Part shown: one piece after another, positions 1 to 64,000 of the stretch
Layout: the number at the start of each line of letters is the position of its first letter
How positions within the stretch are numbered: position 1 is the first letter of the stretch
NCBI RefSeq assembly: GCF_000152265.2
Contig: NC_021592.1
Location: 1 to 64,000 of the forward strand
Origin: Ferroplasma acidarmanus Fer1
Lineage (GTDB): Archaea > Thermoplasmatota > Thermoplasmata > Thermoplasmatales > Thermoplasmataceae
DNA length: 64,000 nucleotides
Direction of reading: 5' to 3'
Notes under the pieces: model-generated
The model's database searches: none
What the model was told of the DNA's origin: nothing
The model's input: only the letters and a program-made list of their open reading frames with translations
Made by a program: the position numbers and the translations under genes

Positions 1-14
1 ATATTCCCATTTTG

Positions 15-919
15 ATTTCAATTCCTATATGGAATTATTTTAACTTATTAGACAAACCAACTAATATAAAAGAAATGCTTAATTTCAATTCCTATATGGA
101 ATTATTTTAACCTAAAAAAAGATATAAAGCTCATTTACCTAATTTTTCATTTCAATTCCTATATGGAATTATTTTAACGGTGCTGCTGGATTCGATTTAG
201 GAGTTCCTGAAAGCATTTCAATTCCTATATGGAATTATTTTAACTTGATGAACAACGTTGTAATGACGTTTAAATTATTTTAAATTTCAATTCCTATATG
301 GAATTATTTTAACCTGAAAAATTAAGGGATTACAAAAACCAGCTTTTAAAAGATTTCAATTCCTATATGGAATTATTTTAACTGAGGGATTACATTTCCC
401 CGTATCTTTTCCCGCCAGGGCATTTCAATTCCTATATGGAATTATTTTAACCTTCTCGTTGGAGGTTCTCCATGCCAGGATATATCCGATTTCAATTCCT
501 ATATGGAATTATTTTAACAATATCTTATAGGTCTCACTGCAACCGTCAGGGAATAATTTCAATTCCTATATGGAATTATTTTAACAAAAAGAGTATTGTT
601 CTGGTAAACTGTTGCACTTGCATTTCAATTCCTATATGGAATTATTTTAACCGTGCCTCAATGCCAAGGAACAGATCCCTTGTGCCAAATTTCAATTCCT
701 ATATGGAATTATTTTAACTCTGCACAGGGAATATCATGCCCAGCAGGTCTCCGTATTTCAATTCCTATATGGAATTATTTTAACAGAAAATTCAACGGTT
801 TCATGAAGATGGCGAGATAATATTTCAATTCCTATATGGAATTATTTTAACGTTGATTTTTTAAATGATTATGCCTTTTTTTGGTCTAGATTTCAATTCC
901 TATATGGAATTATTTTAAC
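15..919 (-). CRISPR. Main CRISPR array, 14 repeats in window (left end off the edge)
   Basis: Fourteen identical 30-nt repeats start at 15, 82, 149, 215, 284, 353, 422, 489, 556, 622, 689, 755, 822 and 890, separated by 13 unique spacers of 36-39 nt. Read on the - strand the repeat begins GTTAAAAT and ends ATTGAAAT, which matches the usual type I-B 5' handle. It holds a perfect 6-bp stem (AATTCC/GGAATT) around a 5-nt loop, the expected Cas6 target. Transcription is therefore leftward, the same direction as the cas operon, with the leader at 920 onward. No repeat shows decay, and bases 1-14 look like part of another spacer, so the array probably continues to the left. Confidence 0.97.
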
Positions 920-1335
920 CCAGTTCATTAATTTAATAGTAACACAGTATATTACTTAATTTTTGTGAATTTTTACGTTTATATGCAATTTTAAAAATTT
1001 ATGAGTTTTTTTCTATGATATATAAATAATACGAGTTTTAATCAGCTTAAGTATTTAAATAGAATTACAAAACAATCATTCCGGATTTTATATAATGTTT
1101 GAGTTCTCTTTTTTAACTGTGCCTATCACATCTATTTTTAACATACAGATTTCCAATATTTATATCTGATCATTTGCAATTTCATAAAGATAACATCAAT
1201 TTACACAGTGTTGCTATGACAATTATTGTCGAGCAATGGAATTATAATTAAAATTCTCTGATTGCTGGTTGTAAATCCAATGGAAAAATTATTATAAAAA
1301 ATTAAGATCATAATATTGCCTGATGGAAGGGGTAA
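920..1335 (-). promoter_or_regulatory. AT-rich CRISPR leader region
   Basis: This gene-free, very AT-rich stretch directly follows the last repeat (890-919) on the side from which a - strand array would be transcribed. It contains several TATA-like stretches on the - strand (for example around 1015-1030). No convincing ORF is present. The role as leader is inferred from position, repeat orientation and absence of genes. An IS separates it from cas2. Confidence 0.6.
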
Positions 1336-1357
1336 GGGCTTACTATTAAGTAAGCCC
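1336..1357. terminator. Perfect 8-bp inverted repeat downstream of the transposase
   Basis: GGGCTTAC and GTAAGCCC flank TATTAA, giving a perfect 8-bp stem with a 6-nt loop. It lies 17 nt beyond the stop of the - strand transposase gene. It may act as a transcription terminator insulating the array leader, or belong to the end of the insertion sequence. Confidence 0.5.
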
Positions 1358-1374
1358 GATTTAATTTATTGCTA

Positions 1375-2424
1375 TTATATTTTATTGAAATTGCTCATGT
1401 AATCATGGCCAATATCAAGCTCTTTACTGTTCCTTATTGACCTTACTATTTCCGCAGGAGTATGGTATATATTCATTGATGATTGCAATATCAACAGTAC
1501 AATATAGGAAATAAGAGTTGCAAATACCTGGTTTATAATTCCATTTAAATCCCTTGATATTAAATGTGTTATTTTTAAAATCCTTTTCATATTTTCAAAT
1601 ATTTTCTCTATTACCCATCTTCTCATGTAGATATAATAAATGTATATTTCAGGAAGGTCCAGTATATCTGTTATATATTCCCTTTTCCTATTATTAATAT
1701 CCAGTGATACCAATCTTAATTCCAATCCATTTCTAAACCTTACAATCTTAGAATTGAATGTTTCCTCCTTTATTACAGTATAATCAGCATTCTTCTTTAT
1801 CCTTGAAACAAAATTTATACCTTTTTCCTTTAACTCCATGAACCTGCCAAGATTATAGTACCCTAAATCAAATGTTAATACTGTATTGCCAGATATGTAT
1901 TCATTGATATATTCCAGCAGATCATCAAATACTTTAGAATCATGTACATTTGCAGGTGTAATTATTGCCTTCAATGGCAAAGGATAGGGGCTTGCAATGG
2001 CTGCAGTATGTATTTTTATTCCATTTCTCCTTTCCCCCCTCTGATAGATGCCTGAACCCTTAACCATTGTTTCTATAAATGTAGAATCTATTGCCAGAAC
2101 ACTGTATAATCTGTCAATATAATCATGGTATATATCATACCTGTGTGCCTTTATAAAGGGCCTCAGAATACTGTAAAATACCTTTTCAAATATACTGTAT
2201 GGCCTTTTATTGTTAAGCTTTGACAGCTGTGATTTGCTTATTCCATTGTTATATGCTATATCTGTAAGGTCATTCTTTTTAATTATTCCAGTTGCTAAAA
2301 TGGATAGATGTGCTGATAGGTTAAATTTCCTGGAATAGCTGTCTATGCCTATTCCTTCAACCTTTGATTCTTTAGATATTTTATTGCAGTGTTTTTTAAG
2401 GATTTTATTGACATTCTCATCCAT
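1375..2424 (-). CDS. IS4-type DDE transposase
   Basis: A 349-aa transposase that would cut and rejoin the ends of its own element. The RNase H-like catalytic residues are visible as D in LAIDSTFIE (near residue 115), D in TFDLGYYN (near 185) and E in RRWVIEKIF. The last block fits the IS4-family signature exactly (Y-x2-R-x3-E-x6-K, in YMRRWVIEKIFENMK). Length is normal for a single-ORF IS4-group transposase and the reading frame is intact, so the element may still be active. It is oriented like the cas genes and sits immediately downstream of cas2. The exact IS subgroup was not determined. Confidence 0.9.
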   Translation of the reverse strand: MDENVNKILKKHCNKISKESKVEGIGIDSYSRKFNLSAHLSILATGIIKKNDLTDIAYNNGISKSQLSKLNNKRPYSIFEKVFYSILRPFIKAHRYDIYHDYIDRLYSVLAIDSTFIETMVKGSGIYQRGERRNGIKIHTAAIASPYPLPLKAIITPANVHDSKVFDDLLEYINEYISGNTVLTFDLGYYNLGRFMELKEKGINFVSRIKKNADYTVIKEETFNSKIVRFRNGLELRLVSLDINNRKREYITDILDLPEIYIYYIYMRRWVIEKIFENMKRILKITHLISRDLNGIINQVFATLISYIVLLILQSSMNIYHTPAEIVRSIRNSKELDIGHDYMSNFNKI

Positions 2425-2438
2425 AATTAAAAATTAAA

Positions 2439-2684
2439 TCATAGAATAAATATGACATGGTCATGCATAATGGTTAAATATAGGAAACTGGTATGATATA
2501 TCTTTATGAAATCATAGTCCTGTTCTGTCTTCTTATTTAGATAATTCTCTATTCTTATTAGTTGTGATTCCGTTATTTCTCCCTCAAAAACTGAATTCTG
2601 AATCCAGTTTAAGAATCTTTTTAAGAATTTTCTTATATTATTTATTCTATCTACCGCTACATCATAAACAATAATTACATACAT
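2439..2684 (-). CDS. cas2: CRISPR-associated protein Cas2
   Basis: An 81-aa protein that pairs with Cas1 in the spacer-integration complex. The ferredoxin-like N-terminus is typical: MYVIIVYDVAVDR with the conserved Asp at residue 8, followed by the NWIQNSVFEGE block of archaeal Cas2. The start is 1 nt after cas1. The last 20 or so residues (ending DHVIFIL) look less like usual Cas2 C-termini. Since an IS transposase begins 15 nt after the stop, the C-terminus may have been rewritten by the insertion. That last point is inference. Confidence 0.9.
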   Translation of the reverse strand: MYVIIVYDVAVDRINNIRKFLKRFLNWIQNSVFEGEITESQLIRIENYLNKKTEQDYDFIKIYHTSFLYLTIMHDHVIFIL

Positions 2685-2685
2685 T

Positions 2686-3687
2686 TTACCACCATATAAT
2701 GAATGGTTTGTATGGTTTTATTCCCAATAAATCTTTTTCCAATTTGTACACTTCCATTCTTATTAAATCCTGATACGTTACATTTTTTTTCAATGTCCTA
2801 TGAAATACAGTACTGGTTAATTTCTCCTCATAATTTTTCAAATATAACTTTTTGCCTTTTTCGTTTAAAATAACTTTTTCTAAACTATTATCAAAATCGT
2901 TTTCATTTATAATTTTTTTATTAATTAAATATAAGAATAACTTATGCGAAATTATAGGCTTAAATATTTCAGCTATATCTAGAGATAAAGAAAATCTTCT
3001 TTCTGACGGCTCATGCAAATAAGAAATTGTAGGATTTAAATGTGTGAAATATATTTCAGTTAAAACGGATGCATACACAAGGCTATTGCCGAAAGAAATT
3101 AGCGCATTTCCCATATTACCTGGCGGTCTTCTAATTCTTTTATTTATCCTGAATTTTTCAGGTATTACCGAATCCATAGCTTTGAAATAACTATTATGTG
3201 ATCTCCCTTCAATTCCCATAATTTCGGTTATATCCATAGCATTCGTTAAATTGCCAATGTTAGATTTAATGTCTTCACGACTTTTCTTAACTGTTTCAGT
3301 ATCATACTCCGATAATATCCTATTAAAATTGTGTAAAGCGCCGGAAACAAAGCTTTTGGCAATATTAATTCTTTCATGTATATCCAGATATTTTTGAGCT
3401 TGCTTAATTATTACATCTCCCGAGATGTCTTTACTTTTTGGCCATAGAGTTGCCTCATAATTTCCGTACCAGTTAAAAAAATGTATAGGTATCCCAAGTT
3501 TTGAAATTATAGATACAACACCAGATGATATTGAAACGGGTTTATGTGCATATACAGATCTAACATTTTCTACAGGGATTGCATTTTTTCCAATACTATT
3601 TTCAATTATAATTGTACCACCATCAACATAGACCGTACTTTCATGTATTATATGATAATCGCTTTTAACCATTTTTAACACCAGCAA
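2686..3687 (-). CDS. cas1: CRISPR-associated endonuclease/integrase Cas1
   Basis: The 333-aa integrase inserts new spacers at the leader end of the array. Expected metal ligands are present: Glu160 in MGIEGRSHNSYF, His225 in ISYLHEPSERRF, and the acidic pair in SLDIAEIFKP (around 237-240). Length is normal. The frame opens at 3687, inside the cas4 stop region, but a second ATG at 3672 (MVKSDYHII) lies just past the cas4 stop and fits the family start equally well. The gene is part of the leftward cas operon, between cas4 and cas2. Confidence 0.96.
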   Translation of the reverse strand: MLVLKMVKSDYHIIHESTVYVDGGTIIIENSIGKNAIPVENVRSVYAHKPVSISSGVVSIISKLGIPIHFFNWYGNYEATLWPKSKDISGDVIIKQAQKYLDIHERINIAKSFVSGALHNFNRILSEYDTETVKKSREDIKSNIGNLTNAMDITEIMGIEGRSHNSYFKAMDSVIPEKFRINKRIRRPPGNMGNALISFGNSLVYASVLTEIYFTHLNPTISYLHEPSERRFSLSLDIAEIFKPIISHKLFLYLINKKIINENDFDNSLEKVILNEKGKKLYLKNYEEKLTSTVFHRTLKKNVTYQDLIRMEVYKLEKDLLGIKPYKPFIIWW

Positions 3688-4172
3688 AATTCAAAATATG
3701 AACATGATTTACAATAATTTTTGTATTCAGGTTGTGGTGGCTCATTAGATATAATTTTCTTAATATTTTCAATTATTTTTATTATTTCACATTTATCCTC
3801 ATCTTCTAATACTATTTTCTTATGTTTATTTGTAAGTGGATAATCAAGAAAGCCTGTTGCTTTTATACCGTTTAAGTCTAATCTAAATAAGTAATAGAGA
3901 ACCTGTATTGTATGTGCCTTTTCCAATTTGTCCGTTTTTTTGATTTCATGTATTTCTATATTTTTTCCCTTTCTTATAAAATCATATTTTATGTTATCCA
4001 TGGATACTTCTTTTCTCTCATTTTTATATCTGATGTCATGTAATTCTTTTCCTATTTTTACATTTTCATTTTCCTTTTCCATTGATACTTTATGGGAATG
4101 CAACCATAATTTTGTTTTACAGATAACATAATATGACATCTGTACACCGGTGATATTTGTGTCTTCATCCAT
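3675..4172 (-). CDS. cas4: CRISPR-associated nuclease Cas4
   Basis: A 165-aa Cas4 of the RecB/PD-(D/E)XK class, which trims prespacers and checks the PAM during adaptation. The four Fe-S cysteines are arranged as in the family: one near the N-terminus (VICKTKLWL) and three at the C-terminus (YCKSCSYFEFC). The core motif is seen as IEIHEIKKTDKLE, near residue 75. It sits between cas3 and cas1, the usual type I-B order. Confidence 0.93.
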   Translation of the reverse strand: MDEDTNITGVQMSYYVICKTKLWLHSHKVSMEKENENVKIGKELHDIRYKNERKEVSMDNIKYDFIRKGKNIEIHEIKKTDKLEKAHTIQVLYYLFRLDLNGIKATGFLDYPLTNKHKKIVLEDEDKCEIIKIIENIKKIISNEPPQPEYKNYCKSCSYFEFCWC

Positions 4173-4183
4173 TAATTAATCAT

Positions 4184-6424
4184 TTAAATAATAGTTGAGT
4201 CTATATTAATTTTATCATAGTTTATACCTTCTTCAAAAGTATATTCAAAATCAAAATATTTGAAATTATAAGTCTCACATGTTTTTATATGGCCTTTTGT
4301 AGATTCATATGGTATATTCAATGAATATTTTAGGAATTCTTTCCAGCCTTCATATATAGATTTTTCATAAGCCTGGAAAACATTATTATAATATTTATCT
4401 GGAATACAAAGAATCTTGATATAACTGATTTTTCTTATTAAGTTATGTTTTTCTGCAATTTGCTCTTCAATATTAAATTTGTATACAGATTTTAAGTCTT
4501 CTACCTGGATTTCATAAATTTTATTTTTAACTTCAGTATATGCATTTTTAAGATTTTCCTTATATTCATTATCATTATATATTTCATTTATAAGTTTCTT
4601 TGAATCCGTGTTAGATTTATAGTTATATTTGTTGAAATAATCAAAAGTTTTTTTCATTAATTCATTTTTGTAAACATATTTATCATTTTCACAATTTTTA
4701 TAAATAAAAATTTTTGTATTTCCTTTTTTACCACGTCTGTTAACTCTTCCAAACCTTTGTATAAGTGCATCGGGAGGAGCAATCTGAGTTATTAACAGAT
4801 CAAAATCAATATCAAGACTAACTTCAACTACCTGGGTTGCTATCGCTATTATATTATCTTCCTTTTCTAATAATTCTGATTTTTCTTTCCTATCATTATA
4901 TGTAAATTGGCTGTGGAATAATACAACTTTTTTATCCTTTATCTCGTCAATGTCTCTAATCTGTGAATACAAATATTTTGCTGTTTTTATTGTATTTGCT
5001 ATTACCAGTATTTTTTTAATATCTTTATGTTTTTTTATTATGTCAATTGAATTATTAATATCGCCATCTATAACATTTACATTATATCTTATTTCATTAA
5101 TATCGAATTCCTTATCAACAAAATTTATTTTTTTTGTTTTACATTTTATAAAATCCTTTAAAATGTCTGGAATTGTTGCACTCATAATTAAAACTCTCTG
5201 GTTAAATATATGTGCTTTATTTATATATTCTATTATCAACGAAGTTGTATAAGGATCGTATGCATGTATTTCATCAAATATTACATTACTTATACCAGAG
5301 TTGAAAAATACGCTGTCCCATCTATTTATATTAAATAATGAGTATAGTAATTGATCAACAGTAGAAACCATGATCGGGCTGCTAAACGTTTTATAATAAA
5401 ATCTTGCAAACGCATCATGATTATAATTATTTTTATCTGCATCTATATCGGTATCCATTAAAAGTAAAGATGTACTATGCTGTATCCCAACAATATCACC
5501 AAATATTTGTTTTAATCTTTCAAAAATTTTGTTGCTTGTTACCATAGTTGGCAATATGTATACAATTCTGCCATTGTTATATTTTGACCATAGCAAAGAA
5601 GCTTCTGTTTTGCCGGATCCTGTCGGACTCTGAATTATATAATTATCATTATTTTCCTGCATGAATATCTGCAATTCGTTTAATTTGTTAAAATCTGGCC
5701 TATTTTGCAGATACATGCAAATTTTATTGTCATAATCTATATCCATATTTAAAGACTTATTTGAACTTGCATTCCAATCGCACATATGTATAATATTCTC
5801 TATTATTATATACATAATTCTTAATTTATCTTTCTCATAGTATTCTATAATTTTATTATGTATACCCTTTATTATTTTTTTATAATCTACGTTGTTTATA
5901 TTAATATTAAATTTATACGGGTCTGTGTTAAAAATTTCTTTAAATTCTTTATTTACAAAGGAAATAAAATCAGAATAATCATATAAATTCATATTACTTA
6001 AATTTGAATTTCTTTCAAATAAATTATCTTTTAACATTGAATGATGTGTTAATACACATATTGATGATATTGGAATATTATCAAAAAGGTAATTATTCTC
6101 TTCAAAATTAAGTAATGCAATTGCCGATATTAATGCATGAGGTAATGCTTTAGGTATATCTACCTTATCCCCCGGGTCCTGCTGTATAACTTTATTTATC
6201 ATATCCTGAAATGATTTATCTAATTTTCCGAAATCGTGAAATGCAACGGCATAAAAAGCATGTATCCAGAAATTATTATTATCTATATTGTACTTATTCA
6301 ATATATAACTAATTTTTTCGTTTAAAGCTTCTTTTATAATTATAAAATTATCAATACATTTTTTTGTATGTTCTTCAAGGGATTCTCCGTTTGATTTTGC
6401 TATTATTTTAATAGATGATGACAT
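4184..6424 (-). CDS. cas3: CRISPR-associated helicase-nuclease Cas3 (HD + DExH)
   Basis: A 746-aa single-chain Cas3 that unwinds and degrades the DNA recognised by Cascade. The N-terminal HD nuclease shows HD at residues 63-64 (VAFHDFGKLD) and downstream His residues (LPHALISA, LTHHSM). The SF2 helicase part shows Walker A SPTGSGKTEAS (about 265), Walker B DEIHAYD (about 390), motif III MSATIPD and motif VI QRFGRVNRRG. No motif is missing, so interference should be functional. Its start overlaps the end of cas5 by 17 nt, which indicates translational coupling. Confidence 0.97.
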   Translation of the reverse strand: MSSSIKIIAKSNGESLEEHTKKCIDNFIIIKEALNEKISYILNKYNIDNNNFWIHAFYAVAFHDFGKLDKSFQDMINKVIQQDPGDKVDIPKALPHALISAIALLNFEENNYLFDNIPISSICVLTHHSMLKDNLFERNSNLSNMNLYDYSDFISFVNKEFKEIFNTDPYKFNININNVDYKKIIKGIHNKIIEYYEKDKLRIMYIIIENIIHMCDWNASSNKSLNMDIDYDNKICMYLQNRPDFNKLNELQIFMQENNDNYIIQSPTGSGKTEASLLWSKYNNGRIVYILPTMVTSNKIFERLKQIFGDIVGIQHSTSLLLMDTDIDADKNNYNHDAFARFYYKTFSSPIMVSTVDQLLYSLFNINRWDSVFFNSGISNVIFDEIHAYDPYTTSLIIEYINKAHIFNQRVLIMSATIPDILKDFIKCKTKKINFVDKEFDINEIRYNVNVIDGDINNSIDIIKKHKDIKKILVIANTIKTAKYLYSQIRDIDEIKDKKVVLFHSQFTYNDRKEKSELLEKEDNIIAIATQVVEVSLDIDFDLLITQIAPPDALIQRFGRVNRRGKKGNTKIFIYKNCENDKYVYKNELMKKTFDYFNKYNYKSNTDSKKLINEIYNDNEYKENLKNAYTEVKNKIYEIQVEDLKSVYKFNIEEQIAEKHNLIRKISYIKILCIPDKYYNNVFQAYEKSIYEGWKEFLKYSLNIPYESTKGHIKTCETYNFKYFDFEYTFEEGINYDKINIDSTII

Positions 6425-7121
6425 TTATGCCTCCTTCATTGTCATGTATAGTTTTATATTCCTTATTTCTTTTAATTTTCAATTTAATATCACCTATAAT
6501 TGTTGTATCGCTTAAATGAGTTGCCTCCCTGTAATTTTTTTCAATATTAAAAGATAATGGCAATTTATATGTCTGAAATGGCGTGATATTTGTATTATCC
6601 TTAAGATCAATTATTTCAAAGTCATATAAATTAAATGGCAGAACTGTATTTGAAAGGTCTATATAATCATCTTCGACTATTGTTGCATTTATAATAGATA
6701 TATCTTTTATGTTTATTAAATCGTGCGCTTTACCAAGCGATAATGCAAATACCGGGTTTTTTAAAAAATTATAAATCTCCTCCAAATTATTGTTTTCTAT
6801 ATAAATTGTATAATTATTTTTATAATTAATTTGCCGGTTAACCAAACTTACTTCGACTTCTTTACCTTTGTATTTGTATATACGAATTAAATCGTAGAAC
6901 TTGCTATACGACGTGCCATATATGCCTATACTTGTATTTTTATAAAGACTTTCTATTTTTTCTTTATCATCCCTTAAATATCCCATTGCAGCAGCAATCA
7001 TGCCTATTATGTGTGTTTTAACAGGCAAATCCAAAGTATCGTGTATTGTCATGTGTAAAGGTATTCTGAAAGAATTTATTATGCCGTATGCATTTATTCT
7101 TATTAATTTAATTTCTTTCAT
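6408..7121 (-). CDS. cas5: CRISPR-associated protein Cas5 (type I-B)
   Basis: A 237-aa RAMP-fold protein, expected to bind the 5' handle of the crRNA within Cascade. Recognition rests on the N-terminal RAMP strand (LIRINAYGIINSFRIP), the following segment (THIIGMIAAAMGY) and position between cas7 and cas3. It overlaps cas7 by 14 nt and cas3 by 17 nt. There is no Cas6-like glycine-rich loop, which separates it from the dedicated Cas6 of this operon. Confidence 0.88.
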   Translation of the reverse strand: MKEIKLIRINAYGIINSFRIPLHMTIHDTLDLPVKTHIIGMIAAAMGYLRDDKEKIESLYKNTSIGIYGTSYSKFYDLIRIYKYKGKEVEVSLVNRQINYKNNYTIYIENNNLEEIYNFLKNPVFALSLGKAHDLINIKDISIINATIVEDDYIDLSNTVLPFNLYDFEIIDLKDNTNITPFQTYKLPLSFNIEKNYREATHLSDTTIIGDIKLKIKRNKEYKTIHDNEGGINVIIY

Positions 7122-8016
7122 TTATATCAGCAAGATCCATTGAATCTATATCTTCATAAATTTTTTTAAAGGCTTCATCAATAGTCAGAACATTATTACC
7201 GGATTCTTTTAATATTCCTGTATCCATATTCAACGATTTGCTTAAACCAATTACTAAATTATTTCTGATTTCACCCGTTTGATTTATTGCATCCTGGATT
7301 AAATCGCTATCAATATTGAGTTTTTCGTCCACGGATACATAATCCATAAATGATGGTTTTTTTATTTTCTGGCTCTGATATCCGATAAATTTTGTGGACA
7401 AATCTGCAAGCAATCTGCTCTGGTGGCCTCCACCCCATAGATACTGAAAACTTTTTATTACTGTTTTTATTCTTTCCTTTCTCTCCTCTATACTTAATGA
7501 ATTTTCATCGAAAACACCTACCCTATCTGCTTCAATTAAAACTGTATAAACATAATAATTCATCGATATTTCTGTTTCATAAAATCTATTATCCTTTTTT
7601 ATATCATTATTATTCTGAAGGCCTAAATCTCTCTCAAAGTAATATGGGAATAACGATATAGCAGGTGATACCCTTACAGGGCTAATACGGGTTAAAACTT
7701 TTTCACCTTTACCAATAGTTTTCATATAGCCATATAAATCATCATCTATGTATTTTTCCGGGTCGCATTGGGTTGACAATGGCTGCTTATCGTTTTTTAC
7801 ATTTGGATCTTTTGCACTCGTTATATACCCTAAAGAACTGAACTGTCCCCTGCTCATACGTCTTAACGCCTGGCCACTTATGTAAGTTCTCATAGTTGAA
7901 TCTGGCATCCTGATTTTCTTTATGGTTGATATTATATCCTCTCCCCAGCTTCCATTAACATTCCCATTCACTTTTATTATTGAAGTAAAAGTTATACAGT
8001 TTACTTTATTGTTCAT
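7108..8016 (-). CDS. cas7: CRISPR-associated protein Cas7 (Cst2/DevR family)
   Basis: A 302-aa backbone subunit that coats the crRNA spacer in the I-B Cascade. The opening INGNVNGSWGED-like segment and the block RTYISGQALRRMSRGQ match the Cst2/DevR group of Cas7 proteins, as does the later GGGHQSRLLADLSTKF. The pairing with a CxxC...CxxC Cas8 is characteristic of the Tneap variant of subtype I-B. It overlaps cas8 by 11 nt and cas5 by 14 nt. Confidence 0.9.
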   Translation of the reverse strand: MNNKVNCITFTSIIKVNGNVNGSWGEDIISTIKKIRMPDSTMRTYISGQALRRMSRGQFSSLGYITSAKDPNVKNDKQPLSTQCDPEKYIDDDLYGYMKTIGKGEKVLTRISPVRVSPAISLFPYYFERDLGLQNNNDIKKDNRFYETEISMNYYVYTVLIEADRVGVFDENSLSIEERKERIKTVIKSFQYLWGGGHQSRLLADLSTKFIGYQSQKIKKPSFMDYVSVDEKLNIDSDLIQDAINQTGEIRNNLVIGLSKSLNMDTGILKESGNNVLTIDEAFKKIYEDIDSMDLADINERN

Positions 8017-9553
8017 TTTTTATCTCCTCCTGTTTATTATTATAAAATTCCTGGTGTGCAAAAATAGATATGATTGATTTTAAGTCCTGCCAGTTACTAT
8101 CATCTATTTTCAATAAGAAATTATACGATATATGTAACGTATCTATTTTAAACGTTGCACGATCAAAGAATTGTAAAAATTGCTTTAAATTTGTGCAACT
8201 TCTAAGTTCGTATAACATATCCTTATCCGGCGGTATTCCTTTATCTTTATCGCCCCTGCAGTATCTTCCTATTTCTTTGCCAATTCCGTAGTATCCCCTT
8301 AAATCCTCATTTTCCATATTCATTACCTCCTGATTGTATATCATAACAAAACTATTCAGAAACTTTACTTCCTTTGCTTTACCGCTTTTGATGCTTTCTG
8401 AATAAAATTGTTCAATTTCCCCGTTGATATCCTGTGAATACATTATCAATCTTGATATTTCATTTGAATAAATGCTATTCCTATTTTGTCCGTTAACAAT
8501 TACAAAATTCCGGAGTAACACAGGTAAATTTATATTATTATTTTTTAATTTAGATATTAAATTGGATAATTTTGCTGTGTCATTATAAGTATATATGTTA
8601 ATAAAATGCTTGTCTGTAGCGTTTCCAATCATCCACGATAAATTTCTCCATTGATTTTTCGTTTCTTCTATATCTACATCTTTAATTTCATCAATTTTCT
8701 CATTTAAATAATATATTAAATTTATAAAAGCATTAAAAATACCATCTACACTTCTATTACCTATATTACCGTAGTCTTTATTTAAAGCGTTTTCACCTGT
8801 GTTAAAATCTATATGTTGCCAGAATTGTTTAAAATTTAAATTTATTACAGGTATAGCAAAAAAAAGTTTTTTACCGGAAATTAAAAATGGCAATTTTTCA
8901 TAAATAAGAAAGGATGAAAGAGAACAGTACATACATATGTTTAAATTGCTTTTAAAGTTGCTATAGAAATTTCCATATTTATTTAGACTTGCAGCAAATG
9001 GATAATATTTTGTCTTTATTTTATCTATATTAACATCATTATTCCCGCAAAAATCACAATGGCCTTTGCGATTAAAGTCATTCAAGTTTATTACATTCAA
9101 TTTTGCACATCTATCATATATTTTCATTCCTTTTTGATTGATGTTTTCTGATATGCTATTATATTCCTTCTGTAATTTCTCAGAAATTTCTTCTAATTTA
9201 TATTGCTCCCTTTTTTGTGGCTGCGGTAGTATGCCTTTAAAGAAAAATTTTGTCAATTGTGAAAAACTTTCTCTGTCTATAGTTTCCATAGTATCGTTCT
9301 GCACGTCAATTTTTACATCTTTATTCTTAGTTTTTATATAATTTGCTCGTACATCATCAATAATAAAGGTAAAAATATTTTTTAAATCTTCCAAGTCATC
9401 GTATTCTATTGATAAATTATTATAATCTATTTTACCGTTAGTTATTTCTGAAAAATCTTCGTTTATAGAATTCATCTTCTTTATGTGCATAAAGAATATT
9501 ATAGCGCCATTTCTGATCCAGGGGTCATTGGAGATACCGAATTGTGCTTTCAT
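8006..9553 (-). CDS. cas8: CRISPR Cascade large subunit Cas8 (Cst1, CxxC-CxxC type)
   Basis: A 515-aa large subunit, expected to recognise the PAM and nucleate target binding. The two zinc-binding CxxC pairs that name the Cst1 group are seen in GHCDFCGNND and LNICMYCSLSS, about 50 residues apart near residues 165-220. The rest is divergent, as is normal for Cas8. It overlaps cas6 by 4 nt and cas7 by 11 nt. The subtype assignment (I-B, Tneap-like) rests on the Cst1/Cst2 pair. Confidence 0.88.
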   Translation of the reverse strand: MKAQFGISNDPWIRNGAIIFFMHIKKMNSINEDFSEITNGKIDYNNLSIEYDDLEDLKNIFTFIIDDVRANYIKTKNKDVKIDVQNDTMETIDRESFSQLTKFFFKGILPQPQKREQYKLEEISEKLQKEYNSISENINQKGMKIYDRCAKLNVINLNDFNRKGHCDFCGNNDVNIDKIKTKYYPFAASLNKYGNFYSNFKSNLNICMYCSLSSFLIYEKLPFLISGKKLFFAIPVINLNFKQFWQHIDFNTGENALNKDYGNIGNRSVDGIFNAFINLIYYLNEKIDEIKDVDIEETKNQWRNLSWMIGNATDKHFINIYTYNDTAKLSNLISKLKNNNINLPVLLRNFVIVNGQNRNSIYSNEISRLIMYSQDINGEIEQFYSESIKSGKAKEVKFLNSFVMIYNQEVMNMENEDLRGYYGIGKEIGRYCRGDKDKGIPPDKDMLYELRSCTNLKQFLQFFDRATFKIDTLHISYNFLLKIDDSNWQDLKSIISIFAHQEFYNNKQEEIKNEQ

Positions 9554-10275
9554 TTATTACTCTCCTCCATAAATCCGAAGCCAAACTTTAATTTCATGCC
9601 GAGGCCCACATCATTAATAAAGCGTATTAGTTTTGGTTCCGCACTTATATCTATTGTGCCATCGCTACACAAATATCTCTGATTTTTTATTTTAATATAT
9701 TTTGTTTTGAAGTCATTTTTATCAATTTTTATCTCTAAATTATTAATTTCATCGTTTGTAAAATACATATACCTGCTTTTAATGCTATATTTTAATGTGT
9801 TTAACCATGTATCTATATCAGAATCATTGCTTTCACTATTAATTGCAAGAAATTTATTTTCATCCTTCAGTTTTAGTATTATAGGACTTAATGTTATTAA
9901 CTTTACATTGGATTTATTATTGTAATTATCAATTATTCTCATATTTGATGTGGCAAACCTTGTTGTTGAACCATTGTTATTAATTTCAAATAAAGGATTT
10001 TTCAAAAAAGATTTAATAATATTTGATATAAACTCTTTTTCCAGGGAAGAAATAAAGAGTACACCACGTTTAATATGTATGCCATATTGATTTGAATGCG
10101 ATCTGCCTAATATTTGACTAAAATTAAAAATATGCTTCGGATCATCATGATATATTTTAGACAATTCTGGATTAACTACCCTTAACTTTTCAAGTATAAC
10201 CCCCCTTAAAGACTCATTATAATTATAAGTCAACATATTATTGTCAATATTATATATGTTAATTTCCAATCTCAT
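9550..10275 (-). CDS. cas6: CRISPR RNA endonuclease Cas6
   Basis: A Cas6-family endoribonuclease that would cut pre-crRNA at the base of the repeat stem to leave an 8-nt ATTGAAAT-type handle. The C-terminal glycine-rich RAMP loop is clear (DVGLGMKLKFGFGFM). The open frame begins with a TTG at 10296. The ATG at 10275 (MRLEINIY) is preferred because a TATA-like stretch (about 10300-10312) is correctly spaced for a leaderless transcript. It is the first gene of the cas operon and overlaps cas8 by 4 nt. Confidence 0.92.
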   Translation of the reverse strand: MRLEINIYNIDNNMLTYNYNESLRGVILEKLRVVNPELSKIYHDDPKHIFNFSQILGRSHSNQYGIHIKRGVLFISSLEKEFISNIIKSFLKNPLFEINNNGSTTRFATSNMRIIDNYNNKSNVKLITLSPIILKLKDENKFLAINSESNDSDIDTWLNTLKYSIKSRYMYFTNDEINNLEIKIDKNDFKTKYIKIKNQRYLCSDGTIDISAEPKLIRFINDVGLGMKLKFGFGFMEESNK

Positions 10276-10535
10276 ATTAATAAAATTATATATCAAGGCT
10301 TTATTTAAATTTACGCATATATTGTATGTTCTAGAATGACTGGGTATTATTTTCTTTATATATCTCGCTAATTTACATTTTTTTATTTTACCGACATTTT
10401 ATTTTTATACACCATTGCAAGTGGAACTTTATTGCAACGATCTAACAATGAGGCATCCACCCTTGATAGTTATAATGGTATACTGCTTCTTACAATGTGG
10501 AGAGATAGGGCCTAAAAGAATTAATGTGTTGGCAT

Positions 10536-10631
10536 CTTTTTATCCTATTAAGGTTCTATTTTAACACCATATGTTATGAGGGATTAAATGTGGATTATCT
10601 TCTTTCAATCCTATAAAGGTTCAATTTTAAC
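10536..10631 (-). CRISPR. Two-repeat mini-array with a second repeat type
   Basis: Two 30-nt units at 10536-10565 and 10602-10631 are identical at 26 of 30 positions and are separated by a 36-nt spacer, the same size as spacers in the main array. On the - strand the better copy begins GTTAAAATTG and ends GGATTGAAAG, so it has an I-B-type handle but differs from the main repeat in its centre. The left copy is the degenerate one, as expected of a leader-distal terminal repeat. The rest of 10276-10910 holds promoters but no gene that I can support. Confidence 0.8.
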
Positions 10632-10883
10632 TCTAAAGTAATATCATTAATTTTACGATATTTATTAACTTTTCTCTTTAGCGAAAATATGCGAACGGTA
10701 TATTCAGCATGATATATCTGAAAAAGTAACACTAATAATATAATTCTAGCACATTTGTAGAAGACACCAAGGTTAATGTTTCGTAATAGTTGTTACTATA
10801 TCGAAACCATTTCTATTTACGAATAAAATAAAAATATTCACACTTAAATATTTCTTGAATGTATCATTTACTGGCCAAAAATT

Positions 10884-10894
10884 TAAGTATATAC
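10884..10894 (+). promoter_or_regulatory. TATA box for the UvrD-nuclease gene
   Basis: The sequence TAAGTATATAC is centred about 22 nt upstream of the ATG at 10911, and no Shine-Dalgarno motif precedes that ATG. This is the arrangement expected for an archaeal leaderless transcript. Confidence 0.5.
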
Positions 10895-10910
10895 TAATAT
10901 TTACACATCA

Positions 10911-13580
10911 ATGTATAATTTATTTGAAAAACCCTTTAAACTCTCAAATGAGCAAATAAAACCTGTTAATTCCTCATCTAGATATATAAAGATTTTAGCA
11001 GGAGCAGGTGCAGGGAAAACAGAGGTGTTAACCAGAAGAATAGTAAATTTGCTGTTAAACACGGATGCACCTCCAGAATCTATAGTAGCATTCACATTCA
11101 CCGATAAAGCCGCTAAAGAGATGAAAAATAGGGTATTAAAGAGAATACAGGAAATAGCTCCTCAATTTAACACTTCGAGTATATTGAATATGTATATAGG
11201 AACTATTCACTCATTTTGTTTAAGATTATTGCAGGAGCACTTTGACTACGGTATGTATAAAACAGTTGATCAGAACCAGGAAATGGCGTATATATTACAA
11301 AATGGATATACTTACGGCCTTAAACAAGTAGAAGGTTCAACCTATTCAGATAAATGTATCAATTTTCAGAAAACACTTGATATATATTATGGCGAGGAGA
11401 TACCAAGAGACAACATTAATGAACTAAATCCTAATTTTATAAAAATATTAGATAGATATGAAAATAGTATGAATAAAAATAAAATTATTTCGTTTTCACA
11501 ACTCATTTACTTTGCTGTGAACAAAATTAAGGATAATAAAGAAAAAATAAGTAATATAAAGTATCTCCTGGTCGATGAATACCAGGATATTAATAAAGTA
11601 CAGTACGATTTAATTAAACAAATAGGAGAAAATGCAAGCATATTTGCCGTGGGCGACCCAAGACAGAGTATATATGAATGGAGAGGTTCTAATTATAAAT
11701 ATTTTGAAGAGTTCAGCAACGATTTTTCAAACGCTGAAGAATTCACATTAAATGAAAATAGAAGAAGCACAAAAAGCATTGTCAATATTTCCAATACAAT
11801 AGTTAAGCAATTTCCAGATAACCCCGGATATCCTGATATGGTGCCGGTAAGAGAAAAATCAGGTGATGTAATTGCAACTGAATATGAAAACGCTTCTAGA
11901 GAAGCGGAAGGTATCGCAAATAAAATAAAATGTGAAATAAAGAAAGATAAAAAATATTCAAAATTTGCCGTATTATTGCGGAGTGTAAATACTTCAGGAG
12001 ACCTGATAATAGATGAATTTAAAAAACAAAAAATTCCTTATCTGGTTGCTGGCAATGCAGGATTATTCAAGAGGGGAGAAGTTTTAGCACTTGCACAGAT
12101 ATTTTGCTGGTTTGCAGATGACGGTTTCTGGTATGTTGGCAGGTATAAATTAACAGACAACGAGTTGTTAGAGAAAGCAATAGAAAACTGGGAAACCACA
12201 GTTAATAAATTAAATAATAATATTAAAGACGACTTAAACCACATAAAATCTAGCCTAAATTCATATGGTGATTACAGGGTATTATACCAGGATGTTTTGA
12301 AGCGGTTTGATTATTCGGCATTGGATCAGGACAATGATCTTGACAATGCTATATTAGCTAATATAGGTAGATTCACAAAGGTTTTAGGTGATTATGAGCA
12401 ATCTGTGCGTTATGGAGGGGGAAACAAAAACATTCAAAAGGAAATGAAAGATTTATGCTGGTTTATAAACACCTATGCAAATCATTCTTACCAGGAGGCG
12501 AAAATTGAAGACCTTTCTAAAGATAACGTTGTCACAGTGAGTACGATACATCAATCTAAAGGTCTAGAATGGCAAACTGTTTTTTTACCGTCTATAATAA
12601 ATAAAAGATTTCCGTCGTTAACTCATTTTAAGTCTAATTTAATGATAGATCAATCATTGTACGAGTATAGTAGATATGAAACAAGCCTTGATAGCGAGTA
12701 CCGGTTATTTTATGTTGCTGTCACAAGAGCGAAAAATTATTGTTTAATGAGCAATTTCTCCGCGTATCCTACAGGGAGAAAAACGAGCGAAAGCGAGTTT
12801 ATGAGGATAATAGATAAATATGAGCCAGTAGAAGATATTGAAATTGAAACCGAAGATAATTTCAATTCAACCGATGTTTTTTCTATTCCGGTCACATCCT
12901 TGATTGATTATAAAAGGTGTCCATATCATTATAAATTATCTAAAGAGTGGGGATATACACAGGGAGTAAGTCCCTTTATGGGATATGGCGAAGCTTTACA
13001 TTACATTTTACAATGCTTATCGGAAGCAATAATAAATAACAAACAAATCGACGAACATTACATCGAAAATGTTGTAAATACTAAATTCTTTTTGCCATTC
13101 GCATCAACACAGTTTCTAGACAATCAAAAGAAGGACATAAATAAAAAAATAAAGCTGATTTTTGATACTTACCTAAAAAATAATAAAATCAGCGAAGTAG
13201 AATCAAGGATAGAATTTCCGGTAGAAAATGCAATTATAGATGGTAAAATCGATGTAATAATTGATAAACACGGTAATGCGGAAATTAGAGATTACAAGAC
13301 TTCGGAAGATGTTGTTACAAAAGAGGAGGCAGATATGCAGATACTATTATATGCTGAAGGTTTAAGAAGTCAGGGTTATCATGTTACAAAGGTTTCTACC
13401 ATTTCCATAAAAACCAATGAAAAGAATGAACAAGAAATAGATGATAACATAATAAGCGAAAATAAGAAAAGAACGGAAGGTCTAATAAACTCTTTGAAAA
13501 ATGGGGAGTTCAAAGGTAAAAAATCTAAGTTCTGTGACAGATGTGAATACCTAGAAATTTGTAAATATAAAACGGATTAA
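10911..13580 (+). CDS. UvrD-type helicase fused to Cas4/AddB-like Fe-S nuclease
   Basis: An 889-aa SF1A helicase-nuclease. Helicase motifs: Walker A AGAGAGKTEVL near residue 30-40, motif Ia FTFTDKAAKEMK, Walker B LLVDEYQDIN (about 225), motif III GDPRQSIYEWRG, motif V STIHQSKGLEW and motif VI RLFYVAVTRAK. The C-terminal 220 residues carry a PD-(D/E)XK core (GKIDVIIDK then EIRDYKTSE). One upstream Cys (YKRCPYHYKL) and three terminal Cys (CDRCEYLEIC) fit a 4Fe-4S cluster of the AddB/Cas4 type. Such fusions process DNA ends. It opens the + strand cluster, divergent from cas. A second protein of the same build lies at 21531-24305. Whether it serves CRISPR, repair or separate defence cannot be read from sequence. 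Confidence 0.92.
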   Translation: MYNLFEKPFKLSNEQIKPVNSSSRYIKILAGAGAGKTEVLTRRIVNLLLNTDAPPESIVAFTFTDKAAKEMKNRVLKRIQEIAPQFNTSSILNMYIGTIHSFCLRLLQEHFDYGMYKTVDQNQEMAYILQNGYTYGLKQVEGSTYSDKCINFQKTLDIYYGEEIPRDNINELNPNFIKILDRYENSMNKNKIISFSQLIYFAVNKIKDNKEKISNIKYLLVDEYQDINKVQYDLIKQIGENASIFAVGDPRQSIYEWRGSNYKYFEEFSNDFSNAEEFTLNENRRSTKSIVNISNTIVKQFPDNPGYPDMVPVREKSGDVIATEYENASREAEGIANKIKCEIKKDKKYSKFAVLLRSVNTSGDLIIDEFKKQKIPYLVAGNAGLFKRGEVLALAQIFCWFADDGFWYVGRYKLTDNELLEKAIENWETTVNKLNNNIKDDLNHIKSSLNSYGDYRVLYQDVLKRFDYSALDQDNDLDNAILANIGRFTKVLGDYEQSVRYGGGNKNIQKEMKDLCWFINTYANHSYQEAKIEDLSKDNVVTVSTIHQSKGLEWQTVFLPSIINKRFPSLTHFKSNLMIDQSLYEYSRYETSLDSEYRLFYVAVTRAKNYCLMSNFSAYPTGRKTSESEFMRIIDKYEPVEDIEIETEDNFNSTDVFSIPVTSLIDYKRCPYHYKLSKEWGYTQGVSPFMGYGEALHYILQCLSEAIINNKQIDEHYIENVVNTKFFLPFASTQFLDNQKKDINKKIKLIFDTYLKNNKISEVESRIEFPVENAIIDGKIDVIIDKHGNAEIRDYKTSEDVVTKEEADMQILLYAEGLRSQGYHVTKVSTISIKTNEKNEQEIDDNIISENKKRTEGLINSLKNGEFKGKKSKFCDRCEYLEICKYKTD

Positions 13581-13884
13581 TAATACCTGAATTTTATCAT
13601 ATTTATAAAATTATTGGCCAAATCCGTAGTATGCAATACATTTAATAATTAAATATAATGCTAACTAATTCCCGGTACAATGTATCTATATTCTCTATTT
13701 TTATTTTTAAATGCATATGTTTTAATCTACTTTTAACTCGTCAAATGGTGAAACCAAGTTCCTAAATTAAACAGGCATAGAGCCCAAAAAGGAGGTTGTT
13801 TAATAAGAAAATCAATTTTTATTTTAAGAAAAAAATATTTAGGGATATAGAAAAAGATCTATATAATAAAGTATTAATAGTATA
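13581..13884. other. Intergenic gap without a supported gene
   Basis: About 300 AT-rich bases lie between the UvrD-nuclease and the SF2 helicase. No supported ORF was found. An AGGAGG stretch near 13790 is not followed by a usable start, and 13855-13880 is AT-rich and may contain the promoter for the helicase unit. Confidence 0.4.
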
Positions 13885-15240
13885 ATGGAAAATTCATTGG
13901 CATCAAAAATGGAGATAAGGGATTATCAACAAGATGCCGTTAATAAGTGGAAAAATCATAATATGAATGGAATTTTTGAAATGGCCACTGGTACTGGAAA
14001 AACTTATACATCAATTCTATGTATAAATGAATTAATACAAACCAATGAGAAATTACTAATCGTTATAGCATGTCCCTATGTACATTTATTAACTCAATGG
14101 CAGAAAAGCCTCAATAATGTCGGATTGACTAGTATATTTAATACCAATATAACTAAATGGAAAGAGAAATTGGGTCAAGAAATTATTAAATTAAGGTATA
14201 GTTCCAAGATCTTAATAATATTGACAACACATAATACTTTAGCAAATAATGAATTTTTGAATATACTAAGCAGTAGTGATTATCCAAAATTCCTTATAGT
14301 TGACGAAGTCCATGATATTGGTTCCGCACAACATAGATTGGGATTATCTGAAATGTTTCAATATAGACTTGGATTAAGTGCTACTCCTCAAAGATATTTT
14401 GATGAGGAGGGAACAGAATTTATTTTAAATTATTTCTCTGGCATAGTTTATACATTTTCTTTAAAAGAGGCTCTAGAACATATAAATCCAGATACGAATA
14501 AATCATTTATTGTGCATTATGACTATATTCCCTATTTTATTGATTTAACTCCTGACGAGGGGGAAAAATATATAGAAATAACCAAGAAATTAGTAAAAAT
14601 ATACAACGTGAAAGAATTTCAGGATGTGAAAGAAAGGTTACTGTTCAAAAGACAAAATATTTTAAAAAACGCCACCAATAAATATAATATCTTAAACATT
14701 ATAATGGATAATTTTATAAAATCTTATAATACAAGTAATACTTTAATTTATTGTTCTCCTCAGCAAATTGATGAGGTTCAGAATTTATTATCAGAAAAAA
14801 ATATAATAAATCATAAATTCACAATGATTGAAGGAACTAAACCAGATAAGAAATATAATGGTTTAAGTGAAAGAGATTTTATATTACATAAATTTTCGGA
14901 AGGTGCTTACAGCACTCTCGTTGCAATGAAATGCCTTGATGAGGGTGTTGATGTACCATCAATTAAAAATGCAATATTGATGTCAAGCAGCGGTAATTTG
15001 AGGGAATGGTACCAACGAATGGGTAGAATTTTGAGAAGAGACAAAAATAAAGACCATGCGTATATATATGATATAATTGTAAAGCCCGTAAAAAGTGCTT
15101 TAATAGAGTATAAAAACATTGAGTACAAATTATTCGAGAAAGAATTATCAAGATATACAGAATTTATTTCAAATGCTGATAATCGTTTAGAATGCTGGAA
15201 TAAGTTACATGCAGTAAAAAAAGAGTTGGGGATGATATAA
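13885..15240 (+). CDS. SF2 DEAH/ResIII-type helicase
   Basis: A 451-aa compact superfamily 2 helicase of the XPB/type III restriction (ResIII) group. Motif Q-like YQQDAVNKW is followed by Walker A MATGTGKTYTS (about 30-40), Walker B VDEVHDIGS (about 155), motif III GLSATPQRY and motif VI YQRMGRILRR (about 385). No nuclease or accessory domain is fused. It is the first gene of a four-gene unit: its TAA shares one base with the next ATG, and that gene overlaps the SMC-like ATPase gene. The combination suggests a DNA-sensing or translocating partner, which is inference. Confidence 0.9.
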   Translation: MENSLASKMEIRDYQQDAVNKWKNHNMNGIFEMATGTGKTYTSILCINELIQTNEKLLIVIACPYVHLLTQWQKSLNNVGLTSIFNTNITKWKEKLGQEIIKLRYSSKILIILTTHNTLANNEFLNILSSSDYPKFLIVDEVHDIGSAQHRLGLSEMFQYRLGLSATPQRYFDEEGTEFILNYFSGIVYTFSLKEALEHINPDTNKSFIVHYDYIPYFIDLTPDEGEKYIEITKKLVKIYNVKEFQDVKERLLFKRQNILKNATNKYNILNIIMDNFIKSYNTSNTLIYCSPQQIDEVQNLLSEKNIINHKFTMIEGTKPDKKYNGLSERDFILHKFSEGAYSTLVAMKCLDEGVDVPSIKNAILMSSSGNLREWYQRMGRILRRDKNKDHAYIYDIIVKPVKSALIEYKNIEYKLFEKELSRYTEFISNADNRLECWNKLHAVKKELGMI

Positions 15241-15443
15241 TGAACAAAATTCAATTTAGTATTTTGACAAGGATAGATGAAGAAATAGATAAATTAGACT
15301 GTGATAGTAACATAAAGAATTTTTTAAAGGATGCTTTGAGTTTAGAATATGAATTCAGGGATAATGAAAAACCAAGGGTTACGTCGATGTATAACGGGTT
15401 GATTGAAAAGTATATAGATGGTGAGGAAGATGTACATCAATAA
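15240..15443 (+). CDS. Small acidic protein between helicase and SMC-like ATPase
   Basis: A 67-aa hydrophilic, acidic, probably helical protein of unrecognised family. It is supported as a gene by context: its ATG overlaps the helicase stop by one base, its 3' end overlaps the SMC-like gene start, and its composition is like its neighbours. It could be a small bridging subunit between the helicase and the ATPase. No motif supports a function. Confidence 0.65.
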   Translation: MNKIQFSILTRIDEEIDKLDCDSNIKNFLKDALSLEYEFRDNEKPRVTSMYNGLIEKYIDGEEDVHQ

Positions 15444-17355
15444 CATAATAATAAAAAACTTCAGGTTATATAAAAATGTTAATATTGATTTCAATAGTGC
15501 TAATAATAAAAATATAGCTATAATAATAGGTGATAATGGCAAAGGTAAAACAACATTTTTAAATGCAATTGCCTGGTGTCTTTATGGAAAAGAATCAAAC
15601 ACATCGAAGAACATAGGGCTATCTTTAATAAACAATATTGCTAAGAACGACAATGAAAATGAAATAAGAGTTTCCATTATAATGACAGATAAACAAAAAA
15701 ATAAATTTGAAATTGTCAGAGCTCTCAATAATACTAATAACAGACCTCAATTTTATGTATTATACAAATCGGAGGATAGCAGGGAGTATCAACCAATTTT
15801 AGATGCCGAAAATTTTATCGAAAAACATTTCCCGGAATCAATTATGCATTATTTCTTATTTGATGGAGAAATGCTTGAAGAGTATTTTCAAAATGATAAT
15901 GAAAAAATTAAAAAAGAGGTATATAATTTATCAAATATTGAATTGCTGGATAAGGTAAATACACATATCAAAGCGGTGTTGACAGATATTAAATACAGGG
16001 TAAGGAATAAAAATATAATAAGTACTAATAAAATAGATACCGAAATAGAGCAAATTAATCAAGGTATTGATGAACAAACCAGATCATTAGAAAAACAAAA
16101 ACATGATATACAGGATGCTAAAAATAATAGAGACAATCTTAGAAAACAGCTACAGGGCATACCAAGTATATCAGATAAAGAAGAATTAATAGACGCATAT
16201 AAAAATGAACTTAAAAATATTAAAAAGGATAGGGATGGGATTGAAATTGAATTATATTCAACATTAATAAAGGAAGACCCTTACATAATCACCATGAAAG
16301 AGTCAAAGGAAATTACTGAAGATCTCTCCAACAAAATTGATAAGGGTGAAATTCCCCCTATGTATAAAAAAGATTTTTTAACCAATATTCTTGATAAAAA
16401 TGTGTGTATATGCGGTAGAGACCTCGATGTAGATAGTAAGAATTTATTAACTCAACTATATAACAATACAAATGAGGAAACAAATAATAGTGATAGCCTT
16501 TCAGTTTTATATCATACATTAAAAGATTTTGATTCTCATGTAAATAGTTTCAGAAATACTATACAAAACTTACACGATAAGGATGCGAAACTGGAGGATA
16601 AATTTAACAGTACTTCTAAGAGCATGGAGAAAATACAAAATGAAATTGATGGATATGATAATGAGCAAATAAAAATTTGGCAGAAGGAACTAAAGGATTA
16701 CGACGAAGAAATAGAGAACGGCGATATAAAGATAGGTGAGATTAATAGCGCTATTAATCAATTTAACAAGCAGTTACCGATTAAACAGAAAGAGTATACT
16801 GAAGCTTTAAAAAGCAACAAGGAAACAGAAGGCTATAGAAAGGAGATAAATTTTATAAATAAAATTATAGATGCAGTGAAATTATCAAAAGATAATATAA
16901 CAAATAATATGAAGAAACAAATTGAGAAAACGACAAATGAAATATTTCTAGAAATTATAGAAAAACAACAGACATTTAAAGAAGTACACATAAGTGATAA
17001 TTATAGTTTTTCAGTGAAAGATATAAATGATGAGGAATCTCTTGGTACATTAAGTGCCGGGGAACGGGAGTCTTTAGCCTTGTCATTTATCGCAGCATTA
17101 AATGATATAACCGAAATAGATGTGCCTATAATTGCAGATACTTTGTTAGGAAGGCTTGACCCAAATGTTAAGGAGAATATTGCAAATATATTTGATAATA
17201 TATTTACAGGCACACAGTTGATACTATTAGTTACTGAAAGTGAATTTACTGATAAATTTAGAAATAAAATAGAAGACAAATGTTCAGGTATTTTTAAATT
17301 AATTTATAATGAATTCATTAATGGTGCGTATACAGAGGTGATAAGAGTTGACTGA
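15430..17355 (+). CDS. DndD/Rad50-like SMC ATPase
   Basis: A 641-aa ABC-type ATPase with Walker A GDNGKGKTTF at residues 34-43, a long central coiled coil with a CxC pair in the middle (NVCICGRD, a zinc-hook-like spot), an ABC signature LSAGERESLALSF (about 545) and Walker B VPIIADTLLGRLD with a following D-loop. The head sequence (FLNAIAWCLYGKES, FLFDGEMLEEYF) resembles DndD of the phosphorothioation systems more than Rad50. The frame opens at 15418, but ATG 15430 is preferred because GGTGAGGAAG precedes it. DndA/B/C are absent nearby. It probably senses or bridges DNA with the helicase and the 142-aa protein; this role is inferred. Confidence 0.88.
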   Translation: MYINNIIIKNFRLYKNVNIDFNSANNKNIAIIIGDNGKGKTTFLNAIAWCLYGKESNTSKNIGLSLINNIAKNDNENEIRVSIIMTDKQKNKFEIVRALNNTNNRPQFYVLYKSEDSREYQPILDAENFIEKHFPESIMHYFLFDGEMLEEYFQNDNEKIKKEVYNLSNIELLDKVNTHIKAVLTDIKYRVRNKNIISTNKIDTEIEQINQGIDEQTRSLEKQKHDIQDAKNNRDNLRKQLQGIPSISDKEELIDAYKNELKNIKKDRDGIEIELYSTLIKEDPYIITMKESKEITEDLSNKIDKGEIPPMYKKDFLTNILDKNVCICGRDLDVDSKNLLTQLYNNTNEETNNSDSLSVLYHTLKDFDSHVNSFRNTIQNLHDKDAKLEDKFNSTSKSMEKIQNEIDGYDNEQIKIWQKELKDYDEEIENGDIKIGEINSAINQFNKQLPIKQKEYTEALKSNKETEGYRKEINFINKIIDAVKLSKDNITNNMKKQIEKTTNEIFLEIIEKQQTFKEVHISDNYSFSVKDINDEESLGTLSAGERESLALSFIAALNDITEIDVPIIADTLLGRLDPNVKENIANIFDNIFTGTQLILLVTESEFTDKFRNKIEDKCSGIFKLIYNEFINGAYTEVIRVD

Positions 17356-17776
17356 AAATACAGAGCCTGTATTGCTATATATAGATAAAAAATATAAAAG
17401 TAAAGAAGATCAATTATTACATAATACAGATAGTATATTTAAAAAAGCAGGCAATAAATTAGGTAATAAGGATTTGTTTATGTTAGCACTTGTAACTGGT
17501 TTCCAGGCAAGTATAAAATATCCAATTGAGAGTAGGGCGGAGTTTGATCTAAGAGTCGTTTATCTAAATGAATCTGAAAAAGCTTTGATAAAGGCCATAG
17601 CAATTAAAGAAACCGGTGATTTTAATATAATTTCAAATCCACTCAAATACTATACCATAGCGGAAGAATATGTAAATGCTGGTATTGATATACTTTATGA
17701 CCTAGGTGTAGATAAAGATTATAAAAATTATATGAATAACCTCGAAAATCAATTATTTAACTTGGTCAAAGGTTAA
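17348..17776 (+). CDS. Small partner protein of the SMC-like ATPase (DndE-like position)
   Basis: A 142-aa soluble protein starting with TTG, preceded by AGGTGAT, and overlapping the SMC-like gene by 8 nt. It contains a hydrophobic core segment (DLFMLALVTGFQ) and a later block with IAEEYVNAGIDIL. Small proteins in this position follow DndD-type ATPases, where DndE binds nicked DNA. I see no clear DndE signature (the RTGLTPN-type motif is absent), so the function is left open. It ends the four-gene unit. Confidence 0.7.
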   Translation: MTENTEPVLLYIDKKYKSKEDQLLHNTDSIFKKAGNKLGNKDLFMLALVTGFQASIKYPIESRAEFDLRVVYLNESEKALIKAIAIKETGDFNIISNPLKYYTIAEEYVNAGIDILYDLGVDKDYKNYMNNLENQLFNLVKG

Positions 17777-17991
17777 TAATTATATCGCCTTATGTTTAAA
17801 AAATATGACTTAAATTTAAAAATATTTTATTATTTCTAATTAAAAGTTGATAAAAAACATAAGAATATATGAAATGTACAGAAAAAGCATTCGAGTTATA
17901 AAGCAATGATACTCAAAGAACTTTGGGTTCATAAAAGGGCTCTTTTTGAAAATTTTTATAGAAAAATAATGTTTCAAGGAGGATGAAAGAA

Positions 17992-18015
17992 ATGTCCGCT
18001 TTCTTTATTTATTAA
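17992..18015 (+). other. Possible 7-residue leader peptide with strong ribosome site
   Basis: A strong Shine-Dalgarno site (AAGGAGGATG) stands 5' of an ATG followed by six codons and TAA (peptide MSAFFIY). About 17 nt further a second strong site (CAGGAGGTGA) serves the 46-aa gene at 18046. Two strong sites in a row are unusual in a genome that mainly uses leaderless starts. Translation of the short ORF is unproven. Confidence 0.3.
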
Positions 18016-18045
18016 CAACAGATATATAAGCAGGAGGTGAATGAA

Positions 18046-18186
18046 ATGGCAACTGAAAAAAAATCAAATGACCAACGGTCTAATGTCCATAACCCAACAA
18101 GTTCAGACAATAAAGCCGCAGGCGACAACAAATCAAACCAGATGAACCCTAACAACTCTGCTTACCACAAATCAAGAGGGAAGTAA
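18046..18186 (+). CDS. Small hydrophilic protein ending in NPNNSAYHKSRG-type tail
   Basis: A 46-aa protein rich in Asn, Lys and Ser, without hydrophobic core or membrane segment. The start ATG is preceded by GGAGGTGA at ideal spacing, the strongest ribosome site in this part of the window. The tail (SNQMNPNNSAYHKSRGK) resembles a conserved small-protein family that I recall only as uncharacterised. It is probably intrinsically disordered. Neighbours give no function. It is probably transcribed apart from the ATPase unit, 270 nt upstream. Confidence 0.7.
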   Translation: MATEKKSNDQRSNVHNPTSSDNKAAGDNKSNQMNPNNSAYHKSRGK

Positions 18187-18451
18187 ACATACAGAGCATG
18201 GGTAAAATTTATAATTTTTTTATTTTCATATTGGTATAATATCCAGAATTTAATTATTGATGCCGTCTTTAATAATAAGGAAGAATAAAAGAAATAGTGT
18301 AGTTAATCAACAAAAAATAAATTATTTAAGCAGATAGGATTACAATATAAATAGCATATAAGTAAAATGTGTTAAAATTAGAATTAAGTATGTGTAAAAT
18401 AAAAATACATAAGAATAGTTAATATAAATTTGTATATAAAAAGGTGATAGA

Positions 18452-18616
18452 ATGGAAAAACTTACAGAATATGATGGAGTTACAACACACTGTTATGTAA
18501 AAAGTAGGAAGGATGGTGTATTAAAATTGAGAGCGTTTTGCATGAAAGATACGCGTCCCGTTGTAATATCTCCTCCTGAACACTATAATTTTGTGGTGGT
18601 GGTAAATAATGAATAA
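18452..18616 (+). CDS. 54-aa hypothetical protein coupled to the next gene
   Basis: The 54-aa ORF starts with ATG 18452 after AAGGTGAT and a TATA-like stretch (about 18432-18440), and its stop lies 8 nt inside the next gene, which implies translational coupling. It contains two Cys (HCYVKSR and AFCMKD) and a Pro-rich turn (VVISPPEHYNF). I do not recognise a family. Good start signals and overlap support it as a real gene. Confidence 0.65.
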   Translation: MEKLTEYDGVTTHCYVKSRKDGVLKLRAFCMKDTRPVVISPPEHYNFVVVVNNE

Positions 18617-20141
18617 TGAAACGAAAGAAGAGAAGCTTAGGAATATGATAACCTTCGGGATTAACAGGACAGCTATTCTGTATAACAAGGAACGGCTCAG
18701 TGAGCCCATAAAATACGATTTCCAGTATCAACTGGACCATTTACTTTTCCAGAGAAGAAGAAGCCAAGACCCTGCTTTCTTCAGATATATATTTGCAGAA
18801 GCACATAAAAGCACTAATTTTGAAAGCAAGCGGAAGTTTACATTAAAGGCAATTCTCAGGGACCTCTGTATCGGGGAATTCAACACAATCCAACTTTCTG
18901 GCATGATAGACATCGAATCAGAAGAATCACTTGAACCATTCCATATTAAGAATAAGGAGGGTGATTATACCCCACGGCACTCAAGGAGAATGTTAAACGA
19001 AGAATTAAATGAACTTGTAGTTAAAAAGGGACATGGGGAAGATGATGAACGGAAAATAAATTATACAACAGCTTTTACTATGAGGTATGATAAGATAGAC
19101 CCATCTCTGAAACAGGGCAAAAAAATGTGGGAAGATGAATTAAAAAACAATCCTGAAACTACAGATGACATATTAAATATTTCAATGACAGCATCCTTTA
19201 TGCAAATATTTCCTGAAAAATGGGAGGATATAATGCATTTGCGCGAAATCATGACTCATACTTTATCGTCATTTGAGGGAGACATAAAAGTTAGTGCAAA
19301 TTATATAGCCCTAGAAGGTGAGATAGATTCGATTTCTCCCTATTTCTTAATGTTGTATGAACACATCAATGCAATCAGTGAAATATCATGGTTTATGAGA
19401 AAAGACAATAGTAAACGCGCTTCCATATTTGCTGCAAAGCCGCAGCTTGTGGTTAGTAAAGCTGATATTGAAAAAACCATGGAAATCTTGAAAAATTCAG
19501 GAATAGAAAATTCCATGGTTATACATCTTTTGATGCAAGCAACAGATTCCTTAATGCATTATGGTTTCAGCGATATTGCAATCTTTCTGATGAACAAATT
19601 AATTGCACAGAACAATGACTTCGAGTTGGCAGTGGAAATGGCCCTAGAATTCAGTGCGCTTTTAAGAGAAGCTGGAAAATATAGTGAGATGCTAGCCTTC
19701 ACTGAAGATGCCGACAGGAATCTTGATTCACAGCAGGATCTATTCGTTCTTGCTCTATTAAAAATTAGATATGCAGAAGCGCTCGCCTTCAATGGGAGAC
19801 GTAATGATGCGATTATAATTCTGAATGAAATGTTTTCTAAAAGAGACCAATTTACGGGGGAATACATGGCATCCTTAAACTTAATAAAAAATACCTCTAA
19901 TTATGTACTTACAGAAAATAAGAAAGTACTGAAAAGTAATACCACACCTATCAGAGTGTCGCTGTTGTTAAACCTCATCTTCGCTTCGCTCAGAATAAAG
20001 GAATATTGCCTTGCTGAAAAATACATTGAAGAAATTTTTAATACGGAAAATGATTTTTTGAAAAAAGAAACTTCAACAGATATGTTTTTAAAACTAAGTG
20101 AAACGTATATTTATGTGATCAGAAAATGCAATTCCACTTAG
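18609..20141 (+). CDS. 510-aa helical-repeat protein of unknown function
   Basis: A soluble protein without membrane segments or catalytic motifs that I recognise. Its C-terminal half is a run of amphipathic helices of roughly TPR spacing (for example HYGFSDIAIFLMNKLIA, LALLKIRYAEALAFNG, RVSLLLNLIFASLRIK), so a protein-binding scaffold is plausible. The N-terminal half is charged. It is translationally coupled to the 54-aa gene upstream, so the two may form a pair. Position between two helicase-nuclease modules suggests a defence-island cargo gene, but no specific function can be assigned. Confidence 0.7.
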   Translation: MNNETKEEKLRNMITFGINRTAILYNKERLSEPIKYDFQYQLDHLLFQRRRSQDPAFFRYIFAEAHKSTNFESKRKFTLKAILRDLCIGEFNTIQLSGMIDIESEESLEPFHIKNKEGDYTPRHSRRMLNEELNELVVKKGHGEDDERKINYTTAFTMRYDKIDPSLKQGKKMWEDELKNNPETTDDILNISMTASFMQIFPEKWEDIMHLREIMTHTLSSFEGDIKVSANYIALEGEIDSISPYFLMLYEHINAISEISWFMRKDNSKRASIFAAKPQLVVSKADIEKTMEILKNSGIENSMVIHLLMQATDSLMHYGFSDIAIFLMNKLIAQNNDFELAVEMALEFSALLREAGKYSEMLAFTEDADRNLDSQQDLFVLALLKIRYAEALAFNGRRNDAIIILNEMFSKRDQFTGEYMASLNLIKNTSNYVLTENKKVLKSNTTPIRVSLLLNLIFASLRIKEYCLAEKYIEEIFNTENDFLKKETSTDMFLKLSETYIYVIRKCNST

Positions 20142-20171
20142 TATAACTATTATAAAAATAAAGGTAGTCAT

Positions 20172-20226
20172 AAAGGAGGGTGTGATCCGTGAAGATTAAT
20201 TGAAGGTAGGATATGCATCCTCCTTT
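20172..20226. promoter_or_regulatory. 11-bp inverted repeat covering a Shine-Dalgarno-like motif
   Basis: AAAGGAGGGTG (20172-20182) can pair with CATCCTCCTTT (20216-20226) with one G-U wobble, leaving a 33-nt loop. The left arm contains a GGAGG ribosome site that would be sequestered in RNA. It is followed only by very short ORFs. It may be a terminator-like or regulatory hairpin in the 230-nt gap after the 510-aa gene. Confidence 0.4.
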
Positions 20227-20373
20227 CCATCTTGAACATATCTGGAGAAGTACCAGGGTCTAACTCTCCTTTATTTGCAGAATGACGTGGTACATTATAA
20301 GAATTCTCTAAGCTGTCGAGAAATATCGTTAATTTCGTTGATCAAACCGCGGAAATTTCATTTATTGTCACGT

Positions 20374-21282
20374 CTATGCCTTATAGTCCGAAGGATGCCA
20401 CGCTGGAGGTAACTTAATGTTCTTGGTATGCACTATCCAGTTGTATTCATCAAGGAATTTAGCATCAATGTATCCGTCATTATTGTATCTGTCCTCGATG
20501 AATTTAGATATTATTGCTGTTACAGTATTCTCTGTTAATTCACCATTATTTGGTATTTCTTTGAGTTGATTTTCTTTCATAAAATTTAATATCTCTTGCT
20601 TACTTCCGTTTCTAGAAATAACATTTTTCAGATTTGTTTCCAGTGGCTCCTTTATGTTCAGGAGGAGTTCCTTAAAAATGTTACTATTTTGATTCCGAAG
20701 GCACTTAGCTTTCTCCTGCATTTTCTTCAGGAAGAAAAAATATGCTCCTGATCCCTTACAATTACCCATATAATGTTGACGTATAGGGTTATCCCACATA
20801 ACAAAAAATCCAGGCTTGAGTATATGAAGTATCTTTGAAGCACCTGTGTCACGTATAACTGTATAATGGTGCTTCTGTTTTAACTGTGAGTCATCATGTT
20901 CGGCTTCCGTGGGTTCACCAATACCCGTAAGCCCATCGAGAGCCGTGTATAGGTAAGTTACATTTTCCTCCAACTCATCATTTAAATCTTTTCCTGTAAG
21001 GGTCTCCGGTAGAAGCTTTAATTTTTCAGCCACTCCATTACCGTTATACCACTTATCAATTGCTGTTGCAATTGGCTTCTTTGTTGCCCTCATACTCCAA
21101 TGGTTCAAGAAATCAACTACAGCTTTTCCCGGTTTCATCTTCACTTTATTTTCTTCTTGTATCTTATATAATTCCTGTACTTTCCACAAATCCACAAAAT
21201 ACGAGTTATCCTCACCCATCGTATTAAATAGAAATACGGCCCATTCTAATTCCGCTCTGTGTGGCTTACATTCAACAATCAT
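20374..21282 (-). CDS. 302-aa hypothetical protein
   Basis: A soluble 302-aa protein with no family that I can name. Visible features are a basic, helical character and a conserved-looking block ASKILHILKPGFFVMWD near the middle, followed by NPIRQHYMG. Blocks of this look (hydrophobic-Pro-x-Phe-x-MWD) occur in uncharacterised proteins near restriction genes, but I cannot tie it to one. The gene follows the second UvrD-nuclease on the same strand, 250 nt downstream, and may be part of its module. Confidence 0.7.
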   Translation of the reverse strand: MIVECKPHRAELEWAVFLFNTMGEDNSYFVDLWKVQELYKIQEENKVKMKPGKAVVDFLNHWSMRATKKPIATAIDKWYNGNGVAEKLKLLPETLTGKDLNDELEENVTYLYTALDGLTGIGEPTEAEHDDSQLKQKHHYTVIRDTGASKILHILKPGFFVMWDNPIRQHYMGNCKGSGAYFFFLKKMQEKAKCLRNQNSNIFKELLLNIKEPLETNLKNVISRNGSKQEILNFMKENQLKEIPNNGELTENTVTAIISKFIEDRYNNDGYIDAKFLDEYNWIVHTKNIKLPPAWHPSDYKA

Positions 21283-21530
21283 GTAATAAATATGTGTGTT
21301 ATGAATAAAAATTTATGTATTCGATGATTTGAATTATTCTACCATTTTAACAGATTTATTCAAGCTTATAGAGAACAATTAAAAAAACATTCCTGAATAA
21401 TAACATTAAAGTTAATTGAAGAACCGCATACGTCAACAGGAGTATTGATAGAGATACAATCAATTGCTAAATAATAAGACCTGAGTTAATTAATTTATGG
21501 AGTTATAGCAATTAACGAGTCCTGGCGTTA

Positions 21531-24305
21531 TCAGCTCCGGTATGAACACAGTTTTCTATAATCACATCCATCACATTTTTTGCTCTCTGGACTTGGGGGG
21601 AATTTCTTTTTCAGTATATTGTCGACAGTTTTTCCGACTTCTGCTACCGTCTTCGTAAGTTCCACATCAGAAATATCTACCTGGGTAATACTGTCATCGT
21701 CCAGATGGTGGACAATAGCCTTCTGGGGTTTGAGGTTGAGAGATTTAAGACAGGCTAAAGCATAGTATCTAAGCTGCCTGTCGTAATCAGCCGAATATAC
21801 GCCATCAATTTTTTCTGTTTTAAAGTCAATTATTTCAACCTCTTTGAGGCTACCATCAGGGTTAGTCTTTTTCAGGAGGTCAATCTGCCCTGCTATGAGT
21901 GCTTCCCCGAGAACAAACTCAAATCTTTTCTCTGTCTCAAGAATTCTGGAAAAATCCTTACTATGTTCTGCGACATAACTCCTGACAACCCTCTCAGCTG
22001 CCTTCTTCATATTATCTGACATGGCATCAGTGGCATATCTAAGGTGAAACATTCTATCTACCATTGCTACAACTTCGTCCATGTCCGGGACCTTTTCATT
22101 TCTGATATAATCTCTATGAATCATATTCAGCACGTTATGTATATTTGTCCCGTAGCCGAATCCAGCGGGCACTCCCGCATTGTATCCATAGACATTTCTG
22201 AGGAGAAAATCATTCGGACATCTCAGGTAGCTTGTTAGTTCACTGTATGAGGTAGAATATTCTCCAGTGGCCGTCCGCCTATCAGGATATCCACTCCGTG
22301 ACTTCTTTAATTGCATAGGTCCGGAAATATATTTTTCCGGCAATTCTTCAAGGAATGGGTGGTGTTTTCTTGGACGCACGCCACCTTCCGGGAATCTCGA
22401 CCATGTCATAAAGAGGTATTTCTCCGACCTGGTAAAGGCAGTGTAATAAACACGCCTTTCATCTTCATCAGTACCTGTATACCTCTCTGAATCGTAAAGC
22501 ACATTGTCCACAAAATTCCTGTCAGGTGTTCTATGGTTCGGCTTTATAAAATCCGGGACGAAAACGACAGGAAATTCAAGCCCTTTGGCTTTATGGATTG
22601 TAAGTATTTTTACGGCATTTATAATAGAGGGGTCCTGATGCTGGGGGTCTGTGTATTCTGACTTTCCGTATACACCCATGAAGGTGAAGAACCACTTTAC
22701 CTCAGAAGCTCTGAGTCTGATCCATACAGATTCATAATCTGAAATCGCCCTGCTAAGGCAGGCAAGATTGTAGTTATATTTTTCACCAAAATCGAACCTG
22801 TCTGCGCCCATAGCCTGCAGTATACGGTGATAAAATCCCTGAAGACCAAGGTCTCCAAGATAATCCTTTGTTCCCTTTGAGAGAATATCCTCCGCTTCCT
22901 TCCTTAGAGCAGCAATGTTTCTCGAAAATATTCCGGTGTCCGCTCGTGGAAAATGGTCTATAGTAAATATCCTGCTGTACATTCCGGACAGTTCACTCAA
23001 ATCAGGAACACGGTAATTCCCTTTCCCGTAACGTATTTTACATTCGAATGTATAAGCTATGGAGTGCAGTGCAAATTCCACCTCCGGCCGCTCAAATATA
23101 CTTTCACCACTGTATGCCACAGATGGTATACCCTCACGATCAAGGCGGTCAATAATTTTTTTCGCCCATTTATTGGTACGGGTCAGAACAGCAAAGTCAC
23201 TTAGAGAAAGGGAAAATGGTTTATTGTTTCTGTCCAGAAAATCTGTGCCAACGAGTTCTCCTATCTTTGATACTATAAAATCCAGCTCGTCTTTCTCATT
23301 TTCAAATTCGCAGGACTGGATATCTCCTTCCTCGTATTTCCTCTTTAAACCAGGATTCTCTGTCATTCCCTTCGGAAGACGCGAACCGTTATTCTCGATG
23401 AATTGCCTGGAAAGTTCCACCACCGCACGGGTGCTCCTGAAATTTGTGTTTAAAGCCACATCCGTACACTTTGCGGAGTTTTCTGGATTGCTGAAGTTCA
23501 TAATCAGGCCTACATCAGTTCCGCGCCAGTGGTATATTCCCTGATCATCATCACCGACAACACATATAGATTCGGTTACCGGTGACAGGAGTTCCAAAAG
23601 TGTGTTTTGAAGCTTATCGACGTCCTGAAACTCATCTACAATTATGTGTCTGACCCGGTGAGTGATGAGATTTATCTTTTCGGGATTATTTTTTAGCTCA
23701 TATACCAGATTGTATAATATTGTGGCAAAATCAAAATAGCGATCTTCCTTCAGTGAATCCATGTAATCCGCAAAGCATTTAGCGAATTCCTTATTAGTTA
23801 GATTACCGGGATCGATCTGCTCCATTAGCATTATATCGACACTCTTTAGAAATTGGCTGATTACATTGTAGTACTTGAGTCCATATGCATTTTCCAGTCT
23901 AACCAGACCGATCCTTCTATAGTAATTCTGACTCTTTGAGACGTACGCAACTCTCCTCGCATCTTCGAGAACGTCAAAGGTACGGTAATAGGGATCTAAC
24001 TCACGTAGAATATCCAGTGCAAAGCCATGAATTGTTCCGGTAAACATGTCACCGAAATCTGCCCTTTCCGGGCATTCCACATCAAGTATCTTCCTTATCC
24101 TTGTTTTGAGTTCTTCTGCAGCCTTCTCGGTGAATGTGATTGCTACAATTCCTTCGGGTTTCTCACCATCTTTGATGAGCTTGGCAACTCTTCTAGCAAT
24201 AACCTCGGTTTTTCCAGAGCCGGGACAGGCGATTACCCTTAATCTACCGGATTTATGCGCTATTGCCTTTTCCTGTTCATCTGTAAGATTGATGTCTGGA
24301 TTCAT
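21531..24305 (-). CDS. Second UvrD-type helicase with Cas4/AddB-like Fe-S nuclease
   Basis: A 924-aa SF1A helicase-nuclease. Motifs: Walker A ACPGSGKTEVIARR, ITFTEKAAEELK, Walker B IIVDEFQDVD, GDDDQGIYHWRG, TIHKAKGLEFPVVF and VYYTAFTRSEK. The C-terminus shows LRCPNDFLLRN, the PD-(D/E)XK core GQIDLLKK...IIDFKTEK and the terminal cysteines KKCDGCDYRKLC, giving the same domain build as 10911-13580 but with low similarity. Its base composition is visibly richer in G+C than its neighbours, which suggests separate acquisition. Downstream of the DISARM-like genes and on the same strand, it may add end-processing to that system. Confidence 0.92.
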   Translation of the reverse strand: MNPDINLTDEQEKAIAHKSGRLRVIACPGSGKTEVIARRVAKLIKDGEKPEGIVAITFTEKAAEELKTRIRKILDVECPERADFGDMFTGTIHGFALDILRELDPYYRTFDVLEDARRVAYVSKSQNYYRRIGLVRLENAYGLKYYNVISQFLKSVDIMLMEQIDPGNLTNKEFAKCFADYMDSLKEDRYFDFATILYNLVYELKNNPEKINLITHRVRHIIVDEFQDVDKLQNTLLELLSPVTESICVVGDDDQGIYHWRGTDVGLIMNFSNPENSAKCTDVALNTNFRSTRAVVELSRQFIENNGSRLPKGMTENPGLKRKYEEGDIQSCEFENEKDELDFIVSKIGELVGTDFLDRNNKPFSLSLSDFAVLTRTNKWAKKIIDRLDREGIPSVAYSGESIFERPEVEFALHSIAYTFECKIRYGKGNYRVPDLSELSGMYSRIFTIDHFPRADTGIFSRNIAALRKEAEDILSKGTKDYLGDLGLQGFYHRILQAMGADRFDFGEKYNYNLACLSRAISDYESVWIRLRASEVKWFFTFMGVYGKSEYTDPQHQDPSIINAVKILTIHKAKGLEFPVVFVPDFIKPNHRTPDRNFVDNVLYDSERYTGTDEDERRVYYTAFTRSEKYLFMTWSRFPEGGVRPRKHHPFLEELPEKYISGPMQLKKSRSGYPDRRTATGEYSTSYSELTSYLRCPNDFLLRNVYGYNAGVPAGFGYGTNIHNVLNMIHRDYIRNEKVPDMDEVVAMVDRMFHLRYATDAMSDNMKKAAERVVRSYVAEHSKDFSRILETEKRFEFVLGEALIAGQIDLLKKTNPDGSLKEVEIIDFKTEKIDGVYSADYDRQLRYYALACLKSLNLKPQKAIVHHLDDDSITQVDISDVELTKTVAEVGKTVDNILKKKFPPSPESKKCDGCDYRKLCSYRS

Positions 24306-24484
24306 AAGTAAGTATTGACACGGGCTCTTATTAAATTATCGCTAAGCCGGTAATCTTTAATTTGATGCTTAACACGAGCCATGACAGTGCCCGGACTGAT
24401 TTCAGAATGGAATATTATCATGTATGCAATCAAGAATTTTTCTATTAGAATATTGAAGCGTTGACCGGTATACTTTCCCACCAT
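24302..24484 (-). CDS. Possible 60-aa ORF overlapping the UvrD start
   Basis: The ORF ends with a TGA that overlaps the ATG of the UvrD gene (ATGA), the arrangement of coupled genes. The peptide is basic in its C-terminal half (MARVKHQIKDYRLSDNLIR) and could be helical. There is no clear ribosome site and no family match by eye. It could equally be chance. Confidence 0.3.
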   Translation of the reverse strand: MVGKYTGQRFNILIEKFLIAYMIIFHSEISPGTVMARVKHQIKDYRLSDNLIRARVNTYL

Positions 24485-25079
24485 GCGTATGTGGTTATTT
24501 CCAACGTTTCTTTTAGGCGCGTGAATTTAGGAATTTGATTTTGCCTGGGAAAATTGTTTTTCTAGACTTTAATGTGTAGAACCATAAGCTATAGAAAGAA
24601 ATATGTTATAGAATTATAATAATAACCCCTCATTTTTAATATTAAATTTAAAATAAAACATTATTATAAAATCCATCAAATATAAGTATTGTATAATTAA
24701 TAGGCATATGTTATCATCCCTCCAATATTGTCATTAATCCCATTGAAAACTAGCTCCTGTATAATTTATTTGAGTTTCCGGGCTTTGATCACCTATGACA
24801 TATTATCATATTTAAGAATGCAAGAGAATACAGAAATAGGTTGGTTTATTGGAATTCATCATTGGGAGAGTTAACAAATATAATCAATAGAGCAAATTAT
24901 CTCTTTCAAATATCTGTAGAAATCTTCAATGACATTATCATTAATGGATAGATTCTATAGCTTGAGGAAGATACTTTTCTTTTTGAATAAAAATATTTAA
25001 GTGCAACTTAACATATATTTTTTCTCAAAGGAAAATAATGAATTGAAGTAAAGATTACTATTCACTTCATATAAATTAT
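24485..25079. other. 600-bp AT-rich gap between DrmE-like gene and UvrD
   Basis: No supported gene, RNA or repeat was found. The gap separates the 1008-aa gene from the UvrD unit on the same strand, so the UvrD gene probably has its own promoter here. Confidence 0.5.
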
Positions 25080-28000
25080 TTATGCCCGGTTAATAACTCT
25101 GCATATTTCCTCATACTGTATTCTTTCCATAATTTTAAATGGTGCAGTATCATATATTATTTCCACTGGATATATTATTTTTATCCTGAATGTCGGAAAA
25201 CTCGCAAATAGTGGCAGTATACGCTTTTTTATTGATTCGTACATTGGTAAGAAATCGTATCTTGCATCTTTACTGTCTCCACCTATGTAATCCCTTAGAT
25301 CTTTTCTTATTTTCTGTATTGTTCTTGCTGACACGTAGCTTTCCTCCAAATCTTTAATTTCCAATTTAAGGTAGGGATATATTTCGTTCAATCCTCTACA
25401 GATTTTTACTAAGTCCTCCATACTTTTTGGATGCTCTATATTGTATGCTTTATATTCTTTCCCACCTGCAGAAATATTATAATACTTTGTCCACCAGCTC
25501 TTTATGTAATCCTGATTCCCTGCAGTCAATCCCAGTTTTGCAAGATATTCAGAAATAAAGTCATCACAGTCTATATGACTGTTATTTTTTCCCTTACATA
25601 GCTCCACAGCTTCTTCAATCATTCTCCTCCAGAGGGTGCTTGAATTGTATAACTCAATAAACCCATTCCACTGATAACGCTCAGACCTGAATCGTATTAT
25701 GCCTTTATATTCAAGCATGAATTTTGTAAAGATATCTTTAATTGATATACTTATGCCCCTTGAATCTATAAATATCTCTTTACCTTCCATTTTATCCTTA
25801 AGATTTTTTTTCTGAATTTCCCCTATGTCCAGAAAGTCCGGAACTCCATTTTTACTTATAGTTAGCTGGGCATCTTCCGGTATTAACATGCCAATTCCTG
25901 CCTCATTTATAATAAGATAGGCTTTTTCTCCTTTTTTTAAATAAGAATAATTTACGTAAGATTTACTGACGTTATTATTATATGTATCGGTATCAATCTC
26001 AAAATCTAGCACTCTGCCAATTACCTCATTTGATGGTATACTCACATCTTCCATAATATTTTTCAATAGATCGGGATAATTGTCACTATCGTCAGGTTTG
26101 TACAATGGTTTTGATTTACTAATAGATAGCCGGGTATCCACATTTCTTTGTATAAGTTCTATATTCTCTTCACTCCCAATGAATATCAGTTTAGTTATAT
26201 TCCCCAGATATAATGAATATCTCAATGAAGGGGGTAAAGTAGAAATCACATAATGTTCAGAATTTCCCTGAGGAGATTTCTCATGTTTATTCAAATTCTC
26301 CCATGAGCATATATCTATCTCATTTTTCACTCCGTGAGTCTCCAGGAGTTCTTTCGTTCCTTTAGTATGATATGTAACTATTGTAATAAATACATCAGGA
26401 GCCTTCATTGCTATATCTTCTATATATCTATTAATCTGGTTCATAATGGGGCTGATACTTAATTCAGAATCCATATATATGGAATTAAATATTTTTATTA
26501 GACGATCGTACTCTTCAACAGATACATTTTGACTCAGGATATTCTTTAAAATATCATAGGTAATTTCATCTTGGCCCTTGAATGTGAAAACATCATTATT
26601 TAGATAATCACCTTTTAATTTCAGAGTTGACATTTTAAGCATCTTCAGGTATCTCAGCACGTCAGATTTCACATTTTCATCAATGTTAAATGATCCAAAT
26701 ATTGATATTAACTCATCTAAATTGTCAAGTTCTTTTATCCTTATATATTCGACGTCTGGTATACGGGTGGATTCATCTGGTGGAACAAATAATGAGGAAA
26801 CAGGAGATGGATAATTGTCTGTAACACTGTTTTTTGCAGCTATTTTAGCCAGTAGCAGTTCTGAATCCCAGGTATGAACTGTTATACCATATTTATCTGT
26901 GATTCCGGTATTCTGAGAATTAATTGTATAAATATTCCTTATCGAAGGATCGGTGGAGAACATCATAATTAAAGGTATATTACTCCTTTTCACATAGTTA
27001 AGTATGTATTCTGTATCTGTATAATAGGAATAGAGGTCTTTTATAAAATAATCAACGTCTTCAATTATTAGAAATGAAGGGTTAATTTTATCAATGTATT
27101 CATAAATATTTGAAAGTTCCAGGGTCGATGGTATCATAAATAATGTTCTGTTAGAGTCCGGTATTTTATCATCTTCAGATTTTACCTGTATATTTGGAAT
27201 TACAGTTTTTAAAACTTTGATCTTCCTGTAATTTGTCAGTACATCCCATATCCACTCTTTCCTGTAATTAAGTTTCCCATATCTCTGCAATCTTTCTTCA
27301 AAAATTAGATCCATAGTTCCATTTTCATTTACCGATCTATAAACTTTCTTTTTATTCAGTTTATTCTGTAAGATACTCCTTATATATTTGTTACCATAAT
27401 TTGTGTTTATAAACCTAGTGATTTGATTTATACATGACCTGAAGCTATCAGTACATATTTCATCACGGGTAATGCCTCTCCCCACCTCTTTAATCCTGTA
27501 ATGTGTTACAGCTTTCTTTATGAATATAGATTTCTTATCAAATTTTTTGTATTCTTCCAGTATTCTACTATCCATTACATCTAGGGGTCCGTCAACGTAT
27601 AGAATATGTTTGAATGTTTCATACATGTCCGGTTCATTAATTTCATTTTCAGCCTGTTCCATGGGATTATAAATAACTACTACGTTTCCATTTCGCCTAT
27701 CACTGTCTAAGTAGTATTCTGATACCAGCAAAGGAAGAAATTTTACCCTCTTCCATGGCCACGTAATAAGGAACTTACCACGATCAATTGTTTTTATCCA
27801 TTTTAAGTAGTTATTTTCGATGATGTTAGGTTCTACTTTCCATATAAGTGGAAATTTCGATAAATACTCTTCAGACTTTCCATTATTTACCATTTTTACT
27901 GTGCCGGTATAATCTGAAAATTCATTATTTACAAAGTTTATTGAATCGGTGAAAATTGATTTACATGATGAACATATAAAAGTATTACCATCACCCTTAC

Positions 28001-28106
28001 GTACAAGCGGTAAACCGCTCTTATGAACCTCATCGCTGTTATGTGGTTCATGGCAATCAGGACATGTTATAAATTTATGGTAATATACTCTTTCATTACT
28101 GGCCAT
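25080..28106 (-). CDS. DrmE-like protein: zinc ribbon plus degenerate helicase
   Basis: A 1008-aa protein, four bases after drmB. The N-terminus holds a zinc ribbon (ITCPDCHEPHN and FICSSCKSIF). Then come two segments that look like a worn helicase: FLITWPWKRVKF where a Walker A should be (no GKT/S), LIIEDVDYF in place of a DExx box and LIMMFSTDPS in place of SAT. A second lobe has FITIVTYHTKGTKELL and HYVISTLPPSLRYS but no arginine-finger motif. It is thus probably catalytically dead for ATP hydrolysis. By position and size it corresponds to DrmE, the uncharacterised subunit of class 2 DISARM; that name is inference. Confidence 0.75.
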   Translation of the reverse strand: MASNERVYYHKFITCPDCHEPHNSDEVHKSGLPLVRKGDGNTFICSSCKSIFTDSINFVNNEFSDYTGTVKMVNNGKSEEYLSKFPLIWKVEPNIIENNYLKWIKTIDRGKFLITWPWKRVKFLPLLVSEYYLDSDRRNGNVVVIYNPMEQAENEINEPDMYETFKHILYVDGPLDVMDSRILEEYKKFDKKSIFIKKAVTHYRIKEVGRGITRDEICTDSFRSCINQITRFINTNYGNKYIRSILQNKLNKKKVYRSVNENGTMDLIFEERLQRYGKLNYRKEWIWDVLTNYRKIKVLKTVIPNIQVKSEDDKIPDSNRTLFMIPSTLELSNIYEYIDKINPSFLIIEDVDYFIKDLYSYYTDTEYILNYVKRSNIPLIMMFSTDPSIRNIYTINSQNTGITDKYGITVHTWDSELLLAKIAAKNSVTDNYPSPVSSLFVPPDESTRIPDVEYIRIKELDNLDELISIFGSFNIDENVKSDVLRYLKMLKMSTLKLKGDYLNNDVFTFKGQDEITYDILKNILSQNVSVEEYDRLIKIFNSIYMDSELSISPIMNQINRYIEDIAMKAPDVFITIVTYHTKGTKELLETHGVKNEIDICSWENLNKHEKSPQGNSEHYVISTLPPSLRYSLYLGNITKLIFIGSEENIELIQRNVDTRLSISKSKPLYKPDDSDNYPDLLKNIMEDVSIPSNEVIGRVLDFEIDTDTYNNNVSKSYVNYSYLKKGEKAYLIINEAGIGMLIPEDAQLTISKNGVPDFLDIGEIQKKNLKDKMEGKEIFIDSRGISISIKDIFTKFMLEYKGIIRFRSERYQWNGFIELYNSSTLWRRMIEEAVELCKGKNNSHIDCDDFISEYLAKLGLTAGNQDYIKSWWTKYYNISAGGKEYKAYNIEHPKSMEDLVKICRGLNEIYPYLKLEIKDLEESYVSARTIQKIRKDLRDYIGGDSKDARYDFLPMYESIKKRILPLFASFPTFRIKIIYPVEIIYDTAPFKIMERIQYEEICRVINRA

Positions 28107-28109
28107 AGG

Positions 28110-29987
28110 TTAGTCACCTGTAATTAAATGCCTATCTAGAAACATATTGCGCTGTTCACATGAAGTTTCTGATATTAAAATACAGCTATAACATGCAGCA
28201 CCGTTCTGGCTTTTACTGCCCTTGCTTACATCCAGGCAGAGTGGATCGTTGGAACATATATCAATCCGTTCCTTTGCTTTTACCAGTATCTGTTGTAGTT
28301 TTTCCTGCGTCACCAGACCGGAAAGCCCACCCATACCTGCATCCTCACCGGGGGTAGATGTATAAATCAGAATGCCCCCATTTTTCTGGTTCCTATCTAT
28401 GTAAATTCTCTCCCTCATCGATGCTGATGAATAACCGGAGTAAAGCGATAATACATTTATTATTGCGTGGGATAACGTATGAAGCCATACATATAATGGA
28501 TGTGTAACAGAAGTGTTCCCGGACATGGTGTTTTTTACATCCCCTTTCGAAAAGGTTGAGTACCACTCATTATAGGCTTTCCTCTTTTTCAAACCGGAAA
28601 ATTCACCTTCTGAAAACGTTATAAAAATTCCTTCACCTACACCCTCGAATCCCTGATACCAGTAATCATTACCATCGTGATTATCGCTTCTAATAGCTGA
28701 AGCGGATGATACAATAGGATCCAGTTCCTGGTATTCCTGGTTTTTATCTTTTTTATTCTTTTTATCAGTTGGCACCTTTCTGGTATAACCAATCTGCACA
28801 GTAGTAGTCTTTAAACGATTAACAGGATAAACATTAAGTGCGGGGAAACTATCAATACTCTTAATTATTTCATGTTTACCCATAACAAAGTTCTCACAAT
28901 TACGGGGTCCCTGTAGTAACGAATCAAATTCTTGATCTATGAAATCAATAAAATTCATCTTTCTTGTATTATTAAATTTTTCTAAAGAAGATTTTAACTT
29001 TTCAATTCCATATTCCATCAGATAATTTTTAAATATTATGTAAGTCTCTTCTAATATCCCATTAGCATTAAAAGAATCGTGGAGTTCATCCAGGATTTGA
29101 ATAATATCATCATTATTTTTCCATTTTTTTATCAGGGGATTTGCTGTCAGGAAAATCCTTGTATTGTTAAACAGGCTATTTATACCAGAATCGTATTCCG
29201 GTATTTTTACCAGCATAATAGTCAAAGGAAGGTAAAGTGATGATGCTTGTCGCTGCATCACATGCATATATTCGTCACACCCCTTTTCGCCGGAGTTTTC
29301 AGGACTTTCAGGATATTTTCCGGTACAATCAAACCTTGTGTTATAAACATCATTCATAGTAACCTCGGATTGGCATTCTGGGCACCTGATAGCTATACTG
29401 GCTAGTGATACTCCACCTGCTTTCCAGACATAATAATCTGGATTACACTCCTTAATCGAACTATTTTTATGTACTATCCATTTCCATTTAACATTATCAA
29501 GATGGCCCCTTCTGCATGCCATAAGGAACCTTACACTTGACGTATAAGTATTCTGGCACACAGGGCATTTTTTTGAATTTTTACTATTAAAGAGTACAGG
29601 GTCATCATGTTTTTTATCCGGCATTTTTCCATAACATATTTTCCATTCCGGAAATTCCAGTGTAGAGTAACGTGCCTTTTGGGATAAACGACCCTCGAGT
29701 TCAATATTCGATATAGGTGAAAATATATGTACATTATCAGTATCTTTTGGAAAGTTACCTCCTATAATTTTTCTGGACTGATACCCGTTAACAATACTCT
29801 GTATTCCGGTGCATAATCTATCATTATCTATCTCATATTTCTCGAGATTTCCCTCTGAGAATTGTCCTTGCATACCGTTAATAGTTGATTTGATTAATCG
29901 CGGGCCATATATACTTTCTATGATAGCTCCAGGCCCATACGTAAGGACAAGCTGTGACCTTCTAATTTCCTGTGTATAAATTTTCAT
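28110..29987 (-). CDS. drmB: DISARM protein DrmB (DUF1998)
   Basis: A 625-aa DUF1998 protein; in DISARM, DrmB forms a complex with the DrmA helicase and gates DNA entry. Diagnostic features are the N-terminal SQLVLTYGPGAIIE, paired CxxC sites (KCPVCQNTY, IRCPECQSEV), the DUF1998 block LHTLSHAIINVLSLYSGY, then STPGEDAGMGGLSGLV and the Cys-rich end (GAACYSCILISETSCEQRN with LDRHL). Length is in the family range. It starts right after drmA stops (1 nt between) and is followed four bases later by the DrmE-like gene. Confidence 0.93.
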   Translation of the reverse strand: MKIYTQEIRRSQLVLTYGPGAIIESIYGPRLIKSTINGMQGQFSEGNLEKYEIDNDRLCTGIQSIVNGYQSRKIIGGNFPKDTDNVHIFSPISNIELEGRLSQKARYSTLEFPEWKICYGKMPDKKHDDPVLFNSKNSKKCPVCQNTYTSSVRFLMACRRGHLDNVKWKWIVHKNSSIKECNPDYYVWKAGGVSLASIAIRCPECQSEVTMNDVYNTRFDCTGKYPESPENSGEKGCDEYMHVMQRQASSLYLPLTIMLVKIPEYDSGINSLFNNTRIFLTANPLIKKWKNNDDIIQILDELHDSFNANGILEETYIIFKNYLMEYGIEKLKSSLEKFNNTRKMNFIDFIDQEFDSLLQGPRNCENFVMGKHEIIKSIDSFPALNVYPVNRLKTTTVQIGYTRKVPTDKKNKKDKNQEYQELDPIVSSASAIRSDNHDGNDYWYQGFEGVGEGIFITFSEGEFSGLKKRKAYNEWYSTFSKGDVKNTMSGNTSVTHPLYVWLHTLSHAIINVLSLYSGYSSASMRERIYIDRNQKNGGILIYTSTPGEDAGMGGLSGLVTQEKLQQILVKAKERIDICSNDPLCLDVSKGSKSQNGAACYSCILISETSCEQRNMFLDRHLITGD

Positions 29988-29988
29988 G

Positions 29989-32900
29989 CTATATCACCTC
30001 AAAACGTATTGTTTCTTCTACCTCTCTTAAGGACTGTGGAGCGTTTTGATACACTACATATAAATTGTGATTATGCTTATGGGCAGGATCGCCCAGAACA
30101 ACATTTTTATGTAATTCGCCTGTATATGGGGGATATTCCACAAACGATAGCTTTCCATTTTTCTTCTGAATTTGCTCCGCCACATCTTTCCATATATTTT
30201 CAGTGCGATTTATACGCTCAGATATATCTATTCCTGTAATTGATTTACAACGCGTAACCATGATATTTTTAAATATTTCAATATCGTTTACAGCCTGTTC
30301 TTTTATAACTTCACAACCGCCGTCTTTTTTATACCAGTCAACATGGGAATCATATAGATTCCTCAAAAATGAAACCATTACAGGTCCCAGAACTCTGCTC
30401 AGTGTGCCTTCTGCAAATGGCAATACAGATGGAGGTTCTACTTCTGTATATGTTCTGCTGTGGTATGTAGTGAACATCTCGTAATGGCTCAGATCTCTTG
30501 GTTTACCTGCATGGAGAAATGTAACTACAAGACCGCCGTGTGACCTACCAGTTCTCCCGGTAGCCTGTATATACTGCGAAGTTGTCTTTGGCTGGCCATT
30601 TACAATCATCAGTGATAGATGTGAAATATCTACCCCGGTTCCAAACATGGAAGTTGTAAATATAGCATCAGGATTATCCTCTGGTGACTTCTCTATACCT
30701 TTTTCCAGTTCATCAAGCATGGGAGGTATATCTGTGGAATTTATTCTACTTGATAGTTCTATCGTATTGTTAGGATCAAATGCCCCTTCGTGGTTTGTTA
30801 TAGTATCCAGACGTTCTAGGATATCTTCGCGGTAAATTGAAGTCCCACCGCCAAGTTCACGAATAGCATTAAAATAACCAACTATTGTCTGGTAGTATTT
30901 TAAATTTTTATCATTGTAATTATTATTCCTCGTTTTGAGGAGCTGTGCCCAGATTCTAATCAGTGGTGTTAAAGGTCCCATTCCCGGAGAATATATTCCC
31001 ATATAAATACGGCCAGGATTTTCCTCATTCCAGATTAAACTATTTTCAATCCGTCTGCTGAAGAAATTATCTGAGATATCCATACCGTATGGTGGAAAAA
31101 TTGACACTCCACGATTAAAGAGTTGCTTTATCTGATTATCTGCATCCTTAATTGTGGCTGTCGATGCTATATATCTTGGTTTTGTACCATCTCCATTTAC
31201 TTCAATAAGCCCTTCAATTACGGATTCATATAGTCCGAACATGCTGCCTAATGCACCGGTTAATAAGTGTAATTCATCCTGGACTATAAGTTCAGGCGGT
31301 GCGAAAGGTCTGTCAATTTTAATTGAACTGCTCATTACTGATTTGGGGGAGTTATCGAATTGATGCTCATTGAAATAATACCCATAATATTTATTATAAT
31401 ATCTTATATTTCCAAATATAGAGGATGCTGCGGGTTCAAACGCTAATCTTGCTATTTTATCAACTGTACTTATTAGAATAGTAGGGCATTTACGATATAT
31501 CTGCTCGTCTACCGTATAAGCCGGCACAGGTATTCTTGAATGTTCTTTAAACGCCTCGATTTCAGTTTTTTTCTCCATATACTTATCCGGCAGTATATTT
31601 TCCCCGGTATTTATCGGAGGTACCCCCTCTATATGAAATACATTATTATTAAGAGCACATGAAGGGTTGGTACAATATATTTCAAAGTCATAGTATGTGG
31701 GTTCTCCATTCCGGGATTTTTTTCTTCGAACTTCCTTTTGCAACCCAAAATAACCCGATCTGGAAGCCCGGAAAGATGCAATTTTCATACATGTATTTTT
31801 ATCACTGATCATATCCCAGACATAATCCACAATCTGTGGTTTCAGTTTTATAGTGGAATGTACTGACATTTTTAATGTAAAATAGTTTGAGTTATGATTT
31901 GAATTTATTATGCTTTTACTGATTATATTGATTGAATTGTCTACTTTAGTATCTATATTTTGTATTATATTATACAGCTCTTCAGTTGTCCCCCTGTAGT
32001 TAAACACAAAATAAAGTGTGTTATTTCCCGGCGGTAAGCCAGCAGGTGGAATGGAAAGCCATGAACCACATGCCGGGCATCTTATAACCTGAGCAGGGTC
32101 ACCCAAATTTTGTTCATCCTTGCCGGTTAGAGCTTTTATAGCATCATCCAATGAATTGGGAGACATTGAACCACCAACCCATATCCCTGCAGAAAATCTA
32201 ATAGAGCCATATAGAAAATCATTCTTAAGCTCACATTTTTCGGGTCTCCACCCTGTAAAATTACCACTTTTCATAACTCTTAGATACTCGGCGGCAGTCA
32301 CCATTTTCATTGTTCTTGCAAATTGCTGTATAGTAAGAAGACGTAAAGTATACCGGGTTATAACGGCAGTTCCACCGCCGGTTTCTCCGCTTCTTATTCC
32401 TTTAATTCTTCTTAATGCCATATCAAACGCCATTACAGACAGGTAAGCTTCAGTTTTTCCACCTCCCGTGGGAATCCACAGAAGATCCAGAGCATCCCTG
32501 TAACTGGATTTGCTATCATTCAACGGATCAATATTAATAAGTAAAAATGCGAGCTGAAAAGGTCTTAATTTAAAATTGTCGGTTCCATTCCTCCATTTAT
32601 ACTGTAACCATAATACACGCATTGAAAAACAGAATGCCAGTCTAACATCACTATTTATTTTTAGAGCATTTATTCCATCTTCCACCCTGCGGATAAAGGT
32701 TTCCTGCCTGCTAATAAGTTCTGATGTAAGGCCAGTATTTATATTATCAGCAATCTTTCTGTTTTCATCAACCCATTTTTTATAAGCTCTAACGAGCGGA
32801 TTTAGATATCTGTTTATCTGTTCTATATCCCACATTTCAGACAGTTTATATGCTGATAAAACAGGTTCTTCCTCATATTTCTTATCCCAGTTCAACTCTG

Positions 32901-33753
32901 GTGATGGGTCAGCATAAAGAGGTATAAAATCGGTTCTGAAATCCGGGGCTTTAAATTCCTCATATGTAGCACTATTCTGCCCATAGAAATATAAGCCATC
33001 GGGCCATATAAAATTTTGAATACTTTCAGGATATTCAATATCTTTCCATACAGCAGAACACATAAATCCCCTTGCCCTAGCACTTTTATTTCTGTATAAA
33101 AAATTTAAAAGATCTTCAGAGTTATTTTCCGTAGGTAATGATACACTAATTTTTTTATCTAACCGATTCACCCTTATGGACAGCTGGAATATACTTGCTG
33201 CTGTTAACTTGTTATTATTTGCATCTGATTCAATATTGAGATTGTTTATTACTATTGCGATAATACTGTTTATGTGATTTCCAGGGGATACTTTACGCAT
33301 ATAAAGGTCTATATGCCCGTCATCGCCTTTATAAATAGAAATAAATTTCCCTGTATCATTTATCTCGATTTGGGATAAGAACTGGTATGGCGTTCTTTTC
33401 CACATTTTATCTTTTTTATGATATCTACCCCATGTTATACATATTCTAAATGATGCTTCTCCTTCAGGAACATTGAAAGAAATACCTGCTGATTTGATCC
33501 TTAATTTCGCATTCAGTTCCGAGGAAATTGGAACTGCCTTATCATCATCTGAATCATTATCTTCTGTACCATCTGTTACAGTATCATGTGATTCTGAATC
33601 CGGGTCATTGGAATGTCCAACATACGAAGATGGTATTAGTATCCCAGTGATATATTCTTTTAGCACATTTTCTTCCTCATCCATTTCTTCCTCTGCCCCA
33701 TATCTTGGGCCGTAAACCTCCTTTATCATATCTTCTATTAATTTTTCTCTCAT
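29989..33753 (-). CDS. drmA: DISARM helicase DrmA
   Basis: A 1254-aa SF2 helicase of the DrmA family, which loads on unmodified invading DNA. The acidic N-terminus is long. Walker A is LWIPTGGGKTEAYLS (about 430), Walker B is QDELHLLTGALGSM (about 835), motif III IASTATIKD and motif VI QATGRTGRSHGGLVV (about 1090). The family tail is present: GKPRDLSHYEMFTTYHS with VEPPSVLPFAEGTLSR. The gene sits directly after the glycosylase and before drmB, in the class 2 order. Confidence 0.94.
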   Translation of the reverse strand: MREKLIEDMIKEVYGPRYGAEEEMDEEENVLKEYITGILIPSSYVGHSNDPDSESHDTVTDGTEDNDSDDDKAVPISSELNAKLRIKSAGISFNVPEGEASFRICITWGRYHKKDKMWKRTPYQFLSQIEINDTGKFISIYKGDDGHIDLYMRKVSPGNHINSIIAIVINNLNIESDANNNKLTAASIFQLSIRVNRLDKKISVSLPTENNSEDLLNFLYRNKSARARGFMCSAVWKDIEYPESIQNFIWPDGLYFYGQNSATYEEFKAPDFRTDFIPLYADPSPELNWDKKYEEEPVLSAYKLSEMWDIEQINRYLNPLVRAYKKWVDENRKIADNINTGLTSELISRQETFIRRVEDGINALKINSDVRLAFCFSMRVLWLQYKWRNGTDNFKLRPFQLAFLLINIDPLNDSKSSYRDALDLLWIPTGGGKTEAYLSVMAFDMALRRIKGIRSGETGGGTAVITRYTLRLLTIQQFARTMKMVTAAEYLRVMKSGNFTGWRPEKCELKNDFLYGSIRFSAGIWVGGSMSPNSLDDAIKALTGKDEQNLGDPAQVIRCPACGSWLSIPPAGLPPGNNTLYFVFNYRGTTEELYNIIQNIDTKVDNSINIISKSIINSNHNSNYFTLKMSVHSTIKLKPQIVDYVWDMISDKNTCMKIASFRASRSGYFGLQKEVRRKKSRNGEPTYYDFEIYCTNPSCALNNNVFHIEGVPPINTGENILPDKYMEKKTEIEAFKEHSRIPVPAYTVDEQIYRKCPTILISTVDKIARLAFEPAASSIFGNIRYYNKYYGYYFNEHQFDNSPKSVMSSSIKIDRPFAPPELIVQDELHLLTGALGSMFGLYESVIEGLIEVNGDGTKPRYIASTATIKDADNQIKQLFNRGVSIFPPYGMDISDNFFSRRIENSLIWNEENPGRIYMGIYSPGMGPLTPLIRIWAQLLKTRNNNYNDKNLKYYQTIVGYFNAIRELGGGTSIYREDILERLDTITNHEGAFDPNNTIELSSRINSTDIPPMLDELEKGIEKSPEDNPDAIFTTSMFGTGVDISHLSLMIVNGQPKTTSQYIQATGRTGRSHGGLVVTFLHAGKPRDLSHYEMFTTYHSRTYTEVEPPSVLPFAEGTLSRVLGPVMVSFLRNLYDSHVDWYKKDGGCEVIKEQAVNDIEIFKNIMVTRCKSITGIDISERINRTENIWKDVAEQIQKKNGKLSFVEYPPYTGELHKNVVLGDPAHKHNHNLYVVYQNAPQSLREVEETIRFEVI

Positions 33754-33754
33754 T

Positions 33755-34426
33755 TTATTTCATCTCTTTGTGGAAAATGCAGTCTCTATTTAATCCACAC
33801 ACACTGCATTCTGGTGTGTGATGTGTACAAACTATCGCAGCAAAATCTAGCATGGAAAACATTAGCTTCCTTGTGTCAGATGAGTCAATAATACTGTTCA
33901 TTATCATTTTAAATTCCTTACTTCTTCTTGAGGAATCTGTAGGCTTGATGCCATACACCCTGCTTATTATTCTCACCGTGTTGGTATCCAGAAATGGTGC
34001 TGGAGACTTATACGCAGAACACATTACAGCTGAGGCTGCATAGTCGCCTATTCCGGGTAGAGATGCAAGGTCATTAATGTTGTCCGGAATATTGCCATCA
34101 TATTTTTCAATAATCTGGGCAGCTAGTCTATAAAGCATATCACCTCTATATGATAAACCTAGAGATTTCAGATCATTTTTTAATGCATGCGGACCAGCAT
34201 CTACTATGGCATATATATCGGGATATTTCATTATGAAACTGTCATAAATACGGTTCACTTGCTCCGCTCTTGTCCTGTGAAGCATGATCTCGGCAATTAA
34301 AATTTTATATGGATCTCCGGTATGCCTCCATGGAAAGTTCCTCATGTTTTTCTCTCCCCATGCAAGTATAATATTCCTGATCCTGAACGAAATGTCACTT
34401 TCCTCCTTCTTATTTATCTCCATCAT
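33755..34426 (-). CDS. MIG-like T:G mismatch DNA glycosylase (HhH-GPD, Fe-S)
   Basis: A 223-aa HhH-GPD glycosylase of the endonuclease III/MutY/MIG branch. The helix-hairpin-helix is LPGIGDYAASAVMC, with Tyr where endonuclease III has its catalytic Lys, as in Mig.MthI and unlike endonuclease III. The catalytic Asp follows in APFLDTNTVRIISR. The 4Fe-4S ligands are spaced C-x6-C-x2-C-x5-C (CTHHTPECSVCGLNRDC). There is no MutY C-terminal NUDIX domain. The ATG overlaps the methylase stop (ATGA), and it precedes drmA. It would remove T from T:G pairs left when 5-methylcytosine deaminates. Confidence 0.9.
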   Translation of the reverse strand: MMEINKKEESDISFRIRNIILAWGEKNMRNFPWRHTGDPYKILIAEIMLHRTRAEQVNRIYDSFIMKYPDIYAIVDAGPHALKNDLKSLGLSYRGDMLYRLAAQIIEKYDGNIPDNINDLASLPGIGDYAASAVMCSAYKSPAPFLDTNTVRIISRVYGIKPTDSSRRSKEFKMIMNSIIDSSDTRKLMFSMLDFAAIVCTHHTPECSVCGLNRDCIFHKEMK

Positions 34427-35685
34427 ATTTCATCAAGCATTTTTTTTATTTTCAAAGCTATGGATTTCGCCATTATTGGCGGTACAGCATTTCCTATCTG
34501 TCTGTACTGTGCACTAACGGGCCCTTCAAATTTAAAATTATCAGGAAATGACTGCAGCCGAGCTGCTTCCCTTACTGTAATTGAACGTGCCTGTTCTATA
34601 TCCGGGTGAATGTAATAATGCCCGTCCCTGGAAAGATGCGCCGTTATTGTCTGGGAATAATTAAGATCTGACGCTACAACCTTGAATTTATCAGAAAAGG
34701 TTCCTGTATTTTCATAGGGCCTCAACTCTGCTGGAAGCTCCCCGTATTTAATATGCCTGTGATTCGTATTCCACTCGTTTATAACATATCTATATATTCT
34801 CCTGTCCCTTTCATTGTGATATCTTGCTTTATGCTGTATCAAAATATCATTATGTTTTCTAATACCGGTTTTTTCCAGATAATCTGAAGCACCTGATTTA
34901 TATTCCTGAAGATAATCTCCCTGCCCCGGTTCAAGTCCTGGCAGATCGTTTAAAAGTTCACCTACATTATAATTATGTTCAACAGTTTCGAATTCAGGAT
35001 AATCGAGTTTATATCCTTTTTTCCAGCCTATAATTATTTCTCTCTTTCTCTGCTGGAGAACCATGAAATCCTTAGCATTAAGAATTTTTTCGGTAATATT
35101 GTATCCTGCTTTATTTACCATGGTGACAAAATTATGCAGGAACTCTCCACCATTTGCGGATTTAATACCCGGCACATTTTCAAATACAAAAATATCGGGG
35201 CTAAATTTTTGTAAAAAGTAAACATATCTTTTAAAGAGGTAATTTCTTGGATCATCTTTCCAGTTTCTTCCTTGCATTTTAGAATCAAAACGCCTTATAA
35301 CAGAATAGGTCTGGCAGGGTGGGCCCCCTATCATAACATCTACTTTATGTATTCCCTTTAATTTCATCTTATCTGTAATTTCATCTGCTATTATTTCCTG
35401 ATTTTCTTCCGTAATTTCTTTATTTATAATTTCTGGAACATTGATGTCTTTTACGCTCTCAGATAAACTATCCACTGTTGTTTTATTTCCAACATATTCA
35501 TAATAAATATCATCTTTATTATTCTCGTGGAGTGCATGGTACAGAGCTCTTGTTCTTAGAGTTGCTGAAGCGTATTTATCCATCTCGACCTGTGAAATGA
35601 AATTAAACTCCTTTGCGTTATAAAAACCTTCGGAAAGCCCGCCGGCACCGGAAAAAATATCAATAACATTAATATTTTTCGTGTT
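34423..35685 (-). CDS. drmMII: DNA cytosine-C5 methyltransferase (DrmMII-like), start unclear
   Basis: A C5-cytosine methylase that should mark self DNA for the DISARM-like system. Motif I (IDIFSGAGGLSEGF) is encoded at about 35664-35623, upstream of the first in-frame ATG (35583). Motif IV is GGPPCQTYS, motif VI FVFENVPG, motif VIII QQRKREIIIG, motif X YRQIGNAVPP. The catalytic Cys is present. No ATG, GTG or TTG occurs between the in-frame stop (35686-35688) and motif I, so 35685 is only the limit of the open frame. A GTG at 35690-35692 with AAGGTG would give a normal N-terminus (IKHEN then INVIDIFSG) if one A were missing from the A5 run at 35675-35679. Either the start is non-canonical (ATT 35671-35673) or the gene is frameshifted. 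Confidence 0.88.
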   Translation of the reverse strand, partial: NTKNINVIDIFSGAGGLSEGFYNAKEFNFISQVEMDKYASATLRTRALYHALHENNKDDIYYEYVGNKTTVDSLSESVKDINVPEIINKEITEENQEIIADEITDKMKLKGIHKVDVMIGGPPCQTYSVIRRFDSKMQGRNWKDDPRNYLFKRYVYFLQKFSPDIFVFENVPGIKSANGGEFLHNFVTMVNKAGYNITEKILNAKDFMVLQQRKREIIIGWKKGYKLDYPEFETVEHNYNVGELLNDLPGLEPGQGDYLQEYKSGASDYLEKTGIRKHNDILIQHKARYHNERDRRIYRYVINEWNTNHRHIKYGELPAELRPYENTGTFSDKFKVVASDLNYSQTITAHLSRDGHYYIHPDIEQARSITVREAARLQSFPDNFKFEGPVSAQYRQIGNAVPPIMAKSIALKIKKMLDEI

Positions 35686-35692
35686 TTATCAC

Positions 35693-36535
35693 CTTAAATT
35701 TACTATACACATGTAACACTCATATTATATAAATCCACCTGTGAATCATGCAATAACAACTCTCTAACTATTGTGTAATACATATATTATATGCATTATA
35801 CATTTTAGTTTATAAAGTTTCTTATGTGGAACCTTTAAATTTCATTTAATTTCCAGGCTATAATGGGTGGGTTTGTGTAATTGTTATACTCCATTTTATC
35901 ACTCACTGCTAATAGCATCTTCTAATCCCGTAATTATTTTGATTATTACTGACTTTTATACTGCTATAAGTATAGCTATCTGGAAAATAACATTTATACC
36001 ATATTATACGTTATATCAGAAATAAAAATATTTAGTAACAGTCTATATCTTAAGTATTAACTAAAATCATACAGTAATATTATATGTAGCTGGAATTACT
36101 TATTATTATAGTTATAGGCTGCAACATATGGAATTAAATAACTATAAATTAGCTAGAGAATGAGTACGTAAAGTTACACTAAAATTTTGAGCCCCAGAAA
36201 AGAAATTAAGAGCAAAAAAATCACTTACAACAAATACATAATTATAGACACGATTGGAAACGGATCTGCTGGTATTATTTCAATTTGACTTTCGGAATTT
36301 ATGCAAATATATTACAACATGAATTTGATACGAACTAATATTAAAATTCAATCAACCAATTTATGGAAAATTTGACAGAGTTGTAATGCACTAAATAAGA
36401 CTGACAAATTACCTTTCCGTTTAAATTTTATCGCAACGTGATAGGAACGTTTATCCCATATACTGTCGTGAAATAAACCCTCATTAATTCTTGAGAAGTG
36501 CCAAAAGCTTATCACTATTCAGTAAATAACATGTC
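35693..36535. other. 840-bp intergenic region between divergent genes
   Basis: The region is AT-rich and gene-free, between the leftward DISARM-like operon and the rightward 878-aa gene; promoters of both must lie here. The end facing the methylase has a TATA-like element near 35720-35740. No repeat or RNA gene was recognised. Confidence 0.5.
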
Positions 36536-39172
36536 ATGGATGTGAAAAAGTATAGGGAAATGTGGGAAAACAATAGACGAAAACGGGGTGAAATTAAAAA
36601 CAGAATGCTAAAAGATCAAAAAGAAACTAAACATAATGTGGACTCTTTTGTTAAATCATATCAGGAACAATACAATACATTACCAATTGAAGAAAATAAA
36701 AAAAGTGATCAGGGGCGTATTATATCATTATCAACTAAAAAATATGATAAATCGATTAATATACAGATCAATACCCGGAATTATCCCTATCTTCTTTTAT
36801 TCAAGGAAATTAAAAAACTTGGCGATCAGACCGTAGATTCGATGAGAAAACTTCGAAGCACAGCTTCTGACCCACTGTTCTTAGAATTTATAGATAATGC
36901 CATTGTATTTGCCAGTTCACTCTTAAATTCAACAACTTATCTCGATAGTATTGAACTAAATAAACTTACAATTGACCTGGAAGCTAAAATTGAATCAGAA
37001 GTTCCAGAAACCATTCAATATAAAAATGAAATTCCTAAAATAAGGAAAATAGTATATAATTATGTCGTTAATCAGATAAATAAACACATATCTGGTTATA
37101 ATATAATTCCCATGCTCTTCTTTAGCGAAGAGGATGTTACCTATTTTTTGCAGAGGAGTAATAGATTTGAGCAATTTGAGCGTGTTCAGCCGGCGATGTT
37201 GGGGATAGATGAACTTGAATTGCTTAGAAGTGCAATAAGCACTTACGGGATTGCCGGCATGGAGGAATGGGGCTCTCTTGTCAATAATTATTTCAATAAA
37301 ACTAGAGAAGAAGCTATACTTAAATTTAAAGAAATATCTAAATCTTCCTGGTTCATGGCATATACATCACTTTTATTGAATAATATTACTGGACACAGCT
37401 CAACACTTGCAACATTATTTAAAAGTGACCTGGAAAAAGGCATAGCAATGCTTCTCAAAACCAATGCATATCCCTTCCTTTTTGAAAGAGAAACTATGAT
37501 TCAGTTTGCTGAGGCCACACTCGACCCATCAAATGATTTTAATTCCTTTCTCTTATTATCAGAGATTTATGAAAGAAGTAATTATCCCGGTTATGATATT
37601 GCCTCTAGCAGAATAAGAAGCAAAATTGTGGGATTTCTTGACAATATAGACTTAATTTCCGATAGACGCTTCATGGTTATCCCGGCCCTGACAGGAACGC
37701 CAAGTGAATTTTATGACGGGAAAAAAACGCAGCTGTTTATAGTGACCACCTATGTAAAAGACACTGTTGCAAGCGAGTTGCTACTTTCCGATAAAGATGT
37801 AGCAATAATACTATTTCCACCGGGTCTTTTTGGTTTCAATATACCGGAACAAAGAAATATAGTTAAAATTCTGGTTAACTCGCCTTATCTACTGTACGAT
37901 AAATCGCTTAATGCTCTGGGGACCAACATTAATTTAATTTGCACCAAGGTGAAATGTGATGTCGTCACACCTATATATGACTATATGGTGGAAAATGATA
38001 GTGAATATATAACGCTCAGAGAGGTATGGTTAAAGCACACAACTAAAGCACCTATTGATATTAAACAGATACCGGGCCATATAGATATGCCTCAAAATAA
38101 TAATCCTGTTCCATTACACATCAAGGATTTCAGTTTTGTATCAGACTTTCTAGATTCTATGAACGCCATAGATAATCTAATCAGTGCTAATAGTGGCACT
38201 ACAGTCATTGTATACGATGAGAATAAGAAAGGTATAGAAGATAGCCTTGCCAGTTTAGCTACCGAAATAGCTTTGATTCAAGGATTTGAATTCAATCCAA
38301 TAGTAATTAAATCTCTTACTGAATTCCAGAAATATACAATATCGGAACTTGGAAAAGATACAGGAATTTTTGTTATTGGGCACGATGTTTGCGGTAATAT
38401 GGATAAGGAAATAGATAAAACAGTAAAAGAGTCTTTGGACGGCATGATAGGTAATAAGTACTCTATTATCATTGTGCCTAATTGTTTTTATATTCATTAT
38501 CTACCGGTAATAGAGCAGAAAGCCTCGAGAATAGTAAAGGAAAACATAGAGGAAAGTTTAGTATCAACATTAACTTTTGCTGCATCAGGATTGTGCTTAA
38601 AGGAGAATGGTTATTCATCTCTTCCTGCACATAAGAAATACATTGAAGCCATACTTACTGAAAGCCGCAGGTGGTTAAGGGAAAACCACATAAATCTAGA
38701 TAAACCCAACAACGGCAGAGAAAGCGATATACATAGAAACCTTAAAGCTATGGGAATTTTATATCTTATCAAAGATTGTTCTATTGATCCTTCAATTATA
38801 AAAGTTGAGAACCAGTTTGATGAAGCTGGTGCATTGAAACCAGACATATTCGTAGGGCCTGAAATTATTATGGATGCAAAATCAAGCCTCGGGGTAATAC
38901 CCGGCGATGAGGTACACGAAACAATGAAATATTCGATTTTCCAGGAACAACGGATATCAGTTATAATGAGACCTTTACCTGTACTTCTGGATATTGTTGG
39001 GGTTGCCGGGTGGTTGAATTACCTGAATGATAATGGCATTAATTTCAATGTTCTATTACCTGTAAATGAGGATTCACCGGAAACAGAACTACCACAGCTA
39101 ATTGAAATAGGTGATTATTTGAGGAAGGTGGAAAAATACTATAAAGATATAAAAAATTCGGATGTTAGATAA
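36536..39172 (+). CDS. 878-aa protein with C-terminal PD-(D/E)XK-like nuclease domain
   Basis: A large soluble protein with no family that I recognise over its first 700 residues; they are mainly helical with a charged N-terminus. The C-terminal 150 residues look like a restriction-type nuclease fold: an early Glu in RESDIHRNLKAMG, then KPDIFVGPEIIMDAKSS with PD...D-x-K, followed by a basic helix. It is divergent from the DISARM-like operon and could be its nuclease, replacing the absent DrmC, or an independent defence gene. The nuclease call is by motif only. Confidence 0.75.
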   Translation: MDVKKYREMWENNRRKRGEIKNRMLKDQKETKHNVDSFVKSYQEQYNTLPIEENKKSDQGRIISLSTKKYDKSINIQINTRNYPYLLLFKEIKKLGDQTVDSMRKLRSTASDPLFLEFIDNAIVFASSLLNSTTYLDSIELNKLTIDLEAKIESEVPETIQYKNEIPKIRKIVYNYVVNQINKHISGYNIIPMLFFSEEDVTYFLQRSNRFEQFERVQPAMLGIDELELLRSAISTYGIAGMEEWGSLVNNYFNKTREEAILKFKEISKSSWFMAYTSLLLNNITGHSSTLATLFKSDLEKGIAMLLKTNAYPFLFERETMIQFAEATLDPSNDFNSFLLLSEIYERSNYPGYDIASSRIRSKIVGFLDNIDLISDRRFMVIPALTGTPSEFYDGKKTQLFIVTTYVKDTVASELLLSDKDVAIILFPPGLFGFNIPEQRNIVKILVNSPYLLYDKSLNALGTNINLICTKVKCDVVTPIYDYMVENDSEYITLREVWLKHTTKAPIDIKQIPGHIDMPQNNNPVPLHIKDFSFVSDFLDSMNAIDNLISANSGTTVIVYDENKKGIEDSLASLATEIALIQGFEFNPIVIKSLTEFQKYTISELGKDTGIFVIGHDVCGNMDKEIDKTVKESLDGMIGNKYSIIIVPNCFYIHYLPVIEQKASRIVKENIEESLVSTLTFAASGLCLKENGYSSLPAHKKYIEAILTESRRWLRENHINLDKPNNGRESDIHRNLKAMGILYLIKDCSIDPSIIKVENQFDEAGALKPDIFVGPEIIMDAKSSLGVIPGDEVHETMKYSIFQEQRISVIMRPLPVLLDIVGVAGWLNYLNDNGINFNVLLPVNEDSPETELPQLIEIGDYLRKVEKYYKDIKNSDVR

Positions 39173-39361
39173 ATTGCCATATAATCTTTATAGGATTTGA
39201 ATCAGCCTCCCTTATCTATATAACATATGTTGTTAGCATACAATCGCCCTTACATGAAGACTTTGTATCATTATTTGGGAGGAGTATACCAATTAAATGT
39301 TAGAAAAAACTAAATTTATTAGTATACATATTTCAAGATATCACATATTGGAACTTATATA

Positions 39362-39373
39362 AAAAATATATAT
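39362..39373 (+). promoter_or_regulatory. TATA box upstream of the 90-aa ORF and NYN gene
   Basis: The stretch AAATATATATAC is about 28 nt 5' of the ATG at 39396, the spacing expected for a leaderless transcript starting at that ATG. It could equally drive the NYN gene with a 270-nt leader. Confidence 0.4.
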
Positions 39374-39395
39374 ACTACTAAGTTATAATTGTATT

Positions 39396-39668
39396 ATGCA
39401 AAGATACATCTTTGAAAAAAGATGTATTCTACCTATTAAACCTAGGTGGCATTGGGATTATAAACATATAAGATATGTATGTAATCGTAAGTGCAGGCAG
39501 GTTTTCGATGTAGAGTACATAAAGGAATTGCTAGCAATTGTGTCATTACAATGTTATAGTTGTTTTACAAATAGGATAAGGTCCTGGAAATTAATTCATG
39601 ACACACATAACTATTGCAGTAGAAAAATTTCATTAAAGCATATAACGTTAATAGGGAGATATCTATGA
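39396..39668 (+). CDS. Possible cysteine-rich 90-aa protein before the NYN gene
   Basis: The 90-aa ORF is basic and Cys-rich (CNRKC, CYSC) and could bind zinc. Two signs favour it: a TATA box at leaderless distance and a stop that overlaps the NYN start (ATGA). Against it, the sequence resembles no family that I know and codon use looks unlike its neighbours. Low confidence. Confidence 0.35.
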   Translation: MQRYIFEKRCILPIKPRWHWDYKHIRYVCNRKCRQVFDVEYIKELLAIVSLQCYSCFTNRIRSWKLIHDTHNYCSRKISLKHITLIGRYL

Positions 39669-40246
39669 CTAATCCAGATTTCTCCCATACTTCCGGGAAT
39701 GACGAGCTTAAAACTGTAATTCTCGCAGACATTTCATGCTTATTTAATGCTGTTAAAAAATCATACAATAGCCATGCCAATCGATCAACTATCAATAGAT
39801 ATATTGTAAAATATATGACGAAATTAAAACATGAACATCCCGCTGATAAGGCAATCGGTTACGATAGTAAATTTCCTGAATCGTTTAAAAACAGAAGAAA
39901 ATCTAATAATGAAACAAATATTTTACATGGAGAATTGAAAAACATTGGTTTTGAGACAGTATCTTCTCCTCTCATGTATAGAAAACAGGGCATATTTGAA
40001 AAAGGTGTAGATGTAAAACTGGCTATGGATGCAACTGAATTAATACATTCAGGGATATTTCATAGATTAATCATAGTAAGTGGTGATGGAGATTTTTATC
40101 CTGTAGCAGAGTTAGCTGTGAGAAACCATCTTGAATTTATTATAATTTTTCCTGGTAAAATAAGTTCATTATACACAAAACTTCCAGAAGTCAAAATAAC
40201 AAAACTCCCTCTTAGTTGGGTTGATTGGCCAGAGGTGTGTGATTAA
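39665..40246 (+). CDS. NYN-domain (LabA/DUF88, PIN-like) protein
   Basis: A 193-aa NYN-domain protein, a PIN-related metal-dependent RNase fold. Acidic active-site positions are seen in VILADISCLFNAV, EKGVDVKLAMDATEL and IVSGDGDFYPVAELA. The start ATG is preceded by GGGAG. The gene ends one base before the ATG of the dehydrogenase-like gene, so the two are probably cotranscribed. Substrate is unknown. In this setting it might be an RNase effector, which is inference. Confidence 0.88.
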   Translation: MTNPDFSHTSGNDELKTVILADISCLFNAVKKSYNSHANRSTINRYIVKYMTKLKHEHPADKAIGYDSKFPESFKNRRKSNNETNILHGELKNIGFETVSSPLMYRKQGIFEKGVDVKLAMDATELIHSGIFHRLIIVSGDGDFYPVAELAVRNHLEFIIIFPGKISSLYTKLPEVKITKLPLSWVDWPEVCD

Positions 40247-40247
40247 T

Positions 40248-41099
40248 ATGGTTGTTAACAAAATTACTAATAAAGAATTAATAGATAAAGTAGGAATAAT
40301 CGGGCTAGGTTCAGTGGGAAGTGCACTTTTCAAACACCTCTCAAATTTTTACAACGTATCGGGATACGACATAATAGGAAATTATAACTGGAACGATATA
40401 CTGAAATGCCCCGTATCATTTATCTGTGTCCAGACACCTGGAGACCGCAATGGGAGGCTTGATTGCAACCATGTTGAAGATACACTGCAAAAGCTTGCAT
40501 CCAGCAATTATTCAGGCGTAATAATAATTAAAAGCACGCTGGGTGTTGGATTCATGGAAAATGTTACCAGTAAGTTCCCTGAATTGAGAATAGTTTATTC
40601 ACCAGAATTTTTACGTGAAAAAAGTGCTCTGGAATGGACTGCCAATCCTGACAGACTTGTATTTTCTGGCAAAGAAGATGATGTCAGGGAAGCTTTAAAG
40701 ATTTATTCCTGGGCTACCGGCGTAGATATAATTATTACCGATTACAGAAGTGCCGAAATAGGAAAACTGGCCCATAATGCATTTATCGCAACGAAAGTGT
40801 CGTTTACAAATACCATGGAAAATATTGCTGCCAGAGGTAGAGGGAATATAGACGATATAATGAAAATTGTTTATACCGATAGGAGGGTCAGAAACATGGC
40901 ACACTTAACACCTCATTTAGGTGCTTTTGGAGGCAAATGTGTACCTAAAGATACCATGGAATTGATGAATGCTTTTTCATCAGAATCCCTTTTATTTAAG
41001 GCAGATTTTGTGGTTAATGAAACAGTAAAGTCTAACATGAAAAATAGTACAACCGACAAGGGGATACCTGATAGTGATAACTATGGCGAGCACAGATAA
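40248..41099 (+). CDS. UDP-glucose/GDP-mannose dehydrogenase-like protein, short form
   Basis: About 283 aa with a Rossmann NAD site (VGIIGLGSVGSALF), the family segments FICVQTPGD and YSPEFLREKSALEW, the central helix block EIGKLAHNAFIATKVSF and the catalytic Cys motif FGGKCVPKD. The C-terminal UDP-sugar-binding domain of normal 400-450-aa enzymes is missing, so it may be a truncated or two-domain relative with changed substrate. ATG 40248 is chosen because GAGGTG precedes it and it lies one base past the NYN gene. It probably supplies or senses a nucleotide sugar for the next two proteins. Confidence 0.85.
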   Translation: MVVNKITNKELIDKVGIIGLGSVGSALFKHLSNFYNVSGYDIIGNYNWNDILKCPVSFICVQTPGDRNGRLDCNHVEDTLQKLASSNYSGVIIIKSTLGVGFMENVTSKFPELRIVYSPEFLREKSALEWTANPDRLVFSGKEDDVREALKIYSWATGVDIIITDYRSAEIGKLAHNAFIATKVSFTNTMENIAARGRGNIDDIMKIVYTDRRVRNMAHLTPHLGAFGGKCVPKDTMELMNAFSSESLLFKADFVVNETVKSNMKNSTTDKGIPDSDNYGEHR

Positions 41100-43968
41100 A
41101 AAATACGCCATCATCACCATAACTGCTGTTACAAGGCCTGGTGATGTTTCAACTATTTCACTTCCCTCTATAATAAACCAGGAACTAACACCTGATGCCA
41201 CGTACCTTGTTGCCGATTCATGGGAGAAGCTTGATACGATAAATATTCCGGAAATAAATAAACTTCAAATTAAAAAAATTGTTAACAGAAGAGAGAAGAA
41301 TCTTTCCGGTGCAATTAACACAGCACTTTCAGAAATTCTGAATACTGGATACGACCCGGATAATACATTTATTGCAGTGCTGGATGATGATGACTGGTGG
41401 GAACCCGGTTATCTTAAGAACTCCCTTGATAAAGCTATTGAAGAAAATGCCGATTGGGTCATCTCAGGTATTATTCGCCATGAAACTGAGACCGGAGAAG
41501 GTATTAAGCTTTCAATCCCGGCTTCTCTGGACGAAAAGGATTTTTTCGCTGGAAATCCCCATATACAGGGTTCCAACCTTTTTATACGACTATCATACCT
41601 GCTTATGGCTGGAGGCTATGATGAAAACCTTCCAAGCACAACGGATAGAGATCTGTGCATAAGATTACTTGCTATGGGAAATATAAAATATACATTTCTC
41701 AGAAAATATATGGTACATTACAGAGCTTATGGAAATGAAAGGCTTTCCGATCCATCATCACGCAGGAAAGCGGTCGGGCTACAGAATTTTAATGACAAAT
41801 ACCGGAATATAATGGATGATGTTTCATATAATGCATTTATACGTCGGAGCAGGGAGCTGTTTAGATATGACATTACAGAATATAATTATAATGAGGTTGG
41901 CCGGAATCAGGGAGATTCGATCGTAGAGAATAAAGCATGTCCAGAAATTCGGACACATATTATATTCGGTGTGATGGTATCGGACGTAGCACGGGGAGAT
42001 ATTTTAATCGATAAATTCATAGAATTTAACAGTAAAATCAAAATTAATGAAGTGGTGATGCTTGACAATACTGGCCAGAAAGATTTTTCAGAAGGGAAAG
42101 AAGAAAAACTGAAGGAAAATGGCATCGAGCTTAAAATAATAAAAAAGGATGATATTGCTTCAATGGCGGATAATGGCCTTTTAGGTAATTATTACAGAGA
42201 AAAATCACGTAGGCTTGGCATTCCCTTTGGCAGGACAGCACTTCAAAGAGTATTATATATAGAATCATTGAAGTTTGCAAACCCTGTGATATGGATAATT
42301 GATGATGATATAGATATAAGCAATATCTACTGGGGCAATATATCTAACAGGATAAGCAAAAATAGATTCATGGCGCGAATCAAAGAATGGAAAAATGCAA
42401 ATGTTTCTATTGTTGTTGGAAAAATTGGAGGGGATGCACCTTTGCCAGCACTGTCAACAATGAGAACTCAGCTGCTGGATTTATATTTTAACCTGAGAGC
42501 GTTCTCAAATCACACCGCACGGATGAATTATAAAACGAGAACAATGCAGAATAATAAATATATTGCAGAATTCCAATCTTATTATTATGACTTCCCGGAG
42601 AATGATTTCCGGAATCTCGAAACCCCAATGTGGCACCCTTGTTCTATTACTACCAACAATATACATGAGATATTAGATAGAATAGCAGGAGACATGCCTG
42701 AAATCCTTGATAGGTCAATATTCAGGAAGGTTGAGCATTATGGACTTGATGATATTTATTATGATAAAACAACAGTTGATACAGGCCCAACACGCGGCGG
42801 AAATGTAATAATTCTTGACCGTGAGGTCCTTAAAGAATTTACAGATAGTGCACCTGTGAACAATAATATTCCATATAGGAGGGGTGATACATTATGGGTA
42901 ATACTCAATAAAAGAACTGAATTACACCCTGGTGCACACATAATTTCTTCGCCTTTAATGCTTGTGCAAAAGCGTTCAGGAAAAGAAGACTCGACAACTA
43001 AAATTAACAAGCTCATATCGGATGTACTGGGTTCATGCTTTACCAGAAGTATGGATCAATACCTGTATAAAAAAATAAAGCAATTACCGGACACTAAAAA
43101 TCATGAAACATTAAATATCTTAAATTTTACGCCATATGAAATATCAGAAATAGTTTCAAATATTGACATTAAACTGGAGAACAGATTATTACAATTAATT
43201 ATGAACTACTGGCGTATTAAAGGGTTGATAAGTTCAATAGATAATGCAGTTTCCCACATAATTGGAGTAGCTAACATTGATTCAGCCACTAAAACCATGA
43301 TAAGGGATAACTGGAGAATACTTAAGGAAAATGCCAGTTCAGTATTCAATGAAAAAACCATTGATGAAATAGTTTGCAGCATCAAAAATTATAACATGAA
43401 AGATCTGGAAGATTTTCTATCAAAAATGTACTTATCCAATTATAATTATTCAGTGCATCTTGAGTTTTATAAACATGAAAGTGAATTAATGGAAATTAAA
43501 AAGATTATTGAAGATGAATTTAAGGTAGATAATATAAAGTTTCTGGGAAATGGCAAAGAAGGCGCTGTGTTCACAGATGGTAAATTTTGCTATAAATATT
43601 TTTATAATTCTGATAATGATTTTAACAAAAAATTAACGTTTATTGCTAATAATCTCAGAGGCAAAGCATTCGATAATATATCACGCATTATAGACATACA
43701 TAAAAATAAGAATCAAATAATAATAAAAACAGAATATGTAGATGGAGATATTTATAATGGTGGACATTTACACAATTTGCTCAATTTATTGCTTGAATGC
43801 AGATCAAACTGGATATGCATAACCAATATTTCACCGAAGAATATTATAGTGAATTCATCCGGTATAAAATATGTTGACATAGGCAGGACATTGAAGAATA
43901 TACAGACCAGGATTTATAAAAATGTGCAGGAAATGCTATATAACATACAGATGGTATTTCAGGACTGA
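41083..43968 (+). CDS. Two-domain glycosyltransferase with C-terminal kinase-like domain
   Basis: A fusion of about 961 aa. Residues 1-260 form a GT2 (GT-A) glycosyltransferase with AVLDDDDWWEPGYL and the acceptor-side TTDRDLCIRLLAMG. Residues 290-560 look like a second GT-A-type domain with VIWIIDDDIDISN. The last 170 residues resemble a protein-kinase fold: glycine loop FLGNGKEGAVF, Lys in FCYKYF, a catalytic-loop-like ISPKNIIVNSSG lacking the usual HRD Asp, and DIG in place of DFG. ATG 41083 is preferred over the GTG at 41074. No membrane segments were seen, so it is cytosolic. Glycan target unknown. Confidence 0.82.
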   Translation: MASTDKKYAIITITAVTRPGDVSTISLPSIINQELTPDATYLVADSWEKLDTINIPEINKLQIKKIVNRREKNLSGAINTALSEILNTGYDPDNTFIAVLDDDDWWEPGYLKNSLDKAIEENADWVISGIIRHETETGEGIKLSIPASLDEKDFFAGNPHIQGSNLFIRLSYLLMAGGYDENLPSTTDRDLCIRLLAMGNIKYTFLRKYMVHYRAYGNERLSDPSSRRKAVGLQNFNDKYRNIMDDVSYNAFIRRSRELFRYDITEYNYNEVGRNQGDSIVENKACPEIRTHIIFGVMVSDVARGDILIDKFIEFNSKIKINEVVMLDNTGQKDFSEGKEEKLKENGIELKIIKKDDIASMADNGLLGNYYREKSRRLGIPFGRTALQRVLYIESLKFANPVIWIIDDDIDISNIYWGNISNRISKNRFMARIKEWKNANVSIVVGKIGGDAPLPALSTMRTQLLDLYFNLRAFSNHTARMNYKTRTMQNNKYIAEFQSYYYDFPENDFRNLETPMWHPCSITTNNIHEILDRIAGDMPEILDRSIFRKVEHYGLDDIYYDKTTVDTGPTRGGNVIILDREVLKEFTDSAPVNNNIPYRRGDTLWVILNKRTELHPGAHIISSPLMLVQKRSGKEDSTTKINKLISDVLGSCFTRSMDQYLYKKIKQLPDTKNHETLNILNFTPYEISEIVSNIDIKLENRLLQLIMNYWRIKGLISSIDNAVSHIIGVANIDSATKTMIRDNWRILKENASSVFNEKTIDEIVCSIKNYNMKDLEDFLSKMYLSNYNYSVHLEFYKHESELMEIKKIIEDEFKVDNIKFLGNGKEGAVFTDGKFCYKYFYNSDNDFNKKLTFIANNLRGKAFDNISRIIDIHKNKNQIIIKTEYVDGDIYNGGHLHNLLNLLLECRSNWICITNISPKNIIVNSSGIKYVDIGRTLKNIQTRIYKNVQEMLYNIQMVFQD

Positions 43969-43987
43969 TATTGCCACACTTCTCCAT

Positions 43988-46261
43988 ATGTCAATCACAG
44001 ATGAAACTTTTCCAGAGCTTTATGGCTTTGATATTTTCATGGAGTCACTGAGCATTAAGACAAATTACCAGATGGGGATAACAAAAATAGAAGAAATATT
44101 AAATAAAATACATCCAGACAATGTGCTTGACTATGGTTGTGGAACAGGAGCAATTGCAGATGCTCTTTCTAAAAAGTATAATGTTTCAGTATTCGATATA
44201 GACATGAGTGGATTCTATAAGCATCATCCGGCCCCGGGTCAACCAGCAGCATTGAAGGCGCTGGATATGGACTTCATAGATAAAAAGAAGGAATTATACC
44301 ATACTGTACTGCTTTCCCAGGTTCTCTGCAGTGTAAATGATGAAGAAGTAACTGATATTCTAGGTAAAATAAAAGGAGTAATACATGAAAATGGCAATCT
44401 GGTAGTATCTATCTGCAACCCCTATAATCTTAATAATAATGAAACACAAACCCACATTAAAATTCAGCCCACAGGGGATTATAATTCCAATTTCCAGTAC
44501 AGAAAATTTGTAAAATTCACCGGTGGAACCAGAATTGAATATCACAGGCCGGTAAACTGGTATATTTCAGAATTAAAAAAGGCCTCTTTCATAGTTACCG
44601 ATATCAGTGAAACAGATGGAATAGATATAGACAATCAGCTACCAGGATCAGAATTTCTGTTTATTACCTGTAAAGCGCGCAGGGAAATAATTAATCCTGA
44701 TGTTTCCCTAATGATAAAAGCTTCGGCTATGGAGTGGCGTACCATAGATACACGGATAAGGCATATAGTTAATCAGCTGGAAGGGCCGGAAAAGTTTTTT
44801 GAAAAGATTGTTGTTACGGATAAAAATACATCAGGCTTCCTGCGACAGTATGATTATGCAGACATGGAAAATTTTATCAAAAAACTGAATTCCCTGATCT
44901 CTGATGGTATTATAGACAGGGTAATATTTACGCCTGATGAAAGTGAATATATTAAAGAACTTTCTTTAAAATGGTTTGGAGTAGAAACAACAGATATACG
45001 GGCATCAAACGGGCAAAACACTATCACATCAATATATGGATTTGAACAGCTAAAAACTAAATATATATTACAGTTAGATTCAGATTGTATAATCGGGAGA
45101 ACTCCGGGGCCCAGCTACCTCAAAGTTTTAAAAAATGTTTTGGAAAATAATGATGACGCATTAACCGTGGGCTTCCCAATATACAGCAAGACCAGAGCTG
45201 ATTTCACAATTGGAAATAATTATAATAAATGGAGGACAGAAGTCAGATTTTCCCTTATTAATAGGGAGTTAATGATGAATTTATTGCCCTTACCCAATAA
45301 ACTGGATGAAACAGGCAAACTTGCATTGCCATGGCACAGGTCTGTTGATATGTTGAATAAAAACTCAAAATATGGATCATACCGTGGTAACGATGGCAAT
45401 GCATTCTTTATCCATGTTCCTAATAATTATAAGAATGATATTAACGGATGGCTGAATTCTATGTATTCAGTTGAGAGAGAGTATGTTAATGAAAATCAAG
45501 CTGGAAATGTTAACCTGATTTCAAGTGACCCTGGACTGATATTGCCGGAAAGAAAGGAGGAGATGGTTATAATTGTTAAAGGTAGAAATGTATCATTCCA
45601 GAAACTAAGGAGATGTATTAAATCTTTATCCAGGCAGGACTACCAGAATTTCGGAATAATCGCTATTGATGCGGCATCTGTTAATGGAATGGTTGAATAT
45701 CTTTACGAAATAGCCGGTAGACTATTCAGGGACAGAATCACGACTTTTAAAAACGTTGAACCTAGGAGCTCTATAGAAAATATATATATTGCGATAGAAA
45801 GAATCTGTAAAAATCCAGAGTCAATAATAGTGATGCTTGATGCCGATGACGCATTAATTGCGGATAATGCATTAAGCAAAATTATGGAACTCTACCATAA
45901 TGGTGCTGATTTAACTGTTGGTTCTATGTTACGGGCAGATAAAGAAGCCAGGTATAAAGTAAATTTTGACAGTCTAGGGAAAAAAGGTGGCGGAAACGTA
46001 TGGCAACACATAAGAACTTTTAAAAAATATCTCTTTGATTCACTGGATATGGAAGATTTGAAACTGGATAATGGGTGGATATCAGTGGCCGAAGACTGGG
46101 CATTTATGCTCCGGCTCGTCGAATTATCTAAAAATCCAGTTAATATTGCAGATAAAATATACTATTACGATCCATCAGAAGATAAGTACAGACGAAGTAG
46201 AGAAGAACTTGATGAAATTATCGCGCGGATTATAGCAAAACAGGCACGTAGAACAAAATGA
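43988..46261 (+). CDS. SAM methyltransferase fused to two glycosyltransferase domains
   Basis: A protein of about 757 aa. The N-terminal domain is a class I methyltransferase (VLDYGCGTGAIADAL, then VFDIDMSG). The middle has a GT-A-like domain with YILQLDSDCIIGR, and the C-terminal third is a GT2 domain with RCIKSLSRQDYQNF and VMLDADDALI followed by VAEDWAFMLRLVE. The frame opens at 43922, but ATG 43988 (MSITDETFP) is chosen because the upstream start would overlap the previous gene by 47 nt. It is cotranscribed with the GT/kinase-like gene, and together they could build and methylate one glycan. Confidence 0.82.
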   Translation: MSITDETFPELYGFDIFMESLSIKTNYQMGITKIEEILNKIHPDNVLDYGCGTGAIADALSKKYNVSVFDIDMSGFYKHHPAPGQPAALKALDMDFIDKKKELYHTVLLSQVLCSVNDEEVTDILGKIKGVIHENGNLVVSICNPYNLNNNETQTHIKIQPTGDYNSNFQYRKFVKFTGGTRIEYHRPVNWYISELKKASFIVTDISETDGIDIDNQLPGSEFLFITCKARREIINPDVSLMIKASAMEWRTIDTRIRHIVNQLEGPEKFFEKIVVTDKNTSGFLRQYDYADMENFIKKLNSLISDGIIDRVIFTPDESEYIKELSLKWFGVETTDIRASNGQNTITSIYGFEQLKTKYILQLDSDCIIGRTPGPSYLKVLKNVLENNDDALTVGFPIYSKTRADFTIGNNYNKWRTEVRFSLINRELMMNLLPLPNKLDETGKLALPWHRSVDMLNKNSKYGSYRGNDGNAFFIHVPNNYKNDINGWLNSMYSVEREYVNENQAGNVNLISSDPGLILPERKEEMVIIVKGRNVSFQKLRRCIKSLSRQDYQNFGIIAIDAASVNGMVEYLYEIAGRLFRDRITTFKNVEPRSSIENIYIAIERICKNPESIIVMLDADDALIADNALSKIMELYHNGADLTVGSMLRADKEARYKVNFDSLGKKGGGNVWQHIRTFKKYLFDSLDMEDLKLDNGWISVAEDWAFMLRLVELSKNPVNIADKIYYYDPSEDKYRRSREELDEIIARIIAKQARRTK

Positions 46262-46313
46262 TCAGTTAAAAACTGATTGGGCATATTAATTTCCAGGAGC
46301 TAGTATTTCCTGG
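46261..46313. terminator. Two small hairpins after the glycosyltransferase operon
   Basis: ATCAGTT-AAA-AACTGAT (46261-46277) directly overlaps the stop codon, and CCAGGA...TCCTGG (46293-46298/46308-46313) follows. They lie between convergent genes. No long T-run follows, so the termination role is uncertain. Confidence 0.4.
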
Positions 46314-46392
46314 CGGTGCTAACGTAATTATGTTTGATTTCATTATGTTACAAATTTATATATATTTTATAAACCTTGAGCTATTTTATTTA

Positions 46393-47130
46393 TTAATACG
46401 GCAACCTACCGTTTTTAACCTCATTAAGCTCTCTCACATTACTTTGTTCATATTCATTTAAAATCAATTTAATGAGTGGCATAGTTTCAGGCAATATAGT
46501 CATCTGGCCGTATTTATTTGATCTTGTATTATACAATATTCCAGCCCCAATTAAATCATTGAAATTGTTATACCACACTCTTATTTCCTGATTCTGATTC
46601 AGCATACTATTAGCCTCTGTGACTAATTTTATTGTTGAAATTTCATAAGTTCCATCATTAGTATAGTTGCTGAATAAAGCTTTGAGTACCGCATATGTTT
46701 TAATGCCTGTAAAATTCGGTTTCTTTTTATTCAGGCTTTTATTCAATTCTGTATACAATTCCTGCCATTTGCTTTCTAATTTAATATTCCATTTTGCATC
46801 TATATTTATATAATATCCTGTAAATGGAAGGTCGAAATCTTGTCCTTCTTCCTTAGCCCGGGGAGGTGCATTATTTATAATTGTTTTAAAGTCTTCAAAG
46901 GATGGAATAGCATATGCAGCAGACTTAATGAGTTTTTCCGCTTCTAGCATATTTAAGTTATTATTATCTTTTAATTTACTATTGATATCAGGGGTTATAA
47001 TAAATCCAGGATACGTGTTTTTAACATACTCAGCAAAATCATTGAAGCCTGTGAAGCTATAAATATTCCATAGACGTCTAATTACAAGCTCTTTTTCTAT
47101 CATTGGGTCGGGTTCGTTTTGTAGCTTCAT
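46393..47130 (-). CDS. 245-aa hypothetical protein
   Basis: A soluble protein of unrecognised family. It is mostly helical, with a C-terminal part that could be a winged helix (EIRVWYNNFNDLIGAG then ILYNTRSNKYGQM). Codon use and length support a real gene. It is convergent to the glycosyltransferase operon. A TATA-like stretch (about 47155-47165) lies close upstream of the ATG. Possibly regulatory; function unknown. Confidence 0.7.
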   Translation of the reverse strand: MKLQNEPDPMIEKELVIRRLWNIYSFTGFNDFAEYVKNTYPGFIITPDINSKLKDNNNLNMLEAEKLIKSAAYAIPSFEDFKTIINNAPPRAKEEGQDFDLPFTGYYINIDAKWNIKLESKWQELYTELNKSLNKKKPNFTGIKTYAVLKALFSNYTNDGTYEISTIKLVTEANSMLNQNQEIRVWYNNFNDLIGAGILYNTRSNKYGQMTILPETMPLIKLILNEYEQSNVRELNEVKNGRLPY

Positions 47131-47246
47131 GTGTATATCAATTTAACATACGTAGTATATATAAATATATTCCTGACTGCAATCCCATTGTCCAAATCTG
47201 TAGAGTTATACACATTATAGATCACATACTGCTCCATGTTTCACAA

Positions 47247-47570
47247 CTAATGGGAAATTCTGACATTCATAGGGTCTGCTATGCACTCAAAAGCTGATCT
47301 GGCAGCCTTAAAAAGGCCACTACGTATATAATGCCCCCAATACTTTTTATTCTCGATGAAACAAAGTTTTTCAATCAATGGGAAGATGGATGCCTCCTGA
47401 CTATTAAAGAACACATCGTGCCCCCGCCAAGGGTAAAAATCTGGGTTCATCCCTACCTGATATGGTTCGTCATCAGTAATACGCCCTATTGCTGTAAAAT
47501 TCTGTAGTTCTTCGCCATTACGGAGTTGCGCAAGAGTTTTTATCCTATTGCAGAATAAATATCTATGACT
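47247..47570 (-). pseudogene. EVE-domain protein, N-terminally truncated remnant
   Basis: The frame can be read on the - strand from 47570 to the stop at 47247 (about 107 codons). It carries the family's blocks: LQNFTAIGRITDDEPYQVG, FYPWRGHDVFF, IFPLIEKLCFIENKKYWG and YIRSGLF. EVE domains (PUA-like) bind modified bases. The N-terminal third, about 50-60 residues, is absent: the frame is closed by a stop just before 47570, against the start of the aminotransferase. An internal ATG (47450) gives only 67 residues. Truncation followed by decay is the simplest reading. Confidence 0.72.
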
Positions 47571-48725
47571 TCAAGGATATTAATGCACGTGGGGCCATCT
47601 ATTGGCAACTATGATGTACTGTCAGCTGCTGTTCAACCAAATATAGGCTTTGCCTCACCGGAGTTTAACAGCGCCATGAAGAGTTCTCTTGAGGGGCTCA
47701 GGTATATTACCGGAGCAGCCGATTCTTACACACCCTTTATACTTCCGGGCAGCGGAACAGTTGCAATGGAAAGTGTAATGTCATTCATTCCAAGGAACTC
47801 CCGCATACTGGTGGTAAGTAATGGCGTATTTGGAGATCGCTGGGAAGCAATAATGTCCAGATATCCTGTTGCAATAAAGGTACTGAAGGCAGAGGCCGGG
47901 AAGTCTGTGTCGCTTGAAGATATTGATCACGAGGTATCTTCAAGGAGGTACTTCGCTGTTGCTATGACCCAGGTCGAGACAAGCACCGGTGTGAAGCTGG
48001 ATGTTGAATCAGTTGCAAAGACAGTCAGGAACAAAGTTGATCTTATAATTGTGGATGGGGTTGCAAGCATAGGGGGAGAGAATATGCAGGCAGCTAGGTG
48101 GGGTATAGACGTGGTCCTCACTGCAAGCCAGAAGGCACTGGGAGCACAGGCGGGAGCCGGGCTGCTGGTGGCATCCAGATCAGCCATAGAGAAGCTAAGG
48201 GAAGAATCTATAAGCGGCTATTTCGCTGATCTTAGAAACTGGTCCGATTTAATGAATAAGTTTCTTGCTGGAGGAGGTGGATATTTTGCAACTCCTCCCA
48301 TAGGGACGGTGTTCTCAATACAGAAGAGCATGGCTCTAATAAGATCGGAGACTATTGAAGCAAGGATAAAGCGTCACGAGATCTGCTCACAGGCATTCAG
48401 GGCAGGAATCAGTCATATGGGCCTTGAAATCCTGGCATCCGAGAAACTGAGAAGCAATACAGTTACCGGTGTGATTGTGGACGGTATTGACATTCCAGAT
48501 TTTCTGCAGAGGTGCATGAAGAAAGGTGTGGAATTCGGCGCAGGCGTGCATCCCGCTTTCCGGGACAGGTATTTCAGGGTAGGGCACATGGGATGGGTAA
48601 AACCGGAACACATAATAACTGCCCTCAATGTGATAGAGTCCTCGCTTGAGGAGATTGGAAAGGAAGTTGGCCATGGAAGTGCGCTGGCTGCAGAAGAAGT
48701 GTTCTCGAAACATCATGAAATCTGA
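47565..48725 (+). CDS. Class V aminotransferase (serine/alanine-glyoxylate type)
   Basis: A 386-aa PLP-dependent enzyme of the alanine-glyoxylate/serine-pyruvate group. Features: MHVGPSIGNYDVLSA, glycine-rich PGSGTVAMESVM, the PLP-contacting LIIVDGVASIGGE and the PLP Lys in TASQKALGAQAGAG. The C-terminal GHMGWVKPEHI fits the family. G+C and codon use are higher than in the defence genes, in line with a resident metabolic gene. It transfers amino groups between amino acids and glyoxylate/pyruvate in the cytosol; the exact substrate is not determined. The start lies next to the EVE remnant. Confidence 0.93.
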   Translation: MTSRILMHVGPSIGNYDVLSAAVQPNIGFASPEFNSAMKSSLEGLRYITGAADSYTPFILPGSGTVAMESVMSFIPRNSRILVVSNGVFGDRWEAIMSRYPVAIKVLKAEAGKSVSLEDIDHEVSSRRYFAVAMTQVETSTGVKLDVESVAKTVRNKVDLIIVDGVASIGGENMQAARWGIDVVLTASQKALGAQAGAGLLVASRSAIEKLREESISGYFADLRNWSDLMNKFLAGGGGYFATPPIGTVFSIQKSMALIRSETIEARIKRHEICSQAFRAGISHMGLEILASEKLRSNTVTGVIVDGIDIPDFLQRCMKKGVEFGAGVHPAFRDRYFRVGHMGWVKPEHIITALNVIESSLEEIGKEVGHGSALAAEEVFSKHHEI

Positions 48726-48765
48726 ACCCTCTGGAAAGCACTGGAGCGGCCTATATTCTCCGGAC

Positions 48766-48772
48766 TTTTTTT
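48766..48772 (+). terminator. Oligo-T terminator after the aminotransferase
   Basis: Seven T residues follow a G+C-rich segment (GCGGCC to CTCCGGAC) 40 nt after the stop. This is the archaeal form of intrinsic termination. Confidence 0.5.
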
Positions 48773-48918
48773 AATATTATACATACACAAGTTTTGATTT
48801 CGCTTTGCCAGTAGGATGAATTTTATTCTTATTAAATCATCATTAAAAGTGCGGAAGTGGGAATTTTCGGAATTTAATTAACATTAAAATGTAAGGGATG
48901 AGGCGCCGAATTAGGAAA

Positions 48919-50322
48919 TTAGGATGCTATGTCCTTATTCCTTTCTCTATCCCTCCCTGCCTGTCTCAATAATGCAATAAGCAACACGCCTGCAATGGTC
49001 CAGGCAATCACCATATATGCAGGAAGATTAAGCGGGAATGCCGGTATCGGGTACACAGTACTCAGTATGGCAAATGCTATGAATACTAAGGAAATTGCTG
49101 GAATTACCACATGAACCGTAACTTTGAGGTGTTTTTCCCTGCGCGAATAAAAAGGAAGGCTCAGAGTTGCCAGGGAATGCTGCAGCATAAAAGCGATTGA
49201 CGCAGCACCCTCAATTACAAGTGCGCCAACAAATGGCCCAAATATAATGCCGGAAACCACAGCAATAATAAACGACACTATTGCAACTGCAATTATAGCC
49301 TTGTATGGAGTTCCGTATTTGGGGTGGGTTTTTGTAAGGAAACGGGGGAGCAGGTTGCTGTCCCTGGCCAGATAGTATAGCATCCTTGTGAGAGAATTGT
49401 TAATGGCAATGCCAAAATCTAAGAAGCTGTTGATCACCACTGCAACAAAAATCCATCCTCCAAAAGGGCCAAGGAAACTGAAGTATTCAATAACCCCCGG
49501 ATCAGGTGAGGTCCCAAAGGAAGAAATGTTAGAAAGCCCCCATCCAACAGTCAGGGCATAAGCATTGAGCGCAAGGGGAATTAGCACAAGCAGCCATCCG
49601 TAAATTATAGCTTTCCCGATTACCTTCTTTGGCTCCTTCATTTCTTCCCCAAGGGCTACAACAGAACCGGTTCCGCCATAGGAATACAGTCCAAACAGAA
49701 GCCCGAGGCCGATGATTGAAAAATCGTTATGTACCGGAACTGCAGTGAAAACATAAAATGTATTGGAAGAACCGAGTTTAAAGATTATTATAAGGGCGGC
49801 AATGGTAAGAACAGCTGTCTCAATGAAACCCGTGTATGCAGCGTAGTTCAGTGATAATTTTACACCACGGTAAACCATGGCTGTTGAGAACACCAGAGGG
49901 ATTAGCAAAATTGGAACCCACAGATAAGGAATAGAAGTTATGGAAGGGGAAAGGAGATACACAAACGCTGCAAAGGACAGAAGTGCAAATCCAATGTATG
50001 TCAGAAATTCATTGAAGAAAAACAGCCAACCTGTTATATCTCCGGCAGACTTTCCAAGGCCAGCTCTAGCGAATGCCGAGTAGCCTCCAGAGCTTGCCAC
50101 ATATCCGGAAAACTGGTAATTTGTGTTAAGCCACAACAGGACAATCAACGGTGCCAGTATGAAAATCAATGGCGTAGATCCTTCAGCTACCAGAGCTGTT
50201 CCTGTAATGAGAATTGCAACCTCTGCTGCAGGTGCGACGTGGCTGAAGCTCTGGAATATCCCATGCCAAAGACCCAGTTCGTTTGATTTAAGTTTGTTGG
50301 AGCCTTTAACGGTTTCTTTCAT
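48919..50322 (-). CDS. APC-family amino acid permease
   Basis: A 467-aa integral membrane transporter with about 12 hydrophobic segments. The first helix carries the APC signature SFSHVAPAAEVAILITG, followed by SGGYSAFARAGLGKSAG and GLYSYGGTGSVVALGEEMKEPKK, typical of amino acid/polyamine transporters. The N- and C-termini are charged and cytosolic. Substrate unknown. It is convergent with the aminotransferase; a joint role in amino acid catabolism is possible but only inferred. Confidence 0.93.
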   Translation of the reverse strand: MKETVKGSNKLKSNELGLWHGIFQSFSHVAPAAEVAILITGTALVAEGSTPLIFILAPLIVLLWLNTNYQFSGYVASSGGYSAFARAGLGKSAGDITGWLFFFNEFLTYIGFALLSFAAFVYLLSPSITSIPYLWVPILLIPLVFSTAMVYRGVKLSLNYAAYTGFIETAVLTIAALIIIFKLGSSNTFYVFTAVPVHNDFSIIGLGLLFGLYSYGGTGSVVALGEEMKEPKKVIGKAIIYGWLLVLIPLALNAYALTVGWGLSNISSFGTSPDPGVIEYFSFLGPFGGWIFVAVVINSFLDFGIAINNSLTRMLYYLARDSNLLPRFLTKTHPKYGTPYKAIIAVAIVSFIIAVVSGIIFGPFVGALVIEGAASIAFMLQHSLATLSLPFYSRREKHLKVTVHVVIPAISLVFIAFAILSTVYPIPAFPLNLPAYMVIAWTIAGVLLIALLRQAGRDRERNKDIAS

Positions 50323-50609
50323 TTTGAATCCAAGTATTTTTAATATTTAAATATTGTTGTCCTGAATTTGAATACTTTGAACGATATGATCAGATTAATC
50401 GAATTCTTTATTTCACCAGGATACCATATACAAACCTTATCACACCATTTTCATTCTATACACATGTGATTTTTGAGGATTTCCCGGAACAATTAAAATT
50501 TTAAAATGAGTTGCTATTGAATATGCCCAGTTGCCAATAATATAGAATACTTAATGATTTTTATATATAACGGCCCAAAATTAAGTAGAACAGATCAAAT
50601 TCTATCGCT

Positions 50610-50633
50610 ACCGATATAGTATCGGTACCGATA
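50610..50633. promoter_or_regulatory. Palindrome plus third half-site (ACCGATA), possible operator
   Basis: ACCGATA-TAG-TATCGGT is a perfect palindrome with 7-bp arms, immediately followed by another ACCGATA. Three half-sites in a row suggest cooperative binding by a dimeric regulator. It is 290 nt upstream of the permease start, so the regulated gene is uncertain. Confidence 0.4.
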
Positions 50634-51179
50634 ATACAAAATTTTTCATAAACAATGTTTGATTTTACTAATTCTTAAAACACTACCCTGATTTAATGTG
50701 GCTTTACCTCTATATTTTTTAATTTGCTGTATACTGCCATTTTAAAAGGTTTTTCTGCAACTGCTGTGTGGGTACACTATTTTATTGCTATGCTTTCCAG
50801 TTCCATTACATTTGCCAATCTGACTTCTTCCATGCTCCTATGTGATTCGTATTGCCTGTCAACTGTATATTCTTGCATAATGATATTAATCATCATTCCA
50901 TTATTTGAATGGCCTGGGAATACAGGTTTAATCTTATGGTTAAATCTACCCTAAGAAGCACATATTTCCCTTTTCATATTCAGGTTAAAAATAATCTACT
51001 GCCTGCAAATGCACAGATAATCAGCAATGCTGTTGAAATATGAAAATGATAGTATTAACTGGTCCGGAGGATATATGATTATTTAATATTCCCATACGAT
51101 GGAAAATCATTTATTTACCAATCATAAATTAATGACGATTACCATTTATTAAAGGAAGATGAGCAATTAATTCCGCTGT

Positions 51180-51189
51180 TTTATATATA
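51180..51189 (+). promoter_or_regulatory. TATA box for the small gene at 51211
   Basis: TTTATATATA is centred about 26 nt upstream of ATG 51211, which favours that ATG as a leaderless start over the one at 51199. Confidence 0.5.
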
Positions 51190-51210
51190 AAAAAATTCAT
51201 GGTATTAATT

Positions 51211-51438
51211 ATGGTAAAAAAGATAGAAATAAGTCATCCCGGTTCTTTAAAGGACCTGGGCTATAATGAGGAGGAAGATATAGAAAAACAGAAAATAGCA
51301 ATAAAAAAAGCGGACGAATTATACGGAGTAGAAGAAACAAACAGAAAATTAACAGCACTGGAATCTTTCAGTAATAGATTTCCAGATAAAAAAGAGAAAA
51401 TAAGGGAATTAATAGAATGGAATAAGAATAATGAATGA
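51211..51438 (+). CDS. 75-aa charged hypothetical protein
   Basis: A small, highly charged helical protein. The frame opens at 51199, but the ATG at 51211 (MVKKIEISHPGSLKDLGY) is preferred from the TATA box position. The motif HPGSLKDLGYNEEED looks conserved in small archaeal proteins, but I cannot name the family. It is followed by a frameshifted small membrane protein gene on the same strand. Confidence 0.65.
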   Translation: MVKKIEISHPGSLKDLGYNEEEDIEKQKIAIKKADELYGVEETNRKLTALESFSNRFPDKKEKIRELIEWNKNNE

Positions 51439-51485
51439 TTATTATACGCCTGGAAAGGTTAGGCCTTTAATTCGGGTGATAAATT

Positions 51486-51706
51486 GTGAAAGAAATGGAA
51501 ATTAAACATCACTCAAAAAAGGAATCGGCATATTAATATACATTAGTTTAGAGTTATTTGTTTCCATTGGAGGCATAGGAATATCTGTTCATGGGATATA
51601 TCAGAATATTGCAGTATATAAATATCTGCTCATATTATTTTCTATATTGCTTATATTCTCAATAAGATTAATTATATTTAAAAACAGGATATGGAAAAAT
51701 CAATAA
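51486..51706 (+). pseudogene. Small two-helix membrane protein, frameshifted in an A-run
   Basis: A GTG at 51486 (or ATG 51495) follows GGGTGAT and opens a frame that stops at TAA after 16 codons. The next frame continues without break as a two-helix membrane protein (ELFVSIGGIGISVHG, then YLLILFSILLIFSIRL) to TAA 51704-51706. One extra A in the A6 run at 51525-51530 would join them. It is either a real frameshift or a homopolymer error. Confidence 0.5.
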
Positions 51707-51819
51707 TATAAATTGTATCGACTTATAACTCTGTTCTTTTCAAATGGAAATTAGAAAAATTAAACTATGTTATAAAAGGGTGAAGGCTATATTTTACTTA
51801 TCTGTAGCTTTTCTAGGAT

Positions 51820-53204
51820 TTATTTATACAATGCATTTTCAATTCCCTTCAAATCCATTGCTATAATGTTTTTTTCAAGTGTATCAGTATTGAAATCAAA
51901 ACCTGATTTAGAAAATACAGCATATGAAACTTTACTATTATTATATTTATTTAAAAGCCACTTTGATTTCCTTATCAATTCCTCTATAATTTTATAACTT
52001 ACTTTTTTATTCGTCCATTTGCATTCACAGAATAATATCTCATCTCTTGTGTCAGAATATGCAACAATATCTATCTCTTCAATATTTTTGCCAGTATTAT
52101 TTCCAACTTTGCCCCACCATCGAGAAACAGTGGTAAAGGTTCTACCGAGAATACCGTCCATGATTAATTCTCTCATTAAATATTCAAACTGTTCTCCTGC
52201 AAATTGGGAAAAATCATTTTCTATTTTCCTTGCAACTTCAAGGTAATTAAAATTTTCTATTCCTGTCCTGTTGGGTAAAATATACCTGAACCAGAATTTG
52301 AGATAATTATCATTAATATAATATAACCTCTTCCTGAACTTTTCAGTTTCCCCGAAAGGTATCTCATAGGATATTAATTCCAGGGACAGTAAAATATCTA
52401 TATATTTTGAAACCATGCTTTTATCCATATTTGTATATGAGTTGATTTCACCTACAGTTCTATAACCTCCTGCAATAGATCTTAAGATTAACATATAATT
52501 CCGGGTCTCCCTTAATTCAGTTCTCAAAAGGAATTCAGCTTCATTATACAGTGTTGAACTTTTATTTATTATATTGTGTAAAATATTTTCATCAAAAGTT
52601 AATTTATTATCTATTTTTAATAGATATTCCGGTATCCCTCCAAGAATAAAATAGATTTTACATAGTTCTGTAAAATTGTAATTTATAAATTCTTTTATAT
52701 ATCTGAATTTTATGGGTTTTAATTTTATCTGGCCACTCCTTCTCCCATACAGTGGGGACTTATACGACAGTACATTATTCTCCATCATTGTTATGGAAGA
52801 ACCGGAGAGAATTAACATGACATTCATATTCTTTAATAACAGATCATATATTTTCTGGAATACTGAAGGTATTGATCTGTTCCCTTCGATTAGATATGGA
52901 AATTCATCTATTGCTATTATTAATTTCTTCCTTGATACATAGTCTTTAAATGAAACATTATTTGCCAGCATAGAAAAGAATGAATAGAAATCATTGTATA
53001 CGCCGTTATTAATACTATCATCATTCAAAAAATTTGAAATAACTTTCTGAAAATCTTTTATATTTTGAATATCCCCCTCATCTGTAGAAAGGAAATATAT
53101 TCCATTCTTGCCTATGAACTGGTTTATTAATTCTGTTTTGCCTACCCTTCTCCTGCCATATATAATAAAAAGTGAACTATCATTTCGTGAGTAATCATAA
53201 CCCA
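51820..53204 (-). pseudogene. Archaeal DUF234-type ATPase, N-terminus cut at a repeat
   Basis: The frame can be read upstream of the first ATG (53028) to about 53204. It includes the P-loop FIIYGRRRVGKTEL, Walker B LIIAIDEFPYLI, the sensor segment LILSGSS and the C-terminal DUF234 nuclease-like part (IEEIDIVAYSDTRDEILFCECKW). The residues expected before YSRNDSSLF are missing: the coding sequence ends at the 29-nt repeat at 53205, whose TGA closes the frame. The gene therefore lost its start. Such ATPases occur singly in many archaeal genomes, with unclear function. Confidence 0.75.
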
Positions 53205-53233
53205 GGGGTCAAGTTAGTATAAAAAAGCAGGCA
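53205..53233 (+). repeat. 29-nt direct repeat, copy 1
   Basis: This 29-nt sequence begins GGGGTCAAGTTAGTAT and ends AAGCAGGCA. An identical copy in the same orientation is at 55644-55672. It lies exactly where the DUF234 ATPase loses its N-terminus and supplies the last codons and stop of the VapB-like gene. It is probably a scar or end of a mobile element. Confidence 0.8.
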
Positions 53234-53426
53234 TTCTATCGTCTGTAATGCTTTCTTCCATTAAGTCGAGTTCGCTTTTATGGTCTTTGAGAATTCCTGC
53301 AAACTGTTTTATGTCCTTTGTATTTTTTAGTAATCTTAGTATTACATCCGAAAATGATTCGTCTATATTTTTGATATCCTTTAATTCAGCATATGCTTTA
53401 TTGGACAGAGATACCATTTTTACCAT
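53214..53426 (-). CDS. VapB-type antitoxin (DUF217-like), orphan
   Basis: A 70-aa protein with the N-terminal block VSLSNKAYAELKDIKN followed by SFSDVILRLLKN, typical of DUF217/VapB antitoxins that bind DNA and neutralise a PIN-domain VapC. Where the toxin gene should follow there is only the 29-nt repeat and a decayed ATPase. The last residues (MPAFLY) are encoded by the repeat, so the C-terminus, normally the toxin-binding part, is altered. A TATA-like stretch precedes the start. Confidence 0.75.
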   Translation of the reverse strand: MVKMVSLSNKAYAELKDIKNIDESFSDVILRLLKNTKDIKQFAGILKDHKSELDLMEESITDDRMPAFLY

Positions 53427-53605
53427 AATATAGTATACGTATACTATATATTTATTTTTTGTGGAGAGGGGGCCTTCATAAATGGCCGGATTTTTGATAA
53501 GGAAGTGAAGAGCAGCTTTCTGCCTAAGTTATTTGGCAGGGAAAAACGTTGACATGTCCCTTCCCCTGTATTTTAATTTCCCGTTTAAACTGCTTGCACG
53601 ATTGA

Positions 53606-54562
53606 TCAGACCACGCTATCTATTATTTCCTGCATTTTAACTAGATCGAATAAAATTATATTATTAAGTTTTGCAGTTTCCCTCATTCTATCCGTAAAAC
53701 CAGATTTGCTGAATAATATAAAATGTTCTATTCTTTTATCATTATTCCATGATACTAACCCGGATTTTCTTTTTAAGTTACTGTATACATCTATGTCTAT
53801 CGGCTTATTGCTCCATTTGCATTCTGAGAAAATAATATCCAGTGTACTATCGTTAATTGCTATAATATCAATTTCCTCTTGATTATAGTTTGGTTCCAGT
53901 TTATTTTTGCCCCACCATTTTCCTATTTTACTGATGCTAAATGGTAAATAGCTGGAATTGTTATTTAAATAAACCAGAAATTCTTTGCATATATCTTCGA
54001 ATTTATATGGCACTATTGAATTAATAGAATTTATCAGGTTATTTATAACACCTTCATAGTTGCCCAGTTCAAATTGGTTTATTACCGGATAAAACTTGCT
54101 GAACCAGAATTCCATGTAATTATCATTAACTTTGTATATTCCTTTTTTATTTATGCCCCTATTGTTTTGTGTTACAGGCAATTCATAGATAATTATATTC
54201 AAAACACCCCTTAATTCATATAAGTACGGCTGAAGTGATGTAGCTTTTATATCTGTAACTCCAGCAATATCGGATACCTTAGTTTTACCGGTTGAAATAG
54301 CATATAATATACTAAAATATGTTGCTGAACCTCTTCCAAATTCTTCCATTAGGAAATCCCTTGGCTCATATGCGTATACACTTGTTTCCTGAAAAATATT
54401 TTTAATCATCTCTTCAATATTTTTTAATTTGTGTGTATAAAAATACTTATTAAAATGAGGTATGCCTCCGAACACACGATATATTAAAACTATGAGGAAT
54501 TGTATTTTTTATCTCATCAATTAATCCATCCAGTCTTTCTCTCTATCAAAGAATATTTCCAT
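53606..54562 (-). pseudogene. Second DUF234-type ATPase with internal deletion of the P-loop domain
   Basis: The 289-aa frame (GTG at 54475) starts at FGGIPHFNKYF, which is the middle of a DUF234-type ATPase, and keeps the winged-helix and nuclease-like part (EEIDIIAINDSTLDIIFSECKW). Just upstream, ATG 54562 opens MEIFFDREKD, the usual N-terminus of the same family, and then runs into stops. About 200 residues with the P-loop and Walker B are missing between the two parts. Decayed by internal deletion plus frameshift. Confidence 0.75.
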
Positions 54563-55181
54563 AATTATGTATATAATGATTATATTTATAATCTTTATTC
54601 TCAAGATTTATAGATTCATATTGAAATTTGTATTTCTATATTTTTATTGTTAATTATGGGCAATTGTGTCTATAACTGTATATTAAAATATATAGTTCAG
54701 TGCCATAATATAATTATGAAAGGTTATAAATTGATAAATAAATTAATGTATAGTATAATTCACCGGTCATGCACGAAGCATGCCATTCAGTTTTTCTATA
54801 TATTGTGGAGGGAAGGTTCCTTAAGTTTCCATATTATACTAACAGGACTGCTGCCTGTATGCCGTAAATGATGCATCACTCCCAGAAACACATATGGAGA
54901 TGCACCAAGATTGTTTTCCTTATATTCACGACCCAGTTGTAAGAAAGCTTATATCATCGGAAAGGCGATGGAACTGGAAAGCAGGACAATGCAACAGTAT
55001 AACAGCGCAGCAGTTACAGAAGAACATTTTAAAATGCCAGTTTATCGTAAATTTAATAAAAATAGGTGTAAGATAGACGTGTAAAAAATAATTATTTTCA
55101 AATAGTAATATAATTTATATGGGTGATAAGTGAATATTTATAAACTATAGCATACTATAGTAAACATATAGGTGATATATA
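54563..55181. other. 620-bp region of unassigned remnants
   Basis: No intact gene. One frame around 54875-55081 reads without stop for about 65 codons (including KKAYIIGKAMELESRTM) but has no start codon at its beginning; it may be the tail of a lost gene. The last 40 bases form the promoter of the antitoxin gene at 55182. Confidence 0.35.
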
Positions 55182-55403
55182 TTGGAAGATGAAATAACTA
55201 CTATACAATTAAAGAAGTCTGTGGTGAATGCTCTTAAAGAAATAAAGAAGGACCCACGTGAGACATACAATGAAATCATTCTAGACCTTATAAAGGATGC
55301 CCGAGAGACCTCGGAACTTAATACATTTGTCGCGAAAGCCCAGGAATCAAAAATGAAAGAACTATGGGAAGAAGGAGATTACAGCGGTTGGGAACATGCC
55401 TGA
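55182..55403 (+). CDS. Antitoxin-like small protein
   Basis: A 73-aa protein starting with TTG after AGGTGAT. The layout (short N-terminal strand TTIQLKKSVVNALKEIKK, then a helix ETYNEIILDLIKD, then an acidic tail) is that of VapB/ribbon-helix-helix antitoxins. Its end overlaps the next gene by 8 nt, as in toxin-antitoxin operons. The partner gene is frameshifted and truncated, so this copy may be left without its toxin. Confidence 0.65.
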   Translation: MEDEITTIQLKKSVVNALKEIKKDPRETYNEIILDLIKDARETSELNTFVAKAQESKMKELWEEGDYSGWEHA

Positions 55404-55643
55404 ATCTAGAGATGTAATGCTCGCAAAATTAAGGATAGCGGATGGATCCAGTTCTCAAACTTCAAGAGAGTGTAATAAAATATAACCATATTTTTACTTT
55501 AATGAATGACACTTTCCTGAAAACGGTGTTACATCTTAGCAAAGAGGACAAACAACCGGTTTTAAAGACAATAAAAGAAAAATTTGAAACCTATTTAAGG
55601 AAATGGCATTGTTATATATTCCAGGAAGAATTGAAAATAAAAT
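55396..55643 (+). pseudogene. Putative toxin partner, frameshifted by a 4-bp duplication and truncated
   Basis: ATG 55396 overlaps the antitoxin stop and encodes MPESRDVMLAKLRIAD. A tandem GGAT (55440-55443 and 55444-55447) then shifts the frame. Removing one GGAT joins it to PVLKLQESVIKYNHIF and a helical sequence ending in FQEELKIK at the 29-nt repeat (55644). The gene is thus broken twice: by duplication and by loss of its 3' end at the repeat. Family unknown; the toxin role is inferred from position. Confidence 0.55.
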
Positions 55644-55672
55644 GGGGTCAAGTTAGTATAAAAAAGCAGGCA
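55644..55672 (+). repeat. 29-nt direct repeat, copy 2
   Basis: Identical to 53205-53233, same orientation, about 2.4 kb apart. It marks the 3' break of the putative toxin gene. Confidence 0.8.
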
Positions 55673-56114
55673 CACGGCCAGTCCAACCTTCATCCTCAGG
55701 TCGCTCTAGAGGACCCCAATGATCTTTATTATCTTAGTATAAAAATAGAGGAAAACATTTGTTCTACATCGTATGTGATAACCTAAAAGTGCCTTCTAGA
55801 ATAATTACATATTAACAGAATATATAATAACAGATAAGGAGTAGAAATAATATATAACAAGATAGACAAGCAAACAGATAGCTGAAGAAAGCTTGCAATA
55901 TTACTATGGTGTACATCGTTCGAAATATTTTTAAATCTGGTATGTGGCGGAAATACTAGATTTGTAATGCAATACCTCAGATAATAGTTGGCACATATGG
56001 AATAACGTCTAGAAATACCGAAATTTCCTGTATCCATCTAGTAACGAATAGAGACTCTATGTCTGGCATAATGAAAAAAATAAACTTTTTATATATGTAT
56101 ATATTTATATCTAT
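55673..56114. other. 440-bp gap after the repeat
   Basis: It holds no supported gene. The frame reading from the repeat to 55786 ends in DPNDLYYLSIKIEEN, which may be a fragment of another gene. TATA-like sequence at 56090-56108 precedes the GTG start at 56115. Confidence 0.4.
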
Positions 56115-56393
56115 GTGAAGAAAAAATTGACATTATTAATAGATGAGGATATAATAATAAAAGCTAAATCGATCCTGCTCTTGAAAAATGTAACATTAAG
56201 CGAGTTTGTAGAAACCAAATTAAGATTATTATTATCCGTAGAAGAACATGATAAATCTTTTATAGATATAGGAATTAAATATAATTACACTTCACCTGAT
56301 GAGATAGTTGAGAAAAGAAAAAAGCTGAAAATTGTTGATACACAAAAAATACTTGATGAAACAAGAGATGAAATGGATAAACGTTTATCCTGA
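56115..56393 (+). CDS. Antitoxin of a PIN-domain toxin pair
   Basis: A 92-aa protein starting with GTG (MKKKLTLLIDEDIIIKAK). The N-terminal strand-helix-helix (LIDEDIIIKAKSIL, TLSEFVETKLR) is that of a ribbon-helix-helix/DUF6364-like antitoxin, and the tail is acidic. The partner toxin starts inside it at 56368. The leaderless position relative to a TATA stretch (about 56090-56100) fits. It is intact while its toxin is broken by a stop codon. Confidence 0.75.
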   Translation: MKKKLTLLIDEDIIIKAKSILLLKNVTLSEFVETKLRLLLSVEEHDKSFIDIGIKYNYTSPDEIVEKRKKLKIVDTQKILDETRDEMDKRLS

Positions 56394-56811
56394 TGCAGGT
56401 GACTATGTATAAAGGCACATAAGCAAAGCAATTTCGGAGACTATTAATGCCTTATTTAACGATGCGTACAATAGTAAAATAAAGATCATTACCTCTATCT
56501 TAACAATTGGTGAAATTTCAATAGTTTTTGATAAATCATGGAGAAAGCAAATTATAGATGACCCTATTGAGATGTTTAATAGGTTTTATGATGAAGTAAG
56601 AAATTTAATAAAATTAAATGCTATTGATTTAATAAATATTAACAGTGATATCATGATTCGTTCTAGTAAAATTTGTATGGACTTGCACAAACCGTTAGCA
56701 GCCGTGATACATATAATCTCATCAATGAATATTTCCTCACTTTTTATTACCGCAGATAAGGAACAAAATTCTATAGCGTCTTCTTTAGGTGTAAAAACCA
56801 GATTTATTTGA
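56368..56811 (+). pseudogene. PIN-domain toxin interrupted by one in-frame stop
   Basis: ATG 56368 overlaps the antitoxin gene and opens MKWINVYPDAGDYV, then TAA at 56410-56412, after which the same frame continues without a break (HISKAISETINALFND, KIKIITSILTIGEISIVF, SSLFITADKEQNSIAS) to the stop at 56811. The first Asp (VYPDAGDY), the Glu (LTIGEI) and the late Asp (FITADKEQ) are those of a PIN ribonuclease. A single nonsense codon thus inactivates an otherwise complete VapC-type toxin. Confidence 0.7.
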
Positions 56812-56929
56812 ACCTGTTAATACCTGTTTTGATATTTCTACACTTTACGGTCTCTATTTTTCATATTTTTTGCACTTTCTTTAGCTATATATGTATAATA
56901 ATTAAATTTCAAACCTGTATACTTATGTT

Positions 56930-57340
56930 ATGAACGACCAGTTTAATATGTTCATGCGATCCTCTGACTGGAAATTTACAACCTCTTCACATGCAAGGAG
57001 AAAGAGGGGTCAGGCCTCATTCCACATTGTTTCCCTATACGGGCACAGCAGGCAGGGTTAGGGATTATACATATTCGCAACAAACATTGCCCTATCACCG
57101 AATAAGCTGCTCAAACTGTACAGGAAAAGATGGGGAATAGAGACAGGATACTGGATGATAAGGAAATTCCTTGCAAGAACTACATCCAGAAGACTCAATG
57201 TAAGGCTATTGTATTTCTATCTTGCAATACTACTATATAATATATGGGTTCTCATGAATATTGTATCAAAAATCATAATCATAGCAGATAATCTGAGGAT
57301 ATTCATGGTCTCAATACTTATCAAAATAAAAAATCATTAA
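56930..57340 (+). pseudogene. Transposase C-terminal remnant with amber stop
   Basis: In one frame from ATG 56930 to the stop at 57340 there is a transposase C-terminus: RRKRGQASFHIVSLYGHS, then TAG at 57059-57061, then LYIFATNIALSPNKLL and LYRKRWGIETGYWMIRKF (the Y...R...E block of DDE transposases) and a hydrophobic tail. The N-terminal two thirds, with the first catalytic residues, are missing. It is a different element from the IS at 1375-2424. Confidence 0.75.
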
Positions 57341-57600
57341 GCGGATACCTATTACCTTCCCATTAAAAAGAAAAAACATATCAGCAATGATGAATCATGG
57401 GAGATTCGCTAGCTAGTACATAAAGTACATAAGTATAACGTGTTTTTGCTTCTCCTATACACCTTAATTAATTCAGAGTGATTCTTAACATAGGTTATTT
57501 CTCATACGGCGTTCATTATGGGCATAATCAAGGGTTGGGAATAATATATATTGTGGTTATGCATTGTATTTCCGTTTAAAAATGATTAGCGGGTAATATA

Positions 57601-60600
57601 ATGAAGGATAGTAAAACTCTGAATGTTAGGCTAGAAGAGACAGGCAGTATTATAGTATTGCATGGAAGTTGCCATGTTGAGGAAAAGGGTATCTCATTCT
57701 TTTTATGGTCAGAAACCACAGAAACGAAAATAAAAAATCCTGCTATCCATCCATTTTCAGGCACTTCAAAGGTTGCTGTCAATGCGGTTAAAAAAATATG
57801 GGGCAATAAAATTAATTTTAAGAACGAAACTTTATCCGCTGTTTTTCCAACTTCACTTGATCAGCCACTGGTATCAGGTGAACTATCAGGCATAGTTTCA
57901 AATGAAAACGAAAACGATACATTTTCGTATATGGAATGGCATATTAACGGAATCTCAGTAAATATAACAGATGTTTTCCTGATGCTGCTACAGTTAAATA
58001 ATAACATTATAAACGGAATTATAATAGGAGATGATTTAAAGTTCTGGAAACTCGCCGCCAGTAGTGCATTTAACCTATTAACTCAGCAAAAGTTTATACC
58101 TTCTGCAACAGAAGAAGGGACTACTATAAAATCCAGATGGCTTCCCATTCTGGAAACATATGAAGACCAGAGTTTAATATATGAATTATCAAAAAACATG
58201 CCCGGAGTATGCCTTGCGTTTAATCACATGGAGATTGACAGGGAAACAATGCTAAGGATGTTTATATCAGAGGTTATAGATAGTATTTCCAGAAGATTTG
58301 CCTATAATCCCGGGAAGCCAGTAAAAGGTTCGGTAGGTGATGCCGCCAAATGGGTAAACTCATTATCGCTGGATAATCCATTTGTTACATATGGCCGTAG
58401 CCTGGCAATGCAAAAACTTGTTTCATGGTCAGAGAAGATCAAGAGCACACTAAATTTTCCATTCAGGACATGCATGGATCTTATACCTCCGGAAAATAAT
58501 GGGCAATGGTTTCTTAAATTCTTTTTGCAATCCAAAAAGGATCCGAGCCTGATGGTGCCATATGGCAAAATATGGGATAGAAAAGACTCTGAAACTATTT
58601 CCCTGATTAATAAATATACTGCATTTCCAGAAGAGTTTTTATTGCGTTCAATAGGAATTGCACAGTCAATATTTTCTCCTATCGGAAAAAATATCACCTC
58701 AAAACCGGATGGTGTATATCTCTCGGATGAAGAGGTTTTTGATTTATTAAAGACGTACAGTAGTTCTATGGAGGAAGCTGGATTCGGTATACTGTTTCCA
58801 GAATGGTGGGGAAAGAAAGAGAACAAACTGGGTATTAAAATAAAAGTTAAAGCTGGGGATATTAATAATTCTGTAAAATTGGGAATTAATGCACTGCTGG
58901 ATTACAGCCTGGATATTGTCCTTAACGGTGAACCGGTTTCCAAAAGTGATTTAGAAAAACTCGCCATTATGAAAAGCCACTTAGTGCAGATTGGAAAGAA
59001 ATGGGTAGAGATAGATAATGATCAGTTAAATAAAATATTGAAACTTTTAGACAAAGGCAATAAAAAAATGTCCCTGCCGGAACTTCTAACAATGGAAAAT
59101 AGCAATTCAATTCCGGTGGTTGAAATTTCAGGGGAAGGATGGGTTGGAGATATAATAAGTGGCAACGCAAAAACATTGCCTATAGACGAGCCGGAAAATT
59201 TCATTGGAAATTTAAGGGCATACCAGAAACACGGTGTTGCATGGCTAAAATTTATGACAGGCGCAGGTTTTGGATGCTGCCTTGCTGACGACATGGGTTT
59301 AGGGAAAACTATTGAAATCATTGCATTTTTGCTGGACAGGCTCGAAAATAACGGATCAACATCATTGATACTATGCCCCACATCTGTTATTAGCAACTGG
59401 GAGCACGAAATCCATAAATTCGCACCTTCATTGAATGTATACATACACCATGGAAATTCAAGAAAAAAGGATGATAATTTTATAGACAATATTACAGATT
59501 ATAAAATTGTATTGACATCATATTCGCTGCTCCAGAGGGACATTAAATTTTTGTCACAGGTAAACTGGGATGGAATTATAGCAGACGAAGCCCAGTACAT
59601 TAAAAATTATTCTACAAAGCAGAGCAGGGCTATAAGGTCATTACAGGGCAATTTTAAAATTGCGTTAACTGGAACGCCAATAGAAAACAGGCTTCAGGAT
59701 TTAAGGTCAATATTTGAATTTATAAATCCCGGATATCTTAGCGGAGAAAAAAAATTCAGGGAAACTTTTTCTATTCCTATTGAGAGATATGGCGATGAAA
59801 ATGCAATGAATGCCTTGAATACCCTGGTAAATCCCATGATATTAAGAAGGGTAAAAACAGATAAAAGTATAATACAGGACCTGCCGGATAAGGAAGAGGT
59901 AAAGGTGTATATACCATTGACAGGGGAACAGGCATCATTATATGAAGCAGCTGTGAACACAATGCTTGAATCCGTAAATACGAAAAAAGGTATAGAGAGA
60001 AAAAGCGTAATACTATCCACAATAACGAAATTAAAGCGGCTTTTAGACCATCCTTCACTGGTTTCAGGTGATCTGGACAGAAGGCTCGACAGATCAGAAA
60101 AGCTGGTAAGGCTGAGGGAAATGCTTGAAGAAGCCATTGACAGCAATCAGAAAACACTGGTATTCACACAGTATACCGATGCCGGAAAGATAATAAAGGA
60201 AGAAATGCTTAAAAAACTGGGTGAAGAAGCGCTTTATCTCAATGGGAGCACCCCTATGTCTTTAAGGCAGAATATGGTTGAACGTTTTCAGGATCCTGAT
60301 GGCCCTAAAATTTTTATAATTTCGGTGAAGGCTGGCGGTGCGGGAATTAACCTTACAGCAGCAACAAACGTAATACACTTTGACCGCTGGTGGAATCCAT
60401 CTGTGGAAGACCAGGCAACAGATCGGGCATACCGGATAGGTCAAATGAAAAATGTCCACGTTTACAAGTTTATTTCCACAGGCACGATAGAAGAAAAAAT
60501 TGATGATATAATAGAGGGGAAAAGCATGTTGAGGGAGAAAATTATCGGTGCATCTGATGAATCCTGGATTACAGGATTATCCAGCACAGATCTTAAAAAT

Positions 60601-60648
60601 GTGTTTTCATTGCGCAGGGAAGTTATTGCTTCGGAGGATGATGAATAA
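57601..60648 (+). CDS. SNF2-family helicase/translocase
   Basis: A 1015-aa SWI2/SNF2 ATPase. The first 530 residues are the associated N-terminal region of bacterial/archaeal SNF2 proteins. The motor shows motif I CCLADDMGLGKTIEI (about 560), motif II IIADEAQYIKN, motif III ALTGTPIENRL, motif V GGAGINLTAATNVIHFD and motif VI DQATDRAYRIGQ. It translocates on double-stranded DNA to remodel protein-DNA complexes. Its TAA overlaps the ATG of the SWIM gene. The pair recurs in prokaryotes, so the two proteins likely work together. Confidence 0.95.
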   Translation: MKDSKTLNVRLEETGSIIVLHGSCHVEEKGISFFLWSETTETKIKNPAIHPFSGTSKVAVNAVKKIWGNKINFKNETLSAVFPTSLDQPLVSGELSGIVSNENENDTFSYMEWHINGISVNITDVFLMLLQLNNNIINGIIIGDDLKFWKLAASSAFNLLTQQKFIPSATEEGTTIKSRWLPILETYEDQSLIYELSKNMPGVCLAFNHMEIDRETMLRMFISEVIDSISRRFAYNPGKPVKGSVGDAAKWVNSLSLDNPFVTYGRSLAMQKLVSWSEKIKSTLNFPFRTCMDLIPPENNGQWFLKFFLQSKKDPSLMVPYGKIWDRKDSETISLINKYTAFPEEFLLRSIGIAQSIFSPIGKNITSKPDGVYLSDEEVFDLLKTYSSSMEEAGFGILFPEWWGKKENKLGIKIKVKAGDINNSVKLGINALLDYSLDIVLNGEPVSKSDLEKLAIMKSHLVQIGKKWVEIDNDQLNKILKLLDKGNKKMSLPELLTMENSNSIPVVEISGEGWVGDIISGNAKTLPIDEPENFIGNLRAYQKHGVAWLKFMTGAGFGCCLADDMGLGKTIEIIAFLLDRLENNGSTSLILCPTSVISNWEHEIHKFAPSLNVYIHHGNSRKKDDNFIDNITDYKIVLTSYSLLQRDIKFLSQVNWDGIIADEAQYIKNYSTKQSRAIRSLQGNFKIALTGTPIENRLQDLRSIFEFINPGYLSGEKKFRETFSIPIERYGDENAMNALNTLVNPMILRRVKTDKSIIQDLPDKEEVKVYIPLTGEQASLYEAAVNTMLESVNTKKGIERKSVILSTITKLKRLLDHPSLVSGDLDRRLDRSEKLVRLREMLEEAIDSNQKTLVFTQYTDAGKIIKEEMLKKLGEEALYLNGSTPMSLRQNMVERFQDPDGPKIFIISVKAGGAGINLTAATNVIHFDRWWNPSVEDQATDRAYRIGQMKNVHVYKFISTGTIEEKIDDIIEGKSMLREKIIGASDESWITGLSSTDLKNVFSLRREVIASEDDE

Positions 60649-61490
60649 TGGCAAGAAGAAAATATTATGATGATTATTATAGGACTGCGATAAAAACAAC
60701 CGGTGGCATGAAGGTAAAATCAAAAAAAGGAGATATAGGAACTAAATGGTGGTCAAAAAGGTTTATAGCCATTTTAAATTCTTATGGCTGGGAAACCCGG
60801 CTTCAGAGAGGAAAAAGATATGCAAGGGTAGGTCAGGTTTTAAGCGTTAATATAGATTCGAATGTAGTTAGTGCTGATGTCCAGGGTTCAAGGAAAAAGC
60901 CATATAGAATAAGTATTGAATTTCCGCGACTTGGTGATAGTGCATGGGAAAAAATAGTAAAGCAGATAATATCCACAAAGGGGTTGGTTGCTGGAATGCT
61001 TGCCGGTGAAGTACCATCAGAGCTGGAAAATGCATTTAAACAGGGTGGTGCATCATTGTTCCCTCAAAGTGGAGATGAAATTAACATGAACTGCACTTGC
61101 CCGGATTATGCTATTCCCTGTAAACACATAGCTGCTGTATTTTATATTCTGGCAGACCGGCTTGATGATGATCCATTTTTATTATTCGAATTAAATGGAA
61201 AAAGAAAAGAAGAGCTCATTTCCGCTATTTCAAAGAATAATGACGGGAATATACCGGAAAATAAGGAAAATAATAAGGATACATCAGTTGCTGTGGAAGA
61301 GTTAAATAATTTCTGGAAACCACCTGATTTACATATACCGGTAGAAAATGTTAGAAAGAATACATTATCGCCGTTGAAGAAATACCCATTGCCTATGGAG
61401 TTCAATGACCCGGAAATCCAGTATATGCTTGAATTATATTATAATAGGATTAATGAAAACCTCAAAAAAATTAAAGAGGATTTGGTATAA
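60648..61490 (+). CDS. SWIM zinc-finger protein paired with SNF2 helicase
   Basis: A 280-aa protein with a SWIM zinc finger (MNCTCPDYAIPCKHIAAVFY, C-x-C...C-x-H) around residues 147-166. The N-terminus is basic (ARRKYYDDYYRT, then WWSKRFIAILNSYGWE) and the C-terminus helical. SWIM domains bind DNA or protein. The gene overlaps the SNF2 stop by one base, so the two proteins are made in step. Role: probable DNA-binding partner of the translocase. Confidence 0.9.
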   Translation: MARRKYYDDYYRTAIKTTGGMKVKSKKGDIGTKWWSKRFIAILNSYGWETRLQRGKRYARVGQVLSVNIDSNVVSADVQGSRKKPYRISIEFPRLGDSAWEKIVKQIISTKGLVAGMLAGEVPSELENAFKQGGASLFPQSGDEINMNCTCPDYAIPCKHIAAVFYILADRLDDDPFLLFELNGKRKEELISAISKNNDGNIPENKENNKDTSVAVEELNNFWKPPDLHIPVENVRKNTLSPLKKYPLPMEFNDPEIQYMLELYYNRINENLKKIKEDLV

Positions 61491-61521
61491 TTTTATTATA
61501 ACTATTATATAATTTTTTATC

Positions 61522-61540
61522 TGTTCAGTTATACTGAACA
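61522..61540. terminator. 8-bp palindrome after the SWIM gene
   Basis: TGTTCAGT-TAT-ACTGAACA is a perfect inverted repeat 31 nt after the SWIM stop, preceded by a T6 run (61513-61518). It could end transcription or be an operator; no gene on the right uses it on the + strand. Confidence 0.4.
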
Positions 61541-61735
61541 ATAGTATTCATTGAAAATGAATACCCAGCAATATATAGAGAAAGCTGGACATTTCAATAG
61601 AGGTACTTCCTACCTTTAATTTATTCACATAATTGTGTATCATCTTAACAGAAATAAATATTAAAAGAATCTAAAATTTCCATTAAATTAATAAAAAAAT
61701 TATTTTTAAAGCCTTAAAATATAAAATTTATATGT

Positions 61736-61912
61736 TTAATCCTGTTTTATTGCGGCCTTAACCTTTGAAAACAGTTCAGGTGTTATCTCAGTGATGTTGT
61801 GTGCATTCTTTGCATGTACCTGTATTACAGGTATTAATTCATCCACTGAATCTGCCTTTACGTCAAATCCGCAATCCATTCCTATATCCTTACATTTAAA
61901 TTCGTAAGCCAT
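61736..61912 (-). CDS. DUF1059 small protein
   Basis: A 58-aa protein of the DUF1059 family: YEFKCKDIGMDCGFD with three conserved Cys-containing positions, then HAKNAHN and a helical tail. The family start is MAYEFK at 61912, eight codons inside the open frame (61936). Function unknown; metal binding has been suggested from the Cys/His pattern. Small single-gene unit near the HTH regulator. Confidence 0.88.
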   Translation of the reverse strand: MAYEFKCKDIGMDCGFDVKADSVDELIPVIQVHAKNAHNITEITPELFSKVKAAIKQD

Positions 61913-61969
61913 TTCTATCAATTCAATTATAGACAAATAGGATATAACTTAAGCATATCATATGTGTAC

Positions 61970-62572
61970 CTATATGTTATTAAATATGTATTCTTTTACT
62001 ATCTTGTCAATACCTCTTTTCAGGTCTGATTGGACAGCCTTCTTGCTTATTCCAAGTTCACTGGCCAATCCGTCCAGGTTAATCCCTCTCTGAAATTCAA
62101 AATAACCATTTTTAAATGCAATATACAATACTTCTTTTTGCCTTAAAGTCAGCTCCTCCGGCAGTTTAGTTACACTTTCCACATAATTGTAATTAATTCC
62201 ATCTATTGATTGGTCAAGAGTTTCCAGGGCCTTCTTATTTTTAAGTAAAATTTTATACTGTACTTTTAAATTTTCTAATATCTTAACCGAGGTTATTATT
62301 GAGCCTGATAAGGCAACTGCCCTGCATATTTCGCAGCTATGTGTTTCTAACCAGGTCTTATCTCTCTGGTTTTCATAAATAGTGATTTTGTCATCTTTTA
62401 TGCTTTCGCGGATTTTCTTATAATTTTCAATTCCCATAAGGTGATTTGTACTGCCTGCAGAAGGATTTATCTGGAATATTCTGACCTTTAAATTTAATGG
62501 TGCCAATTTTTTTAATACGTCGCAGGATGGTTTTTCCGCCGTCAGTGTTATTTCTATAAGATGCCCTTTCAT
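61970..62572 (-). CDS. Bacterioopsin-activator-type HTH regulator (HTH_10)
   Basis: A 200-aa archaeal transcription factor. The C-terminal 60 residues are the HTH_10 domain: LTLRQKEVLYIAFKNGYF, then LDGLASELGISKKAVQSDL as the recognition helix region. The N-terminal 140 residues are a sensor-like domain with two Cys (SCEICRAV) that may bind metal or respond to redox. It is alone on its strand segment, 30 nt from the DUF1059 region. Targets unknown. Confidence 0.9.
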   Translation of the reverse strand: MKGHLIEITLTAEKPSCDVLKKLAPLNLKVRIFQINPSAGSTNHLMGIENYKKIRESIKDDKITIYENQRDKTWLETHSCEICRAVALSGSIITSVKILENLKVQYKILLKNKKALETLDQSIDGINYNYVESVTKLPEELTLRQKEVLYIAFKNGYFEFQRGINLDGLASELGISKKAVQSDLKRGIDKIVKEYIFNNI

Positions 62573-62838
62573 GTTGATTATATATAATGTTCATTTATAA
62601 ATAATATCATTTATTATGAAAACATATTAAAACATTTTAATATTCCTGGAAAGTGCTATTCTCCGGGTTGATGGCCACTATACGTATCTATAGGTTGATA
62701 ATTTTAGTATCGTACGTTATTTGATAATCCAGACAGATAATTTGTTAATGCTTATCTGTTTGGATATAGCTAAATAAACGATTTTATTAAATCACCCGTA
62801 TCATTTATTATTTGTTCAGATATATAATAATTTATTTT

Positions 62839-63237
62839 TCATAATAATATTTCAGCTGAACTTTTGTTCATTGCATCATAAATTTTTAGGAAGAAATCAA
62901 TATTATCATGATTATAATTCTCTGAGTTAATGTCGTTGATAACACGTACCAATTCCATAGTTAATTCACTAATTTGAGTTAACCCGAGTGACATCGTCAG
63001 CTCACGTACTGTTCTGTCCAGTAATTCGCCATTTATATTTGAATGAGTGAACTGAGTTGAAGCTGCATTTCTAAGTAAATTTAATAATAATATGCCACTG
63101 TTTAAATATTCTCTGTATTTTGATTGATTTTTATTTTTTATTAATTGCTCAATTGAATAGGCACAATCAAGAGCAACCATAGATAAATTGAAACTATCAG
63201 AATTTATTTTTGTTAAGTACCACTTATTTTTCTGCAT
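62839..63237 (-). CDS. 132-aa hypothetical helical protein
   Basis: A small soluble, all-helical protein. The frame opens at 63279, but ATG 63237 (MQKNKWYLTKINSD) is preferred because a TATA-like stretch (about 63262-63272) lies about 30 nt upstream. It has no motif that I recognise; HEPN-like bundles have a similar look but no R-x4-6-H motif is evident. Function unknown. Confidence 0.6.
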   Translation of the reverse strand: MQKNKWYLTKINSDSFNLSMVALDCAYSIEQLIKNKNQSKYREYLNSGILLLNLLRNAASTQFTHSNINGELLDRTVRELTMSLGLTQISELTMELVRVINDINSENYNHDNIDFFLKIYDAMNKSSAEILL

Positions 63238-63503
63238 TATAAATGCACATTTTTGTAAAATATATAAATACTTAGGCAAAATTTTTGATTGCGTATATTA
63301 GAGCCATGGAAGCTCCCTCCATCAGGTGAATAATGTTTTACCGTAACGGTTTTATTAGCTACCATTGCTTTATGCATAATTACATGTTTGATAAGACTAC
63401 GAAATTGTATGGAGCAGTCTTTAAATTTCTGTGCAGTTGTAATGAACAATAGTTTTCATTAGCAATGAATAGACTTAAATATATACCATGCAATATATAA
63501 GGA

Positions 63504-64000
63504 ATGATTCTAAAGGAAACATTAAAGAGAGTAGTAAATGCACAGAGGGATGATCTGAAAGCCTTTGAATATGGAACTACCAGAGAGAAACTAGAAGATA
63601 TCAATCTAGATATGCCATACGCAATAATATTATCCGGCATACGCAGATGCGGTAAAAGTACATTATTGCACCAGTATATCAGCAATATTGATAATTATTA
63701 TTACTTAAATTTTGAAGATGCCCGGCTTAATGATTTTGATAGCAACGATTTTGAAAAACTTGATGATGTCTTTAAAGAACTGTTTAAAGAATGTAATTAT
63801 TATATGTTTGATGAGATTCAAAACATTGATAAATGGGAAGTTTTTGTTAGGCAACAATTGGACATAGACAAAAGGTTTCTCATTACAGGCTCAAATGCAT
63901 CACTATTAAGTAAAGAGCTGGGAACAAAACTTACAGGCAGGCATATCAATATTGAACTTTTTCCATTCTCGTTTAAAGAGTTTTTATCCCTGGAAAATTT
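63504..64000 (+). CDS. AAA ATPase (DUF4143-type), cut by the window edge
   Basis: The N-terminal 165 residues of an archaeal ATPase. P-loop IILSGIRRCGKSTLLHQY (about residue 45), Walker B YYMFDEIQNIDKW and sensor LITGSNASLLSKEL, followed by LTGRHINIELFPFSFKEF, which is typical of AAA_14/DUF4143 proteins. The ATG at 63504 lies at leaderless distance from TAAATATATA (63477-63486). The rest of the gene is outside the window. Confidence 0.85.
   Translation, partial: MILKETLKRVVNAQRDDLKAFEYGTTREKLEDINLDMPYAIILSGIRRCGKSTLLHQYISNIDNYYYLNFEDARLNDFDSNDFEKLDDVFKELFKECNYYMFDEIQNIDKWEVFVRQQLDIDKRFLITGSNASLLSKELGTKLTGRHINIELFPFSFKEFLSLEN

Follow-up and report, generated by a model that had tools for sequence, protein, structure and literature searches.

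PbeABCD of Haloterrigena jeotgali, which acts together with DndCDEA, is one of the closest described systems (Xiong et al. 2019, PMC6459918). Its four genes encode, in this order, a helicase with a PLD/HKD domain (PbeA), a protein of about 66 aa, a DndD-like ATPase and, at the end, a small protein of about 150 aa. The cassette requires phosphorothioation by DndCDEA. The haloarchaeal system blocks replication of viral DNA, and full protection needs all four pbe genes, with slight protection remaining after deletion of pbeA (PMC6459918). Solitary Pbe cassettes, which lack sulfur genes, account for 320 of 553 cassettes, and a base-modifying gene is located near 155 of these 320 (PMC6459918). A 2011 paper describes dnd_restrict_1 and dnd_assoc_4, two families that matter here, as depending on phosphorothioation of DNA (PMC3226654).

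The CxC ABC-ATPase/DndE systems (Rakesh et al. 2024, PMC10853773) comprise an ATPase with a CxC hook, a DndE-like protein with two ribbon-helix-helix units, a small protein and an SF2 helicase, and phosphorothioation genes are often missing. In the "vast majority" of them, a wording that stops short of all, the helicase is fused to an HKD DNase (PMC10853773). The published views on their action conflict: Xiong et al. could not detect cleavage of viral DNA (PMC6459918), whereas Rakesh et al. expect the HKD domain of PbeA to cut and argue for cleavage as part of the action (PMC10853773).

The four-gene cassette and its surroundings

The window, the whole stretch of 64,000 nucleotides that was analysed, belongs to the single-contig genome of Ferroplasma acidarmanus Fer1 (1,935,211 bases, 99.7% complete). 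Four genes on the plus strand occupy positions 13885-17776, and neighbouring genes overlap by 1, 14 and 8 nt, in agreement with an earlier note on this DNA that had described them as overlapping or touching at these coordinates. They encode a PbeA-like SF2 helicase of 451 aa (13885-15240), a small protein of 67 aa in the position of pbeB (15240-15443), PbeC, a CxC-type (zinc-hook) ABC ATPase of 641 aa related to DndD (15430-17355), and PbeD, a DndE-like protein of 142 aa with two ribbon-helix-helix units (17348-17776). The co-directional order of helicase, small protein, ABC ATPase and small DndE-like protein is that of PbeABCD in H. jeotgali, and the gene assignment agrees with the published one for PbeA, B, C and D (PMC10853773). 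All helicase motifs, including Walker A, and all ABC motifs are intact.

The helicase is assigned to the PbeA type by its match to PADLOC PDLC02707 (8e-144), which covers only profile positions 247-668 of 672, and by its place within the PbeA tree; NCBIfam TIGR04095 (dnd_restrict_1) matches at 2e-118, below its cut-off. The 67-aa protein has no family match in PADLOC, Pfam and NCBIfam profile searches, so its identity as PbeB is based on position and on weak similarity (39% to the copy of the same-genus genome described below). A short ORF of similar size fills the gap between pbeA and pbeC in most related loci with pbeA. PbeC most likely starts at the ATG at 15430, which is preceded by GGTGAG. 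It matches PADLOC PDLC02720 with 1429 bits over positions 1-624 of 624, a full-length score that suggests its inclusion in the seed of that profile, while the best DndD model reaches 180 bits. The CxC hook is present as CICG at residues 326-329, and the P-loop and signature motif are intact. PbeD starts with TTG, preceded by AGGTGAT. A sequence search against the PDB gave no match, and the match to TIGR04062 (dnd_assoc_4) is weak (28.7 bits, cut-off 74). In the AlphaFold2 model (pLDDT 89) the order strand-helix-helix occurs twice, and the ten best PDB matches found by Foldseek are all DndE (4lrv/5wtu/7x4e), with probabilities of up to 0.96. The E-values of about 0.14 are weak and not significant on their own; that DndE alone fills the top ten is telling, and PbeD is predicted to be DndE-like.

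The cassette is almost certainly PbeABCD, alias the CxC-ATPase/DndE system. The earlier note had recognised a DndD/DndE-type module joined to a helicase, which holds for the DndD-related PbeC and for PbeD in its predicted structure and position. Its suggestion of an undescribed defence system does not stand, as PADLOC and NCBIfam recognise PbeA and PbeC (dnd_restrict_1, dnd_assoc_4), and PbeABCD and its solitary copies have already been published. By the note's own account the suggestion was to fall if a search of defence databases returned a known, named system, which the PADLOC search did.

The surroundings are as the note described them, with CRISPR-Cas on one side and DISARM genes on the other. 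A CRISPR array (15-915) contains a 24-bp core repeat 14 times with a spacing of 66-69 bp and lies beside a type I Cas operon encoding Cas3, Cas8b-like and Cas6 proteins. The Pbe cassette lies between two UvrD helicase/PD-(D/E)XK nuclease paralogues of 28% identity, at 10911-13580 (plus strand) and 21531-24305 (minus strand). The DISARM-like set on the minus strand (25080-35583) includes DrmA, DrmB and DrmMII, an HhH-GPD glycosylase (33755-34426) and a 1008-aa protein without family match (25080-28106); no DrmC was found among the proteins scanned. The DISARM cytosine methyltransferase (34423-35682, minus strand) would lack motif I if it started at the first ATG (35583), and FSGAGGLSEGF is encoded in frame upstream of this ATG. 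Judging from the sequence, the likely start codon is a non-canonical ACG (35682) that follows a good ribosome site, and the gene may be weakly translated. Beside the DISARM genes lies the gene of an 878-aa protein without Pfam match (36536-39172), and an ATPase-like protein further along (51820-53028) matches the PADLOC candidate defence family PDC-S27.

The same-genus Thermoplasmata archaeon WH1.bin9 (G008/L005/L044; JAKAAT010000002) has these four genes in identical order, with amino acid identities of 65, 39, 44 and 64% for A, B, C and D. The neighbours there are metabolic genes and a transposase, with no CRISPR or DISARM beside the cassette, unlike in the window. Across the 86 Pbe loci examined, PbeA, PbeC and PbeD are contiguous in 55, and the exceptions are mostly cyanobacterial. 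A chance arrangement is excluded by these contiguous loci and the same-genus synteny, and the conservation of gene order that the earlier note had proposed to check is borne out. A PbeA match at E <= 1e-40 occurs in 7 of 390 sampled genomes of the phylum and is absent from another genome of the window's own species, a sporadic distribution typical of defence genes. Occurrence of PbeC in viral contigs is rare (one weak match of 32%), and its relatives on plasmids are distant (21-26%).

Absence of the HKD domain from PbeA

PbeABCD and its solitary form are already known; less ordinary is a PbeA without HKD domain. This is the one unusual feature of the cassette, and the earlier note had missed it. 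The profile match of PbeA starts at position 247, so the N-terminal HKD domain is absent, and alignment with HKD-bearing relatives agrees. Among the window ORFs of at least 50 aa, none matches the HKD HMM. Upstream of pbeA there is no room for the domain, with stops in all three frames, and an HKD domain encoded as a separate ORF beside the cassette was also rejected, as there is none in the window. The fusion of HKD domain and helicase that typifies the vast majority of systems is lacking, and the cassette is therefore counted as a variant and not as a typical PbeABCD member.

Scoring of 70 PbeA helicase domains found 49 with HKD domain and 19 without, and two lie at contig ends. One of the 49, L089, owes its score to a chance motif without HKD HMM match, and groups with cyanobacterial HKD-less proteins in the helicase tree. 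The domain is also absent from the PbeA proteins of WH1.bin9 and of G299, another Thermoplasmatota genome. In the helicase-domain tree of all 70 proteins the HKD label changes four times, or three times if L089 is rescored. Well-supported branches require at least three changes, in the genus of the window, in G299 and in cyanobacteria, with the position of G299 being less sure on its long branch. Since the PbeA proteins of the window and WH1.bin9 are nested within a group of HKD-bearing archaeal and bacterial proteins with 99% support, loss is the likely direction. The HKD domain has thus likely been lost at least three times among the 70 PbeA.

The cyanobacterial PbeA-like helicases (L067-L099) are likewise SF2 proteins without HKD domain, adjoined in many loci by a small ORF and a CxC ATPase. 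They differ in representing a separate loss in the tree, in an N-terminus that is mostly longer by about 45 residues, in having no DndE-like gene adjacent, and in the presence of DndC nearby in several loci. Between the window and WH1.bin9, synonymous sites in the four genes are saturated and dN is 0.26-0.53, so that all four genes are apparently under purifying selection. The HKD-less form of the cassette has been kept long-term in this genus. In the literature examined, a PbeA without HKD domain is only implied, and an earlier mention may exist, for example in the 2020 work on CxC systems. That paper was probably the first to describe these systems.

Candidate self-marks

The absence of sulfur-modification genes reported for the 64 kb extends to the complete 1.935-Mb single-contig genome, which contains no match to DndC. 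None over the cut-off was found in six other Pbe-bearing genomes of the phylum Thermoplasmatota. A canonical DndD is missing too, as PbeC scores 177 bits against NCBIfam TIGR03185 (DndD), under the cut-off of 246, and the locus is not DndABCDE. As there is no DndC, the cassette is not assigned to the phosphorothioation-based DndCDEA-PbeABCD system, on which the cassette of H. jeotgali depends. The self-mark cannot be a phosphorothioate made by DndC.

A candidate self-mark would be base methylation in trans, provided by the DISARM cytosine methyltransferase or by adenine/N4-type methyltransferases elsewhere in the genome. Alternatively, invading DNA might be recognised by its state. The DISARM enzyme is the only C5 methyltransferase of the genome and is encoded 17 kb from the cassette; the other adenine/N4-type methyltransferase genes are located far from it. 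Convergent genes for Dam and a circularly permuted N4/N6 methyltransferase occur with the gene of a 202-aa protein of no assigned family (G000:C1:482871-485416, L103), and a trio of this type is also found in WH1.bin9, about 10 kb past pbeD. In another genome, G115, the Pbe cassette is adjoined by genes for Dam and a DpnII endonuclease. The Dam and permuted N4/N6 pair (483.7-485.4 kb) is regarded as no more than a lead to a modification partner: about 15 genomes without PbeA match have strong homologues of the permuted gene, and the G115 set resembles an ordinary GATC restriction-modification system.

A radical-SAM protein (CxxxCxxC) is encoded next to or near Pbe in 20 of the 86 loci, from archaea and many bacterial phyla, with examples at L022:8502-9761, L043:5398-6717 and L028:6341-7747; one copy scores as B12-binding. 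This neighbour occurs in 18 of 47 loci without DndC versus 0 of 23 with DndC (Fisher p 0.0003, kinship ignored). The gene is also found in other operons without PbeA, some of which contain a GHKL-looking ATPase. A role of the radical-SAM protein as alternative modification partner is possible in other Pbe loci. For the window cassette it was rejected, since the gene is absent from the genome.

Possible mode of action

The locus is read as a complete PbeABCD cassette, nuclease-less and solitary, that blocks foreign DNA without cutting it, with a probability of about 0.6. In the proposed mechanism, PbeC would dimerise through its zinc hook and, together with PbeD, scan or clamp DNA, and PbeB would serve as adaptor or regulator. 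Once foreign DNA is recognised, the PbeC-PbeD complex would load PbeA. By translocating, PbeA would then strip or stall the replication machinery, leaving viral DNA uncopied and uncut. Taken by itself, a non-cleaving action of this cassette is judged a little short of an even chance. Against it stands that the relative for which non-cleaving action was reported bears the HKD domain and depends on phosphorothioate. More tentative is the full proposal that an HKD-less, phosphorothioate-free Pbe is a working defence that would halt the replication of invaders through nothing but ATP-driven translocation, with another self-mark.

Cutting by a nuclease supplied in trans is unlikely, and is the strongest of the alternatives. 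The enzyme could be the upstream UvrD/PD-(D/E)XK protein (10911-13580), whose gene ends 305 nt before pbeA and has the same direction, or an HKD-helicase encoded elsewhere in the genome. Cleavage would be in line with the expectation of Rakesh et al. (PMC10853773). In WH1.bin9 a separate gene for an HKD-SF2 protein follows pbeD at a distance of about 2.5 kb, and its 59%-identical relative is located near 1.867 Mb in the window genome (G000:C1; L102:768-5187). However, in WH1.bin9 no UvrD gene adjoins the cassette, and metabolic genes stand between pbeD and the HKD-helicase gene. A TnpB-like gene splits the relative of this gene in the window genome. The missing adjacency in WH1.bin9 also led to rejection of the UvrD/PD-(D/E)XK gene as a fifth cassette member. 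In Methanobrevibacter, relatives of the HKD/SF2 helicase with 34-35% identity are encoded about 2-3 kb from Pbe. Action of the motor alone is favoured over a nuclease in trans, since conservation in the genus extends to the four-gene unit but not to the neighbouring nuclease genes, and since the one candidate HKD-helicase gene of the genome is interrupted.

Somewhat less probable still is a decaying, non-functional remnant that has lost its nuclease domain and modification genes. It would account for the joint absence of the HKD domain and DndC, and possible inactivity of solitary copies was raised by Xiong et al. (PMC6459918). Against this, the four ORFs and their motifs are intact, a second species retains the HKD-less form (39-65% identity, with dN far below the saturated dS), and comparable HKD losses are seen in other lineages, again with the helicase intact.

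An undescribed system that is independent of Pbe and has only taken over a DndD/DndE-type pair is very improbable: the small and last proteins lack a strong family match, but helicase and ATPase are full-strength PbeA and PbeC matches, gene order, small protein and DndE fold fit Pbe, and the helicase nests among HKD-bearing PbeA. Equally improbable is a housekeeping DNA-repair module of a Rad50-like ATPase and an XPB-like helicase, to which distant similarity to Rad50/SMC and XPB structures would point, as the distribution is sporadic even within the species and the neighbours form a defence island.

Natural nuclease-less cassettes under selection provide ready material on whether cutting is needed in these systems. 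They also sharpen the question of how solitary Pbe distinguishes self from non-self. If defence by the motor alone is true, DNA cleavage would be dispensable in the Pbe/CxC-DndE family, and self-recognition could use another mark.
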